In this document: positions 1-43,786 of the stretch, one piece after another
Numbering within the stretch: position 1 is the stretch's first letter
How the letters are laid out: the number at the start of each line of letters is the position of its first letter
Assembly (NCBI GenBank): GCA_030066785.1
Contig: JASJAZ010000020.1
Coordinates: 1-43,786 of the forward strand
Source of the DNA: Desulfobacterales bacterium
GTDB lineage: Bacteria > Desulfobacterota > Desulfobacteria > Desulfobacterales > JASJAZ01
Direction: 5' to 3'
DNA length: 43,786 nt
Notes under the pieces: generated by a model
Told to the model about the DNA's origin: nothing
Database searches by the model: none
Seen by the model: only the letters and a program-made list of their open reading frames with translations
Position numbers and translations under genes: made by a program

Positions 1-455
1 CCGCCGGGTTTGAGCAGCTGAAAAATCTTTCTTAAGCTTTGATCAACTTCCAGATGATGCAATATGGAAGAGCCAATCACAGCATCAAACGGGCCATCGA
101 CATCACAGTCTTCAAAGGCCTTGTCGACGACCTGAACGCGGTCCTGCGGCAGCCCCCTGTTGCGGGCCACTGCAAGCAAATCCGGCGAAATATCTACCGC
201 GAGCAGCCTCGCACCGGTTTTGGCAAACAATTCTGTAAAATTACCGGTTCCGCAACCGATTTCAAGTACCCGCATGTTCGCGGTGAGCTTTGCGCCGGCC
301 ATAATCAACTCGGCGCGCCTTAGCGCACGCCTCTTTCCGGCGGGCGTGTCCCAGCCCCAAATCGCTTCGGGATTAGCATGCGCCAATCGCTTCCCATGAT
401 CGATCTCGCGGGAATGTCTTGTTTTGCCTTGCCTCTTGTTACAGACGGGCCGCAT
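1..455 (-). CDS. Class I SAM-dependent methyltransferase, 3' end cut off by the window edge
   Basis: The reading frame is open from an ATG at 455 to the left edge, so about 151 residues are visible and the C-terminus is missing. The glycine-rich SAM-binding motif I (VLEIGCGTGNF) lies near residue 70. It is followed by the acidic strand-2 residue (VDIS) and a later PFDAVIGSSILHHL segment typical of motif II and post-II in class I methyltransferases. The substrate cannot be told. It lies 76 bp upstream, on the same strand, of a methyltransferase-glycosyltransferase fusion gene, so a role in lipid or surface-glycan modification is possible but is only inference. The start is tentative because no strong ribosome binding site is seen. 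Confidence 0.75.
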   Translation of the reverse strand, partial: MRPVCNKRQGKTRHSREIDHGKRLAHANPEAIWGWDTPAGKRRALRRAELIMAGAKLTANMRVLEIGCGTGNFTELFAKTGARLLAVDISPDLLAVARNRGLPQDRVQVVDKAFEDCDVDGPFDAVIGSSILHHLEVDQSLRKIFQLLKPG

Positions 456-531
456 TTAATTCCACACGCAAATAAATTTTTAAAGGATGGTTTTTATAGC
501 GATGCGCACAATAAATCGTAAACATGCTCAT

Positions 532-1989
532 TTAAATGAATTTGAATTTGCGGCATGCAAATATCACCATTTTTATGAGTAGCCAGCCATGTTTCCATCT
601 GGCAATGTTGGTTGTTCCATATTTTCTCTCAGAATATCGAATCGGCAAATCACGTATTTTAAGATTCAATTTAGCCGCACCGAAAATTAAATCAAAATCT
701 CCAAAAGGATCAAACTCTCCAAAAAAACCACGGTTGGCGATGATTTTTTCATAGTCATCTTTCCACAATACCTTGGTGCCGCATAAGGTATCTTTAACCG
801 TCTGGCCCAATATCCATGAAAAAGTAAGACCAAACATTTTATTACCCAATAGGTTAATGAAACGCATAGCCTTTTTTTCCATTGGGTACACTAGTCGCAC
901 ACCATTAATGAATTCGCCCTTGCCCGATACAAGGGCATCATAAAATCTGGGCAAGTCCTCCGGGGCAACCGTTAAATCGGCATCCAATATCATCAGTATG
1001 TCGCCTTGGGCTTTTGCAAATCCTAACCGGACGGCATCGCCTTTGCCAACCCCCGTTTGTTTGAACAATTGGCAGCTTTTTGCGGGATTTTCAGCAATTC
1101 CGCCTTCAATGGCAGTATAGGTGTCATCGGAGGAGCCGCCTTCAATAAATATCAGTTCCGTGTCACCGCCCATATCCGGCATTCGTTCAAATATGCTGGG
1201 GATATGGCCGGCTTCATTGCGCGCGGGAATAATAACAGAAACCTTAGGCAACGTTTTATCATCTGTAAGATTGATGGTGGGTCGCGCAACAATGATATTG
1301 GTTAACGCCATGTAGTGGAAGGGCCACATTTTAGCGATAAAACAATCCAAGATTTTGTTTAGAAATGATGCCGGCAATGGGCATAAAATCTCGCGCCATG
1401 ATTTCAGCACTTCGAAGTCGGCCAACTCTAAAAGACTGGAAATATCGTCAATGGTAAACCAGTTTTGGGTTTTGGCGGGGGTTGCTTTTTCCCATTTTTG
1501 GGCCAGCCTCAAAGGAATTTCCCAAACACGGCTGTAAGAGTTGATGACCACCGTGGTTCTCGAGTGACACAGCGACTTGATTTCATCAAAAACTGTCTGA
1601 ACATCCCATAAATCATTGATCAAATCCGATAGAATTAAAAAGTCAAATTTGGCTTTCAGACCGATGTTGTGCGCATCGGCCTTAAGAAAATGAAGATGAT
1701 GATGCCTCTGCTTGGCCAGCTTAATCATCTCTTCAGAAAAATCTATACCCACACCCAAACACGGTTTCAATGCCGCCAGCAGGTTTCCGTCTCCGCAGCC
1801 GATTTCTAATACTTTCTGGCCATCAGGAATGATGTATTGATATATGGCATTTAACCGCTTGTGATAGTAGCTTCCCAACGATTTCGTTTTAAGCGATTTT
1901 AAAACAACCTCATCCCAATGATGTCGTCTGTCTTTTGCGTAATCAAGTTTCTTAGGCTGGCCCTCTGATGTTTCCGTTCTACTTTGCAT
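532..1989 (-). CDS. Fusion protein: SAM-dependent methyltransferase + family 2 glycosyltransferase
   Basis: 485 residues in two parts. Residues about 40-235 form a class I methyltransferase with motif I at 60-70 (VLEIGCGDGNL) and an acidic strand-2 residue in GIDFS. Residues about 249-480 form a GT-A fold family 2 glycosyltransferase of the dolichol-phosphate-mannose-synthase type. It begins KVSVIIPARNE and carries the metal/nucleotide-binding DAD at 336-338 and a late KYGTTN segment. No obvious transmembrane anchor follows the GT2 domain. The ATG is preceded by GGAAG at good spacing. The likely role is transfer of a sugar to a polyprenyl-phosphate or lipid acceptor combined with methylation of the same pathway intermediate. 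That link is inferred from the fusion alone. Confidence 0.8.
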   Translation of the reverse strand: MQSRTETSEGQPKKLDYAKDRRHHWDEVVLKSLKTKSLGSYYHKRLNAIYQYIIPDGQKVLEIGCGDGNLLAALKPCLGVGIDFSEEMIKLAKQRHHHLHFLKADAHNIGLKAKFDFLILSDLINDLWDVQTVFDEIKSLCHSRTTVVINSYSRVWEIPLRLAQKWEKATPAKTQNWFTIDDISSLLELADFEVLKSWREILCPLPASFLNKILDCFIAKMWPFHYMALTNIIVARPTINLTDDKTLPKVSVIIPARNEAGHIPSIFERMPDMGGDTELIFIEGGSSDDTYTAIEGGIAENPAKSCQLFKQTGVGKGDAVRLGFAKAQGDILMILDADLTVAPEDLPRFYDALVSGKGEFINGVRLVYPMEKKAMRFINLLGNKMFGLTFSWILGQTVKDTLCGTKVLWKDDYEKIIANRGFFGEFDPFGDFDLIFGAAKLNLKIRDLPIRYSERKYGTTNIARWKHGWLLIKMVIFACRKFKFI

Positions 1990-2507
1990 GAATGCTTCCT
2001 GTTGGATCTTTGGTTATCGGCATAAGAATCCTTGAATGATGATTTGGTCCCAACCAAAATTGGTTAAAGAAAGTACCAAACCGTCTATAGTCAGCTATCA
2101 TTTTAATATCAGTTGCAATTTTTCGATTCTAAAAAGGCCGGCATCAATTAATACTATAGCTTTACAGCTTTAGTTAATAGTGGCAATATACCGGCTTAAA
2201 AAATATCATAACATCTGCATTTTCCTATTGATCCATTGCCAAAATTGGGCTTTAAGAATCAATTTAGACGGTTGCTACTGAAAAAAATTTGCATTATAGT
2301 CAGGTCAGGTGAAACCGTAACACACGATTAACCGATTAGAATAGTTGGATATAACGAGCAGCGAATATACTATGCCCAAATAATAATTCAACCATAAACA
2401 AGGCAATTCCTACCGTTTTGCTTTGGGCATGGAACTATTGAAGTATTTTCAATAATTTATAATTTTTTTAGAAAGGATTCATAGATTTCATATCCGAATT
2501 GCACGCC
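1990..2507. other. 518-bp AT-rich intergenic region
   Basis: No convincing reading frame or RNA gene was seen. It separates the leftward fusion gene from the rightward CorC-type gene, so it must hold both promoters, but none stands out. It contains a perfect 14-bp palindrome, AACCAAAATTGGTT, at 2052-2065. The core CCAAAATTGG recurs at 2239-2248. Confidence 0.5.
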
Positions 2508-3725
2508 ATGCTAGACGATATAACACTTTTAGTAATTTTAATATTTTTTTCAGGCTTTTTCTCTTCTTCCGAAACCGCGCTTTTTTCTATCAGTCGAACC
2601 AAAGCAACGCACATTGCCAAAGGCAAGCGTCAGGCGGATAAACTCATCAAAAAACTGAAAGATGACCCTCACCGGCTGCTGACCACCATATTGATCGGAA
2701 ACAATCTAGTGAACGTGGGGGCTTCGGCACTGGCAACCGCAATTGCTTTCAACGTATTTTCCAGTCATGCGGTGGGGTTGGCCACCGGAATTATGACGTT
2801 CTTTATTCTGGTGTTTGGTGAAGTTTTTCCAAAATCGATTGCCACGCGCAATAACTTACTGATTAGCCGATTGGTGATTTATCCGATCTACTGGTTTTCC
2901 ATTCTGTTTTTCCCAGTGATTTTGTTTCTGAATTTCATTCCCAAAATAACTGGAAAAATTAAAAAAACGCCGAGTGTAACCGAAGAGGAGTTAATGACCT
3001 TCGTGGAAGTGGTGGAAGAAGAGGGCGAAATCAAAGAGGAAGAAAAAGAACTTATCTCTAATATTTTTGAATTTGACGATACCAATGCTTCGGAAATCAT
3101 GACACCACGAGGCGATATGTTTGCAATGGAAGCCTCTGAAAAAATGGATCTTGAAGCCATTGCCAAATCAGGCTTTACCCGTATTCCGGTCATTGATGGC
3201 GGAACGGACAATGTCGTCGGCATCGTCAATATTAAAGACATGTTCCAATATCAGGCTGCCAAAGGTGAATTAACCGATATCAAAAGCATCATGACCAAAC
3301 CGTATTTTATTCCCGAAAACAAAAAACTCGATAGCCTGCTTCACCAATTCAAGAAACGCAAGCACCACATCGCCATTGTGGTTGACGAGCACGGCGGGGT
3401 ATCGGGCCTGATCACGCTGGAGGATGTGCTGGAGGAAATTGTCGGTGAAATCAGTGACGAAACCGACAAGGAAGAATCTCTCATCACCAAAATCAAAGAA
3501 CACGAATGGGAAGTGCTTGGGAAAACTGAAATCGAGGATGTGAATGAAACCATCGGGATGAATATACCTGATTCCAAAGAGTATGATACCTTCTCCGGAT
3601 ACGTGCTGGATCACATCGGTCGAATCCCCGAGGAAAAAGAAAAAATCCCCATCAAAAACTATATGATTACGGTGAAACAAAAGGACGGCAATCGGATTCA
3701 AAAATATATCGTTAACCAGAATTGA
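2508..3725 (+). CDS. CorC/HlyC (CNNM-type) integral membrane protein with CBS pair
   Basis: About 405 residues. Three parts follow in order: an N-terminal CNNM/DUF21 membrane domain with roughly four hydrophobic segments and the family start pattern (FFSGFFSSSETALFS); a CBS-domain pair at about 195-320 (EIMTPRGDMFAM, then VVGIVNIKDMF and later GGVSGLITLEDVLEEIVGEI); and a C-terminal CorC/HlyC transporter-associated domain. Relatives are implicated in divalent cation (Mg/Co) efflux or homeostasis, but the substrate here is unknown. An in-frame TTG at 2499 could also start the gene. I prefer ATG 2508 because it gives the usual short N-terminus; neither has an ideally spaced ribosome binding site. 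A strong hairpin terminator follows. Confidence 0.85.
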   Translation: MLDDITLLVILIFFSGFFSSSETALFSISRTKATHIAKGKRQADKLIKKLKDDPHRLLTTILIGNNLVNVGASALATAIAFNVFSSHAVGLATGIMTFFILVFGEVFPKSIATRNNLLISRLVIYPIYWFSILFFPVILFLNFIPKITGKIKKTPSVTEEELMTFVEVVEEEGEIKEEEKELISNIFEFDDTNASEIMTPRGDMFAMEASEKMDLEAIAKSGFTRIPVIDGGTDNVVGIVNIKDMFQYQAAKGELTDIKSIMTKPYFIPENKKLDSLLHQFKKRKHHIAIVVDEHGGVSGLITLEDVLEEIVGEISDETDKEESLITKIKEHEWEVLGKTEIEDVNETIGMNIPDSKEYDTFSGYVLDHIGRIPEEKEKIPIKNYMITVKQKDGNRIQKYIVNQN

Positions 3726-3756
3726 ATCCGTTTAACGCAATATTGTATCCATGCAC

Positions 3757-3789
3757 AAAGGGGTTACAGCCATAACTGTAACCCCTTTT
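3757..3789 (+). terminator. Rho-independent terminator after the CorC-type gene
   Basis: A perfect 13-bp inverted repeat (aaaggggttacag / ctgtaacccctttt, 3757-3769 and 3776-3789) with a 6-nt loop ends in a T-run. It lies 31 bp after the stop codon. The A-run at its other side means it can also stop leftward transcription coming out of tRNA-Val. Confidence 0.85.
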
Positions 3790-3795
3790 CATTCA

Positions 3796-3870
3796 TGGTA
3801 GGCACGGGCGGTTTTGAACCGCCGACCTCTACCGTGTCAAGGTAGCGCTCTCCCCCTGAGCTACGTGCCT
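3796..3870 (-). tRNA. tRNA-Val (anticodon GAC)
   Basis: The minus strand folds into a full cloverleaf. The acceptor is AGGCACG/CGTGCCT, the D-arm is GCTC/GAGC, the anticodon stem is CTACC/GGTAG with loop TTGACAC, and the T-arm is GGCGG/CCGCC. The CCA end is encoded. The anticodon GAC reads valine codons. Confidence 0.95.
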
Positions 3871-3884
3871 GCAACGATGCAATG

Positions 3885-3913
3885 CCGATAACACCTTATT
3901 TTTAGGCTGTCAA
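3885..3913 (-). promoter_or_regulatory. Sigma70-type promoter for tRNA-Val
   Basis: On the minus strand there is TTGACA (3908-3913), a 17-nt spacer, then TATCGG (3885-3890). The predicted start is about 8 nt before the tRNA. The -35 box is perfect and the -10 box weak. Confidence 0.6.
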
Positions 3914-3941
3914 GGGAAATGCATGGCAATGGTTGCGCGAT

Positions 3942-4487
3942 TTAATTGCCTGATTTCAGCTGCAATGTCGTTAAACCGACATAGGTATAATGCAGGCAGG
4001 AAGCGGTTGTCAGGATCGCCGTGATCCAGAACAGAGCAGTTTGGATCCCTGCTGCTGAAGTGATGGCGGTGTTTAACAATACCCAGAAAATGGTGAAGAG
4101 CTGTGCAACCGTGGTAAGTTTGCTCACCATGCTCGGTCTGATTTCTACCCGCACGACAAAAATCGTAAATATGGCGACTCCCAACAGGATTAACACATCG
4201 CGGCTGATGACAATAACCGCCAACCAGCTTGGAATCATCTCCAATACACCCAGGCAGATATAGGCCGATACCAAAAGTAGTTTATCGGCAATCGGATCCA
4301 AATAAGCGCCCAGCTTTGTTTTTTGATTAAAATAGCGGGCGATAAAACCATCAAGTCCGTCACTTACACCTGCCAGGGAAAACACCAATAAGGCCGCCAA
4401 CAGTAGGCCCTTGATGAGAAAAATGATAAACAGCGGTGTCAGCAATATGCGAATCAGGGTTAAAATATTGGGAATGCCGATGGTCAC
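3942..4487 (-). CDS. pgsA: CDP-diacylglycerol-glycerol-3-phosphate 3-phosphatidyltransferase
   Basis: 181 residues, the usual size. This membrane enzyme makes phosphatidylglycerol phosphate from CDP-diacylglycerol and glycerol-3-phosphate. The CDP-alcohol phosphotransferase signature is intact, with D43, D46-G47, A50-R51, G60, D64 and D68 in the spacing D-x2-DG-x2-AR-x8-G-x3-D-x3-D. Several hydrophobic segments surround it. The start appears to be GTG with a purine-rich GGTGGAG about 12 nt upstream. Other CDP-alcohol transferases share the motif; PgsA is the best call from length and N-terminus (IPNILTLIRILLTPLF). Confidence 0.85.
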   Translation of the reverse strand: MTIGIPNILTLIRILLTPLFIIFLIKGLLLAALLVFSLAGVSDGLDGFIARYFNQKTKLGAYLDPIADKLLLVSAYICLGVLEMIPSWLAVIVISRDVLILLGVAIFTIFVVRVEIRPSMVSKLTTVAQLFTIFWVLLNTAITSAAGIQTALFWITAILTTASCLHYTYVGLTTLQLKSGN

Positions 4488-4586
4488 GGGAAAATCTGCT
4501 CCACCTTGCTACAAAATGGAATAATATATGGTTCTATCCATATTACCAGATTGCATATTGCAACATTTCGATTAAATTAATGCATG

Positions 4587-5789
4587 TTACCGGGCTACAA
4601 ACTCAATTTTCAGAACATTATCTAAAATTTCATAAATATTTACGCCAAAAGAATCAAACGATTTCAACATCAGCCCTTCCGCCAATTTCTTGGCATCGCC
4701 CTGGTATTCGACCAATAGCGTTGCTTGATCGGTGGTCATTTCCTGCGTCTTTAGATTTTTAACGCCCTGTATCTCATTAAGTGCCCTGCGAAATTTCGCA
4801 AAGTGGGCCAAAATACGTGTGCCTTTGACATGAATCTTTACCGTACCGGCCTGATCCGCAACTTTTTGCAAGGCGGCCGCAATTCGGGAAGACAGTATTT
4901 CGGCTGCCAGGGTGCCGGCATTTGAAAGTGCATCTTTGCCACCTTTGTATTCATCTACATCCGCGGTTACGGCGGACTGGCGCAAGGACGCGATTTCCTC
5001 ACCTGTATCTATTCTGATGGCCCGCAGATTTAAAACCCCTTCAAATGAACCAACCTCTTCACCCATAACATTGGATGTCCTGTACGAAACCGCCGATCCA
5101 ATAATGGCAACATCAGCACCAAAATTGGCAGCAATGTTGGCAGCATTAAGATTGTTTAAATCCGGCGTTTCCGCCAGTTCCGATAAATCCAGACCGGGTG
5201 GCATCCGGCCATGGCGCATAATCCTAAAGCCTTTGCTGCGCATCGTTTCGGCCAATGCTTTTTCTGCCGCCCCATAGAAGTAGGCTGAACCTTTTCCCCA
5301 CCAATAGCGCGAAATCTCATCCAAATTTTGCTCAGCGATAAAAAGCAGGATCTTGGCTTTGATTTTGCGGTCCAACACGAATCCGATGGCGGTGAGTTGC
5401 TTGCGTATGCGTGCCAACGAAACAGAGACCTGGACCATCACACGGTAGGTTTTTTCGGATGTGGTTTCGGTGAGCACCTTGTAATTTCGAATATAGGGTG
5501 CGGTATCTTTTAACAAAACGTTATTAAGATTTTCAAAATTGCGCACCATGGCATCTACTTCGAGAATATCGCGCGTTGCCAGGCTAACCGCCGTTACCAG
5601 GCTGTTGGCAATAGCGATATCACGAGCCGCGGCAATGTTATCTTTGCGGATACTGGATGTACCGATGACTTCAAAGGTTTTTACAGAGACGTTCTTTTTG
5701 GCCCAGGCAGCCGGGACCGTCAACATCAAAAGAACAATTACCACCATCAACGACAATATTCGATACACAACGGAAACAATGGGCGCCAT
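4587..5789 (-). CDS. Exported protein of unknown function, FlgT/LPP20-like N-terminal region
   Basis: 400 residues with a clear Sec signal peptide (hydrophobic stretch at about 10-28, AWA cleavage site). The part after it (ARDIAIANSLVTAVSLATRDIL) resembles repeats found in flagellar assembly protein T and LPP20-type lipoproteins, but there is no lipobox. The middle region, about 200-310, resembles a periplasmic Rossmann-like fold (ADVAIIGSAV). No catalytic motif is recognised. The ribosome binding site AGGAGG precedes the ATG. It lies on the same strand between a polyprenyl synthase gene and pgsA; no flagellar genes are nearby, so a motility role is not supported. Confidence 0.7.
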   Translation of the reverse strand: MAPIVSVVYRILSLMVVIVLLMLTVPAAWAKKNVSVKTFEVIGTSSIRKDNIAAARDIAIANSLVTAVSLATRDILEVDAMVRNFENLNNVLLKDTAPYIRNYKVLTETTSEKTYRVMVQVSVSLARIRKQLTAIGFVLDRKIKAKILLFIAEQNLDEISRYWWGKGSAYFYGAAEKALAETMRSKGFRIMRHGRMPPGLDLSELAETPDLNNLNAANIAANFGADVAIIGSAVSYRTSNVMGEEVGSFEGVLNLRAIRIDTGEEIASLRQSAVTADVDEYKGGKDALSNAGTLAAEILSSRIAAALQKVADQAGTVKIHVKGTRILAHFAKFRRALNEIQGVKNLKTQEMTTDQATLLVEYQGDAKKLAEGLMLKSFDSFGVNIYEILDNVLKIEFVAR

Positions 5790-5841
5790 AGCGCAGAAAC
5801 CTCCTAAAAAAGTTGAATATAATAACCACCCTATAACACAA

Positions 5842-6825
5842 TTAATATTGGCGAGCCAGAGCGTAGTCGGCTACATCCATGAGCAACGTTTGCGATGGCG
5901 ATTCATCCAGTTCCGCTAAAGCTGCTTTGGCCTTTTCAACATAATTTGATGCCTGTTGCCGGGTATAATCCAGTCCGCCATAATCGTTCAAGAGTGATTT
6001 AAACGCCTCGAATTCATTTTCATCAAAATTTTTTGAACGCAAAACTGATTCCATAAATGCGCGGTCTGCAGGTTTTGCTTTTTGCAAGGCAAAAATCACC
6101 GGTAAGGTTAATTTCCCCTCTTTAATATCCGCCCCGATTTTCTTTCCTAAAACATCTGATTGGGCGGTATAGTCCAGCAAATCATCAATCATTTGAAACG
6201 CCAAGCCAACATACAATCCGTAGTCCGACATGGCCGCCTCTTGTTTCGTGTCGGCATTCGCAATCAATGCACCGACACGGCATGCCCCCTGAATCAAAAC
6301 GGCTGTCTTGTTGTGAATCACCTGCATGTATTCGTTCTCTGACAAGCTCAGGTCACCCTTGCGCAACAGCTGATGGATTTCGCCTTGAGATAGGTTTTCG
6401 GTAATACCCGCGATGACATGAATTACCTTGGTAAGACCGCTCTGGGAAGCAATCGAAAGTGCGCGTGCCAATAGAAAGTCACCCGTCAACACTGCTGTGG
6501 GATTTCCAAAAACCGCGTGGGCTGCAGGCTGACCACGCCGAATCGCGGCGTCATCTACCAAGTCATCGTGCAAGAGGGTAGCGGTGTGCAAGTATTCAAA
6601 AATGATGGAAAAAAAAATTTCTCGATTCCCTGAATACCCGCAGGCGCGCGCCGATAAAACCATTAAAAGCGGTCGCAAACGTTTACCGCCGCTAAAAAGG
6701 ATATGACCGGCAGTTTGCCTTACCAAGTCCAAATAAGGGTTCAAATTGGTTTGCAAAGCTTCTTCGATGTCAATCAAATCGTCCTTTAGTTGGGATGCAA
6801 TCTTTTCTTTAAGGGTTTGACTCAT
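5842..6825 (-). CDS. Trans-polyprenyl diphosphate synthase (octaprenyl/heptaprenyl type)
   Basis: 327 residues, typical for long-chain all-trans polyprenyl synthases that build the menaquinone side chain. The first aspartate-rich motif is at 87-91 (DDLVD) and the second at 214-218 (DDLLD); both bind Mg-diphosphate. The GGKRLRP substrate-binding segment is at about 46-52. Chain length cannot be set by eye, but the small residues before the first motif and the quinone-dependent context (Qmo) suggest a C35-C40 quinone tail enzyme such as IspB. Its ATG overlaps the rimO stop by 4 nt, indicating translational coupling. Confidence 0.88.
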   Translation of the reverse strand: MSQTLKEKIASQLKDDLIDIEEALQTNLNPYLDLVRQTAGHILFSGGKRLRPLLMVLSARACGYSGNREIFFSIIFEYLHTATLLHDDLVDDAAIRRGQPAAHAVFGNPTAVLTGDFLLARALSIASQSGLTKVIHVIAGITENLSQGEIHQLLRKGDLSLSENEYMQVIHNKTAVLIQGACRVGALIANADTKQEAAMSDYGLYVGLAFQMIDDLLDYTAQSDVLGKKIGADIKEGKLTLPVIFALQKAKPADRAFMESVLRSKNFDENEFEAFKSLLNDYGGLDYTRQQASNYVEKAKAALAELDESPSQTLLMDVADYALARQY

Positions 6826-8138
6826 ACCGGTTCTCCCACGAGATCATAATCGAGTGCTTTGGTTATCTTAACGGGTATAATTGCTCCCGTCGTTAACGAA
6901 TGACCATCAATGAAGGTTACCCCATCGACTTCGGGCGCCTGAAATGTGCTGCGACCAATATATTGCCCATTTTGAAGTTGGGTTTCAACTAAAACAGACA
7001 AAACGCGCCCAGCATGTTTCCGGTTATTTTCCAATGATAATTTCTTCTGGCGGGCCATTAACTCTTTGTAACGGCTTTGTGCCACTGCGGCCGATACATG
7101 TCCGCCGAGCCGGTGCGAAGCCAAATCACTGGCATCCGAATAGGTAAACACGCCCACATGATCAAAGCGCACGGATTCAACAAAAGAAACCAGTTTTTTG
7201 AAATCCGCATCTGTCTCTCCGGGAAATCCGACAATAACGGTTGTCCGCAGGGCCGCTTCAGGATCTTGTTGGCGAATGTTGTCGAACATGGTCAGCAAAT
7301 CCTGGCGGGTGTATCGGCGCCCCATCCGTTTTAATATCCGGCTGCTGGCGTGTTGGACCGGAATATCATAATAAGAGCATAGGTTTGAATGCGCTGCGAT
7401 TGTCTGAACAATGGATGAATTCATGCTTTCCGGATGCCCGTATAAAAACCGGATCCAAACCGCATCTGATAAACCGGCAAGACGGTCAAGCAACCGGGCT
7501 AGATTCTCAGGCGGTGTAAGGTCATGGCCGTAGTGACTGGTATCCTGGGCAACCAGGTTGAGCTCTTTGATACCCGCATTCATCAGTTCGCGCGCCTCGG
7601 CAAGAATATCATCCGCCGAACGGCTTTTTTGGCGACCACGCAATTTGGGTATGATGCAATAGGTGCAGTCTCGGTCGCAACCTTCAGCGATTTTAATATA
7701 GGCCATATAGCCGGTACTAATGAGTCGCTGAGAAGCAGAACCCGCCCAAGCAATGTGATCGGGATCGGGCAGCAGGCACTTTGGTGCTGCCGTGGTCTCT
7801 GTCACAGCGGCAATAATTTGGTCATAGGCGCCGGTGCCTAAAAAAAGATCAACCTCAGGCAGCGCTGAAACAATCTGTTCGCGATAGCGCTCCGGTAAAC
7901 AACCGGTCACAATAATTTTTTGACAGGTTCCTTTTTGCTTAAACTTGGATAATTCAAGAATCGTATCAATCGATTCGTTGGCTGCCGATTCGATAAAACT
8001 GCAGGTGTTGATAACAATAATCTCGGCATCCACCGGATCGGTGGTAATAATCCCACCCGCCTGACCGATGCGCCCCAGCATGACTTCGCTGTCAACCAAA
8101 TTCTTGGCACATCCTAAACTGACCAGATGAACACGCAT
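6822..8138 (-). CDS. rimO: Ribosomal protein S12 methylthiotransferase RimO
   Basis: 438 residues. RimO is a radical-SAM enzyme that methylthiolates an aspartate of ribosomal protein S12. The N-terminal UPF0004 domain has its three cluster cysteines (C10, C46, C80). The radical-SAM cluster is C154-x3-C158-x2-C161. A C-terminal TRAM domain follows. The N-terminus VSLGCAKNLVDSE separates RimO from the tRNA enzyme MiaB. The end overlaps the polyprenyl synthase start. Confidence 0.95.
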   Translation of the reverse strand: MRVHLVSLGCAKNLVDSEVMLGRIGQAGGIITTDPVDAEIIVINTCSFIESAANESIDTILELSKFKQKGTCQKIIVTGCLPERYREQIVSALPEVDLFLGTGAYDQIIAAVTETTAAPKCLLPDPDHIAWAGSASQRLISTGYMAYIKIAEGCDRDCTYCIIPKLRGRQKSRSADDILAEARELMNAGIKELNLVAQDTSHYGHDLTPPENLARLLDRLAGLSDAVWIRFLYGHPESMNSSIVQTIAAHSNLCSYYDIPVQHASSRILKRMGRRYTRQDLLTMFDNIRQQDPEAALRTTVIVGFPGETDADFKKLVSFVESVRFDHVGVFTYSDASDLASHRLGGHVSAAVAQSRYKELMARQKKLSLENNRKHAGRVLSVLVETQLQNGQYIGRSTFQAPEVDGVTFIDGHSLTTGAIIPVKITKALDYDLVGEPV

Positions 8139-8171
8139 AATGTGATATCAATGCTCCATTGAAAATCATTG

Positions 8172-8205
8172 AAAAAGGCCACCGGAAACTTCCGGGTGGC
8201 CTTTT
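8172..8205 (-). terminator. Rho-independent terminator of etfBA
   Basis: An 11-bp stem (aaaaggccacc 8173-8183 with ggtggcctttt 8195-8205) and a short inner pairing, followed on the minus strand by a T5 run. It lies about 70 bp past the etfA stop. Confidence 0.8.
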
Positions 8206-8273
8206 AGCTAAAGAGGACGAAGATGAATCACTATAAGTTGTAATTGATTTTATGGGAATGCCCTAAGCCGATA

Positions 8274-9239
8274 TCAGCTTTTCAATTTTTTAACTTCCGC
8301 GGTAATCAGAGGAATAATTTCATGCAAATCTCCTACGATCCCATAATCGGCTTTAGCAAAGATCGGTGCTTCATCGTCTTTATTGATGGCAACAACGACT
8401 TTGGAAGATGACATTCCCGCCAGATGCTGAATCGCACCCGATATTCCACACGCAATATATAGATTGGGGGCCACGGTCTTTCCGGTTTGTCCGACCTGAT
8501 CCGAATGGGGGCGCCAACCCTCGTCGACGGCTGACCGGCTGGCACCAACCGCGCCACCCAGCGCGTCCGCCAGTTGCTCCACAGCAGTGTAATCGGTACC
8601 ACCCATCCCGCGTCCACCGGATACAATGATATCCGCTTCGGTTAATTCAATCTTGCCGGCTTCAATCTTCTTCTCAATAAATTTCAAAACAGAATCGCCG
8701 ATATTGATATCACATGGGGCCACTGTCCCCGCCCCATCAGTTTCAAGGATGGCAAATGCGTTGGGCCGTATGGCCACAATCGGTGCTGCGCCCTCAAAGG
8801 TCACTTCTGCAAGAACTTTGCCGCCGTACATGGGGCGAGTGGCCACCAAATTATCAGTTTCCACACGAATTGCCACGCAATCCATTGCCAGGGGCGCATT
8901 GATGCGTGCCGATAATCGCGCAGCCAAATCCTTGCCCTGGGTCGTAGCCCCCAATATGACCGCCACCGGTTGTTCGGCCGTGATGGTTTCCGCGGCAACG
9001 TGGGTATAGGTGTCTGTCATGTATTCCGCCAGAGCCGGCTGATCAGCTACAATAATGGCGTTGGCGCCATATTTGCCAAGGTCCGCAGCTGCATCTGAAA
9101 TGCCGTCACCCAAAACCAAGGCTTTTAATTCTGCCCCCAGACTTTCAGCGATACGCCGGCCTTCACTAAGCGCTTCAAATGTTACTTTCCGAAACACACC
9201 ATCAACTTGTTCTGCAATTGCTAAAACGTATTGTGCCAT
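8274..9239 (-). CDS. etfA: Electron transfer flavoprotein subunit alpha
   Basis: 321 residues. EtfA binds FAD and, with EtfB, carries electrons between acyl-CoA or other dehydrogenases and membrane oxidoreductases. The C-terminal FAD domain is clear: VSGGRGMGG, then GQTGKTVAPNLYIACGISGAIQH split across the pocket, then a KVVVAINKD segment and an IVGDL end. The ATG follows AGGAG at good spacing, 30 bp after etfB. No extra ferredoxin domain is present, so it looks like the ordinary short EtfA. The partner dehydrogenase is not in the window. Confidence 0.95.
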   Translation of the reverse strand: MAQYVLAIAEQVDGVFRKVTFEALSEGRRIAESLGAELKALVLGDGISDAAADLGKYGANAIIVADQPALAEYMTDTYTHVAAETITAEQPVAVILGATTQGKDLAARLSARINAPLAMDCVAIRVETDNLVATRPMYGGKVLAEVTFEGAAPIVAIRPNAFAILETDGAGTVAPCDINIGDSVLKFIEKKIEAGKIELTEADIIVSGGRGMGGTDYTAVEQLADALGGAVGASRSAVDEGWRPHSDQVGQTGKTVAPNLYIACGISGAIQHLAGMSSSKVVVAINKDDEAPIFAKADYGIVGDLHEIIPLITAEVKKLKS

Positions 9240-9269
9240 TGTATTCTCCTATTAATTAGGGCAAGCAAA

Positions 9270-10052
9270 TTAAATCACCTTTGCTTCTTCGCGCAATAAT
9301 TTAACCAGTTCTGAGGCTTTTTCCTGAGCAGTATCACCTGCAATCATTTTACCGCCCGTTCGTTCCGGCGGATATTGCATCGTAATGATTTTAGTGGTGG
9401 CGGTAATTTCCGTAGCCGGATCAAAACCGATATCAGCAAGGGTTTTAACATCCAACGGCTTTTTCTTGGCTTTCATGATTCCCGGCAAAGACGCATAGCG
9501 GGGCTCATTCAGACCCCGTTGGGCTGTGAACAGTGCCGGCAAAGTTGCCTCCAACACAACATTGCCGCCTTCGATGGCTTTATGACACGTAATTTTCCCA
9601 TCGTTGATCTCTTCGGCAATCACCATGGAAATACTGGGAATGCCCAGTATCTCAGCCACAGCCGTGCCGACCTGATAATTATCGTCGTCGACCGCACGCA
9701 TGCCGGCAACAATCACGTCGTAAGGCATTGCCTTTAAAGCTGCAGCCAGCACCTTGGCAATACCCAAACCATCCAAATCTTGGGCGGCCGCATCATTAAC
9801 CAATATGCCTTTATCAGCGCCCATGGCCAGGGCCGTTCGTATGGCCTCTACGGTTTTGTCGGCTCCAACAGAGAGAATGGTTACGGTTCCGCCATGTTTT
9901 TCTTTAATCTGAATGGCTTCTTCCACCGCGAATTCATCATAAGGATTAATAACGAATTTCACATCCTCCTTTTTGATGGATACATTATCATCTGCAATCT
10001 GAACCAGCGATTCAGTTGCCGGGACCTGTTTTAATAGGACAACAATTTCCAC
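9270..10052 (-). CDS. etfB: Electron transfer flavoprotein subunit beta
   Basis: 260 residues, standard size. The N-terminus MEIVVLLKQVPATE, the NPYDEFAVEEA segment and the AMRAVDDDNYQVG segment are EtfB hallmarks. The start is a GTG preceded by AAAGGAG. It is the first gene of etfBA, with a candidate promoter at 10138-10166 and a terminator after etfA. EtfB in other species binds AMP or a second FAD in bifurcating types; the sequence alone does not settle which applies here. Confidence 0.95.
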   Translation of the reverse strand: MEIVVLLKQVPATESLVQIADDNVSIKKEDVKFVINPYDEFAVEEAIQIKEKHGGTVTILSVGADKTVEAIRTALAMGADKGILVNDAAAQDLDGLGIAKVLAAALKAMPYDVIVAGMRAVDDDNYQVGTAVAEILGIPSISMVIAEEINDGKITCHKAIEGGNVVLEATLPALFTAQRGLNEPRYASLPGIMKAKKKPLDVKTLADIGFDPATEITATTKIITMQYPPERTGGKMIAGDTAQEKASELVKLLREEAKVI

Positions 10053-10137
10053 ATTAACTCCTTTCGGTTAGTATTAGGCAGCCAATTCAAAAAAACAAAT
10101 TTTCTAATTTTTCTTTTTAACTCTATACGCCTTACCT

Positions 10138-10166
10138 CTGGTAAACAGCAAGGCATGCGCTGTCAA
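10138..10166 (-). promoter_or_regulatory. Candidate sigma70 promoter of etfBA
   Basis: On the minus strand there is a perfect TTGACA (10161-10166), a 17-nt spacer and a weak TACCAG -10 box (10138-10143), giving a leader of about 80 nt. Confidence 0.45.
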
Positions 10167-10230
10167 CCATATTTTTCGCTGTGACGTACGGGGGTGTCCA
10201 ATGCATTGAAAATCTGACGCGCTTAATAGT

Positions 10231-13200
10231 CTAAAATGCAGCCATCGCCTTATTGATTAATCCCGATGCATCGCAATCTTCCCCGGCCTTTTTGGTTGAT
10301 AAACCCAACCTTATTTTTATATGCATACCATCATTCTTAAACAACTCGTCACTGGCGTCCACCTGCAAACGCTTACATAGTAACTGAGCTTCTTCTAGCG
10401 GTGTTTGGGGCATTAAAATCGCAAACATTTGGGCTTGAAAGCGACCCACAGTGTCAAAAACACGAAAAATTTTTGACATTGAATTGCACATTACCTGCAA
10501 TATGCGCTCTTGCGATTGATAATTCAAGTTCGAGTGAACCGAATGCGTAAATTTTATAAAACATAATGAAAGATCGTCATCGTATCTTTTGGCTCGATGT
10601 AATTCCGTTTCCAAAATTGCAAGAAAATTCTCGCGATTGTAATATCCGGTGGCGTCATCCGTTTTTTTGATATCTACAAGAAATTGTGAAACTTTCTCGA
10701 GCCGATCACAGACGCCTGTCAGCAAATTAAGCAGCAACTTTTGAACTGCCGGTGGGTATAGCCATTGAAGTCGCTGGATCATTTTCCAGTTAATTTGCAA
10801 TAATTCCACCGGTTCGGTCGCCATAACAGTTGCCGATCTGGGCACGGAACGCAACAATCCCATTTCCCCCAAAATATCACCCTTTTTCATGCGATTCATA
10901 ATCTTCTGGCTGCCTTGCAATTGGCAGGATTGATCATCAGTTTGCGGATCTAGTGCGGCTAATGCGCCGGAAACAACTGTGTACATGGAGTCACTGGGAT
11001 CTCCTTTGTTAAAAATGATTTCACCTGCATCGTATTTTTTCAGGGCTCCGGCCATAATAATATAGTGAACCTGCGTCCGGGATAAGCCTTTAAAAAGGGG
11101 AATACCGTACCGGGGCTCTTTGCCCAATTTAAGCCGAACCAGATCCCATAGGGTAACCAGTTCAACATGTTGCATCAGTGAGGGTAGCAGGATCAAATCA
11201 CCAACCAATGCGGAAAACATCGTGATGATCATCATTATTCCAAAAACAGCTGTGGGCTTGAAACTCGAAAAGAAAAGGATCGCAAAGCCTAAGCTTATCG
11301 TAATCGTGGTAAAAATAATCGGCCTACCCACATGGGTAAGCGTTTCCTTTAGCGCCCTTTTAGCATCCAAATCTTTTTGAAATTCTTTGTTGTAGCGAAC
11401 CAGATAGTGAATCGTGTCATCAACCGCCAGACCAATGGCGATACTGGCAATAAGGCTTGTAACCATTGATAGCTCAATACCCAACCAGCCCATGATGCCA
11501 AAAGTGACAATAATTGGGAACAAATTGGGTACAATGGCGATGAGTCCCACTTTGCTGGATAAAAACAAAAGGAACATAATCGCAAACACCAAAACCATGG
11601 TAATCGAAAGGCTCTTGATTTGACCATTGGTAAGTTGGTGACTGCTGGCCGAAATGGAGATGCCGAATCCGGTCACTTCCCAATTTATGTCCTTGGAAAA
11701 ATTCTGTGACGTGAATTCGAGAATCTTGGCGCGGAGATCTAAAAAGGCGCGGGAGCTGGAAATGTGCGTCAGCAATACGATATTTGTCTTGGACAAATCG
11801 GTGTTCATGAAACGGTCAAACAAGTCCTGGCCAAGCATGGCCGGAAAATTATTAATTACCATTCGGACTTCGAAGCCTTCCTCAGGCAGTACGTAAAATT
11901 TGGGATCAAATTGATTTAAAGCAAAATTCACCAGTTGCATGTAATCAGCAAAGGAAATCGTCTTATCGACACCGGGGAGTTTTTCTAAAAAGGTTTGCAG
12001 ACGGGTGATGTCAGCAACATGCTCTGGGTTCTCGAAATAGTCACTCTCTTTGTGCCCCATTACAATATTGACGGGGAAACTGCCCGAAAGTACCTGATAG
12101 ATATCTTCAAAATTACGTTTTACCGGTGTGTTTTCACGGAAATATCCGACAGGATTGGTCTCCACCTGTAACCGCAAAATTCCAAATAAACAAATCAACG
12201 TAAATATCGCAATAATGGGCAAGACAAGCCGTTGACGGTTTAAATTGCAGTCAACGATCCGTTTGATGATTGGCAGAATAAAATTTGATTTTTCACCTTC
12301 TTTCTTCGTATTATTCGGCAACGGAATCAGAGTAAGTACCGCCGGTATAAAAGAAAGTGAAATGACCAGAATGCTGAGCATTCCAAAACAGGAAAAAATG
12401 GCGAACTCACGGATTGCTGGAATCCGATTTACTAAAAGCGACCCCAGACCGATGATCGTGGTTAGAACAGCCAAAGAGGTAGGAAAATATATATAGGCAA
12501 AGGTTGCCAAGACGGCATCACGCGTTGATTCGGCTTTGTTTGAGCAGGCAATATATTCCGAGACGATATGTAAGCAGTAGGCCGTCCCCACGGCAATTAG
12601 AAACACCGGTACGATCATGGTGAGCATGGACAGTGGTATTTTAATCAAGGCCATGAGGCCAAACGTCCAAATCAATGCCAAGCCCACACACGTAAATGGA
12701 ATAAATACATACCGAAACCGGCGAAACAGAATCAAAAGGACAAATCCAATTATAAAAAAGGTAAGCGGCGGCAGGTATACAAAGTCTTTCTGGGTCAATT
12801 GTGCCAGCGCTTGGGAAACCAGCGGCATGCCTATCTGGTAAAGGGTAAGATTGCGGGGGGGGTCGGTAATTAGTTTGTTGATCGACTGAATAATTTGTTC
12901 TAAATCGGCTTCATTTTGCAGCACCAATGTTAGCGCCGTCGTCTTCCGGTCAGCAGAAAAAATGTTTTTTTGAAATAGTTGTACTTGAGAGACGACTGCA
13001 AAAAACTTTTCTAAATCCCAACTATCGGAAACATCAATTGCTTTCTTGATTACCGGTAGACTGATAACTCTGCGAACACCCTCTATTTCTGAAACTGCTT
13101 CCGAAAGTTGGGAAATCTTTTTGAAAGTTAAATCGTCAAAAACATTCTCCGCCTTGATAACAATCCGAATAATCTCATCGGATCCAAACATCTTTTTGAA

Positions 13201-13395
13201 TTCTTCATAGCGGGCTGTCTCAGGAAAATTGTCAATCTGAAGATCATATACAGAGGTCTTAAAAGATAATTTGGGAATCTGCCATGCGAAAACGACTGAA
13301 ACCAAGGATATCGTAAGAATAATTGTTACGGGCTTTTGAACAATGGCTTCTAAAAATCTATGAAAAGATAGGCGGCGTATGATTTTTTTGAGCAT
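10231..13395 (-). CDS. RND-superfamily (HAE3/MMPL-like) exporter fused to cyclic-nucleotide-binding and degenerate GGDEF domains
   Basis: 1054 residues in three parts. Residues 1 to about 770 form a two-repeat RND permease: an N-terminal membrane helix, a periplasmic loop, a helix bundle (about 215-375), a second helix and loop, and a second bundle (about 600-750). The second bundle carries an acidic GLAVDDTIHYLVRY segment of the kind used for proton coupling. Residues 776-885 form a cyclic-nucleotide-binding domain; its phosphate cassette GEMGLLRSVPRSATV begins at 843. Residues 911-1054 resemble a GGDEF domain (DATGYYNR start), but the signature site at 985-991 reads RFQAQMF, so diguanylate cyclase activity is unlikely. 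The gene precedes etfBA on the same strand. Substrate and ligand are unknown; a nucleotide-gated lipid or hydrophobic exporter is inference. Confidence 0.8.
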   Translation of the reverse strand: MLKKIIRRLSFHRFLEAIVQKPVTIILTISLVSVVFAWQIPKLSFKTSVYDLQIDNFPETARYEEFKKMFGSDEIIRIVIKAENVFDDLTFKKISQLSEAVSEIEGVRRVISLPVIKKAIDVSDSWDLEKFFAVVSQVQLFQKNIFSADRKTTALTLVLQNEADLEQIIQSINKLITDPPRNLTLYQIGMPLVSQALAQLTQKDFVYLPPLTFFIIGFVLLILFRRFRYVFIPFTCVGLALIWTFGLMALIKIPLSMLTMIVPVFLIAVGTAYCLHIVSEYIACSNKAESTRDAVLATFAYIYFPTSLAVLTTIIGLGSLLVNRIPAIREFAIFSCFGMLSILVISLSFIPAVLTLIPLPNNTKKEGEKSNFILPIIKRIVDCNLNRQRLVLPIIAIFTLICLFGILRLQVETNPVGYFRENTPVKRNFEDIYQVLSGSFPVNIVMGHKESDYFENPEHVADITRLQTFLEKLPGVDKTISFADYMQLVNFALNQFDPKFYVLPEEGFEVRMVINNFPAMLGQDLFDRFMNTDLSKTNIVLLTHISSSRAFLDLRAKILEFTSQNFSKDINWEVTGFGISISASSHQLTNGQIKSLSITMVLVFAIMFLLFLSSKVGLIAIVPNLFPIIVTFGIMGWLGIELSMVTSLIASIAIGLAVDDTIHYLVRYNKEFQKDLDAKRALKETLTHVGRPIIFTTITISLGFAILFFSSFKPTAVFGIMMIITMFSALVGDLILLPSLMQHVELVTLWDLVRLKLGKEPRYGIPLFKGLSRTQVHYIIMAGALKKYDAGEIIFNKGDPSDSMYTVVSGALAALDPQTDDQSCQLQGSQKIMNRMKKGDILGEMGLLRSVPRSATVMATEPVELLQINWKMIQRLQWLYPPAVQKLLLNLLTGVCDRLEKVSQFLVDIKKTDDATGYYNRENFLAILETELHRAKRYDDDLSLCFIKFTHSVHSNLNYQSQERILQVMCNSMSKIFRVFDTVGRFQAQMFAILMPQTPLEEAQLLCKRLQVDASDELFKNDGMHIKIRLGLSTKKAGEDCDASGLINKAMAAF

Positions 13396-13486
13396 TGTTT
13401 GACAGTAGATTAAAATCTAATGCTGAAAAATATTTAAGGAAAAAACTTGGTGAAGAACATTATTTACGTAAATATGAAAAAACGTG

Positions 13487-14578
13487 TCAATTTAAAAAAA
13501 TCCGAGTGAAACCTTCTGAATAGTAATCAACTAGCTCTCCGGTGCTTTCCCTTACAACGATAAGGCATTCCGCTCCACTGAGACGTTTAACCAAAGCAAG
13601 CCCTTTTTCGTGACCCATCACCATAACAGCCGTTGCTAAACCATCCGCAAAGGTGCACGTATCGGCAACAATGGAAACGCTGACCACTCCGTTGCTTACG
13701 GGGTAACCGGTTTTAGGGTCTAAAACATGGGAATAACGGCGCCCGTCAATTTCAAAAAAATTCCGATAATCCCCGCTGGTGGCAAGCGCTTTATTTTGCA
13801 AATCAATTACTTTGTGCACCGCATGCATCGCAGCCTCCTTACGAGGCTGATTGATACCCACCCGCCAAGCACGCTTATCTCTACGTTGACCGGCGGCATA
13901 GATCTCGCCACCAATTTCAACCAGAAAATTAGCGACACCTTCGGCACGCAGCAGTTCAGCAATTTGATCAACACCAAAACCTTTCGCTATGGAGGCCAGG
14001 TCCAGCGTTACTTTCGCATGGCGTTTGAATAAATAGCCCTCTTCAGATAAGCGTATCAGATGAAAACCGATATTCCTTTTCAGCAGATCGATTTCCTCAA
14101 TGGATGGTACTGTATTTTTCTGCTGGGCGTTGCCAAATCCCCACAGGTTGACCAATGGTTTCACAGTCCCATCCCAGGCCCCACCGGTTTTGTTATAAAG
14201 ATCCGCAGCAACGATCATAACATGCAAAAAGTCTTCAGACACCTCAAATTTTTCATCAATGCGATGAAGAGCGTTGAATCGGCTGATTTCACTGTCCGGC
14301 AAATAAGTGGACATGCTCTGATTGATTTCCTTTAGCCGTTCATCAATTTTTTTCTTGAGCAAATCTGTGTTTTTAAAAACATTGGCCACAATTTTAACGG
14401 TGTAAGTTGTTCCCATGGTGCGGCCCGTGATAACAATTTCCCTTTTTAATAAACATCCACTCAGCAGTGCAAGGCAAGTTAGGGCAGCAGCCAGCAGTAA
14501 TCCCCATTGCGGCCGACCAGCCCAGGAGCAATTCTTCAACCTTTGCAAACAACTTTGATTACCAACAGTTAAATGCAT
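13487..14578 (-). CDS. apbE: FAD:protein FMN transferase (ApbE), lipoprotein
   Basis: 363 residues. ApbE attaches FMN covalently to threonine or serine in target flavoproteins such as Rnf or Nqr subunits, on the outer face of the membrane. A lipobox (L39-S40-G41-C42) follows a hydrophobic stretch, so this is a membrane-anchored exported enzyme. ApbE hallmarks include GRTMGTTYTV, the DLASIAKGFGVDQ segment, the EIGGE segment and a late ADGLATAVMVMG metal-site region. It lies directly after hypE on the same strand. No ApbE substrate gene is seen in the window. Confidence 0.92.
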   Translation of the reverse strand: MHLTVGNQSCLQRLKNCSWAGRPQWGLLLAAALTCLALLSGCLLKREIVITGRTMGTTYTVKIVANVFKNTDLLKKKIDERLKEINQSMSTYLPDSEISRFNALHRIDEKFEVSEDFLHVMIVAADLYNKTGGAWDGTVKPLVNLWGFGNAQQKNTVPSIEEIDLLKRNIGFHLIRLSEEGYLFKRHAKVTLDLASIAKGFGVDQIAELLRAEGVANFLVEIGGEIYAAGQRRDKRAWRVGINQPRKEAAMHAVHKVIDLQNKALATSGDYRNFFEIDGRRYSHVLDPKTGYPVSNGVVSVSIVADTCTFADGLATAVMVMGHEKGLALVKRLSGAECLIVVRESTGELVDYYSEGFTRIFLN

Positions 14579-14651
14579 TTCAAATCCTCAAATCAAGCTT
14601 GTACCGGTCGTGTTGGCAAACATTTATGAAATTGGGAATCCGCTCAAACAT

Positions 14652-15662
14652 TTAACAAATGCGGGGCAATTGCTCACCCGCCAACATATCAACAATTCGC
14701 TGTCCACCAATGCGCGTTTCCATAATCACACGCCCCGGGTGATCTCCCACAACCTCACCAATAACCGTACTTTCGCGACCATACCCATCCGAACGCATGG
14801 CCTTCAGAACCACATCGCAATTGCGCGCATCAACAAAGGCCAGCAGTTTGCCTTCATTGGCCAAATAGAGCGGATCAAACCCCAGCAATTCACAGATGCC
14901 GGCAACTTCCTTTTTAATGGGCAATTTATCTTCCAAGATTTTTATTCCAACATTTGATTTCTCGGCAATTTCGTTCAGGGCTGTTCCGACACCACCCCGG
15001 GTCGGATCGCGCAACACATGTATTTCGTGACTGGCATCAAACATTTTAGCCACCATGTGGTTGAGTGGTGCCGTATCGCTTTTAACCGATGCTTTAAAGT
15101 TAAATCCCTCCCTCTGGGTGATTACGGTAACGCCGTGATCTGCAATAGTCCCGCTAACAATGATTTGATCACCAATTTTGGCGCCATCACTGGCCACATG
15201 AACACCATCGCGAATCAAACCAATGCCCGATGTGTTAATAAATACTTTATCAACTGCTCCTCTTGGCACCACCTTGGTATCACCGGTAACGACCATAACA
15301 TTTGCCCGGCGGGCTGCTTTACCCATTTCAGTTAAAATCTTTTCAAGTTTGGCCATGTCAAAGCCTTCTTCAATAATTAAGCCGACACTCAAATAACCGG
15401 GAATGGCGCCACACATGGCAATATCGTTTACGGTTCCGTTGACGGCCAGGTCGCCGATGTTGCCTCCTGGAAAAAAAATCGGATCGACGGTGTATGAATC
15501 GGTGGAGAAAGCCAAGCGCTGGCCTCCCAACTCAAAAACGGCACCATCATTAAGCTGGGAAAGAATCGGGTTGTCAAAAATCGGCAGCATGACATCGATG
15601 GTTAATCGATGGGAAATTTTCCCGCCGCTGCCATGGTCCAAAAGAATCTGATCTTTTTGCAT
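14652..15662 (-). CDS. hypE: Hydrogenase maturation factor HypE
   Basis: 336 residues. HypE takes a carbamoyl group from HypF onto its C-terminal cysteine and dehydrates it to a thiocyanate, the source of cyanide ligands for the Fe of [NiFe] hydrogenase. The last four residues are PRIC, the family's reactive tail. The N-terminus has HGSGG and later NDIAMCGA and GDTKVV, the PurM-fold ATP-binding segments. SelD and PurM share the fold, but the PRIC tail and hyp context fix the call. It follows hypD by 109 bp. Confidence 0.96.
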   Translation of the reverse strand: MQKDQILLDHGSGGKISHRLTIDVMLPIFDNPILSQLNDGAVFELGGQRLAFSTDSYTVDPIFFPGGNIGDLAVNGTVNDIAMCGAIPGYLSVGLIIEEGFDMAKLEKILTEMGKAARRANVMVVTGDTKVVPRGAVDKVFINTSGIGLIRDGVHVASDGAKIGDQIIVSGTIADHGVTVITQREGFNFKASVKSDTAPLNHMVAKMFDASHEIHVLRDPTRGGVGTALNEIAEKSNVGIKILEDKLPIKKEVAGICELLGFDPLYLANEGKLLAFVDARNCDVVLKAMRSDGYGRESTVIGEVVGDHPGRVIMETRIGGQRIVDMLAGEQLPRIC

Positions 15663-15771
15663 AATGGTACATCCACGTATTGATCCATGAATTAGGTTGA
15701 TTTTACCGTGAGCAACCGTTACCGGTGTTTAGACCTTTTAGGGGCAAGTTTCAAGCATCGAATGGCAGGAA

Positions 15772-16863
15772 TCAGTCCGCATGATATCGAAAATAGGCCG
15801 CGCAGGTTCCTTCCGTCGATACCATGCAAGGCCCGACGGGGTCTGTGGGGGTGCAGGCCTTCTTATAAAGCGCACATTCCGGTGGCGTTTTATGACCTGT
15901 AAGAATTTCACCACAAGCACAGCCTTTAAGGGACTTTGAACTCCCTACTGATACATCAAAACGCTTAGCCGCATCATGTACCGCGAAAGCATCACGTATT
16001 TGCAATCCGCTTGCCGGTATGATGCCGATGCCTCGCCAGCATGCATCGGCAATTTCAAATATCTCTTTTAGAAGATCCTGTGCTTTGGTATTGCCTTTGT
16101 TAGTGACGGCGCGTGGATAAGCATTGTCCAGTCGTGGCGTTTTATCTTTTATTTGCGTAACCAGCATTTGAATAGCACTAAGGATATCAGTAGGTTCAAA
16201 TCCGGCCACGACACATGGAATGTTATAACGGTCAAAAAATGGACGGTAGGCCTCTAATCCGATGATGACTGACACATGCCCCGGTAAAATAAACCCATCG
16301 ATCTCTACATTCTCCAAGCCCATTAAGGCCTCTAATGCCGGCGGCACCAATTTGTGGGCGCTGATAACGGAAAAATTATCAACATTGTCCTGAGCGGCAG
16401 ATTTAATCGCAGCCGCAATGGTAGGGGCGGTGGTTTCAAATCCAACGCCTAAAAAAATGATCTGTTTGTCCGGATGATCTTTAGCCACCTGCAAAGCATC
16501 AAATGTGGAGTACACCATCCGAATATCCTGGCCGGCTGCCCGTTCGTTTTGCAAAGAAGAATTGCTGCCGGGTACCCGCATTAAATCGCCAAAAGTAGTA
16601 ATAATGACATCATCCTGCCGGGCAAGTTCAATAAAGGCATCAATCTCGCCCTGGTCGGTTACACACACGGGACATCCGGGCCCAGATAGCAGGGCAATCG
16701 TGTCCGGTAATATCGATCGGATACCACTGCGAAAAATGGAAACCGTATGCGTACCGCACACCTCCATCAATCGGATGTTTTGGGTGCTGGTTGCATGTAT
16801 ACGATTAGCAAGATGCTTGGAAATTTCAGCATCACGATACTCATCTGAATGTTTAATTGGCAT
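15772..16863 (-). CDS. hypD: Hydrogenase maturation factor HypD
   Basis: 363 residues, normal length. HypD is a 4Fe-4S scaffold that, with HypC, assembles the Fe(CN)2CO group. The conserved CGTHT and SGPGCPVCVT motifs, the GFETTAP segment, the PGHVSVIIG segment and the C-terminal cluster cysteines (CACGEIL, later CALY and CMVS) are present. It lies 53 bp downstream of hypF on the same strand. Confidence 0.97.
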   Translation of the reverse strand: MPIKHSDEYRDAEISKHLANRIHATSTQNIRLMEVCGTHTVSIFRSGIRSILPDTIALLSGPGCPVCVTDQGEIDAFIELARQDDVIITTFGDLMRVPGSNSSLQNERAAGQDIRMVYSTFDALQVAKDHPDKQIIFLGVGFETTAPTIAAAIKSAAQDNVDNFSVISAHKLVPPALEALMGLENVEIDGFILPGHVSVIIGLEAYRPFFDRYNIPCVVAGFEPTDILSAIQMLVTQIKDKTPRLDNAYPRAVTNKGNTKAQDLLKEIFEIADACWRGIGIIPASGLQIRDAFAVHDAAKRFDVSVGSSKSLKGCACGEILTGHKTPPECALYKKACTPTDPVGPCMVSTEGTCAAYFRYHAD

Positions 16864-16916
16864 ATCTTACATTTTCTGGTTTTGTTCAATCGTAATAAAC
16901 ATATTAAATCTTACAA

Positions 16917-19202
16917 TTATGCTTGGCACTGGATCGCGGCAGCAATAACCGCCTGGCCCAGTGCCAGCCCCCCATCATTGCACGGCACCTGTTCATGGGT
17001 ATAAACCTTAAACCGGTGTTGCTCCAAAGCACGTTTTAAACCGCTTAGCAATGTGGCATTTTGGAACACACCGCCACTCAATACAACCCGATCCAAACCA
17101 CTGTCTTTCCTTATGGCGACACACACATCGGCAAATAGCCGTATCAGGGTATAATGAAATTTGGCACCGATTTGAGCAATAGATACCCCGCTTTGTAAAT
17201 CAGTCAGCACGCCTCGAATAATCGGCGCGGGCGGAACTTGAAAAACGTGATCTTTTTGCCATTCAAATTCATACAAACCGTCGGCCCGACCATCTGACAG
17301 CATCTCAAGTTCCATGGCGGCTTGGCCTTCGAATTTAACATGCGAACGGATACCGAGTATTGCCGCCACACCGTCAAAAAGCCTTCCGAGGCTGGAGGTC
17401 AGAGGGGCGTTGATCTGCTTGGTGATCATGGTTGATACAGTGGTAAGTTTTTCGGGCGCGATGTCTTTGAGACCGGGAACCGACCACTCTTGAAAATTGC
17501 TGCCAACAGCATCTTGGAGATAGCTGACGGCCATGCGCCAAGGCTCCTTAATCGCCGCGGAACTGCCCGGCATTGTAACAGGACCTAAGTATCCGATTCT
17601 TTTGAAGGTATGATTTTCAGAGAGCAGGATTTCACCGCCCCAAACAGTGCCATCGGGTCCGAAGCCGGTGCCGTCAAAGGCCAGGCCGATCACCGGACCT
17701 TCCAACTGGTGCTCCGCCATGCAACTAACGACATGGGCATGATGGTGTTGTACCGGCACTTTAATCACATCATTTTGCGCAATGGCATACTGGCTGCTCA
17801 GATAATCCGGATGCATATCATAACCGATAATTGTCGGCGTTATGTCCAGTATACGCTTCAGGTGATCAATGGTCAGTTTGAAAAAATCATAAGTAGCCAG
17901 ATTAGAAAGATCGCCGATATGCTGACTTAGAAAGGCTTTGTCATTTTTGGTAACACAGATCGTATTTTTTAATTCAGCACCGCAGGCCAACACAGAGGGA
18001 AGCTTATGCTTTAAAAATACCGGGATTGGCACGTATCCACGTGATCGCCGAATATAGCGGGAAGCCCCAGCGGCATGTCGCACAATGGAATCATCGCTAC
18101 GTAAATAAATGTCACGATTGTGAATCAAAAAGTAATCGGCGATGTCTCCCAAGCGCTTAAACGCCTCGTCATTGTCAATGGCTATCGGTTCTTCACTTAA
18201 ATTGGCACTGGTCATCACCAGTGCGGTAAAGTCTTCCGATAAAAGCAGATAATGCAGAGGCGTATAGGGCAGCATTACACCGAAATATTGATTGCGCGGT
18301 GATACTTCAGAGGCGATTGGGTGGGATTGCTTTTTTTGCACCAAAACAATCGGTCGCTGAATAGATGTTAAAAGCGATTCTGCTTCGGAATCGATTTCAG
18401 CAAACTGTTTAATTCGTTTCACATCTTTGGCCATTAAGGCCAGGGGCTTTTCTTCGCGCCGTTTGCGCCTGCGCAGGCGGACGACCGCTTCTGAATTTTC
18501 AGCATTGGCGCACAGATGGAATCCGCCCAGACCCTTGATGGCTAAAATAGATCCTTCTTGCAACAGCCGGGCAGCCGCTTTGATGGGATCTTCAGCGACG
18601 ATTTCTTGGCGATGGCGGTCAAGTAGGAAAACGCGGGGACCGCAGTCGGCACAGGCGTTGGGTTGGGCATGGAAACGTCGATCGTTAGGATTGTCGTATT
18701 CGGTCTGGCAGTGCGTGCACATTTTAAAATGCCGCATGGATGTCTTGGGTCGATCATAGGGAATATCATCGATGATCGTATAACGTGGACCGCAGTTGGT
18801 ACAATTAGTAAATGGATAACGATAGCGACGATTATGAACATCAAACAATTCCCGCAAACAATCGTTGCAGATGGATACATCCGGCGAAATTAGCGTGGAG
18901 ATTGCCAAATCACTTTGACTGGTAATAATCCTGAAATCCGAAAAATTCTGAACCGCCTGTGGTTTTTCAGTAATTTCAACAATATGTGCTAAGGGTGGGC
19001 ATTTGGCGGAAAGGTCTGTCGTAAAAGATGACACCCGATCGATGGAACCTTCAATATGGATGGAAACCCCTGAGGAAGTGTTGGCAACCGTTCCTTTTAA
19101 TTGATATTGAGCAGCAAGTTGGAAGACATGCGGCCGAAAGCCAACGCCTTGAACAATGCCGTTAACTTTCAGCTTTTTTGCAACAATTGCTTTGGCCATC
19201 AT
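16917..19202 (-). CDS. hypF: Carbamoyltransferase HypF
   Basis: 761 residues, full length. HypF makes carbamoyl-adenylate from carbamoyl phosphate and transfers the carbamoyl group to HypE. Four parts are seen in order: an acylphosphatase domain at about 8-98 (GVGFRPHVFQ); two zinc-finger pairs of CxxC type (CNDC/CTNC and CTHC/CADC) at about 110-190; a YrdC-like domain at about 205-390 (KGLGGFHLCANA); and a Kae1-like C-terminal domain with the metal-binding HHHAH and GLAFDGTGFGPDGTVWGGE. It starts 8 bp after hypC. Two adjacent ATG codons leave the start uncertain by one residue. Confidence 0.97.
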   Translation of the reverse strand: MMAKAIVAKKLKVNGIVQGVGFRPHVFQLAAQYQLKGTVANTSSGVSIHIEGSIDRVSSFTTDLSAKCPPLAHIVEITEKPQAVQNFSDFRIITSQSDLAISTLISPDVSICNDCLRELFDVHNRRYRYPFTNCTNCGPRYTIIDDIPYDRPKTSMRHFKMCTHCQTEYDNPNDRRFHAQPNACADCGPRVFLLDRHRQEIVAEDPIKAAARLLQEGSILAIKGLGGFHLCANAENSEAVVRLRRRKRREEKPLALMAKDVKRIKQFAEIDSEAESLLTSIQRPIVLVQKKQSHPIASEVSPRNQYFGVMLPYTPLHYLLLSEDFTALVMTSANLSEEPIAIDNDEAFKRLGDIADYFLIHNRDIYLRSDDSIVRHAAGASRYIRRSRGYVPIPVFLKHKLPSVLACGAELKNTICVTKNDKAFLSQHIGDLSNLATYDFFKLTIDHLKRILDITPTIIGYDMHPDYLSSQYAIAQNDVIKVPVQHHHAHVVSCMAEHQLEGPVIGLAFDGTGFGPDGTVWGGEILLSENHTFKRIGYLGPVTMPGSSAAIKEPWRMAVSYLQDAVGSNFQEWSVPGLKDIAPEKLTTVSTMITKQINAPLTSSLGRLFDGVAAILGIRSHVKFEGQAAMELEMLSDGRADGLYEFEWQKDHVFQVPPAPIIRGVLTDLQSGVSIAQIGAKFHYTLIRLFADVCVAIRKDSGLDRVVLSGGVFQNATLLSGLKRALEQHRFKVYTHEQVPCNDGGLALGQAVIAAAIQCQA

Positions 19203-19210
19203 AACACGCT

Positions 19211-19459
19211 TTAATCTTTGCTGCGATCACCCCCTTCATTCTCTACCAATGCCGCTGCTTCTTTCAACAATGTCAAGGTCTCTTTAGCTGCCGACTCGTC
19301 AATTTGCTTAATGGCAAAGCCGGCATGCACGATAACATAATCACCAACAGCGGCATCTTCCAGTAACAGCAGGCTGGCCTGCCTCTGCACACCATCGACA
19401 TCGATGGTGGCTATTTCGTTTTCAATCTTGGTTATTTGGGATGGAATTGCAAGACACAT
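19211..19459 (-). CDS. hypC: Hydrogenase assembly chaperone HypC
   Basis: 82 residues. HypC delivers the Fe(CN)2CO group from HypD to the large-subunit precursor through its cysteine at position 2. The start is set at the ATG giving MCLAIPSQI, because this N-terminus is invariant in the family and AAAGGA lies about 9 nt upstream; the 11 upstream residues of the longer frame are not expected. The gene overlaps the end of the protease gene by 38 bp. The C-terminal ALVENEGGDRSKD tail is not conserved. Confidence 0.93.
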   Translation of the reverse strand: MCLAIPSQITKIENEIATIDVDGVQRQASLLLLEDAAVGDYVIVHAGFAIKQIDESAAKETLTLLKEAAALVENEGGDRSKD

Positions 19460-19988
19460 ATTCCGATGGTCCTTTCTTGTTATATGAAACACCCAGTCGG
19501 TTCAACTCCGCCAACACCAATTCAATCACAACATCCAGCTGCGCCTGAACCGCTGGCGTCAATTCGGTCGCGAGGGTATCGATGTCCTGGGGCTCTACGC
19601 CAATGATCACCGTTTGCGGGACATGACCCAGTGCCTTGCATAGCGTTAAAGCTTCAAGAAAATCGACCTGATGGATCGAATTTTTGGCGCGAATCCGCTC
19701 TGGTATGGCGCCTCCCTCTAATCGATAGATATCACCCGGCTTGCCCTTGTTGCGAATCGCATCGACTACGATTAAATGCTTGGGTTTGGAGATAACGCCT
19801 AAAAGATTTACCCCCAGAACCCCACCATCAACAATGAGCACTTTCTCTGAAAAATCATAGCAGCGCTCCATTTTCTCAATAACGCGCACACCAAAACCTT
19901 CATCTGAAAACAGCGTACTGCCAATGCCCAAAATCATCACATGGGTGGCATAAATATCGTCGAACGGATTTCTATCTTCAAAGGTCAT
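19422..19988 (-). CDS. Hydrogenase maturation protease (HyaD/HybD/HynD family)
   Basis: 188 residues. The nickel-sensing endopeptidase removes the C-terminal peptide of the large subunit once Ni is in place. GIGSTLFSDEGFG holds the first metal-ligand glutamate. VDGGVLG follows, and the histidine in NSIHQVDFL is the likely third ligand. Its expected substrate here is the VID... tail of the large subunit encoded just upstream. No good ribosome binding site precedes the ATG at 19988; a start nearer the conserved MILGIGS is possible. A strong hairpin separates it from the structural genes. Confidence 0.9.
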   Translation of the reverse strand: MTFEDRNPFDDIYATHVMILGIGSTLFSDEGFGVRVIEKMERCYDFSEKVLIVDGGVLGVNLLGVISKPKHLIVVDAIRNKGKPGDIYRLEGGAIPERIRAKNSIHQVDFLEALTLCKALGHVPQTVIIGVEPQDIDTLATELTPAVQAQLDVVIELVLAELNRLGVSYNKKGPSEYVSCNSIPNNQD

Positions 19989-20206
19989 AGACGTTTACAT
20001 AGTTGAGGCATGAGAGCGCTGTCACTCACCGATGCGCCTAAAAACACTCGCGTATTGCCATGCGTTGAATAAACGCCGCGATTGATATTCTATTCCTTTC
20101 GATGGATCACTTTCTTTCAATCTTTAACAAATAACACCGTAACGGCACCAATGTTAAAAAAAAGATGTATCCTTGGACAGCAAATGTCTCGTCAAACCTT
20201 TAAATA

Positions 20207-20240
20207 ACTACGGCCTCCGAATGCTTCAGGAGGCCGTAGT
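20207..20240 (-). terminator. Terminator-like hairpin between the hydrogenase structural genes and the maturation genes
   Basis: A perfect 12-bp inverted repeat (actacggcctcc 20207-20218, ggaggccgtagt 20229-20240) with a 10-nt loop, 13 bp past the large-subunit stop. The following U-tract is short (TTATTT), so it may be leaky or act in mRNA stability. Confidence 0.65.
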
Positions 20241-20252
20241 AACTTATTAAAT

Positions 20253-21902
20253 TTACAATGCTTTGACTTTGTAAACCTGGTTGGAATCCGGATCAATAAC
20301 ATGGACACCACAGGCAACACACGGATCAAAAGAATGCACGGTTCGTAAAACTTCCAGCGGCTTTTTGGGATCGGCAATTGGGGTACCGATAAGCGCTTCT
20401 TCTACCGGGCCTCGCTTACCTTTTTCATCGCGCGGACCGAGGTTCCAGGTGGAAGGAACAACATATTGATAATTTTTAATTTTCCCGTTTTCAATATGCA
20501 GATAATGACTTAAAGCACCCCGGGGTACGTCATTCAAACCGACACCCATGGCTTTTGCCGGCATATCCCAGGATTGATACGTCTCTGTATCACCGCTTTT
20601 GATGTTTTCCACCAATTCTGTAACCCAACCCTGCATCGCTTCGCCGATTACAAGACACTGAACACCCCGTGCCGCCGTGCGGCCGAGGGTTGAGAACAGT
20701 GCTGTTGCCGGAATTCCCAAATCGGTCAGAATTTTATCCACCACGGCCTTAACCTGTTTGTGACCGCTGCCATAAGCCACCAAAGTGCGGGCCAGCGGGC
20801 CGACCTCACATGGTTCGCCCTCATAACGCGGTGCCTTGAACCAGGAGTACTTACCGTCGCCTGGTTTGTATTTGGGATCTTCTTGGAGGGGATTGGTTTC
20901 GCCTTCGTAGGGGTGCTTGGCGCCGTTGCCCTTGTACCAGGCCCGGGCAACATGCTCGGAAACTTTCTTTTCTTCCGCCATTTGCACACCAGCTAGATCG
21001 CGTTTCATGACCACGCCGCGGGGCATAAACAAGCTTTCCGGCTCCTGATCCGTCAGGGGAAAATCACCCCAGGCCAACTGGTTGGTGGTCCCGCCGTAAG
21101 CGCCCCAATCCTTGTAAAAGGAAGCCACCGCTAATAAATCGGGGATATAAACATTTTTAATGAATTCTTGTGATTCTTTGGTAATATAAATGAATTCCGC
21201 GATTCTATCCGGGGTGAGATCTTTTACACACGTTATGCCGCCAACGACCAAGGACTGTGGATGGGGATTTTTCCCACCAAATATGGCGTGCAACCGTGCC
21301 GTTCTGGCTTGCAGCTTTAAAGCTTCAATGTAATGTGCAGCGGCCATTAAGTTGGCTTCGGGCGGCAGCTTATAAGCTGAATGGCCCCAATAAGCATTGC
21401 TGAAAGGCCCTAATTGGCCACTGTCGACAAAGGTCTGTAAGCGTTGCTGCACATTTTTAAAATAGGTAGAGCCTCCCCAAGGTGCATTGCTGACATTGTC
21501 TGCCAGGGCGGCTGTTTTCTTGGGATCTGCTTTTAAAGCACTGACGATATCCACCCAATCCAACGCGTGCAAATGATAGAAATGGACTAGATGGTCATGC
21601 TGCACTTGGGCCCCATGCAACAGGTTGCGAAGGATTCGCGCGTTTTTGGGTATTTTAACACCAACCGCATTTTCGACTGCCCTCACCGAGGACAACGCAT
21701 GGATGTACGTTCAGACCCCGCAAGATCGCGCCACAAAGTGCTGCGCATCGCGCGGATCTCGCCCTTCCAAAATTAATTCAATGCCTCGAAACATTTGACC
21801 CGAGCTCCAGGCATTGACGACCTTGCCTCCGGCCACCTCAACCTCGATTCGCAGGTGCCCCTCTATTCTGGTGATTGGATCAATTGTTATTCGTTGTGCC
21901 AT
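20253..21902 (-). CDS. [NiFe] hydrogenase large subunit with a predicted selenocysteine (in-frame TGA) at residue 64
   Basis: 549 residues if the single in-frame TGA at 21711-21713 is read through. The protein is homologous on both sides of the stop: it reads HFVARSCGV, then UGA, then [18 protein letters not shown]. This matches the group 1 large-subunit L1 motif RxCGVCTYxHA, with the stop exactly at the second cysteine, which in solved enzymes bridges Ni and Fe. The C-terminal motif DPCVACGVH keeps both cysteines, and the 15-residue tail starting VID is the usual protease-removed extension. The enzyme should oxidise H2 in the periplasm with the Tat-exported small subunit, passing electrons to c-type cytochromes. 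If the TGA is not recoded, the gene is dead; intact flanking sequence and the SECIS-like stem argue against that. Confidence 0.85.
21676..21696 (-). promoter_or_regulatory. Candidate bacterial SECIS hairpin
   Basis: Within the large-subunit mRNA, GTCCTC and GAGGGC pair around a three-base GGU loop (21685-21687). Outer U-A and G-U pairs extend the stem to 9 bp. Exactly 23 nt separate the UGA from the loop. A guanine at the start of the apical loop and a spacing of roughly 16-37 nt are what the published bacterial SECIS model expects for SelB binding. The stem lies in a conserved coding stretch (SSVRAV), so chance pairing must be excluded by comparing homologues. Confidence 0.65.
21711..21713 (-). 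other. In-frame TGA, predicted selenocysteine codon
   Basis: Minus-strand context is TGC GGG GTC TGA ACG TAC. It replaces the TGC/TGT expected for the second cysteine of the CGVC motif. A single C-to-A change or base-call error would also give it; the hairpin just downstream favours recoding. Confidence 0.7.
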
Positions 21903-21949
21903 ATGATCTCCTCTCCTCTCAAGAAAAGATAGTTGTTAATGTTTGATCG

Positions 21950-22894
21950 CTAGATTTCTTCATAAAAAGGGGTAAATTTATCCCAGAAGCCAGGTTCGCT
22001 GCAACCAATGCAGGGGTGTCCGGCTTCAACCGGCCAGCTGGTCCCATCATTAAATTTGGCCACCGGGCAGTTATTGTAAGTCTCAGGGCCCCGGCAACCG
22101 ACCTTGTAAAGACAATAACCCATGGCCGCCTCTTCGGACCCGAATTCTTCGACAAGTTCGTCGTTTTCAAAATGGGAACGGCGCGGACACTGATCGTGAA
22201 TGGTTTTGCTGTATGCAAACAATGGACGCCCTAAATCGTCTATGGCGGGTAATTTGCCTAAAAGTAAATAGTTAACAACGGTTCCAACAAAATTGATGGG
22301 GTTGGGCGGGCACCCAGCGATGTTAATGGTCTTTATGCCCAGGGCTTCGCCAACACCTTTATAGCCACCCGGGTTCGGGGCGGCCGCAGGAATGTTGCCA
22401 TATGCAGAGCACGATCCAATACAGATCGTGGCGGCAGCATTGGGAATAACCTCTTTGGCGATGTCAAGAAAGGATCGACCACCGACTTTACCGTAGCCGC
22501 CATCATACTTGGTGGCAACCGCACCTTCCGCTACACAGATAAATTTACCTTTGTACTTTTTCATCGCCATGTGCAACTGGTCTTCGGCCTGCTGCCCAGC
22601 AGCTGCCATGATGGTTTCATGATACTCAACGGAGAGAACTTCAAGGACGAGATCATCGACATACGGATATTGACTCCGCAAAACTGATTCGGAGCATCCG
22701 GTGCATTCGCCGAAATGGAGCCAGATGACCGGCGGTCGCTGTTTGGGGGCTGCAAATACTTCCGCCACTTTGGGAACAAACGATGACGACAGTCCCATGG
22801 TCGCCGTCAAAAACGTACAGAACTTCATGAAGTCCCGACGCGAGGCTCCTTTTTTTTCCAGTCTTTCGTAAAATTCTTTCTTTTCTTTTTCCAT
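21950..22894 (-). CDS. [NiFe] hydrogenase small subunit, Tat-exported
   Basis: 314 residues. The small subunit carries the Fe-S relay from the active site to the electron acceptor. A Tat signal (SRRDFMKF, then a hydrophobic stretch) is at about 18-50. The proximal cluster begins with GECTGCSES. CIGSCSAYGNIPAA and the C-terminal HDQCPRRSHFE, CLYKVGCRGPETYNNCP and HPCIGCSEPGFWD segments supply the other cluster ligands. No C-terminal membrane anchor is present, so a soluble periplasmic enzyme is expected. The ATG at 22894 is 5 nt after GGGAGG; an upstream GTG overlaps the ribosome binding site and is unlikely. The large subunit starts 47 bp later. Confidence 0.96.
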   Translation of the reverse strand: MEKEKKEFYERLEKKGASRRDFMKFCTFLTATMGLSSSFVPKVAEVFAAPKQRPPVIWLHFGECTGCSESVLRSQYPYVDDLVLEVLSVEYHETIMAAAGQQAEDQLHMAMKKYKGKFICVAEGAVATKYDGGYGKVGGRSFLDIAKEVIPNAAATICIGSCSAYGNIPAAAPNPGGYKGVGEALGIKTINIAGCPPNPINFVGTVVNYLLLGKLPAIDDLGRPLFAYSKTIHDQCPRRSHFENDELVEEFGSEEAAMGYCLYKVGCRGPETYNNCPVAKFNDGTSWPVEAGHPCIGCSEPGFWDKFTPFYEEI

Positions 22895-23056
22895 CGGCAC
22901 CTCCCTGATGCTAAAATGGGTAATTTTGGTTTTTTCCTAATTCGTGGAAATATGTCAGCAACTGGTCAACAACTTTTCCAGATCACATGAAACTATTCGA
23001 ATTCCAGCCCCCCAAATGCTGCATATTTTCCGGCCATTTGTGCAACAACAGTGATA

Positions 23057-23102
23057 CCAAAAACTAAAAGGTATCGAGGCACATGACTCGATACCTTTTA
23101 GT
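23057..23102 (-). terminator. Leader terminator or attenuator upstream of the hydrogenase operon
   Basis: A perfect 16-bp inverted repeat (actaaaaggtatcgag 23063-23078, ctcgataccttttagt 23087-23102) with an 8-nt loop is followed on the minus strand by a T-run. It lies about 70 nt downstream of a good minus-strand promoter and about 165 nt before the small-subunit start. No gene ends here, so it would either attenuate the hydrogenase mRNA or end a small RNA. TAAAAGGT occurs a second time just 5' of the stem and could compete for the 3' arm. Confidence 0.7.
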
Positions 23103-23176
23103 AATTAGACCTTTTAATCCATCAAACCCATTCCAAAAAAATTCAACTCAAGTGCGCTGGCATCGCGTGAACACGA

Positions 23177-23205
23177 GATATAGGCGATTGACGGATTTAT
23201 GTCAA
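23177..23205 (-). promoter_or_regulatory. Sigma70-type promoter of the hydrogenase operon
   Basis: The minus strand has TTGACA (23200-23205), a 17-nt spacer and TATATC (23177-23182). The predicted start is near 23170, which gives a leader of about 275 nt. The 22895-23567 gap holds no convincing gene; besides this promoter it contains the leader hairpin and, near its right end, a palindrome before the thioredoxin gene. Confidence 0.6.
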
Positions 23206-23516
23206 CGCTAAATAATATTTCATCAAAATAGGGGCGATTTTTTCAAACAATATCGGTATGTATGGCATCGTATCAGCAACGAGGGAATTCTTGCAAGAAT
23301 TTGCAAAGCGCATCGTCTGACATTCTTGCAACAATAAGCGATCGAATCATTAGGAAATTTAACGTCAGCTAATAAACCGCCTAAAATATCCAAGCTGCTG
23401 CCAGTGGAATACGAGGCCGTTTGACTCCACACGCCAACTGCTATACAGTCGGAATAAAGTGAGAATTTTTGGTAAACTTTTCCAGTCGAAGCAACAACTA
23501 ATTTAATATCATATTG

Positions 23517-23534
23517 GTTCAACCGGTATTGAAC
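23517..23534 (+). promoter_or_regulatory. Palindromic site GTTCAA-N6-TTGAAC before the thioredoxin gene
   Basis: Perfect 6-bp arms with a 6-nt spacer, ending 33 bp before the chosen start of the thioredoxin-like gene. This is the geometry of a dimeric regulator site, but the regulator is not recognised. Confidence 0.35.
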
Positions 23535-23567
23535 GGTTATGATCGAGTAGTTTTTAACGGTTTTCTT

Positions 23568-24068
23568 ATGGACAAACAAAGCCAGATGAAAAAACTTTGT
23601 GTCACACTGGTAAGTACCATCCTGTTATTTTCCTTAAGTTACCCAGCAACTGTTTGCGGGTCTGGAATTGTTGTGAAGCAATTAGAGCTTGCCAGGCTTG
23701 ATGAGATGATTCAGAGCCAGGATCAACGGGCAATGCTGGTGGTCATGGCCGCCTGGTGTGGCCCCTGTCGTAAAGAGTTGCCGACCTTGGTAAAATTGTA
23801 TGACAAATACAAAGATCAAGGTCTAAAAATTGTCGGCATCAGTGTTGATGTCAACGGGCCCCAAGCCATGCAGCCCATTGTGGATAAGGCTAAAGTCAAT
23901 TTTCCCGTTTATTGGGTGGGCGAATCGGCAGTGAAAAAATATAAGGTGTCCGGCATTCCTTTGATTTTGTTGGTTCGCGATGGTGAGATTATTGAAAAAA
24001 TTATGGGCAATCGTCCAGAGAAATATTTAGATAAAAAAATAAAAACGTTATTGAAAAACACCGGATAA
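23568..24068 (+). CDS. TlpA/ResA-like exported thioredoxin-fold protein
   Basis: About 166 residues. An N-terminal signal peptide or anchor (KKLCVTLVSTILLFSLSYPATVC) is followed by a thioredoxin fold with the WCGPC redox site (C64, C67), the ISVDVNGP segment typical of TlpA/ResA, and the cis-proline loop SGIPLI. It probably acts outside the cytoplasm as a disulfide reductase. The start is ATG 23568 or ATG 23586; neither has a strong ribosome binding site, and a TTG further up is unlikely. It converges on a polyferredoxin and a CXXC membrane peptide that may supply its electrons. Confidence 0.85.
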   Translation: MDKQSQMKKLCVTLVSTILLFSLSYPATVCGSGIVVKQLELARLDEMIQSQDQRAMLVVMAAWCGPCRKELPTLVKLYDKYKDQGLKIVGISVDVNGPQAMQPIVDKAKVNFPVYWVGESAVKKYKVSGIPLILLVRDGEIIEKIMGNRPEKYLDKKIKTLLKNTG

Positions 24069-24090
24069 AAACCGTCGATCTGCAATTCGG

Positions 24091-24119
24091 CCGACTGTCT
24101 AAGCAACAGCCGGTTTTTT
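24091..24119 (+). terminator. Terminator of the thioredoxin gene
   Basis: CCGACTGT/ACAGCCGG stem with one mismatch and a 7-nt loop, followed by T6. It overlaps the last codons of the convergent polyferredoxin gene. Confidence 0.55.
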
Positions 24120-24989
24120 CTTGTCAGGCTTATTTTTCCCTTGAGAAATACCCCCAATCTCAAATGATATCGCATCAAATTGGCACGATTGCCGCAGACA
24201 TTTCAGGCAACGGATGCAATTCGTGCTGTTGGCGGTCTCATAAAACCGCACACCCATAGGGCAATCTTGAAAGCAGGCTTGGCAGCCGGTGCATTTATCA
24301 GGATCGTGGGTTAGCCGAAATAAGCTGGAACGATTAAATAGGCCATAAATGGCACCCAATGGGCAGGCTACCCGGCAAAAAGGGCGCTGACTGATGACCA
24401 TCCAGCCGAGAAAGACGATTAAAATTAACAACTTATTATAAAAGAGCACTCCCAGCAAAGTCCGTAAATCCGGCACCAATAGCAACATGGGAATACCTGC
24501 TTCCAAGGTCCCGGCGGGGCATATAAATTTGCAAAACCACGTCATACCGTAACCCAAATCATCGACGACCCAAAACGGCAAAATAAAAATAAATAGCGCC
24601 AAAAATATAAACTTTACGTTTGTCAGCCGTTGGGAAATCCTGAATTTAGGCCCGGGAATCTTGTAAATCAATTCCTGCAGAAAACCAAAAGGACACAACC
24701 AACCACACGGTAGGCGTCCCACCATAGATCCCATCACACCTAATCCACCAATGACATACAAACCAAAATGATAGAAACCGCTCTGTAGCCCTGTTCGCAG
24801 CGAGGCCATAAAGTGCTGGATTGCTCCAAGTGGACAGGCGCCGATGGCTGCGGGACATGAATAGCAATTCAGGCTGGGCAAACAAACTGATTTCAATGGG
24901 CCCTGATAAAGATTGTGTGTAAGGGGAAACTTCCAATAGGCATTGCTGAGCATTGTGGCAATTATCTGGAACCAGCGGCGGATATCCAT
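24099..24989 (-). CDS. NapH-like integral membrane polyferredoxin
   Basis: 296 residues. Hydrophobic helices alternate with cysteine motifs: C36/C42/C45/C52 near the N-terminus, CGWLCPFG and CKFICPAG, then FCRVACPLG. Two 4Fe-4S ferredoxin motifs close the protein (CTGCQACFQDCP and CIRCLKCLRQSC). NapH, CcoG and related proteins move electrons across or at the membrane. The ATG at 24989 lies just after the stop of the 46-residue CXXC gene, so the two are co-translated; a TTG 30 bp upstream is rejected. A role in passing electrons to the nearby TlpA-like protein is inference. Confidence 0.85.
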   Translation of the reverse strand: MDIRRWFQIIATMLSNAYWKFPLTHNLYQGPLKSVCLPSLNCYSCPAAIGACPLGAIQHFMASLRTGLQSGFYHFGLYVIGGLGVMGSMVGRLPCGWLCPFGFLQELIYKIPGPKFRISQRLTNVKFIFLALFIFILPFWVVDDLGYGMTWFCKFICPAGTLEAGIPMLLLVPDLRTLLGVLFYNKLLILIVFLGWMVISQRPFCRVACPLGAIYGLFNRSSLFRLTHDPDKCTGCQACFQDCPMGVRFYETANSTNCIRCLKCLRQSCQFDAISFEIGGISQGKNKPDKKKPAVA

Positions 24990-24991
24990 GT

Positions 24992-25132
24992 TTAACCGAT
25001 CCCGATGCAGCTTAAACAAATTTTTACCGCTTTCTCCAAAACAACCGGCACTTCACCCAGATTAATTCCGGCAATCATCAAAACCGTAAAAAAAACCATC
25101 AAGATAATCGGCAGGACTTTCTTGGCGTGCAT
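24992..25132 (-). CDS. Small CXXC membrane peptide (CD1871A-like)
   Basis: 46 residues. A basic N-terminus (MHAKK), one hydrophobic helix (about 6-23), a GEV turn, and a C-terminal CLSCIGIG with the CXXC at residues 39-42. The ending resembles the short CD1871A family of CXXC-containing proteins that I recall next to 4Fe-4S membrane proteins. AAGGAT lies about 8 nt before the ATG, and the stop is 2 nt before the polyferredoxin ATG. The function of the family is unknown; a membrane thiol/disulfide relay is a reasonable guess. Confidence 0.75.
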   Translation of the reverse strand: MHAKKVLPIILMVFFTVLMIAGINLGEVPVVLEKAVKICLSCIGIG

Positions 25133-25219
25133 GGGGCAATCCTTATCCTTCAAAGGTATGAATTTACCTGTATTATAGAGCGTGTGACATTAAGTTTGGT
25201 GAATGTTAAGCGTGCTCCA

Positions 25220-25693
25220 TCAACTATCATCCTTAACGTTAATGGATTCATCATCCCCGATTTTTAGCGGGGCTTTCAAGGTATCCAAATCATCTTTTTC
25301 TGAATAATTTGCATCAAATTCTTCGCTAAGAATTTCATCAATGCCCGAGTCATTTTCTTCAGCTTTGGTCTGCGCCGCTTGATGTTTAGTTTCGTTGCTC
25401 AGCAGTTCCAAGTCATCACAAAAGATTTCCGTTGAATCCGCATTTTCGGGTCCAAACATGGCCGTTATCGAATCCGCTAGCCGTTCTACGTATTCTTGCG
25501 AGGGATACATGTTGGGAGTGCGGATAATCCCGATGAGATCTTCCTTACTTTTTTTGATGGCAGCCTTGATGGCTGTAAAGGAATATTTTTGCTCACACAG
25601 CAACGACATCATATCCTTGTCTAATTCCGCAAATTCTTGAATGGTTATCTCTTTGTCACCATCATTTTTAAGGATGACGTATTTCTGTTTCAC
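25220..25693 (-). CDS. Acidic protein of unknown function
   Basis: 157 residues, not recognised. It starts at a GTG with AAGGAG 7 nt upstream. The N-terminal 85 residues look globular and partly helical; the C-terminal half is rich in Asp, Glu and Ser and probably disordered. No signal peptide, membrane helix or metal motif is seen. It lies between the CXXC peptide and the tRNA-Ser pair, about 90 bp upstream of the former on the same strand, so it may share its transcript. Confidence 0.65.
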   Translation of the reverse strand: MKQKYVILKNDGDKEITIQEFAELDKDMMSLLCEQKYSFTAIKAAIKKSKEDLIGIIRTPNMYPSQEYVERLADSITAMFGPENADSTEIFCDDLELLSNETKHQAAQTKAEENDSGIDEILSEEFDANYSEKDDLDTLKAPLKIGDDESINVKDDS

Positions 25694-25922
25694 AACTGTT
25701 CTCCTTTACTATCAATTATATGAACCTCAATTTTATTTATTTTTAAAAGTATGCATTTGAAAGGTGGAAATCACAAATATTTTTGGATGTCAACACTCAG
25801 CGTTTGTCCACCAATATTATCGCGCTGTTATTTGCAGGATAAGCAAATAATGCAATCAAATAAGAATTGCATGCTTTTTTATTGGCGATTAAAGACTTTA
25901 TAACTGCATACGACAAAAAACA

Positions 25923-25951
25923 TTGACCCTGCATTGCATAGCTGTTAGAAA
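25923..25951 (+). promoter_or_regulatory. Promoter of the tRNA-Ser pair
   Basis: TTGACC (25923-25928), 17-nt spacer, TAGAAA (25946-25951). The predicted start is about 10 nt before the first tRNA. Confidence 0.55.
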
Positions 25952-25967
25952 ATTAAGGTTTGTAGCA

Positions 25968-26055
25968 GGAGGGATGGCCGAGTGGTTTAAGGCGGCGGTC
26001 TTGAAAACCGTTGAGCTTCACGGCTCCGTGGGTTCGAATCCTACTCCCTCCGCCA
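25968..26055 (+). tRNA. tRNA-Ser (anticodon TGA)
   Basis: Acceptor ggaggga/tccctcc, a long variable arm as expected for class II tRNA-Ser, anticodon loop with TGA (tcttgaaaa), T-loop gttcgaatc, encoded CCA at 26053-26055. Confidence 0.95.
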
Positions 26056-26090
26056 TTGCTTTTACCTAAAAAAATTAAGCGTCAAATTTT

Positions 26091-26183
26091 GGAGAGATGG
26101 CCGAGCTGGCTGAAGGCGCTCGCCTGCTAAGCGAGTGTGGGGGGAAACTTCCACCGAGGGTTCGAATCCCTCTCTCTCCGCCA
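26091..26183 (+). tRNA. tRNA-Ser (anticodon GCT)
   Basis: Acceptor ggagaga/tctctcc, anticodon loop ctgctaa with GCT, a long variable arm, encoded CCA at 26181-26183. It lies 35 bp after the first tRNA-Ser and probably shares its transcript. Confidence 0.95.
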
Positions 26184-26192
26184 GATATTCAA

Positions 26193-26218
26193 AAACCCGC
26201 TTGTCAAAGCGGGTTTTT
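26193..26218 (+). terminator. Terminator of the tRNA-Ser transcript
   Basis: aaacccgctt/aagcgggttt stem (10 bp) with loop gtca, followed by a T-run, 10 bp past the second tRNA. Confidence 0.85.
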
Positions 26219-26349
26219 ATTTGCTGGCAATATACGGCGGAACTTACTTAGCTTAATTGGAAGCTGTTCGATTATTCAGCCAGGCCATAATTCCTATAAA
26301 CCGAATAATAGCCGCGACTTTAAGAGAAGCACTTGGTCGTTGCCACCTT

Positions 26350-26571
26350 TTACGTAATTGGTGCAGGTTTACACAAATGGTCTTTTTCCATGGCCACGCG
26401 TCCGCATCCATCGCAAACAAATTTCATAGCCGCCAATTTATCTTTGCATATGTGGGAATGGCCAACTTCCGGGGCTCCGCAAAAGCTGCATTTAGCAGCA
26501 TCGCCACAAGGATTGCACAAATGGCCCGGTTCATTGGCGACGGCGCCACAATTATTACAAGTATATGTCAT
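26350..26571 (-). CDS. Small zinc-ribbon-type protein with five cysteine pairs
   Basis: 73 residues from the preferred ATG. Cysteines fall at 5/8, 19/22, 28/31, 42 and 53/56, 67, mostly as CxxC knuckles (CNNCG, CNPCG, CSFCG, CDGCG), with histidines (GHLC, HSHIC, DHLC) that could complete zinc sites. AGGAG lies 7 nt before this ATG and 4 nt before the ATG just upstream, so the start is uncertain by one residue. No partner is evident. Function unknown; a protein or nucleic-acid contact module is typical of such folds. Confidence 0.7.
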   Translation of the reverse strand: MTYTCNNCGAVANEPGHLCNPCGDAAKCSFCGAPEVGHSHICKDKLAAMKFVCDGCGRVAMEKDHLCKPAPIT

Positions 26572-26794
26572 CATTATGCTCCTATATAAAGGTTTCATAT
26601 CATCATTAAATTATCGCTTTTTGTGTATTCCAATATTGGGATAATCACCAAAAAGTCAAGCACGCTCGAACCGATCGCTGGCTAAAAAAACCGCCAAAAT
26701 TGGTTTATGTGCAGCCCAACGTACTAGCAGGTGGTATTCCGCGCAACCACGCCGCTATTGCACCTACCCGCATCATCATATTGATTGTCTGAGG

Positions 26795-27769
26795 CTAGCG
26801 GCGCAACTCTTTGTCAAATTTGAGGTGAATCGAGAAGTTATTGAATTGGTGGTCAATGACGCTGGTAATCATGCCGGTGCGTTCGATTATTTTGATCTGG
26901 TCTTTGAGCGGCAGCGAAAATTTAATAAATATTTTACGCCCTAACAACAGCCGGGCATTTTTTGCTTTGGCGGTATAGATATAAAAGGCCAACCCTTGTT
27001 TGGAAATATCGGATAAATTGCCTTTAAAATTACCGCCCATGGGGTTGCCCGAGGCATTAAGGACTTGAAACATCACATCCCCGGATAATTTGATGCGATC
27101 GTAGATCCGACGGTTGATTCCTTTGGTTTGCAGGATATCTGCAATCGGCGTGAACCGCTGACAGTACTCTTTTAACTTGTGTTCGAAAGCCGCATACTGC
27201 TGGGATAATTTATCAAACGATTTTTTTGATAATATCCCCAGTTTAACCGATGAGATACTGATAAGTGACGTTGTGCAGATGGTGGTGGCAAAAAAGGCAT
27301 CATCGCCAACAATATCACCGTCTGTAACCGTTTTAATCAACGTCTCCCCACCATTTTGCCGGTAAACCAGCTTAAGTTGTCCAAGGTAAATAAAACATAA
27401 ATTGGAAGATACGTCACCCTGGCGATAAATCACTTCATCGGGACCGAATGCTTTTTCCTGCAAAGCAAACGTAAGGGCATTGGATTCGTCGTTGTCCAGC
27501 TGTGCGTATAGCTCCGACCAGATGTCCAGTTGGCCCTGGTCAATGGTTTCGCGCTTTTCTTCTTCAATGATCTCAGCCGATTTTACAATTTCGGTCAAGG
27601 CCATGGGATCGACTTCATAAAGTCTGTTTCTCAGCATTTCCGCCTTGTTGAAATTATGATCCCGTGCGTATTCAACGATCAATTTAAACAGCAACTTGAC
27701 AGCTGAATCCGTGTTGTCGGCTTCAATGTACTGATCAACCATTGCTTCAAACTTGGCAAGATCGGCCAT
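26795..27769 (-). CDS. Cyclic-nucleotide-binding + PilZ domain protein
   Basis: 324 residues. A helical N-terminal region (1-90) is followed by a cNMP-binding beta-barrel at about 95-200 (YRQGDVSSNLCFIYLGQLKL, then GDIVGDDAFF, which replaces the usual GE..L phosphate cassette and may not bind a nucleotide). A PilZ domain at about 220-320 has the c-di-GMP motifs RxxxR (221-225) and DxSxxG (254-259). No DNA-binding helix-turn-helix is seen, so it looks like a signalling adaptor rather than a transcription factor. The ATG at 27769 is 8 nt after GGAGG; the first ATG 15 bp upstream has no ribosome binding site. Confidence 0.85.
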   Translation of the reverse strand: MADLAKFEAMVDQYIEADNTDSAVKLLFKLIVEYARDHNFNKAEMLRNRLYEVDPMALTEIVKSAEIIEEEKRETIDQGQLDIWSELYAQLDNDESNALTFALQEKAFGPDEVIYRQGDVSSNLCFIYLGQLKLVYRQNGGETLIKTVTDGDIVGDDAFFATTICTTSLISISSVKLGILSKKSFDKLSQQYAAFEHKLKEYCQRFTPIADILQTKGINRRIYDRIKLSGDVMFQVLNASGNPMGGNFKGNLSDISKQGLAFYIYTAKAKNARLLLGRKIFIKFSLPLKDQIKIIERTGMITSVIDHQFNNFSIHLKFDKELRR

Positions 27770-27945
27770 CGCATCATCCTCCATTTGTCTCGAACCAAAT
27801 CAAAGCCTCGACGCGTATTTGTAGCATCAATTATAAATCGCTCTGCCTGTGGTCAAACCAACATTGCCTATAAAAGCGGAAGTAAATAGACAAATCACTA
27901 TCACAAGGCACTTTTGGTGGTCAATAAAATGCCTTAACTAAGCTT

Positions 27946-28743
27946 TTAAATGCGATTAACCGTGTGTACCAGATTTTTAACAGCTTTAAGATAAGTAGAC
28001 ATGCCCCGTAAAAAAATATCATTATGATTTGCGTCCGCAATTTTCAGAAAGTGGCGCTGCGGTGCCTGGCTGGTTTCAAATAATGCCTCGCCATCAGCAA
28101 AGGGGATAATATGATCTCTTTCCGCATGAATAATAAGTGTCGGTCCTTGATATTGCCTTATTTTTTCAAGATGATGAAATTCGGGCGTCTTGCTGCCTAA
28201 AACTGATGTATCAACTCCCAACAATTGCAAAAGCGGTTTCACCCGAGCAAAACCACTTTCCACAATAAGTCCCTTTATTTTTTCAGGATAATTGGCAGCC
28301 AATTCCAGAGCGGATGCACTTCCCAGCGAGCGGCCCATCACCATCAATGGGCCGGTGTAGTGTTGCTTCTGAAGCCACGTCATCGCAAATTCGCAAATAA
28401 TATGACAATCGCGCATCATCGCTGTAACGGTCGGATTACCCGTAGATATACCATAGCCTCGATAGTCCACCGGAAAAAAATTTACCGCAATCTGGTTAAA
28501 TAGAGGCGCAAGGTCTTGATAATCGGCAACGATTTCACCATTACCATGGAAAAATAAGATGGTGGCGGCTTGTCGATCGACGGGATAAAATCGCGCTCCA
28601 ATCGACACATCGGTGGCCACCGGAATGTGCAGTTCCTGATTGTCATCTTCCGAGTCGATAGAGCCCAATTGCGACCGCGGATGAAAAAGTCGGGCCAAAA
28701 TTTCCGGGTGGTCATAGGCACTATAATCAACAGTTGGTATCAT
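27946..28743 (-). CDS. Alpha/beta hydrolase
   Basis: 265 residues. The nucleophile elbow is GRSLGS with S139, and the other triad members are probably D210 (HAERDHIIP) and H240 (ANHND). The oxyanion region is FFHGNGE near 65-71. No signal peptide. The closest look is to BEM46/ABHD13-like serine hydrolases; the substrate is unknown. It lies 176 bp upstream of the CNB-PilZ gene on the same strand. Confidence 0.85.
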   Translation of the reverse strand: MIPTVDYSAYDHPEILARLFHPRSQLGSIDSEDDNQELHIPVATDVSIGARFYPVDRQAATILFFHGNGEIVADYQDLAPLFNQIAVNFFPVDYRGYGISTGNPTVTAMMRDCHIICEFAMTWLQKQHYTGPLMVMGRSLGSASALELAANYPEKIKGLIVESGFARVKPLLQLLGVDTSVLGSKTPEFHHLEKIRQYQGPTLIIHAERDHIIPFADGEALFETSQAPQRHFLKIADANHNDIFLRGMSTYLKAVKNLVHTVNRI

Positions 28744-29141
28744 TTTCCAGCTCCATTTCTAATGCAATTAACGCCTCTGGTTCATCCATCATCTGCAACA
28801 ACATACACAAAATGGCATCTTTTTGCCAACAAGTCCTTAGAAGGTTATAATTTCACGTTCAAGCACAACAAATAATCTTTTGAATGCATCCTTATTTCAA
28901 TAAAGCTGAAAAAAAAGGTTGCCAGGTCATAATGATTTATAATGGGCGGCTTCTAAATTAATTGCCAGTTCAGCGTTACGTTACAGATGCGTTTTTTGCG
29001 TTCGCGTCATAAAACCGTACTTAACTGATTAATCTTGACAAAGAACCTTTTCCTTATTAGGTATATCCCTTTTAAAGTCCGAAAGTGTATAGGGGCACAG
29101 AATAACCCTAAAAATCAAACATTGAAAGGAGATTGGAAAAC
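28744..29141. other. 398-bp intergenic region with sat leader
   Basis: No gene is seen. It divides the leftward hydrolase from the rightward sat gene. The only clear element is a candidate sat promoter at 29035-29063 and the AAGGAGA ribosome binding site at 29126-29132. Confidence 0.5.
29035..29063 (+). promoter_or_regulatory. Candidate promoter of sat
   Basis: Perfect TTGACA (29035-29040), a 17-nt spacer, then a weak TAGGTA. This gives a leader of roughly 70 nt before the sat start. Confidence 0.4.
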
Positions 29142-30416
29142 ATGGCAAATTTAATTCCTCCCCACGGTGGAAAAGGTTTAACTAAGTGCCTGCTGGAGGG
29201 CGCCGACCTAGATGCCGAAAAAAAGAAAGCAGAAGGCCTGAAAAAAGTTTCTATTTCACCCCGCGTCAAAGGTGATCTGATTATGATCGGTATCGGCGGT
29301 TTCAGCCCCTTGACCGGCTTTATGACCAAAGCGGACTGGAAAGGCGTCTGTGAGAGCTTTTTGACGGCTGACAATACTTTCTGGCCGGTACCGGTATGTC
29401 TTGATGTCACGGCAGATGACGCCGCTGCCATCAGTGACGGCGACGAGATCGCTTTGTATGATCCTGAAGGTGACGAAATCATGGCCACCATGAAGGTTAC
29501 CGAAAAATATGAGCTGACCGAAGCTGACAAAAAATGGGAATGTGAAAAAGTATACATGGGCGAGGGAACGCCCACTGCGGATGAGTTTTGGAAAATTTCC
29601 GAAGAGGATCACCCCGGCGTGCAAATGGTCATGGCACAGGGACCGGTCAACCTGGCAGGACCTGTCAAGGTACTCAGCGAGGGCGAATACCCCACGAAAT
29701 ACGCCGGAATTTACCATCGGCCGGAAGAGTCCCGCAAAATTTTTGAGGATCGCGGTTGGAGTGAAGTGGCTGCGTTGCAGCTGCGCAATCCCATGCACCG
29801 TTCCCACGAATACCTGTGCAAAATCGCAGTGGAAGTTTGTGACGGCGTTTATATTCATTCTCTGGTGGGCAACCTGAAACCAGGCGATATTCCGGCTGAG
29901 GTACGGGTTGAATGTATCGATACATTGGTGAAAAACTATTTCGTCGAACCGAATGTGGTCCAGGGTGGTTATCCCTTGGATATGCGTTACGCTGGTCCAC
30001 GTGAAGGCTTGCTGCATGCCGTTTTCCGCCAAAACTACGGCTGCTCCAAGATGATCATCGGTCGCGACCACGCTGGTGTCGGCGACTTTTACGGCATGTT
30101 TGAAGCCCAAACGATCTTTGACAAGATTCCCTGCACCGATGAGCCTGGCAAAACGCTTCTTTGCACCCCGCTGAAAATCGATTGGACTTTTTACTGCTAC
30201 AAATGTGACGGCATGGCTTCGCTGCGAACCTGCCCACATGACAAAGAAGACCGCGTGTTGCTGTCCGGTACCATGCTGCGCAAAATGCTTTCGGAAGGCG
30301 GCCAATTGCCGGATCACTTCGGGCGCGATGAAGTCGTGGCCATTTTACGCAAATACTATGAAGGCCTGAGCGAAAAAGTTGAAATTAAAACTCACAAAGC
30401 CGCCACCGGCGACTAA
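29142..30416 (+). CDS. sat: Sulfate adenylyltransferase (dissimilatory ATP sulfurylase)
   Basis: 424 residues. Sat makes adenosine phosphosulfate (APS) from ATP and sulfate in the cytoplasm, the first step of dissimilatory sulfate reduction. The nucleotide-binding motifs are [10 protein letters not shown] (213-222, with H219 and H222) and GRDHAGVG (307 on). Three cysteines at 352, 355 and 364 form the metal site typical of the bacterial/archaeal Sat family. The start is ATG 29142 with AAGGAGA 9 nt before; the TTG 9 bp upstream overlaps the ribosome binding site. It converges on qmoABC with a terminator on each side. Confidence 0.97.
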
Positions 30417-30440
30417 TTATTAGAGCAGATGAACACGCAA

Positions 30441-30471
30441 AAAGGGGGTGTCGCCTGACACTCCCTTTTTT
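30441..30471 (+). terminator. Terminator of sat
   Basis: A stem of about ten pairs with one G-T wobble around loop gcct (30453-30456), followed by a T-run, about 25 bp after the stop. Confidence 0.85.
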
Positions 30472-30661
30472 TATTGGTTACTGCCTGAAATCTGTGCCAT
30501 CTGGCCCGTGTCCCAGGTATTGCGCATTCGTATGATGCTATTTTTTATATGTTCTCGGTGATTGATCCGCTTATTTGCCTGCCGGGTTCATGTATTAATG
30601 TGGCACCCTCCTTATCATTGCCACCTGTTTCAGATTAGCACCAATAGGAGGCCATCGCGTT

Positions 30662-30690
30662 AAAAACAAAGGGGGCCTCAAGCCCCCTTG
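30662..30690 (-). terminator. Terminator of qmoABC
   Basis: On the minus strand AAGGGGGC/GCCCCCTT with a 5-nt loop (30677-30681), followed by TGTTTTT. About 27 bp past qmoC. Confidence 0.85.
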
Positions 30691-30716
30691 TGTAATTGTT
30701 GTTTCGTAACGGCGCG

Positions 30717-31868
30717 TTATTGTCGGTTGGTGTATTCCGCGTATGTCATTGCCGCGGTGCGATAGACCAGGTGCGCCAGCTTTGAGAAGGGTGTATAGGC
30801 AAATAGACTCCAGACAAATATCAAATGCACAAAATAAAGTGTATACGATATTCCCGCCATACCAGCCAAACGGGCCATTTGGGTCAACATGCCGGTCAAA
30901 CCCAGGACCAATACAAGTCCCACCAGATACCAGTCCCAGTAGCTGGAAGCCTGATCTTTTTTGGTCATCCGGTTGCGCAACAATAATATGCCACCGACCA
31001 CCAGTGCCACACCGGCAGCGTTGCCGAGCCATTTGACCGGATTTAATTGGCTGTAAGGGCCTTCGATATGCAGCACCCACTCTGCAATGAAAAAACAGTT
31101 GGTAACAATAAACAGCCCGATGAAGCTGAAAAGTACAAGCATATGAGCTGTGGAGCGCTCTTTGTTTTCGCCACACTCACTGAACTTGTTATGCTTAATG
31201 ATGGTCAGCACAGTGCTTACCACCGCCTGGCCAACTTTGCCAAAATCTATCTTTTCATCCTTGGCTTTGCCGTCAGCCACCGCCTGTGCATGCATATCGG
31301 CCAAGAAACGCTTCAGCCCCAAGGCAAAAACGGCAATCGCACCAAAAAAGGTAGGAATCATGATAATGTCGACCAGATAGTTGTGAATAAAATTTGCTTG
31401 CCAAATTTCACCACCGGCGGGAATTGAGAAATTCAGCCAATTGAGACCAAAGGAATTAAAGATGAAGCCCATCACCAGAATAATCACCGCCGGAATGGCC
31501 AGCAGCACCGGCAGCATCTTGGGATTGGCAATGGCCTTGCTTAACGCTTTGGGTGTAGCATATTCTCCCACAGCATAAGCCCGGATGGCACCCAGTACTT
31601 CTCCGGGTTTGGCCTCACGCGGACAGCGCGTGTTGCAATCACCGCAATTATGGCACAACCAGATATCGTAATCGGATATCAGTTTGTCTTTCAAACCCCA
31701 TGAAGCCGCAATCATTTCCTTGCGGGGAAAGGGCTTGTTGTCCGGTGAAATCGGACACGCCACGGAACAGGTTGCGCATTGATAACATTTCTTCAGGTCT
31801 GCACCACCCAGGGCACCGACTTCTTTGATAAAACCTAAATCAGGTTCAGCTACATATGTGTCTGCCAT
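30717..31868 (-). CDS. qmoC: Quinone-interacting membrane-bound oxidoreductase subunit QmoC
   Basis: 383 residues. QmoC anchors the Qmo complex, which passes electrons from menaquinol towards APS reductase. The N-terminal HdrC-like part has two 4Fe-4S motifs: C28/C31/C34/C38 and C72/C75/C78/C82. From about residue 113 on, hydrophobic helices form an HdrE/NarI-like cytochrome b domain with histidines for haem. It is last in qmoABC, about 56 bp after qmoB, and ends at a strong terminator. Confidence 0.96.
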   Translation of the reverse strand: MADTYVAEPDLGFIKEVGALGGADLKKCYQCATCSVACPISPDNKPFPRKEMIAASWGLKDKLISDYDIWLCHNCGDCNTRCPREAKPGEVLGAIRAYAVGEYATPKALSKAIANPKMLPVLLAIPAVIILVMGFIFNSFGLNWLNFSIPAGGEIWQANFIHNYLVDIIMIPTFFGAIAVFALGLKRFLADMHAQAVADGKAKDEKIDFGKVGQAVVSTVLTIIKHNKFSECGENKERSTAHMLVLFSFIGLFIVTNCFFIAEWVLHIEGPYSQLNPVKWLGNAAGVALVVGGILLLRNRMTKKDQASSYWDWYLVGLVLVLGLTGMLTQMARLAGMAGISYTLYFVHLIFVWSLFAYTPFSKLAHLVYRTAAMTYAEYTNRQ

Positions 31869-31924
31869 ATTGACCTCCTATCAAACCGGCATCCATAGTC
31901 TCCGCCGGCTCTACTAATATACCG

Positions 31925-34267
31925 TTAGAAACCTTTAAATGGATTCGGACCGAGTTCTTCGATTTCTTCCACAAATTGGTTAATAATCTGTGGAATTTTA
32001 TCATATTCATCGATGGCAACCTGGAATTGGGTTACGCGCTCTAATTCCAACGCCAGACTGGTCAGTGCATCTCCGATCTTTTTGACGCGGATGTCAGCTA
32101 TCTCGCTGCCTTTCACGAAATGACACTGGTAATCATCACCATGTTTGCATCCCATTAAAAAGACACCGTCCATGCCTTGTGACAGGGCGTCCTTAATCCA
32201 GATCACATTGACCGATCCAAGGCAGCGCACAGGGATCAAACGAACATCGGCAGAATATGACATGCGATTCAGTGCCACGATATCCAGCGCCGGCAATGCA
32301 TCATTTTCACATACCAATCCCAAAATGCGTAAGGGCGGTTCATCATAATCATCTTCCGACGGCACACCGATGGACTTGACCATGGAGCCAATGCTATCAA
32401 TATTGTAATCGGCAAATCCAATGATGCGCTCCGGACACGAACCCATGCAGGTGCCGCAACGACGACAACGGGCCGGATTCGGTTTGGGCGTTCCCTTTTC
32501 ATCGTCGTCCAGCGCGCCGAAGGGACATTCTTCGGTACAGCGCTTGCACTGGGTACAACGCTGAAAGAAAAAATCTGGAAAGGTCATATCTCCTGAACGC
32601 GGATGCACAGCCACGCCGCGATTCACCGATTCAATGCATTGAATCGCTTTCAAAGCAGCTCCGCTGGCATCTTCCATGGACTCTTCCACCGTCATGCCGC
32701 GTCGTATGGCACCGGCTGCATAAATGCCGGTCCGTTGGGTTTCATACGGAAAGCAAATAAAATTCGAATCGCAGTAACCTTTAAAAAGGTCGATATTATC
32801 CCGAAAGGCCGGTCCTTGGCGATAGGCCAGATTGACCACAGGATCATCTTTGGTCGCCGGAACCATGCCGGTGCCCAGAACGACCAAATCAGCTTTAACC
32901 TGAAGTTTTTCACCCAGTAGGGTATTGTCGGCATCAACGATAAGACCGCCCCCGTTTTTAGAAACTTTAGCGACCTCGCCTTTGGTCAGGAAAATCCCCG
33001 GATCCTGCTGTAGGCCTTTATAAAAATTCTCCTGCAATCCCGGTGTGCGCATATGTTGATAAAACACAAATGCTTTGCCGTCATCCGGATAATCTTCGCG
33101 CACGTATTTAGCCTGCTTCAACGCCACCAGGCTGGTAACCGCCCCGCAGTAATCAAAATCGGTATCATTGCCCTGGCCAGGGCTCTGGATAAAGACCACC
33201 GATTTGGCTTCTTGGCCATCAGATGGGCGGATGATCTTACCATTTTGGGCAATTTCTTCAAACTGCGCGTTGGTAACCACATCCGGCAATTCGCCGAAAC
33301 CCAAATGCGCAAACTCCTCACCTTCCGGTTGATACGGCTGCCAACCGGCGGCTAAAACAACAGCACCATACATTTCTCCATCGGGGTCGAACTGAAGAAT
33401 ATCCTCTTTGCCCTCATTGTATTTCAGAAAAGCTTCATGCAGCTTTTCCGCATCCAGATCATTACCTTTTTCATCAACTTTCATTTCATCCGGCAACGGA
33501 TAGGGCACATCAAAAGCGATTTTCTCCCCCGGCTTTTTAAATGTAACCGTAAAATTGCCTGGTTCGCCTGCTAAACGGGCAACGATCGTATCGGTGTTGA
33601 CTGTAATATTGGCATCGCTTTCCACGGCCTGGATTTTATCGGCTACGATCGGATCAATCAGATTATCATATGGATTGGCGATGGGCAGCTGTCTGCGCCA
33701 GGCCGCCGCATGTCCCCCCAAAGCAGTTTCTTTTTCGACAAGCGTTACCTTATAGCCGGCTTTGGCGGCATCAAGCGCCGCTGACATGCCGGCCATACCA
33801 CCGCCAATCACCAAAATGCGTTTGGATAAAGACTCCAGTTGGTACGGTTCCGGCAAATCGATCTTTTCAACTCGGACCATACCCATTTTGATATAATCCT
33901 CAGCCATCATCTGCACGCGATCGAAATTGTTTTCGTCTTCTTTTTCTTCTGCGGTCAACGCCGCAAATTCCGACCGGGGATGCGACCAGACCACACCTTC
34001 GCGCAAATTGACCCGGTCAACAATGCATCCGTCAAAACGAAACACATCATACAGCACCCGCCGCGAACAGGCGGCTAACACCAGTGTATTGATACCGTCA
34101 TTGGCAATATCTTGCTTTAAAAATTCGACACCGTCCTTGCCGCACAGACAATCATGAACTTTTACCGGTAAGCCCTCCTCTTTCGGTACCTCGCACAATG
34201 CATCGATATCGAGTGCGTCGCCGATTCCACAACCTTTGCAAATATACACACCATATTTTTTATCCAT
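31925..34267 (-). CDS. qmoB: Quinone-interacting membrane-bound oxidoreductase subunit QmoB
   Basis: 780 residues. QmoB is an HdrA-like flavoprotein fused to an MvhD-like domain, and is thought to shuttle electrons between QmoC/QmoA and APS reductase. The FAD motif GGGMAGMSAALDAAKAGY is near 155; an extra N-terminal domain precedes it. Two 4Fe-4S motifs lie at 571-611 (CTQCKRCTEECP and CRRCGTCMGSCP). An MvhD-like part with CLGS, GCKHGDDYQC follows at about 645-745. The start ATG is after AGGAGG, 12 bp past the qmoA stop. Confidence 0.96.
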   Translation of the reverse strand: MDKKYGVYICKGCGIGDALDIDALCEVPKEEGLPVKVHDCLCGKDGVEFLKQDIANDGINTLVLAACSRRVLYDVFRFDGCIVDRVNLREGVVWSHPRSEFAALTAEEKEDENNFDRVQMMAEDYIKMGMVRVEKIDLPEPYQLESLSKRILVIGGGMAGMSAALDAAKAGYKVTLVEKETALGGHAAAWRRQLPIANPYDNLIDPIVADKIQAVESDANITVNTDTIVARLAGEPGNFTVTFKKPGEKIAFDVPYPLPDEMKVDEKGNDLDAEKLHEAFLKYNEGKEDILQFDPDGEMYGAVVLAAGWQPYQPEGEEFAHLGFGELPDVVTNAQFEEIAQNGKIIRPSDGQEAKSVVFIQSPGQGNDTDFDYCGAVTSLVALKQAKYVREDYPDDGKAFVFYQHMRTPGLQENFYKGLQQDPGIFLTKGEVAKVSKNGGGLIVDADNTLLGEKLQVKADLVVLGTGMVPATKDDPVVNLAYRQGPAFRDNIDLFKGYCDSNFICFPYETQRTGIYAAGAIRRGMTVEESMEDASGAALKAIQCIESVNRGVAVHPRSGDMTFPDFFFQRCTQCKRCTEECPFGALDDDEKGTPKPNPARCRRCGTCMGSCPERIIGFADYNIDSIGSMVKSIGVPSEDDYDEPPLRILGLVCENDALPALDIVALNRMSYSADVRLIPVRCLGSVNVIWIKDALSQGMDGVFLMGCKHGDDYQCHFVKGSEIADIRVKKIGDALTSLALELERVTQFQVAIDEYDKIPQIINQFVEEIEELGPNPFKGF

Positions 34268-34279
34268 GGATTATTCCTC

Positions 34280-35557
34280 CTACCTCGTCACCAGGGTTTG
34301 AATCGCTTTTAAGGCCATGCCGGTGGCGTTCTGATTGCTGGACACCACATCCGCCGGTTTATTGGCACATCCGGCCGCAAACATACCACCGTTTTCAAAA
34401 TCATTGATAATGAATCCTTCATCGGTATAATTTAAATCCGCCGGCAACTTGGCAGTGGCCGTGGTAGGTTCCATTCCGGTAGCCAAAACGACCATTTCCA
34501 CGTTCTGTTGAATTTTTTCGCCGGTCACCGCATTTTCAGCCACCACAGTGATGTTTTTGGTATCAGCGTCCTCATTTACTTCGGCAACCTTGCCCTTGAC
34601 AAAGAAGATATTCTCATCGTCTTTGGCCTGCTGGTAAAATTTTTCATAGCGCTGACCGGGGGCCCGCATATCAATATAAAAGATATAGATTTTGGCATCC
34701 GGATCGCGTTCGCGCACATACATCGCTTGCTTTAGCGAGGCCATGCAGCAAATGTAAGAGCAATAGGGTAAATGATTCTCATCCCTCGATCCCGCACATT
34801 GCACAAAGGCGATACTTTCCGGCGCCTTACCGTCGGCTGGTCGCACGATTTTACCTTTGGTGGGACCATTGGGCGCCGCCAAACGCTCCATCATCATATT
34901 GGTGACGATATTGGGGTGCTGTCCGAAACCAAGATTATCAATTTTAGCCGCATCATAGGGTTGCCAACCGGTGGCCCATACGATCGAGCCAACGTTGAAA
35001 TTCATGGTCTTGGGTTCCATGTCCAGTTCCACCGCATCGTACTGGCAGGCTTCTTGACAACGCTGGGCGTCCTCGGTGCCAATGATCTGCGGTGAAATGA
35101 CATAACGAGACGGAAACGCCATTTCAAAAGGCAGATAGGCGCCCTTGATTTTTTGCATGCCAAAATCAAATTCATTGTCGATTTCCGCTTGGCAGGCATC
35201 GGCACAATCACCACAACAAGTACAATTTGCATTGACATACCGTGGGGTGATTTTAACGCTCACATCATAATTGCCGGGGCTGCCGGTTACGTTTTCTACT
35301 TCCGCCAATGTGAAAAACTTCAGACGAGAATTGTCTTTGATACGTCTGAAATTAATTTCAAGGCCACACGTGGGGGGGCACTGCTTGGGAAAGTACTGAT
35401 TAAGCTGCGCCACACGACCGCCAAGGTAAGGGTTTTTTTCCACCAGAAAAACCTCGTACCCTGCTTCGGCTGCCTCGATGGCCGTTGTCAGCCCGCTGAT
35501 TCCGCCGCCGACAACTAAAATACTATCGCTTGCGGGGGCTACATTTTCTTCTGTCAT
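34280..35557 (-). CDS. qmoA: Quinone-interacting membrane-bound oxidoreductase subunit QmoA
   Basis: 425 residues. HdrA-like soluble flavoprotein; the FAD Rossmann motif is VVGGGISG at 15-22. A cysteine group at 112-122 (CTCCGDCADAC) with C60 and C64 binds the iron-sulfur centres. The ATG giving MTEEN is 7 nt after GGAGG; the upstream in-frame ATGs precede the ribosome binding site and are rejected. It is the first qmo gene and has its own promoter 160 bp upstream. Confidence 0.96.
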   Translation of the reverse strand: MTEENVAPASDSILVVGGGISGLTTAIEAAEAGYEVFLVEKNPYLGGRVAQLNQYFPKQCPPTCGLEINFRRIKDNSRLKFFTLAEVENVTGSPGNYDVSVKITPRYVNANCTCCGDCADACQAEIDNEFDFGMQKIKGAYLPFEMAFPSRYVISPQIIGTEDAQRCQEACQYDAVELDMEPKTMNFNVGSIVWATGWQPYDAAKIDNLGFGQHPNIVTNMMMERLAAPNGPTKGKIVRPADGKAPESIAFVQCAGSRDENHLPYCSYICCMASLKQAMYVRERDPDAKIYIFYIDMRAPGQRYEKFYQQAKDDENIFFVKGKVAEVNEDADTKNITVVAENAVTGEKIQQNVEMVVLATGMEPTTATAKLPADLNYTDEGFIINDFENGGMFAAGCANKPADVVSSNQNATGMALKAIQTLVTR

Positions 35558-35664
35558 ACTGTTTCCTCCGTACATCATTAAGTTGAATCGGTTAACAACA
35601 GTGGGGCTTGATTCTTGCCAACCGGATACATTGCTGCCACCAGCTTCGCGTATCCAAATACATC

Positions 35665-35691
35665 AATATTTTGAAAAATATTCAAAATATT
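35665..35691 (-). promoter_or_regulatory. AT-rich inverted repeat in the qmoA leader
   Basis: AATATTTTGAA and TTCAAAATATT, perfect 11-bp arms around a 5-nt loop, about 20-45 nt downstream of the predicted qmo start site. It fits a dimeric repressor site or an mRNA hairpin; no matching regulator is known to me. Confidence 0.5.
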
Positions 35692-35716
35692 TAGGCACTT
35701 GGACACGAAAGAGCGG

Positions 35717-35745
35717 ATTATAATACGATTGCGGCAACCGGTCAA
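35717..35745 (-). promoter_or_regulatory. Strong sigma70-type promoter of qmoABC
   Basis: TTGACC (35740-35745), 17-nt spacer, perfect TATAAT (35717-35722) on the minus strand. The predicted start is near 35710, with about 150 nt of leader. The rest of the 35558-35876 gap holds only the palindrome and the aprA terminator. Confidence 0.75.
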
Positions 35746-35796
35746 GGCTTAACTCGGCCGCCAACGCGGCTCAAAATAGAATCGCCTGCTTATGAT

Positions 35797-35835
35797 AAAA
35801 AAATGCCTCCAAGCACACTTGGTGCCTGGAGGCAT
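35797..35835 (-). terminator. Terminator of aprBA
   Basis: A 14-bp stem (35803-35816 with 35822-35835) with one non-Watson-Crick pair and a 5-nt loop, followed on the minus strand by T7. It ends the aprBA transcript and makes qmoABC depend on its own promoter. Confidence 0.85.
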
Positions 35836-35876
35836 GATTATTTAAACAATCCGATCAAACAATAGTGGCTCAGTTA

Positions 35877-37856
35877 TCACTGTGGAATGATCTGGACGTA
35901 GTCTTTCTTGAAAACATCCCATTCGCCGGACTTCGGATCGTATTTGGAATTGACGAAACAGAACCAGTTTTCGTCATCCTGTCCCGGATAATCGGCTTGA
36001 TAGTAAAAGCCGGGATAACGGGTTTCCTTGCGAAACTGGATGTGGCGCAGATGCGATTCCACGGTCCAGATGCGGTGCTCGATTTCCCAGCAACGCATCA
36101 ATTCGTGCAGATCGCCAGCGGCCAGTTTGTCACAGTCCTCACGCATGGTGGCCAGCAGATCCATGATGATTTCCAGGTTCTTGGAAGTGGTCAAGTAATA
36201 AGTTGCAGTTCCACCACCATACTCATGGGTGGCTTTCATCAACCGGTACATCATGCCGTTGGGCTTCAGGTAATTGGGATTGAAATCCACATGAGTGCTG
36301 AAACCCTGATTGTCCAAAAAGGTACGTACTGGTTTGTAGACCATATCCACCAGTTCTTGACTGGATTGAGCCAGAGCTGGCGCGAAGTCCGCATGATCTT
36401 TAGCATAGCGAACCATTTGCTTGGCGGCAATTCGACCTTCGGCATGGGAGCCGGAGGAGAATTTGTGGCCCGAGCAGCCAACGCCGTCGCCGGAGGTAAA
36501 CAGACCGTTGACAGTGGTCATGCGGTTGTAGACTTTGCCGTTGTCAGCCTTGATTTTGTAAGAATCCGGTACCCAGTCGTAATCCGGGCCGGAAACCCAC
36601 AGACCGCAGCAGCCGGAGTGGGAACCGAGCAGGTACGGTTCGGTCGGCATAACTTCGGAATTTTTCTTCTCAGGCTCGGTGTCGGTGGCACACCACAAGT
36701 TGGCCTGGCCGCAGGTCATGTCCAGGAAGTCTTCCCAAGCCTCGGCTTCGAGGTGCTTGAGCTCTTTCTTGTCCATGGTTTTGCCAAGATCTGCCAACGC
36801 GGTAACGGTGTCCATGATGATCGGGCCACGGCCTTCTTTCATCTCAAACAACATCAGGTGGTTGCGCAGACAGGTCGGGGTAATGGCCGCGGTTCCATAG
36901 GGTGCATATTTTTCAAGCTCGGCCTTGGCGGCGTCACTGGCAGCAAAGTTTTCACCCAGACCGTTGAGAGTCTTGGCTTTAAACAGCAAGAACCAGGCAC
37001 CTACGGGGCCGTAACCGTCTTTAAAACGGGCCGGGGTGAAACGGTTTTCCATCATGGAAAGTTCGGCACCAACACGCATCAGCATGGTGTAGGTGGAGCC
37101 GGAGTTCCATACCGGATACCAAGCGCGACCTTTGCCTTCACCCACAGAACGTGGCTGATAGATGTTGACGGCGCCACCGCAGGCAACCATCATGGTTTTG
37201 CACTTGATGATGAAAACCTTGTTTTCGCGCACAGAAAAGCCGACCGCACCAGCGATCTGATTTTCTTTATTGGCATCCAGCAGTAGTTCAACGATAAAGA
37301 CACGCTCCAGAATGTTATCTTCACCCAGCGCCAGTTTGGCAGCTTCGGCAACCACGCGTTTGTAGGATTCACCATTGATCATGATCTGCCATTTACCCGT
37401 GCGAACCGGCTGGGCTCCTGATTTCAGGGTGCCCATCTTCTGGCCTTTTTTACCGTCGAGGTTTTTACCATCTTCGGTTTTCTTCCAAATCGGCAGACCC
37501 CATTCTTCAAACAGATGCACGGAGTCATCCACGTGACAACCGAGATCAAAAATTAAGTCTTCACGCACGATGCCCATCAGGTCGTTGCGAACCATGCGGA
37601 CATAATCATCCGGGCTGTTTCCGCCAATATAAGTGTTAATCGCTGAAAGGCCTTGGGCCACCGCGCCACTTCTTTCCATGGCGGCCTTGTCGACTAGCAA
37701 AACGCTTTGGCCTTCATCCATCCATTTTTTAGCCTCAAACGCAGAGCCGCAAGCTGCCATTCCGCCGCCGACGATCAGAATATCGACCTCACGCTCTTCA
37801 ACTTCCGGATCCCTCACGGCTTTTAGTTCGCCCAAAGGTTTATTCGGTAATGCCAT
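35877..37856 (-). CDS. aprA: Adenylylsulfate reductase subunit alpha
   Basis: 659 residues, normal length for the dissimilatory enzyme. AprA holds FAD and reduces APS to sulfite and AMP. The FAD motif DILIVGGGMAACG is near 25-37, followed by the long FAD-binding and capping domains and a C-terminal helical domain. The ATG follows AAGGAGG. aprB precedes it by 65 bp. Very strong codon bias (and hence a long antisense open frame) suggests high expression. Confidence 0.97.
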   Translation of the reverse strand: MALPNKPLGELKAVRDPEVEEREVDILIVGGGMAACGSAFEAKKWMDEGQSVLLVDKAAMERSGAVAQGLSAINTYIGGNSPDDYVRMVRNDLMGIVREDLIFDLGCHVDDSVHLFEEWGLPIWKKTEDGKNLDGKKGQKMGTLKSGAQPVRTGKWQIMINGESYKRVVAEAAKLALGEDNILERVFIVELLLDANKENQIAGAVGFSVRENKVFIIKCKTMMVACGGAVNIYQPRSVGEGKGRAWYPVWNSGSTYTMLMRVGAELSMMENRFTPARFKDGYGPVGAWFLLFKAKTLNGLGENFAASDAAKAELEKYAPYGTAAITPTCLRNHLMLFEMKEGRGPIIMDTVTALADLGKTMDKKELKHLEAEAWEDFLDMTCGQANLWCATDTEPEKKNSEVMPTEPYLLGSHSGCCGLWVSGPDYDWVPDSYKIKADNGKVYNRMTTVNGLFTSGDGVGCSGHKFSSGSHAEGRIAAKQMVRYAKDHADFAPALAQSSQELVDMVYKPVRTFLDNQGFSTHVDFNPNYLKPNGMMYRLMKATHEYGGGTATYYLTTSKNLEIIMDLLATMREDCDKLAAGDLHELMRCWEIEHRIWTVESHLRHIQFRKETRYPGFYYQADYPGQDDENWFCFVNSKYDPKSGEWDVFKKDYVQIIPQ

Positions 37857-37921
37857 GTTATATCCTCCTTAATCTAAAATTGTTCGTTTTTAATAAATCT
37901 GCATTTTGAGCAACAGCTCGC

Positions 37922-38359
37922 TTATACCGTCGCCTGGGGAGTCGGAAGCGTATAGCCGTCAGCCTCTTGGGTTGAGAGCAGGCCGCTTTCAAGGTCGTTG
38001 CCTTTCAGGTCCGCATAAGCATTGGCTGAGCCTTCAGGAGTGGTTCGAATGGGGAACTTAAAGCGTTTGATGGTGCCATTGCGAAACTTGCAGGTCCACA
38101 TAACATCTTCGGTACCCAGCATCGGCATAATGCTGCTTCCCAGCGGCACAAAGTCAGCATAGCCCCTGACTTCAATCGCCTGGGTGGGGCAAATCTTAAC
38201 ACACGAAAAGCATTCCCAGCACTGATCTGGTTCTTGATTGTATGCTTTCATCTCATTGGGTTCCAGAACCATCAGATCATTGGGGCAAATGTACATGCAA
38301 GCGGTCTTGTCGCCACCCTTGCAGCCGTCACATTTCTCGTCAATTACAAAACTTGGCAT
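37922..38359 (-). CDS. aprB: Adenylylsulfate reductase subunit beta
   Basis: 145 residues. AprB carries two 4Fe-4S clusters that feed electrons to FAD in AprA. The cysteines are C10, C13, C21, C25 and C47, C50, C53, C57, with the insertion between C13 and C21 that is typical of AprB. A C-terminal tail wraps AprA in known structures. The start MPSFVID is the family start and follows AGGAGG. Confidence 0.97.
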   Translation of the reverse strand: MPSFVIDEKCDGCKGGDKTACMYICPNDLMVLEPNEMKAYNQEPDQCWECFSCVKICPTQAIEVRGYADFVPLGSSIMPMLGTEDVMWTCKFRNGTIKRFKFPIRTTPEGSANAYADLKGNDLESGLLSTQEADGYTLPTPQATV

Positions 38360-38976
38360 TTACAATACCTCCTAAATTTATTGTTACGTTAACAGTTTCA
38401 TCCTACTGAACATTTCCGTTCAAAAAACGGCCCGAACACCTCCCTTCTAAATCGCGACTCGTGATTTAATCGCTGAGAGCCCGATTATTTAAATTTGGAT
38501 TTCGAATATGTTTCAATATTCCGAATGATAAATGATAGTCGAGAGTCACCGACCTTATTTGCACTAATTCGATCAAGAAACAATGCTAAACAGAGTTTTT
38601 ATAATAATATCAATAAGATAAGGATATACCCATTTCAGCAGATACGAAAAGTATCATCGAAATTTGTCTTTTGTCAAGCACAATTTCCGACGACCTTGGC
38701 GGGTAAATCACCGTCTTTTCAAAGCAAACGTGACGGTCACAAGATATGGTAATTGCGGTCGAATCATTTCTATATATGGTATTCAAAACCTATATACAGG
38801 GAATCAAAATACCTGATTGGGGCCGAATCAAACCTGTAACGTTTTAGGCGTTGACATCCAGATAAATCGTGTTAACTCTCATCGATAAATACGAATCGAT
38901 GACAAAGATAGGAACCGAAAATCTAATAACGGATACTTTTTGCAACATTTTTTTCATTGCAATTCTTATTTAAAAA
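38360..38976. other. 617-bp divergent intergenic region upstream of aprBA
   Basis: No gene is seen. It contains the candidate aprBA promoter (38650-38677), a small hairpin AAATCGCG/CGTGATTT at about 38450-38468 and a near-palindrome around 38510-38534. A TTGACA at 38851-38856 faces the rightward YkgJ gene but lacks a good -10 box. Confidence 0.45.
38650..38677 (-). promoter_or_regulatory. Candidate promoter of aprBA
   Basis: TTGACA (38672-38677), 16-nt spacer, GATACT (38650-38655) on the minus strand. The leader to aprB would be long, about 285 nt, and a closer promoter could have been missed. Confidence 0.45.
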
Positions 38977-39714
38977 ATGACAGATATGAATCAAGAAGCA
39001 ACCATCTTATTGCCAGACGACACCTTGCAGTTTGAATGCTCAAAGGGCGTGCCCTGTTTCAATGAATGCTGCCGCGATCTCAATCAATTTTTAACACCCT
39101 ATGACATTTTGCGCCTAAAAAATCATTTAGGCCTATCTTCAACCCAGTTTCTTGAGCAATATACCTCACAGCACACCGGGCCTGAAACCGGGTTGCCCAT
39201 TATCACATTGAAACCCAGGTATGACGACCATCTCAAATGTCCTTTTGTCACACCGCAAGGATGTCGTGTTTATGCTGATCGCCCGTCTTCATGCCGCACT
39301 TATCCCCTGGCACGCATCGCCACCCGATCTAGATCTAATGGAAATATTAGTGAACGCTATATGCTGGTTCAAGAACCCCATTGCCATGGTTTTCAACAAA
39401 CCAAAACTCAACGCATCAAGGATTGGATCAAAGCCCAGGGACTTGAACCCTACAACCAAATGAATGATCGACTCATGGAAATCATCAGCCTTAAAAATAG
39501 ATTGCATCCCAAAGCACTTAATCTCGCAGCCCAACAGCTTTTTTATCTGGCATTATATGATCTGGATAATTTTCGGGGGCAAATTTTTACAAACGATTTG
39601 TTGAACGGTTTTATAACCGAACCGGAGAGCCTAGAAGCAATTCGCAGCGATGATGTGGCTTTATTAAAATTAGCCCTCAAATGGGTCAAAGCCAAACTAT
39701 TTAGCCAGCCATAA
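38977..39714 (+). CDS. YkgJ-family cysteine cluster protein (first of three)
   Basis: 245 residues. The cluster motifs are C-x5-C-x3-CC (in FECSKGVPCFNECC) near the N-terminus and CPF-x5-C-x9-C (CPFVTPQGCRVYADRPSSC) near 90-110, the pattern annotated as a putative zinc- or iron-chelating domain. The role of the family is unknown. It is divergent from aprBA. The C-terminal half is helical and lacks cysteine motifs. It resembles the convergent gene next to it over its whole length and looks like a paralogue. Confidence 0.85.
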   Translation: MTDMNQEATILLPDDTLQFECSKGVPCFNECCRDLNQFLTPYDILRLKNHLGLSSTQFLEQYTSQHTGPETGLPIITLKPRYDDHLKCPFVTPQGCRVYADRPSSCRTYPLARIATRSRSNGNISERYMLVQEPHCHGFQQTKTQRIKDWIKAQGLEPYNQMNDRLMEIISLKNRLHPKALNLAAQQLFYLALYDLDNFRGQIFTNDLLNGFITEPESLEAIRSDDVALLKLALKWVKAKLFSQP

Positions 39715-39841
39715 CCTGAAGCTACTATGCCTGTGCGTATTTCCGCTACATGATGATCTGCATGAAATGCCAAATAGGATCGGGTGATAAGACTTATGTA
39801 GACAACGGAGCGCTGCTAAACTTTCTGCAACCACTGGCTTG

Positions 39842-40624
39842 CTATTTAGGTTTGAAATAACGCGGCGTGATACCCCAAAGGAAAAATTTAACCCACTCAA
39901 ATCCGAATTGCAACAGCTGGTCATCATCGATGCGTAATTTTTTACGAATGGCCGGCTTAATTTTATAGCGCTTTTTAAAACTGCTATCGAACACAAACGA
40001 CCGGAATCGGTCGATATTGTAGCACGCCATAAATGCCATTTTCCCGCGGGCGCCGTAAGGCCCCTCGGCACCCCAGGGATTATTTTCAAATAAACGCTTC
40101 ACTTCCGCCCAGCGCACCGTCATCTGATTGTAACGAATCGCCTGTTGATCCTGGCACCACTCATCAATCGTCCATTGCTGTGATTCGTGCTGACCCTGGC
40201 AAAAATCTGGCGGCCGCAAAAAGTGCACCGGTTCCGATGTGTTGGTCGTCGCATCGTAAAGCAAGCCTTGCTCGACGGGAAACGTACGACAGGTATCGGG
40301 ACGATCCAGATAAACGGAACAACCCGAGGTAGATAAAAACGGGCAGGTTTTTTCCTTATTATCTGCCATACGCAACAGTACATCCGGAAAATGTGAGTGC
40401 GGCCGCAGCACGATATCAACATATTGATCAAGAAATTCATCAGAGTTAATCTCCAAATTGCGCCTGAGGCGAATAACATCGTAAGGATATAGGAATAGAT
40501 TTAAATTGCGACAGCAACGGTTGAAACACGAAATTTCAGGATAACACCGAAAGGCAAAGGAGTCGCCCTTCAGCAAGCGTTTGCCAGGAATATCGTTAAT
40601 TTTTTTTCCATCAAGCTGTTTCAT
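39842..40624 (-). CDS. YkgJ-family cysteine cluster protein (second of three)
   Basis: 260 residues with the same cysteine layout as its neighbour: C-x5-C-x3-CC (FRCYPEISCFNRCC) and CPF-x5-C-x9-C (ending DRPDTCRTFP). Shared segments such as PYDVIRLRRNL and the C-terminal FEWVK ending show it is a paralogue of the first gene, now in convergent orientation, 127 bp away. No membrane helix or signal peptide. Function unknown. Confidence 0.85.
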   Translation of the reverse strand: MKQLDGKKINDIPGKRLLKGDSFAFRCYPEISCFNRCCRNLNLFLYPYDVIRLRRNLEINSDEFLDQYVDIVLRPHSHFPDVLLRMADNKEKTCPFLSTSGCSVYLDRPDTCRTFPVEQGLLYDATTNTSEPVHFLRPPDFCQGQHESQQWTIDEWCQDQQAIRYNQMTVRWAEVKRLFENNPWGAEGPYGARGKMAFMACYNIDRFRSFVFDSSFKKRYKIKPAIRKKLRIDDDQLLQFGFEWVKFFLWGITPRYFKPK

Positions 40625-40672
40625 AATACAGTCGGTGTAAATCTTTGATCTTACCGCAACCTTGCGCCAGAA

Positions 40673-41308
40673 TCACGTAAATGCAACGATCATTTCAGCC
40701 ATGGTCATTTTAAATTTAGCCCTAAATTCCAAAAGATTGCGCAACTCTTTCTCAAGCGCCGCCATCTGCATATAATAAGGTGTGCGGTCCAATGGCAGAA
40801 TGTCCGCATGGGTACTGCCTGGCAAAAATTCCTCACACCCCGGCCCGGTTACGAACTTGCCGTCCGCTCGGCTAGTTGAGTGCGGGATGCCGTGCAGTCG
40901 ACAAATCATCGGTCGAAAATCGTATAACCGACACAGGCCGGCATCGTTAACCGGACACATATGCCGCAGGGGCCTGGCGCGCCGTTTTGCTTTTTCCAGT
41001 TGGCAGCAATATGTCCGGGCGCGCTGTTTGATATCTGCCTGACAATTTGGGCTGAGCGCTAAATAACCATTTCGAATATATAGAAATTCCATTAACGTGT
41101 GATGATAAAACAGGGTTTGGCAGCAGTTGTCCGCACATCCCTGACACTTAAAACCGGTGGATTGACAATAGACCTCATAGGCCTGATCCATTTCCGAAAA
41201 TAGAGATGTTAGTCGATTGAGAAAGGACCGGCTGTCGTTGTGGCACTCAAAAGCGCTAATCAGCGGCCGATAGCCGGTGCCGGCATTAATGAATGAGTTG
41301 CTAGGCAT
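40673..41308 (-). CDS. YkgJ-family cysteine cluster protein (third of three, divergent)
   Basis: About 211 residues from the ATG at 41308; a TTG at 41413 would add 35 unlikely-looking residues. The motif varies: FKCQGCADNCC (C-x2-C-x3-CC) and CPVNDAGLC-x9-C with RLYDFRPMICRLHG. Shared spacing shows the same family, but the sequence is clearly more distant than the other two. It lies 48 bp upstream of the second YkgJ gene on the same strand, so they may form one transcript. Confidence 0.75.
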   Translation of the reverse strand: MPSNSFINAGTGYRPLISAFECHNDSRSFLNRLTSLFSEMDQAYEVYCQSTGFKCQGCADNCCQTLFYHHTLMEFLYIRNGYLALSPNCQADIKQRARTYCCQLEKAKRRARPLRHMCPVNDAGLCRLYDFRPMICRLHGIPHSTSRADGKFVTGPGCEEFLPGSTHADILPLDRTPYYMQMAALEKELRNLLEFRAKFKMTMAEMIVAFT

Positions 41309-41558
41309 AATCTTATCGATAGTGTTCAATGAAAATGACGCGCTTGGGCTGCGGTAATCGCAATAATGTCGATCGCGGTAGTCATTAGGTTCATTTTGAA
41401 AAAAACTTTTCAAATACTTTATGATAAGTATATTTATACTAAATCAAAGTCGCTCTATTTCATGCGATCGACATTTTGTAAAGGAATAGATACTTTTTTA
41501 CAACTTAGGCAGCCAAGTGCATCGATCACTTGTGGCTGCTAAGTTGCACACAGGGAGC

Positions 41559-42119
41559 ATGCTGTCCGTGGATGGACATCACTTAATAATGGGTGATCTG
41601 ATAGACGTCGTCACCGGCGAAATTTTACCAGATACCCACGACGAACGGTATCGTCAAGCCATCGGTCGCATGCTGATGGAATCCAAAGGATATCAACGAA
41701 GCAACTTGCAACCGCGCTGCGAACTTCTCGTGCAAGCCGATAACAAAAAAGCGATCATTAAGATCGACTACAAAATTTGGTTAAATTCTGCGTCAGCCAT
41801 GATTATTAAATACGGACCGGGATCATTGGTAACCAGACATCGACCGGCATTGGCCGCAGCGCGCTTGCTGGAACCTTACCAAATACCCATCGCGGTAGTT
41901 ACAAACGGTGAAGACGCAGATATTTTAGAGGGCCGCTCCGGCAAAATTCTTTTTCAAGGATTAAGCGCCATCCCTTCTAGAGCCCGTCTGGGTGATCTGA
42001 TAGCCCACTACCTGCCGGAGCCGATTTCAGCGCAAAGAGCAGAAATGGAATCACGTATATTGTACTGTTATGAAGTTGACGGCAGTTGTCCTTGCGATGA
42101 CACTGTTTGTCGATTGTAA
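41559..42119 (+). CDS. Orphan HsdR N-terminal-like protein (HSDR_N_2 type)
   Basis: About 186 residues. The segment HHLIMGDLIDVVTGEILP followed by DTHDERYRQ is the hallmark of a small family related to the N-terminal nuclease region of type I restriction R subunits. RPALAAARLLEPYQIPIAVVTNGEDADILEG follows, a split nuclease-fold signature. A cysteine-rich tail (CYEVDGSCPCDDTVC) ends it. No helicase, M or S subunits are nearby, so it is not an active restriction system as far as can be seen. The start is ATG 41559 or an upstream GTG at 41517; homologues retain the residues before MGDL. Confidence 0.7.
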   Translation: MLSVDGHHLIMGDLIDVVTGEILPDTHDERYRQAIGRMLMESKGYQRSNLQPRCELLVQADNKKAIIKIDYKIWLNSASAMIIKYGPGSLVTRHRPALAAARLLEPYQIPIAVVTNGEDADILEGRSGKILFQGLSAIPSRARLGDLIAHYLPEPISAQRAEMESRILYCYEVDGSCPCDDTVCRL

Positions 42120-42274
42120 ATTACATGTCACGCAAGCACCTGTCGGATCGATTTCGGTAGGTGGGCAAAAATTTTTTAAAATTTCAATATGTTGTCCTGT
42201 GTCCGTTATGCGCCGGCAGGTCATTTGCAAAGTGGTTTTATCCGTTCAAAATCTGTTATTGATGATTGTATTTT

Positions 42275-42303
42275 TTGCTTGCAATTCTTAACATGGTTAT
42301 ATA
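42275..42303 (+). promoter_or_regulatory. Candidate promoter of infC-rpmI-rplT
   Basis: TTGCTT (42275-42280), 17-nt spacer, TATATA (42298-42303). The 42120-42406 gap holds no gene; co-transcription from the gene upstream remains possible. Confidence 0.35.
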
Positions 42304-42406
42304 TTTGACTTTTCGTTATTTTTATATCAATACAATTAAGACTTTCCAGTGGGCGCTTGCCACAAGCAGTAAGGTGCTTTTTAACTTTTACATGAGGAGG
42401 TGACGT

Positions 42407-42943
42407 ATAGTTAATCCCAGAAAGCCTGGTAGAAGCTTTAAAGACAGAACCAAAATAAACAAATACATAAGGGCCAAAGAGGTCAGGGTGATAGATCCAG
42501 ACGGTACACAGATTGGCGTCATACCAATTGCGCAGGCGCTTGAAACCGCCGCTGAATTTGGTCTCGATTTAGTGGAAGTATCACCAAATGCGAACCCTCC
42601 GGTTTGCAAAATCATGGATTATGGCCGCTATAAATACCAGCAGGATAAAAAGAAACAAGAGGCCAAAAAGAAGCAAACCACGTTTCAGGTTAAAGAGATA
42701 AAAGTACGTCCTAAAACAGGCGAACATGACCTCAATGTAAAAATCGGACATATTAAAAAATTCCTAACGCGCAAAGACAAAGTAAAAGTTACGCTGATGT
42801 TTAGGGGGCGTGAAATAACCCTGACGGAACTCGGTCGTGAAGTGCTGGCTAAAATAGTTGAAGAAATCGATGAAATTGCGGTTGTCGAGCAGGCGCCAAA
42901 GTTTGAAGGCCGCACGATGGTTATGATTTTAGCGCCAAAATAA
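42407..42943 (+). CDS. infC: Translation initiation factor IF-3, apparent AUA start
   Basis: 178 residues. IF-3 checks start codons on the 30S subunit. The frame carries KINKYIRAKEVRVIDPDGTQ, the N-terminal IF-3 signature, then the basic linker (KYQQDKKKQEAKKK) and the C-terminal domain. These conserved residues lie upstream of the first GTG (42488), so that GTG cannot be the true start. The only sensible initiator in frame after the stop at 42401 is an AUA at 42407, 6 nt after a near-perfect AGGAGG. IF-3 genes in other bacteria use rare starts (AUU in E. coli) for self-regulation. Confidence 0.9.
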   Translation: MVNPRKPGRSFKDRTKINKYIRAKEVRVIDPDGTQIGVIPIAQALETAAEFGLDLVEVSPNANPPVCKIMDYGRYKYQQDKKKQEAKKKQTTFQVKEIKVRPKTGEHDLNVKIGHIKKFLTRKDKVKVTLMFRGREITLTELGREVLAKIVEEIDEIAVVEQAPKFEGRTMVMILAPK

Positions 42944-43025
42944 TTTTTTATTACCATCTTTAGCTGTATTCATTTCATCGCTGTTAACGCTGCAACTGGT
43001 TGATTGTAGATTACTGTTTTCTGCA

Positions 43026-43070
43026 TTGGCGTGAGCGGAATGATCCGCATGCTCACGCCAAATATTTTTT
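43026..43070 (+). promoter_or_regulatory. Hairpin with U-run between infC and rpmI
   Basis: Arms TTGGCGTGAGC (43026-43036) and GCTCACGCCAA (43051-43061), with extra pairing GCGGA/TCCGC inside, then T6 at 43065-43070. It could be a partial terminator or an L20-responsive leader, as ribosomal protein L20 regulates this operon in other bacteria. Only the fold is seen. Confidence 0.6.
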
Positions 43071-43187
43071 GAAGCGTGACGTCGTAAACTATTTGAAAGC
43101 TAAAGAATCATCTCCATATTGCCAGAGGATAAAGCTAGAAAAGACCACGGAAACCATTATTGAAACGTTAATAAAGGAGATCATCAA

Positions 43188-43385
43188 ATGCCAAAAATCA
43201 AAACAAATCGAGCTGCGGCCAAACGGTTTAAAAAAACCGGCTCGGGAAAATATGTGTTTGCCAAATCGCATGCCAGTCATATTCTGACGAAAAAAACACG
43301 CAAACGCAAACGACGATTAAGACAAGCACACATTATTGACAAAACCAATGTAAAAGAAATCCGGCTGCTATTGCCCAACGGTTAA
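43188..43385 (+). CDS. rpmI: 50S ribosomal protein L35
   Basis: 65 residues, full length. MPKIKTNRAAAKRFKKTGSG start and the very basic HILTKKTRKRKRRLR segment are diagnostic. AAAGGAG lies 8 nt before the ATG. Second gene of infC-rpmI-rplT. Confidence 0.97.
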   Translation: MPKIKTNRAAAKRFKKTGSGKYVFAKSHASHILTKKTRKRKRRLRQAHIIDKTNVKEIRLLLPNG

Positions 43386-43421
43386 AGCAGCTTGATACAA
43401 TTTTTTTTAAGGAGAGCAACC

Positions 43422-43772
43422 ATGCGAGTAAAGAGAGGATATAAAGCCCGTAGAAGGCGTAAAAAAGTTTTAAAACTGGCCAAGGGATACCGCGGGGGTC
43501 GCAGCAAACTTTTCCGCACCGCAACCGATGCCGTCGATAAAGCCCTCATGTACGCTTACCGGGATCGACGCGCCCGCAAACGCGATTTTCGCAGATTATG
43601 GATCATACGCATCAATGCAGCATCGCGTATGAATGGGCTGTCATACAGTAAATTTATGCACGGATTAAAAACAGCCGGCGTTCAACTTGACCGTAAAGTT
43701 CTTGCCGATTTGGCTGTTTCAGATCCCAGCGGATTTACGAGCGTAGCCAATTTGGCATCCGAACATATATAA
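43422..43772 (+). CDS. rplT: 50S ribosomal protein L20
   Basis: 116 residues, full length. The ATG giving [15 protein letters not shown] is the family start and follows AAGGAG; the upstream TTG/ATA region of the longer frame is rejected. L20 is needed for 50S assembly and, in several bacteria, represses its own operon by binding the leader. It ends 14 bp before the window edge. Confidence 0.97.
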
Positions 43773-43786
43773 CTGACCGCGGAGGG

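Follow-up and report, generated by a model that had tools for sequence, protein, structure and literature searches.

A hydrogenase-linked RND subfamily of Desulfobacterota with interchangeable cyclic-nucleotide-binding and histidine kinase tails

The window, by which we mean the whole stretch of 43,786 nucleotides that was analysed, encodes a protein in which an RND permease is joined to a cNMP-binding domain and a degenerate GGDEF domain. Comparison with related loci revealed that the close RND subfamily to which it belongs is tied, by gene neighbourhood, to [NiFe]-hydrogenase operons, and that the tail of the RND part is interchangeable between the cNMP type and a histidine kinase. This setting and this modularity go beyond what the initial annotation could see from the window. 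We propose a proton-coupled RND transporter whose state is set by its cytoplasmic tail and which is part of the [NiFe]-hydrogenase programme, a reading to which we give an even chance of being correct.

The comparison covered 104 loci, namely the window, 15 of the 57 loci from one search and 88 further stretches. Removal of redundant loci (L164, L146, L091, L090 and L198) and of loci with broken RND genes (L041, L042 and L049) left 96, and the tree also omits L203, L165, L192, L191 and L193; matches that were not fetched with their flanks include G083, G161, G318 and G612. Tiers were defined by identity to the window's RND, except that L171, L185 and L192 (44–46%) were assigned manually to tier F2 because their cassette is decayed; L187 and L189, which are counted in F2, fall within the close clade on the tree, on a long branch. 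The close subfamily has 61 loci, 39 with a cNMP tail and 22 with a histidine kinase tail, the latter including L170, which the first pattern had missed.

Architecture of the RND fusion protein

The minus strand holds a single ATG-to-stop open reading frame at exactly 10231–13395, without internal stops, that encodes 1054 residues. All features whose coordinates are given here lie on this strand, which the initial annotation had left unstated. Pfam recognised two MMPL stretches, one in each RND half (PF03176; the best at residues 66–357, 119 bits against a cut-off of 20.5), a cNMP-binding domain (PF00027; residues 786–876, 10768–11040, 66.2 bits against a gathering cut-off of 27.5) and a GGDEF domain (residues 912–1050, 10246–10662, 43.7 bits against a gathering cut-off of 23.8). 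With an intact frame and all domains above their gathering scores, the earlier description of one protein with these three parts, including its CNB and GGDEF assignments, is borne out. It had also called direct nucleotide gating of an RND exporter unusual. As to the architecture, we regard the hydrogenase-linked subfamily as rare; the RND-cNMP half is not rare, since it was found without GGDEF, in proteins of roughly 915 residues, in many genomes of the phylum. Among the literature matches listed, judged by title and abstract opening and including few subscription journals, there was no recognisable paper on RND-cNMP, RND-kinase or hydrogenase-linked RND proteins. The window belongs to a draft genome of 278 contigs, in which an assembly or annotation artefact could have joined separate genes, but the probability of this is negligible. 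Fusion by sequencing error is excluded because the RND-cNMP combination recurs in 39 distinct close proteins (the window's included), 37 of which also carry the GGDEF-like part and so share the same architecture.

The first MMPL/RND half (residues 66–357) spans 12325–13200, and the second (about residues 584–745; 11161–11646) was delineated by Patched and SecD_SecF_C stretches in Pfam and by helices of the model. In the AlphaFold model, a count by eye from the DSSP list gave twelve long membrane-type helices for the RND part, which also has two large extracytoplasmic loops, and a Foldseek search of the PDB confirmed the RND fold with matches to MmpL4/5/3, NPC1L1, NCR1, HpnN and Patched. The score for TIGR00921, the HAE3 subfamily, is 244.3 bits, below the curated cut-off of 351.9. 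With the HAE3/MMPL branch (MmpL3/4/5 and HpnN, as well as the eukaryotic NPC1, Patched and Dispatched) the protein has in common the fold, the two-half layout and an acidic pair in TM10. This pair, Asp659-Asp660 in the motif GLAVDDTIH (11416–11421), is likely to be the proton-coupling pair, judging from its conservation: the first Asp is present in all 39 cNMP-tailed and all 22 kinase-tailed proteins, and the second in 39/39 and 21/22, respectively. Unlike members of that branch, the protein carries a cytoplasmic cNMP and GGDEF-fold tail, and its TM4, in the first half, reads GTAY, without an acidic residue, so that it may not transport by the two-sided relay that is usual in such proteins. 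Its hydrogenase-operon setting further sets it apart from L093, a distant relative with a LolA-like partner beside it. TM12 is followed by a junction helix, ELVTxWDLL (residues 745–757; 11125–11163), which is common to both tail types and in which Trp-Asp accounts for 100% of the aligned letters in the 39 cNMP-tailed and 22 kinase-tailed proteins.

Structure prediction supported the RND and GGDEF folds, the GGDEF part of the model matching GGDEF structures, but not the cNMP part, for which pLDDT was below 50 in both models (one from an alignment of mixed kinase and cNMP tails, the other from nine sequences). The assignment of the cNMP domain rests on sequence profiles. The best matches of this part in a sequence search of the PDB were regulatory subunits of PKA, and its phosphate-binding cassette, GEMGLLRSVPRSATVMA (residues 843–859; 10819–10869), is nearly invariant in the close proteins (G and E in 39/39, R and S in 37/39). 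In tier F2 the cassette is decayed, with R in 4 of 12 proteins; a cNMP tail can therefore persist without it. Counting against nucleotide binding, a cassette of this kind also occurs in numerous CRP/FNR-fold domains whose ligands are putative. The cyclic-nucleotide-regulated membrane proteins MloK1, SthK, the HCN/CNG channels and SLC9C1 share with the window's protein a cNMP domain placed after the last membrane helix and a cassette with the usual Glu and Arg; the window's protein belongs to another transporter superfamily, and for it gating is a proposal from sequence. Direct nucleotide gating of the RND part, as had been suggested, is nevertheless the leading, if putative, reading, given the conserved cassette and the cyclase genes described below.

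Concerning the GGDEF domain, the replacement of its signature (RFQAQMF) was noted before and is confirmed. The motif position reads QAQMF (residues 987–991; 10423–10437), and GG(D/E)EF is intact in none of the 37 close proteins that have this part, which rules out an active diguanylate cyclase; in the organism's own genome, 15 of the 23 GGDEF matches carry an intact GGDEF-type motif. An RxxD motif, RVFD (residues 978–981; 10453–10464), stands at the position of the c-di-GMP inhibitory site and is kept in 34 of the 37. A GGDEF fold that retains RxxD and lacks the catalytic motif is, in sequence, what defines a degenerate-GGDEF receptor of c-di-GMP. The same combination of loss and retention occurs in the known receptors PelD, PopA and SgmT, from which the window's domain differs in sharing one chain with an RND core and a cNMP domain. 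The earlier suggestion of a sensor or scaffold fits these data. As proof of c-di-GMP binding, RxxD alone is weakened by a control: its retention may be partly structural, because 14 of 15 ordinary GGDEF proteins of the same genome have it too.

Linkage to [NiFe]-hydrogenase operons

In the window, the RND gene lies within a cluster of genes for hydrogen metabolism. Directly upstream lies a gene for an ApbE-like FMN transferase (13487–14578; 262 bits in NCBIfam against an equivalog cut-off of 498), followed by genes for an AIRS-family protein (14652–15662; Pfam AIRS/AIRS_C) that we take, from family knowledge and position, to be the HypE-like maturation protein, HypD (15772–16863; PF01924, 513 bits), HypF (16917–19202; Pfam HypF domains), HypC (19211–19453; HupF_HypC, 86 bits) and a HyaD/HybD-type maturation protease (19422–19988; TIGR00140, 156 bits against a cut-off of 151.8). 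Further upstream are the [NiFe]-hydrogenase large subunit (20253–21902) and the small subunit with a twin-arginine signal (21950–22888; TIGR00391, 395 bits, and TIGR01409, 23.8 bits, both above cut-off). Downstream of the RND gene are an EtfB-like electron transfer flavoprotein subunit (9270–10052; Pfam ETF) and the alpha subunit (8274–9239; Pfam ETF and ETF_alpha). The terminator-like hairpin of 16 pairs upstream of the small subunit (23063–23102) is the first of 23 such sites, a class that is not enriched since 19.6 were expected by shuffling.

At the second Cys position of the L1 motif RxCGxC, the large-subunit gene has an in-frame UGA (21711–21713), probably a selenocysteine codon, with a SECIS-like hairpin (21677–21695) 15 nt after it. 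The hairpin block was found in all 28 distinct UGA-bearing sequences and in none of the 20 Cys-bearing ones. The two groups are set apart by this specific hairpin and not by mean folding energy after the L1 codon, which differs little (−11.5 versus −9.9 kcal/mol). A search of the genome for tRNA-Sec gave eight matches, none above the cut-off, and the candidate on the SelB contig is called tRNA-Arg by ARAGORN.

Hydrogenase or hyp genes lie within 10 kb of the RND gene at 43 of the 61 subfamily loci (40 with same-strand genes), as compared to 1 of 35 distant relatives (1/12 and 0/23 in the two more distant tiers); by tail type, they are near 24/39 cNMP-tailed and 19/22 kinase-tailed loci. At genome level, 39 of 43 subfamily genomes also possess this hydrogenase subtype, against 138 of 389 overall, with a subtype cut-off of E 1e-215 that was our own choice and genome lists typed from the search results. 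Among the 15 cNMP-tailed loci with no hydrogenase gene nearby, six are flanked by less than 6 kb of sequence and one, L165, begins at the end of its contig, while eight (L158–L163, L168 and L169) lack one despite flanks of 9.7–17.6 kb.

One could also view the tail as a remnant in decay or as a scaffold for localisation, and the RND part as an ordinary efflux pump near hydrogenase genes by chance. This would agree with the loss of the GGDEF catalytic motif in 37/37 proteins, the absence of this domain from L034 and L035, the decayed F2 cassette and the 18 of 61 members with no hydrogenase nearby. We consider it improbable, as the cassette is near-invariant in the 39 close proteins, the junction Trp-Asp is invariant, and linkage to hydrogenases is far above that of more distant RNDs. 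Alternatively, the protein may export something that the hydrogenase or its partners need in the periplasm, e.g. flavin for the neighbouring ApbE, and its tail may play a minor regulatory role. The twin-arginine signal of the small subunit and the position of apbE next to the RND gene in the window speak for such a role. However, apbE lies within 2.5 kb of the RND gene at only 11/39 cNMP-tailed and 2/22 kinase-tailed loci and is not near it where the RND gene stands between those for the large subunit and the protease; moreover, we know of no RND flavin exporter, and this explanation also appears unlikely.

A possible source of the nucleotide was found at nine of the 61 subfamily loci, drawn from few genera, where a class III nucleotide-cyclase gene adjoins the RND gene on the same strand. 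The cyclase identity is supported at all nine by PF00211 above cut-off, and three kinds occur: FHA-cyclases, CHASE2-cyclases and cyclases of about 440 residues without other Pfam domain. Eight cyclase queries found none in the window, and the organism's own genome has seven class III cyclase matches.

Exchange of the tail for a histidine kinase

On the tree, the tail type changed at least six times, three of these changes being forced by starred branches. All 22 kinase tails have an H-box, with the phospho-acceptor His exactly 18 residues past the conserved junction Trp; at this fixed distance, neither a HAMP nor a PAS domain could fit between the core and the kinase. A known transporter-kinase fusion is CbrA, in which an SLC5 domain is combined with a histidine kinase. 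As in CbrA, the kinase directly follows the transporter in the sister proteins of the window's RND, which differ from it in having an RND core and in the 18-residue distance between Trp and His.

Genes for a second type of hydrogenase, resembling H2-sensing ones, were detected with tblastn markers in 13 of the 22 kinase-tailed loci, a count that comes from best-marker assignment, as the second-hydrogenase queries cross-matched the catalytic hydrogenase in the 10-kb neighbourhood table and that column was not used. Receiver genes and PAS-kinase genes were each found, by the same kind of markers, in 19 of 22. At L038 the RND-kinase stop codon is immediately followed by the first base of the small-subunit reading frame, and by eye this second small subunit has no twin-arginine motif. 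Among the 12 distinct second large subunits, eight stop 4–6 residues past DPCLVCxVH and four run on for 10–24 unconserved residues, lacking the IDP.SN.VY-type extension that the catalytic enzymes have in common. These genes, most of them with PAS-kinase and receiver genes, can be likened to HoxBC-HoxJ-HoxA, the H2-sensing regulatory hydrogenase system. The difference is that an additional RND-kinase is encoded beside the second hydrogenase, whose H2 sensing is putative, the likeness being drawn from sequence.

In view of the tail exchange and the hydrogenase setting, signals may run from the RND part to the tail as well as in the opposite direction. The core could then be mainly a sensor that picks up a signal related to H2 metabolism from the membrane or the periplasm and hands it on to the tail, with phosphorylation as output in kinase-tailed forms, while the nucleotide-binding tail of the window's protein would integrate or recruit. 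It would in this respect be comparable to Patched or SCAP, which have a sterol-sensing-domain core. This reading, which is possible but rather doubtful, draws on the H-box and its fixed distance from the junction Trp, on the receiver, PAS-kinase and second hydrogenase genes, and on the abutting genes of L038. Against it, an output domain is missing from the window's protein, cNMP and dead GGDEF domains usually serve as inputs, and the Asp pair in TM10 is conserved as in working transporters.

Proposed mechanism and meaning

According to the reading that we prefer, control of the transporter by its tail, the protein would belong to the MmpL/NPC1/HpnN type of RND transporters and be proton-coupled. 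The cNMP domain would bind a cyclic nucleotide made by class III cyclases, the RxxD site of the dead GGDEF domain may accept c-di-GMP (or GTP), and the conserved helix after TM12 would relay the binding state to the RND core. The transporter would act within the [NiFe]-hydrogenase programme of the cell. The architecture, the linkage to hydrogenases, the exchange of tails, the conserved pocket and the lost catalytic motif are observations; nucleotide binding, gating, transport, a substrate and the direction of coupling are what we infer here. The sister proteins combine this core and helix with a histidine kinase, in many cases next to a putative H2-sensing hydrogenase, and core and signalling tail are therefore likely to be coupled there too.

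The known roles of RND proteins are that of a pump and, in animals, that of a receptor. It is tempting, though quite tentative, to regard the proteins described here as a 'transceptor' family of Desulfobacterota, with one core, a fixed helix and either a cNMP/c-di-GMP tail or a histidine kinase. Together with catalytic and H2-sensing hydrogenases it might act at the membrane as a hydrogen-response switch and be the bacterial equivalent of Patched-type receptor RNDs. If the family is controlled by its cytoplasmic domains or reports to them, it would allow the connection of an RND core to its signalling output to be tested directly in bacteria, by exchanging tails that have already been exchanged in nature. 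It also brings to light, in the [NiFe]-hydrogenase operons of the Desulfobacterota, a membrane component that calls for explanation; this is a phylum that is important for H2 turnover in sediments.

Domain architecture and relatives of the RND protein

The gene at 10231-13395 (minus strand) is an uninterrupted open reading frame of 1054 residues, in which the initial annotation saw an RND permease joined to a cNMP-binding and a GGDEF domain. A domain search bears this out, with Pfam matches to MMPL (two stretches), cNMP_binding (residues 786-876) and GGDEF (912-1050) all above the gathering score. In AlphaFold models the RND core is confident and the GGDEF fold mostly so; the cNMP part is without confidence, both in the whole protein and when the tail is modelled alone. 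Foldseek matches the core to MmpL4, MmpL5, MmpL3, NPC1L1, yeast NCR1, HpnN and Patched, and the tail to GGDEF structures, of which many were determined with c-di-GMP. The genome holds a single full-length copy of the gene.

Relatives were searched in 389 genomes of the order, 395 of the phylum, and named genomes, the latter search (57 loci) covering close relatives only. After removal of redundant and broken proteins, the 104 loci taken into comparison (L numbers; G numbers denote surveyed genomes) gave 96 proteins: 39 close cNMP-tailed ones, including that of the window, 22 close ones with a histidine-kinase tail, 12 of an intermediate tier (F2) and 23 of a distant tier (F3). Close members occur in 43 of the 389 order genomes and further ones elsewhere in the phylum; the titles of the 15 named loci with 46-62% identity are all of Desulfobacterota type. 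A GGDEF-like part is present in 37 of the 39 close cNMP-tailed proteins, and the signature motif, rightly described at first as replaced in the window protein, is intact in none of these 37. The F3 tier is mostly RND-cNMP without GGDEF, and L222 and L223 are RND alone. The RND genes of L041, L042 and L049 are broken in the drafts (split frames or a missing inner stretch), with neighbouring hydrogenase genes present.

Conserved residues and exchange of tails

Among the 39 close cNMP-tailed proteins the phosphate-binding cassette hardly varies (Gly and Glu in 39, Arg and Ser in 37 each); in F2 it has decayed, with Arg found in 4 of 12. RxxD is kept in 34 of the 37 close GGDEF-like parts; as a control, the genome has 15 GGDEF proteins whose motif is intact, and 14 of these also have it. 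All 39 cNMP-tailed cores carry Asp-Asp in TM10, and TM4 has Ala-Tyr at the usual acid position (Ala in 36; gap or X in the other three). In the helix after TM12, Trp-Asp makes up 100% of the aligned letters with both tail types. The phospho-acceptor His lies 18 residues after this Trp in 22/22 kinase-tailed proteins. The pattern for the cNMP domain motif was detected in 30 of 39 cNMP-tailed proteins, and in these the motif begins 14 residues after the Trp. By pattern, the kinase tails have an H-box (22/22) and an N-box (20/22); Pfam confirmed HisKA and HATPase_c in both proteins scanned (L038 and L040).

In a tree built from 91 RND cores with their tails removed, the two tail types require at least six changes, three of them forced by starred branches; the exact number is uncertain because the tree search was quick and some branches are long. 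None of 500 label shuffles gave a count as low as that observed. Both tail types are present in eight genomes (G032, G050, G115, G120, G144, G166, G188 and G301), in one of which an RND-kinase and an RND-cNMP-GGDEF gene lie in tandem inside one hydrogenase operon (L156).

Hydrogenases and cyclases around the RND genes

In the window, the minus-strand order is hydrogenase small subunit, large subunit, protease, hypC, hypF, hypD, hypE-like, apbE, RND, etfB-like, etfA and rimO-like; at other loci the RND gene is flanked by large subunit and protease, or by hypC and hypF. Elsewhere in the window, at 30717-38359 (minus strand), genes for APS reductase beta subunit, for FAD- and Fe-S proteins and for a protein containing FlpD form a cluster that resembles the aprBA-qmoABC of a sulfate reducer. 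A 400-residue protein at 4587-5789 (minus strand), with a signal-peptide-like start by eye, matched nothing in Pfam or NCBIfam at the cut-offs applied, and 25968-26183 holds a tandem pair of tRNA-Ser genes.

Of the cNMP-tailed loci, 24/39 have hydrogenase or hyp genes no more than 10 kb away, all 24 with same-strand genes; so do 19/22 kinase-tailed loci, with same-strand genes in 16. In the distant tiers this holds for 1/12 (F2, opposite strand) and 0/23 (F3). Among the 15 cNMP-tailed loci without them, flanks are below 6 kb in six and 9.7-17.6 kb in eight, and one locus starts at a contig end. By our own cut-off (E 1e-215), this hydrogenase subtype occurs in 39 of the 43 RND-carrying genomes versus 138 of 389 overall (Fisher p 1.8e-15 by genome, ignoring kinship). 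Since 99 of these 138 genomes lack the RND gene, the association holds from RND to hydrogenase and not in reverse.

The large subunit (20253-21902, minus strand) reads RSCGV-UGA, the UGA (21711-21713) replacing the second Cys of the L1 motif, RxCGxC; by D. gigas numbering this is a bridging active-site Cys. In the best 30 loci of the order survey this position is UGA in 18 and Cys in 12, with no further in-frame stop within the aligned part; in L031, L036 and L049 both L1 cysteines are UGA (RTUGVU or RVUGVU). The block (C/T)TG(T/G)CCTCGG(T/C)GAGG(G/T)CAG follows 15 nt past the UGA in 28/28 distinct UGA-bearing versus 0/20 Cys-bearing sequences. In 26 of the 28, fold prediction leaves at most one of the 8 stem positions unpaired, and at the same site in Cys-bearing sequences it pairs at most 1 of 8. 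In the window, UGA and conserved SECIS-like hairpin span 21677-21713 (minus strand). Classical NiFeSe enzymes have Sec in the C-terminal motif, whereas here the UGA is in L1. The hydrogenase passages of a selenoproteome review give UxxC for alpha subunits and do not mention L1 (PMC13188914). SelB is present in the genome; no tRNA-Sec scored over the cut-off in this draft.

By tblastn markers, a second hydrogenase type is found at 13/22 kinase-tailed versus 0/39 cNMP-tailed loci, and 19/22 kinase-tailed loci have a PAS-kinase gene and 19/22 a receiver gene. In L038 the second small-subunit frame begins at the base that directly follows the RND-kinase stop, and large subunit, PAS-kinase and receiver come next; small subunit and PAS-kinase were identified by Pfam. 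Eight of 12 distinct second large subunits stop 4-6 residues past DPCLVCxVH and the other four after 10-24 unconserved residues; catalytic large subunits share an IDP.SN.VY-type C-terminal extension, which H2-sensing regulatory hydrogenases typically lack. Judged from sequence, L038 (11971-16940) and similar loci probably hold an H2-sensing system directly behind the RND-kinase gene. The RND-linked kinase domain is 43-61% identical to the most similar other kinase of its locus (one was found at 17/22 loci).

Class III nucleotide-cyclase genes adjoin 9 of the 61 close loci, on the RND strand. FHA-cyclases are situated directly upstream of RND at L161 and L163; at L172 and L173, where the RND copy is kinase-tailed, the distance is about 1.2 kb. 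Downstream are CHASE2-cyclases (L158, L160, L162) and, at L154 and L203, cyclases of about 440 residues in which Pfam recognises no further domain. As few genera hold the nine loci, there were perhaps three independent events. Seven of the nine are among the 15 cNMP-tailed loci that have no hydrogenase genes close by. L203 may be hydrogenase-linked after all: in its genome, G099, the other part of an RND gene and this hydrogenase share one further contig.

Possible coupling of tail and core

Every single domain is already known; their combination in hydrogenase operons, an RND core whose nucleotide-binding and kinase tails are exchangeable, did not appear among the open-access literature matches listed. 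Most likely, the tail would receive cytoplasmic nucleotide signals and the helix after TM12 would couple it to the core, which would move some substrate with the proton gradient or change state, as part of the H2 programme of the cell. The sequence fits coupling in either direction. That the core can act on its tail is argued for by the kinase-tailed relatives, and a core serving as sensor is the less likely reading; the cNMP-tailed relatives argue for action of the tail on the core, and we give an even chance to control of the core by its tail.

Follow-up and report, generated by a model that had tools for sequence, protein, structure and literature searches.

Upstream of the [NiFe] hydrogenase operon of a Desulfobacterales bacterium, a predicted promoter is followed by a long perfect hairpin, and the question raised by this locus is whether that hairpin stops transcripts of the operon before its first gene is reached. 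We favour this reading, with a probability of about 0.55: a promoter predicted at 23205-23177 and an intrinsic terminator at 23102-23063, placed in a 276-nt leader, would stop most hydrogenase transcripts early. Coordinates are those of the window, that is, the whole 43.8-kb stretch of DNA that was analysed, which belongs to a genome of 4.6 Mb in 278 contigs (assembly about 93% complete).

The hydrogenase operon and its upstream region

The operon is encoded on the minus strand. The small subunit (hydA, carrying a TAT signal) occupies positions 21950-22894, with its ATG at 22894 and the Shine-Dalgarno sequence GGGAGGT, and the large subunit positions 20253-21902; 3' of the latter are maturation genes for a HycI-type protease, HypF and HypD and an AIRS-domain hypE-like gene. 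An intergenic stretch of about 0.6-0.7 kb separates the hydrogenase from a divergent thioredoxin/ResA-like gene (23514-24068, plus strand, ATG probably near 23566). Further upstream, a NapH-like ferredoxin gene (25019-24099, minus strand) runs toward the hydrogenase and is preceded by a gene of 157 aa at 25693-25220. Since many relatives have a homologue of this last gene directly upstream of the hydrogenase, several of them along with the tRNA pair found on its far side in the window, the ferredoxin and thioredoxin-like genes (23514-25019) that separate the two here appear to have been inserted.

The promoter TTGACA-N17-TATATC (-35 at 23205-23200, -10 at 23182-23177) is the top-scoring sigma-70-type site in the region 22895-23260, with 10 of 12 hexamer matches and an optimal spacer; the runner-up has 9 matches. 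From its position, transcription is predicted to start near 23170 on the minus strand, as proposed in the initial annotation, giving a putative 5' UTR of 276 nt (22895-23170). A generic promoter scan over 4 kb yielded no excess of matches over shuffled sequences, so the match alone proves little. However, TTGACTT is enriched upstream of the orthologous small subunit in other genomes (26 of 88 regions, 2.8 expected), which lends support to the promoter call. The interval between 23057 and 22895 contains no good promoter (the best is CTGACA-17-AAAAAA), and the only candidate sigma-54 site in the leader, TGGCCGGAAAATATGCA, was discarded for its wrong spacing. On the plus strand, a promoter-like TTGACG-N17-AATAAT (23188-23216) overlaps the hydrogenase promoter; both sites have the inverted repeat TTGAC-N8-GTCAA in common and might be co-regulated.

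The hairpin (23102-23063, minus strand) has a perfect 16-bp stem, with arms at 23102-23087 and 23078-23063, and an 8-nt loop. It begins about 68 nt past the predicted start and lies 168 nt ahead of the small-subunit ATG. Its stem is followed directly by a U-run of modest length, UUUUU (23063-23059), whose first U is the final stem base and which ends in GG. Folded on its own, the hairpin forms all 16 pairs at -22.6 kcal/mol; a stable uninterrupted stem with a U-run immediately after it is the form of an intrinsic (Rho-independent) terminator. The features of promoter and hairpin go beyond a chance match. For instance, the terminator-like score of the region, which counts flanking pairs too, is -27.8 kcal/mol, the best of 30 shuffles reaching -16.4, and folding of the 121-nt leader gives z = -3.4. 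The perfect stem and U-run within about 70 nt of the predicted start, as described in the initial annotation, are thus confirmed.

Eight perfect inverted repeats of at least 9 bp (loop 3-12) occur in the window, as compared with 0-2 in shuffled windows, and the leader hairpin is the longest of them. The repeats at 3757, 8173, 20207 and 26191 are located 3' of genes or tRNAs, as would be expected of terminators, indicating that such a shape is terminator-like in this DNA. The leader hairpin is of the same style as the bidirectional intrinsic terminators at 8173-8205 and 26191-26218, with their A-tract and U-tract flanks. However, while these two lie 3' of a gene or tRNA, the leader hairpin is located between a promoter and a gene. 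The hairpin has one copy in the genome; a repeat or mobile element was rejected as its origin, the leader being single-copy in its genome and without matches in plasmids.

The sole minus-strand ORF ending just upstream of the hairpin (23579-23223, 118 aa, TTG start) overlaps the divergent thioredoxin-like gene, and neither a Pfam match nor a homologue in the loci of relatives was found for it. It was treated as spurious, and the assertion that no gene ends at the hairpin holds for any detectable gene. A perfect 16-bp stem and U-run, 3' of the only good promoter and with no detectable gene ending there, is what argues for a premature terminator. Transcription from the promoter would produce the leader, most polymerases would stop after the hairpin and U-run to release an RNA of about 113 nt (23170 to about 23058, a minor correction of the roughly 110 nt suggested earlier), and the hydrogenase mRNA would come from the fraction that reads through.

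Hydrogenase leaders of related genomes

A total of 94 distinct regions upstream of the orthologous small subunit, mostly from Desulfobacterales genomes and none from another member of the window's own family, were compared. The hairpin sequence has no match in any relative and is unique to the source genome, and convincing matches in a DNA search with the leader were limited to the start-codon and ribosome-site region. Across nine near leaders, conserved RNA structure amounted to no more than a trivial helix of 5 pairs over the ribosome site. The motif TTGACTT is found 245-350 nt before the ATG in the nearest relatives, suggesting that a long leader is common to near kin, and 84-200 nt before it in others.

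The architecture of promoter, long leader and terminator recurs in some of these genomes. Locus L081, which groups as sister to the window sequence in the tree (support 91/93), has a promoter and then a terminator with eight T that ends 167-171 nt before the ATG, the corresponding distance in the window being 168. Loci L052 and L055, whose leaders are clearly homologous yet different, both retain promoter and terminator, and L095 has a strong leader terminator and a less clear promoter. These leaders share with the window an upstream promoter-like site, a long leader and a single terminator-like hairpin ahead of the small-subunit gene, but their hairpin sequences are unrelated to it and, except in L081, the positions differ. 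In contrast, L057, the closest relative (small subunit 90% identical), has the promoter but not the terminator, and most hydrogenase leaders of the order are devoid of one. In L052 and L055, a second hairpin (GGACGG...CCGTCC) is present some 20-45 nt upstream of the ATG of the small subunit, just ahead of the ribosome site, and is retained between both leaders despite a changed loop.

Good terminators (at most -14 kcal/mol, strict U-run) were detected in 15 of the 94 leaders; shuffled leaders gave 5.3 and the reverse strand 5. How far hydrogenase leaders exceed those of other genes varies with the filter. With the 53 regions upstream of sat and dsrA in these genomes as the reference, the strict U-run filter gives no clear difference (15/94 versus 4/53), while a looser one does (24/91 versus 3/53; Fisher p 0.002). 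This enrichment is weighed lightly because some of the matches are the upstream genes' own terminators (for instance, in L072, L099 and L094). Overall, the comparison gives moderate support to a recurrence of leader terminators in the hydrogenase operon of relatives, rather than proof of their conservation. The promoter TTGACTT is shared by near kin and leader terminators by some relatives, whereas the hairpin sequence itself is shared by none.

Possible role of the predicted leader terminator

The main rival to a premature terminator is an insulating one, which would protect the hydrogenase from minus-strand transcription that arrives from the ferredoxin gene by way of thioredoxin-like antisense, the predicted promoter being weak or elsewhere. 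In its favour, neither a terminator-like site nor a long perfect repeat was detected where the two genes converge, near 24068-24099, and both genes appear to have been inserted next to the hydrogenase. Nevertheless, we regard this explanation as rather unlikely: with a good promoter in between, an insulating terminator would cut the operon's own transcript as well, and L052 and L055 possess promoter and leader terminator although the inserted genes are absent. A premature terminator might also stop ferredoxin read-through, since that gene points at the hydrogenase and has no terminator-like site behind it. The distance from promoter to terminator would also suit a stand-alone gene for a small RNA of about 113 nt, the operon itself then relying chiefly on a different promoter 3' of the hairpin; in other lineages, TTGAC promoters do lie just 84-115 nt before the ATG. 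This alternative is unlikely, given that no Rfam family or conserved sequence in relatives corresponds to such an RNA and that the downstream interval offers no better promoter than the poor match cited above. More doubtful still is a reading in which the inverted repeat does not terminate transcription and instead stabilises the 5' UTR as a hairpin or, at the DNA level, binds a dimeric regulator. Its 16-bp perfect symmetry, with the arm sequence identical on both strands, would fit this reading, but a regulator site with several targets should have further copies in the genome, and an extended perfect stem with a U-run right after it resembles the terminators found 3' of genes in the window. 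Premature termination remains the best reading, although a hairpin found in no relative, its absence from L057 and a U-run of just five followed by GG count against it.

Whether such termination is conditional is a separate matter. The initial annotation had proposed attenuation, and a terminator located between promoter and first gene is indeed what the sequence positions give, the promoter being a predicted one; the conditional switch is the part of the proposal that is weakly supported. It had also pointed to a second copy of TAAAAGGT as a simple antiterminator. This copy exists, at 23116-23109 (minus strand), and the chance of any stem-arm 8-mer recurring within a 70-nt leader is about 0.01. 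However, its duplex with the 3' arm (-11.3 kcal/mol) is about half as stable as that of the two arms (-23.8 kcal/mol), an equally good pairing with the 3' arm arises in 14% of shuffled leaders, and the 3' arm is transcribed only after the competing 5' arm. An alternative pairing of leader CGATGCC with GGTATCG of the 5' arm (-11.4 kcal/mol, equalled by 2% of shuffles) is similarly weak, and both candidates were set aside on that account; the fold of leader plus 5' arm is not better than that of shuffles.

No Rfam match near the gathering score (riboswitch, T-box or other family) was found in the leader, and the loci of 12 relatives gave only tRNAs. A search for a leader peptide with regulatory codons returned only the mini-ORFs MPAHLS* and MGLMD*, which show neither clear ribosome sites nor codon runs. 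Regulation of the operon by the leader terminator is thus weakly supported, because the antiterminator has about half the terminator's stability and neither an Rfam leader nor a leader peptide of any conviction was found. A self-contained RNA switch is not visible in the leader, so regulation would need a trans-acting factor: a protein, a trans RNA or the state of the polymerase could possibly disturb the hairpin. Constitutive damping, a small RNA or a block to read-through are possible alternatives. Nothing in the leader supports H2 or selenium as the signal, both of which had been suggested.

Transcription attenuators, such as those of trp type, the TRAP-controlled trp leader and terminator riboswitches, likewise consist of a promoter, a short leader and an intrinsic terminator before the first gene. 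Unlike them, the hydrogenase leader lacks a strong competing antiterminator, a leader peptide with regulatory codons and a known ligand domain. If regulated, it would be one further case of a common bacterial control device, and it would place a further control point after initiation in the expression of [NiFe] hydrogenases from relatives of sulfate reducers, enzymes for which our literature search found no report of attenuation. If the terminator is not conditional, expression of the operon would still be set by read-through.

An in-frame TGA in the large subunit

Codon 64 of the large subunit is an in-frame TGA (21713-21711, minus strand), located where the N-terminal RxCGxC motif has its second Cys, a residue that is normally a bridging Ni-Fe ligand. 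The motif reads RSCGV-U-TYIH, while the C-terminal DPCVACGVH is normal and stays Cys. For hydrogenase alpha (large) subunits, the two reviews searched list only UxxC (PMC13188914, PMC9312934), which is taken to be the C-terminal motif, and selenocysteine at the N-terminal motif was not found in them. Judging from the sequence, selenocysteine is possible at codon 64, a position different from that of classical [NiFeSe] hydrogenases. A broader scheme, very unlikely as a whole, would be that hydrogenase leaders of a Desulfobacterales clade carry fast-diverging conditional terminators, at which a trans factor, perhaps linked to selenium or redox, decides read-through and so tunes an operon that needs selenocysteine at this unusual ligand position. 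The source genome encodes selB; no tRNA-Sec above the Rfam family cut-off was found in the assembly, which is about 93% complete. Among the fetched loci, which overlap in part, the codon is TGA in 55 motif matches and Cys in 45, and in nearly all cases the TGA is followed by the near-invariant CTGTCCTCGGTGAGGGCAGTCGA, a SECIS-like hairpin with a GGU loop.
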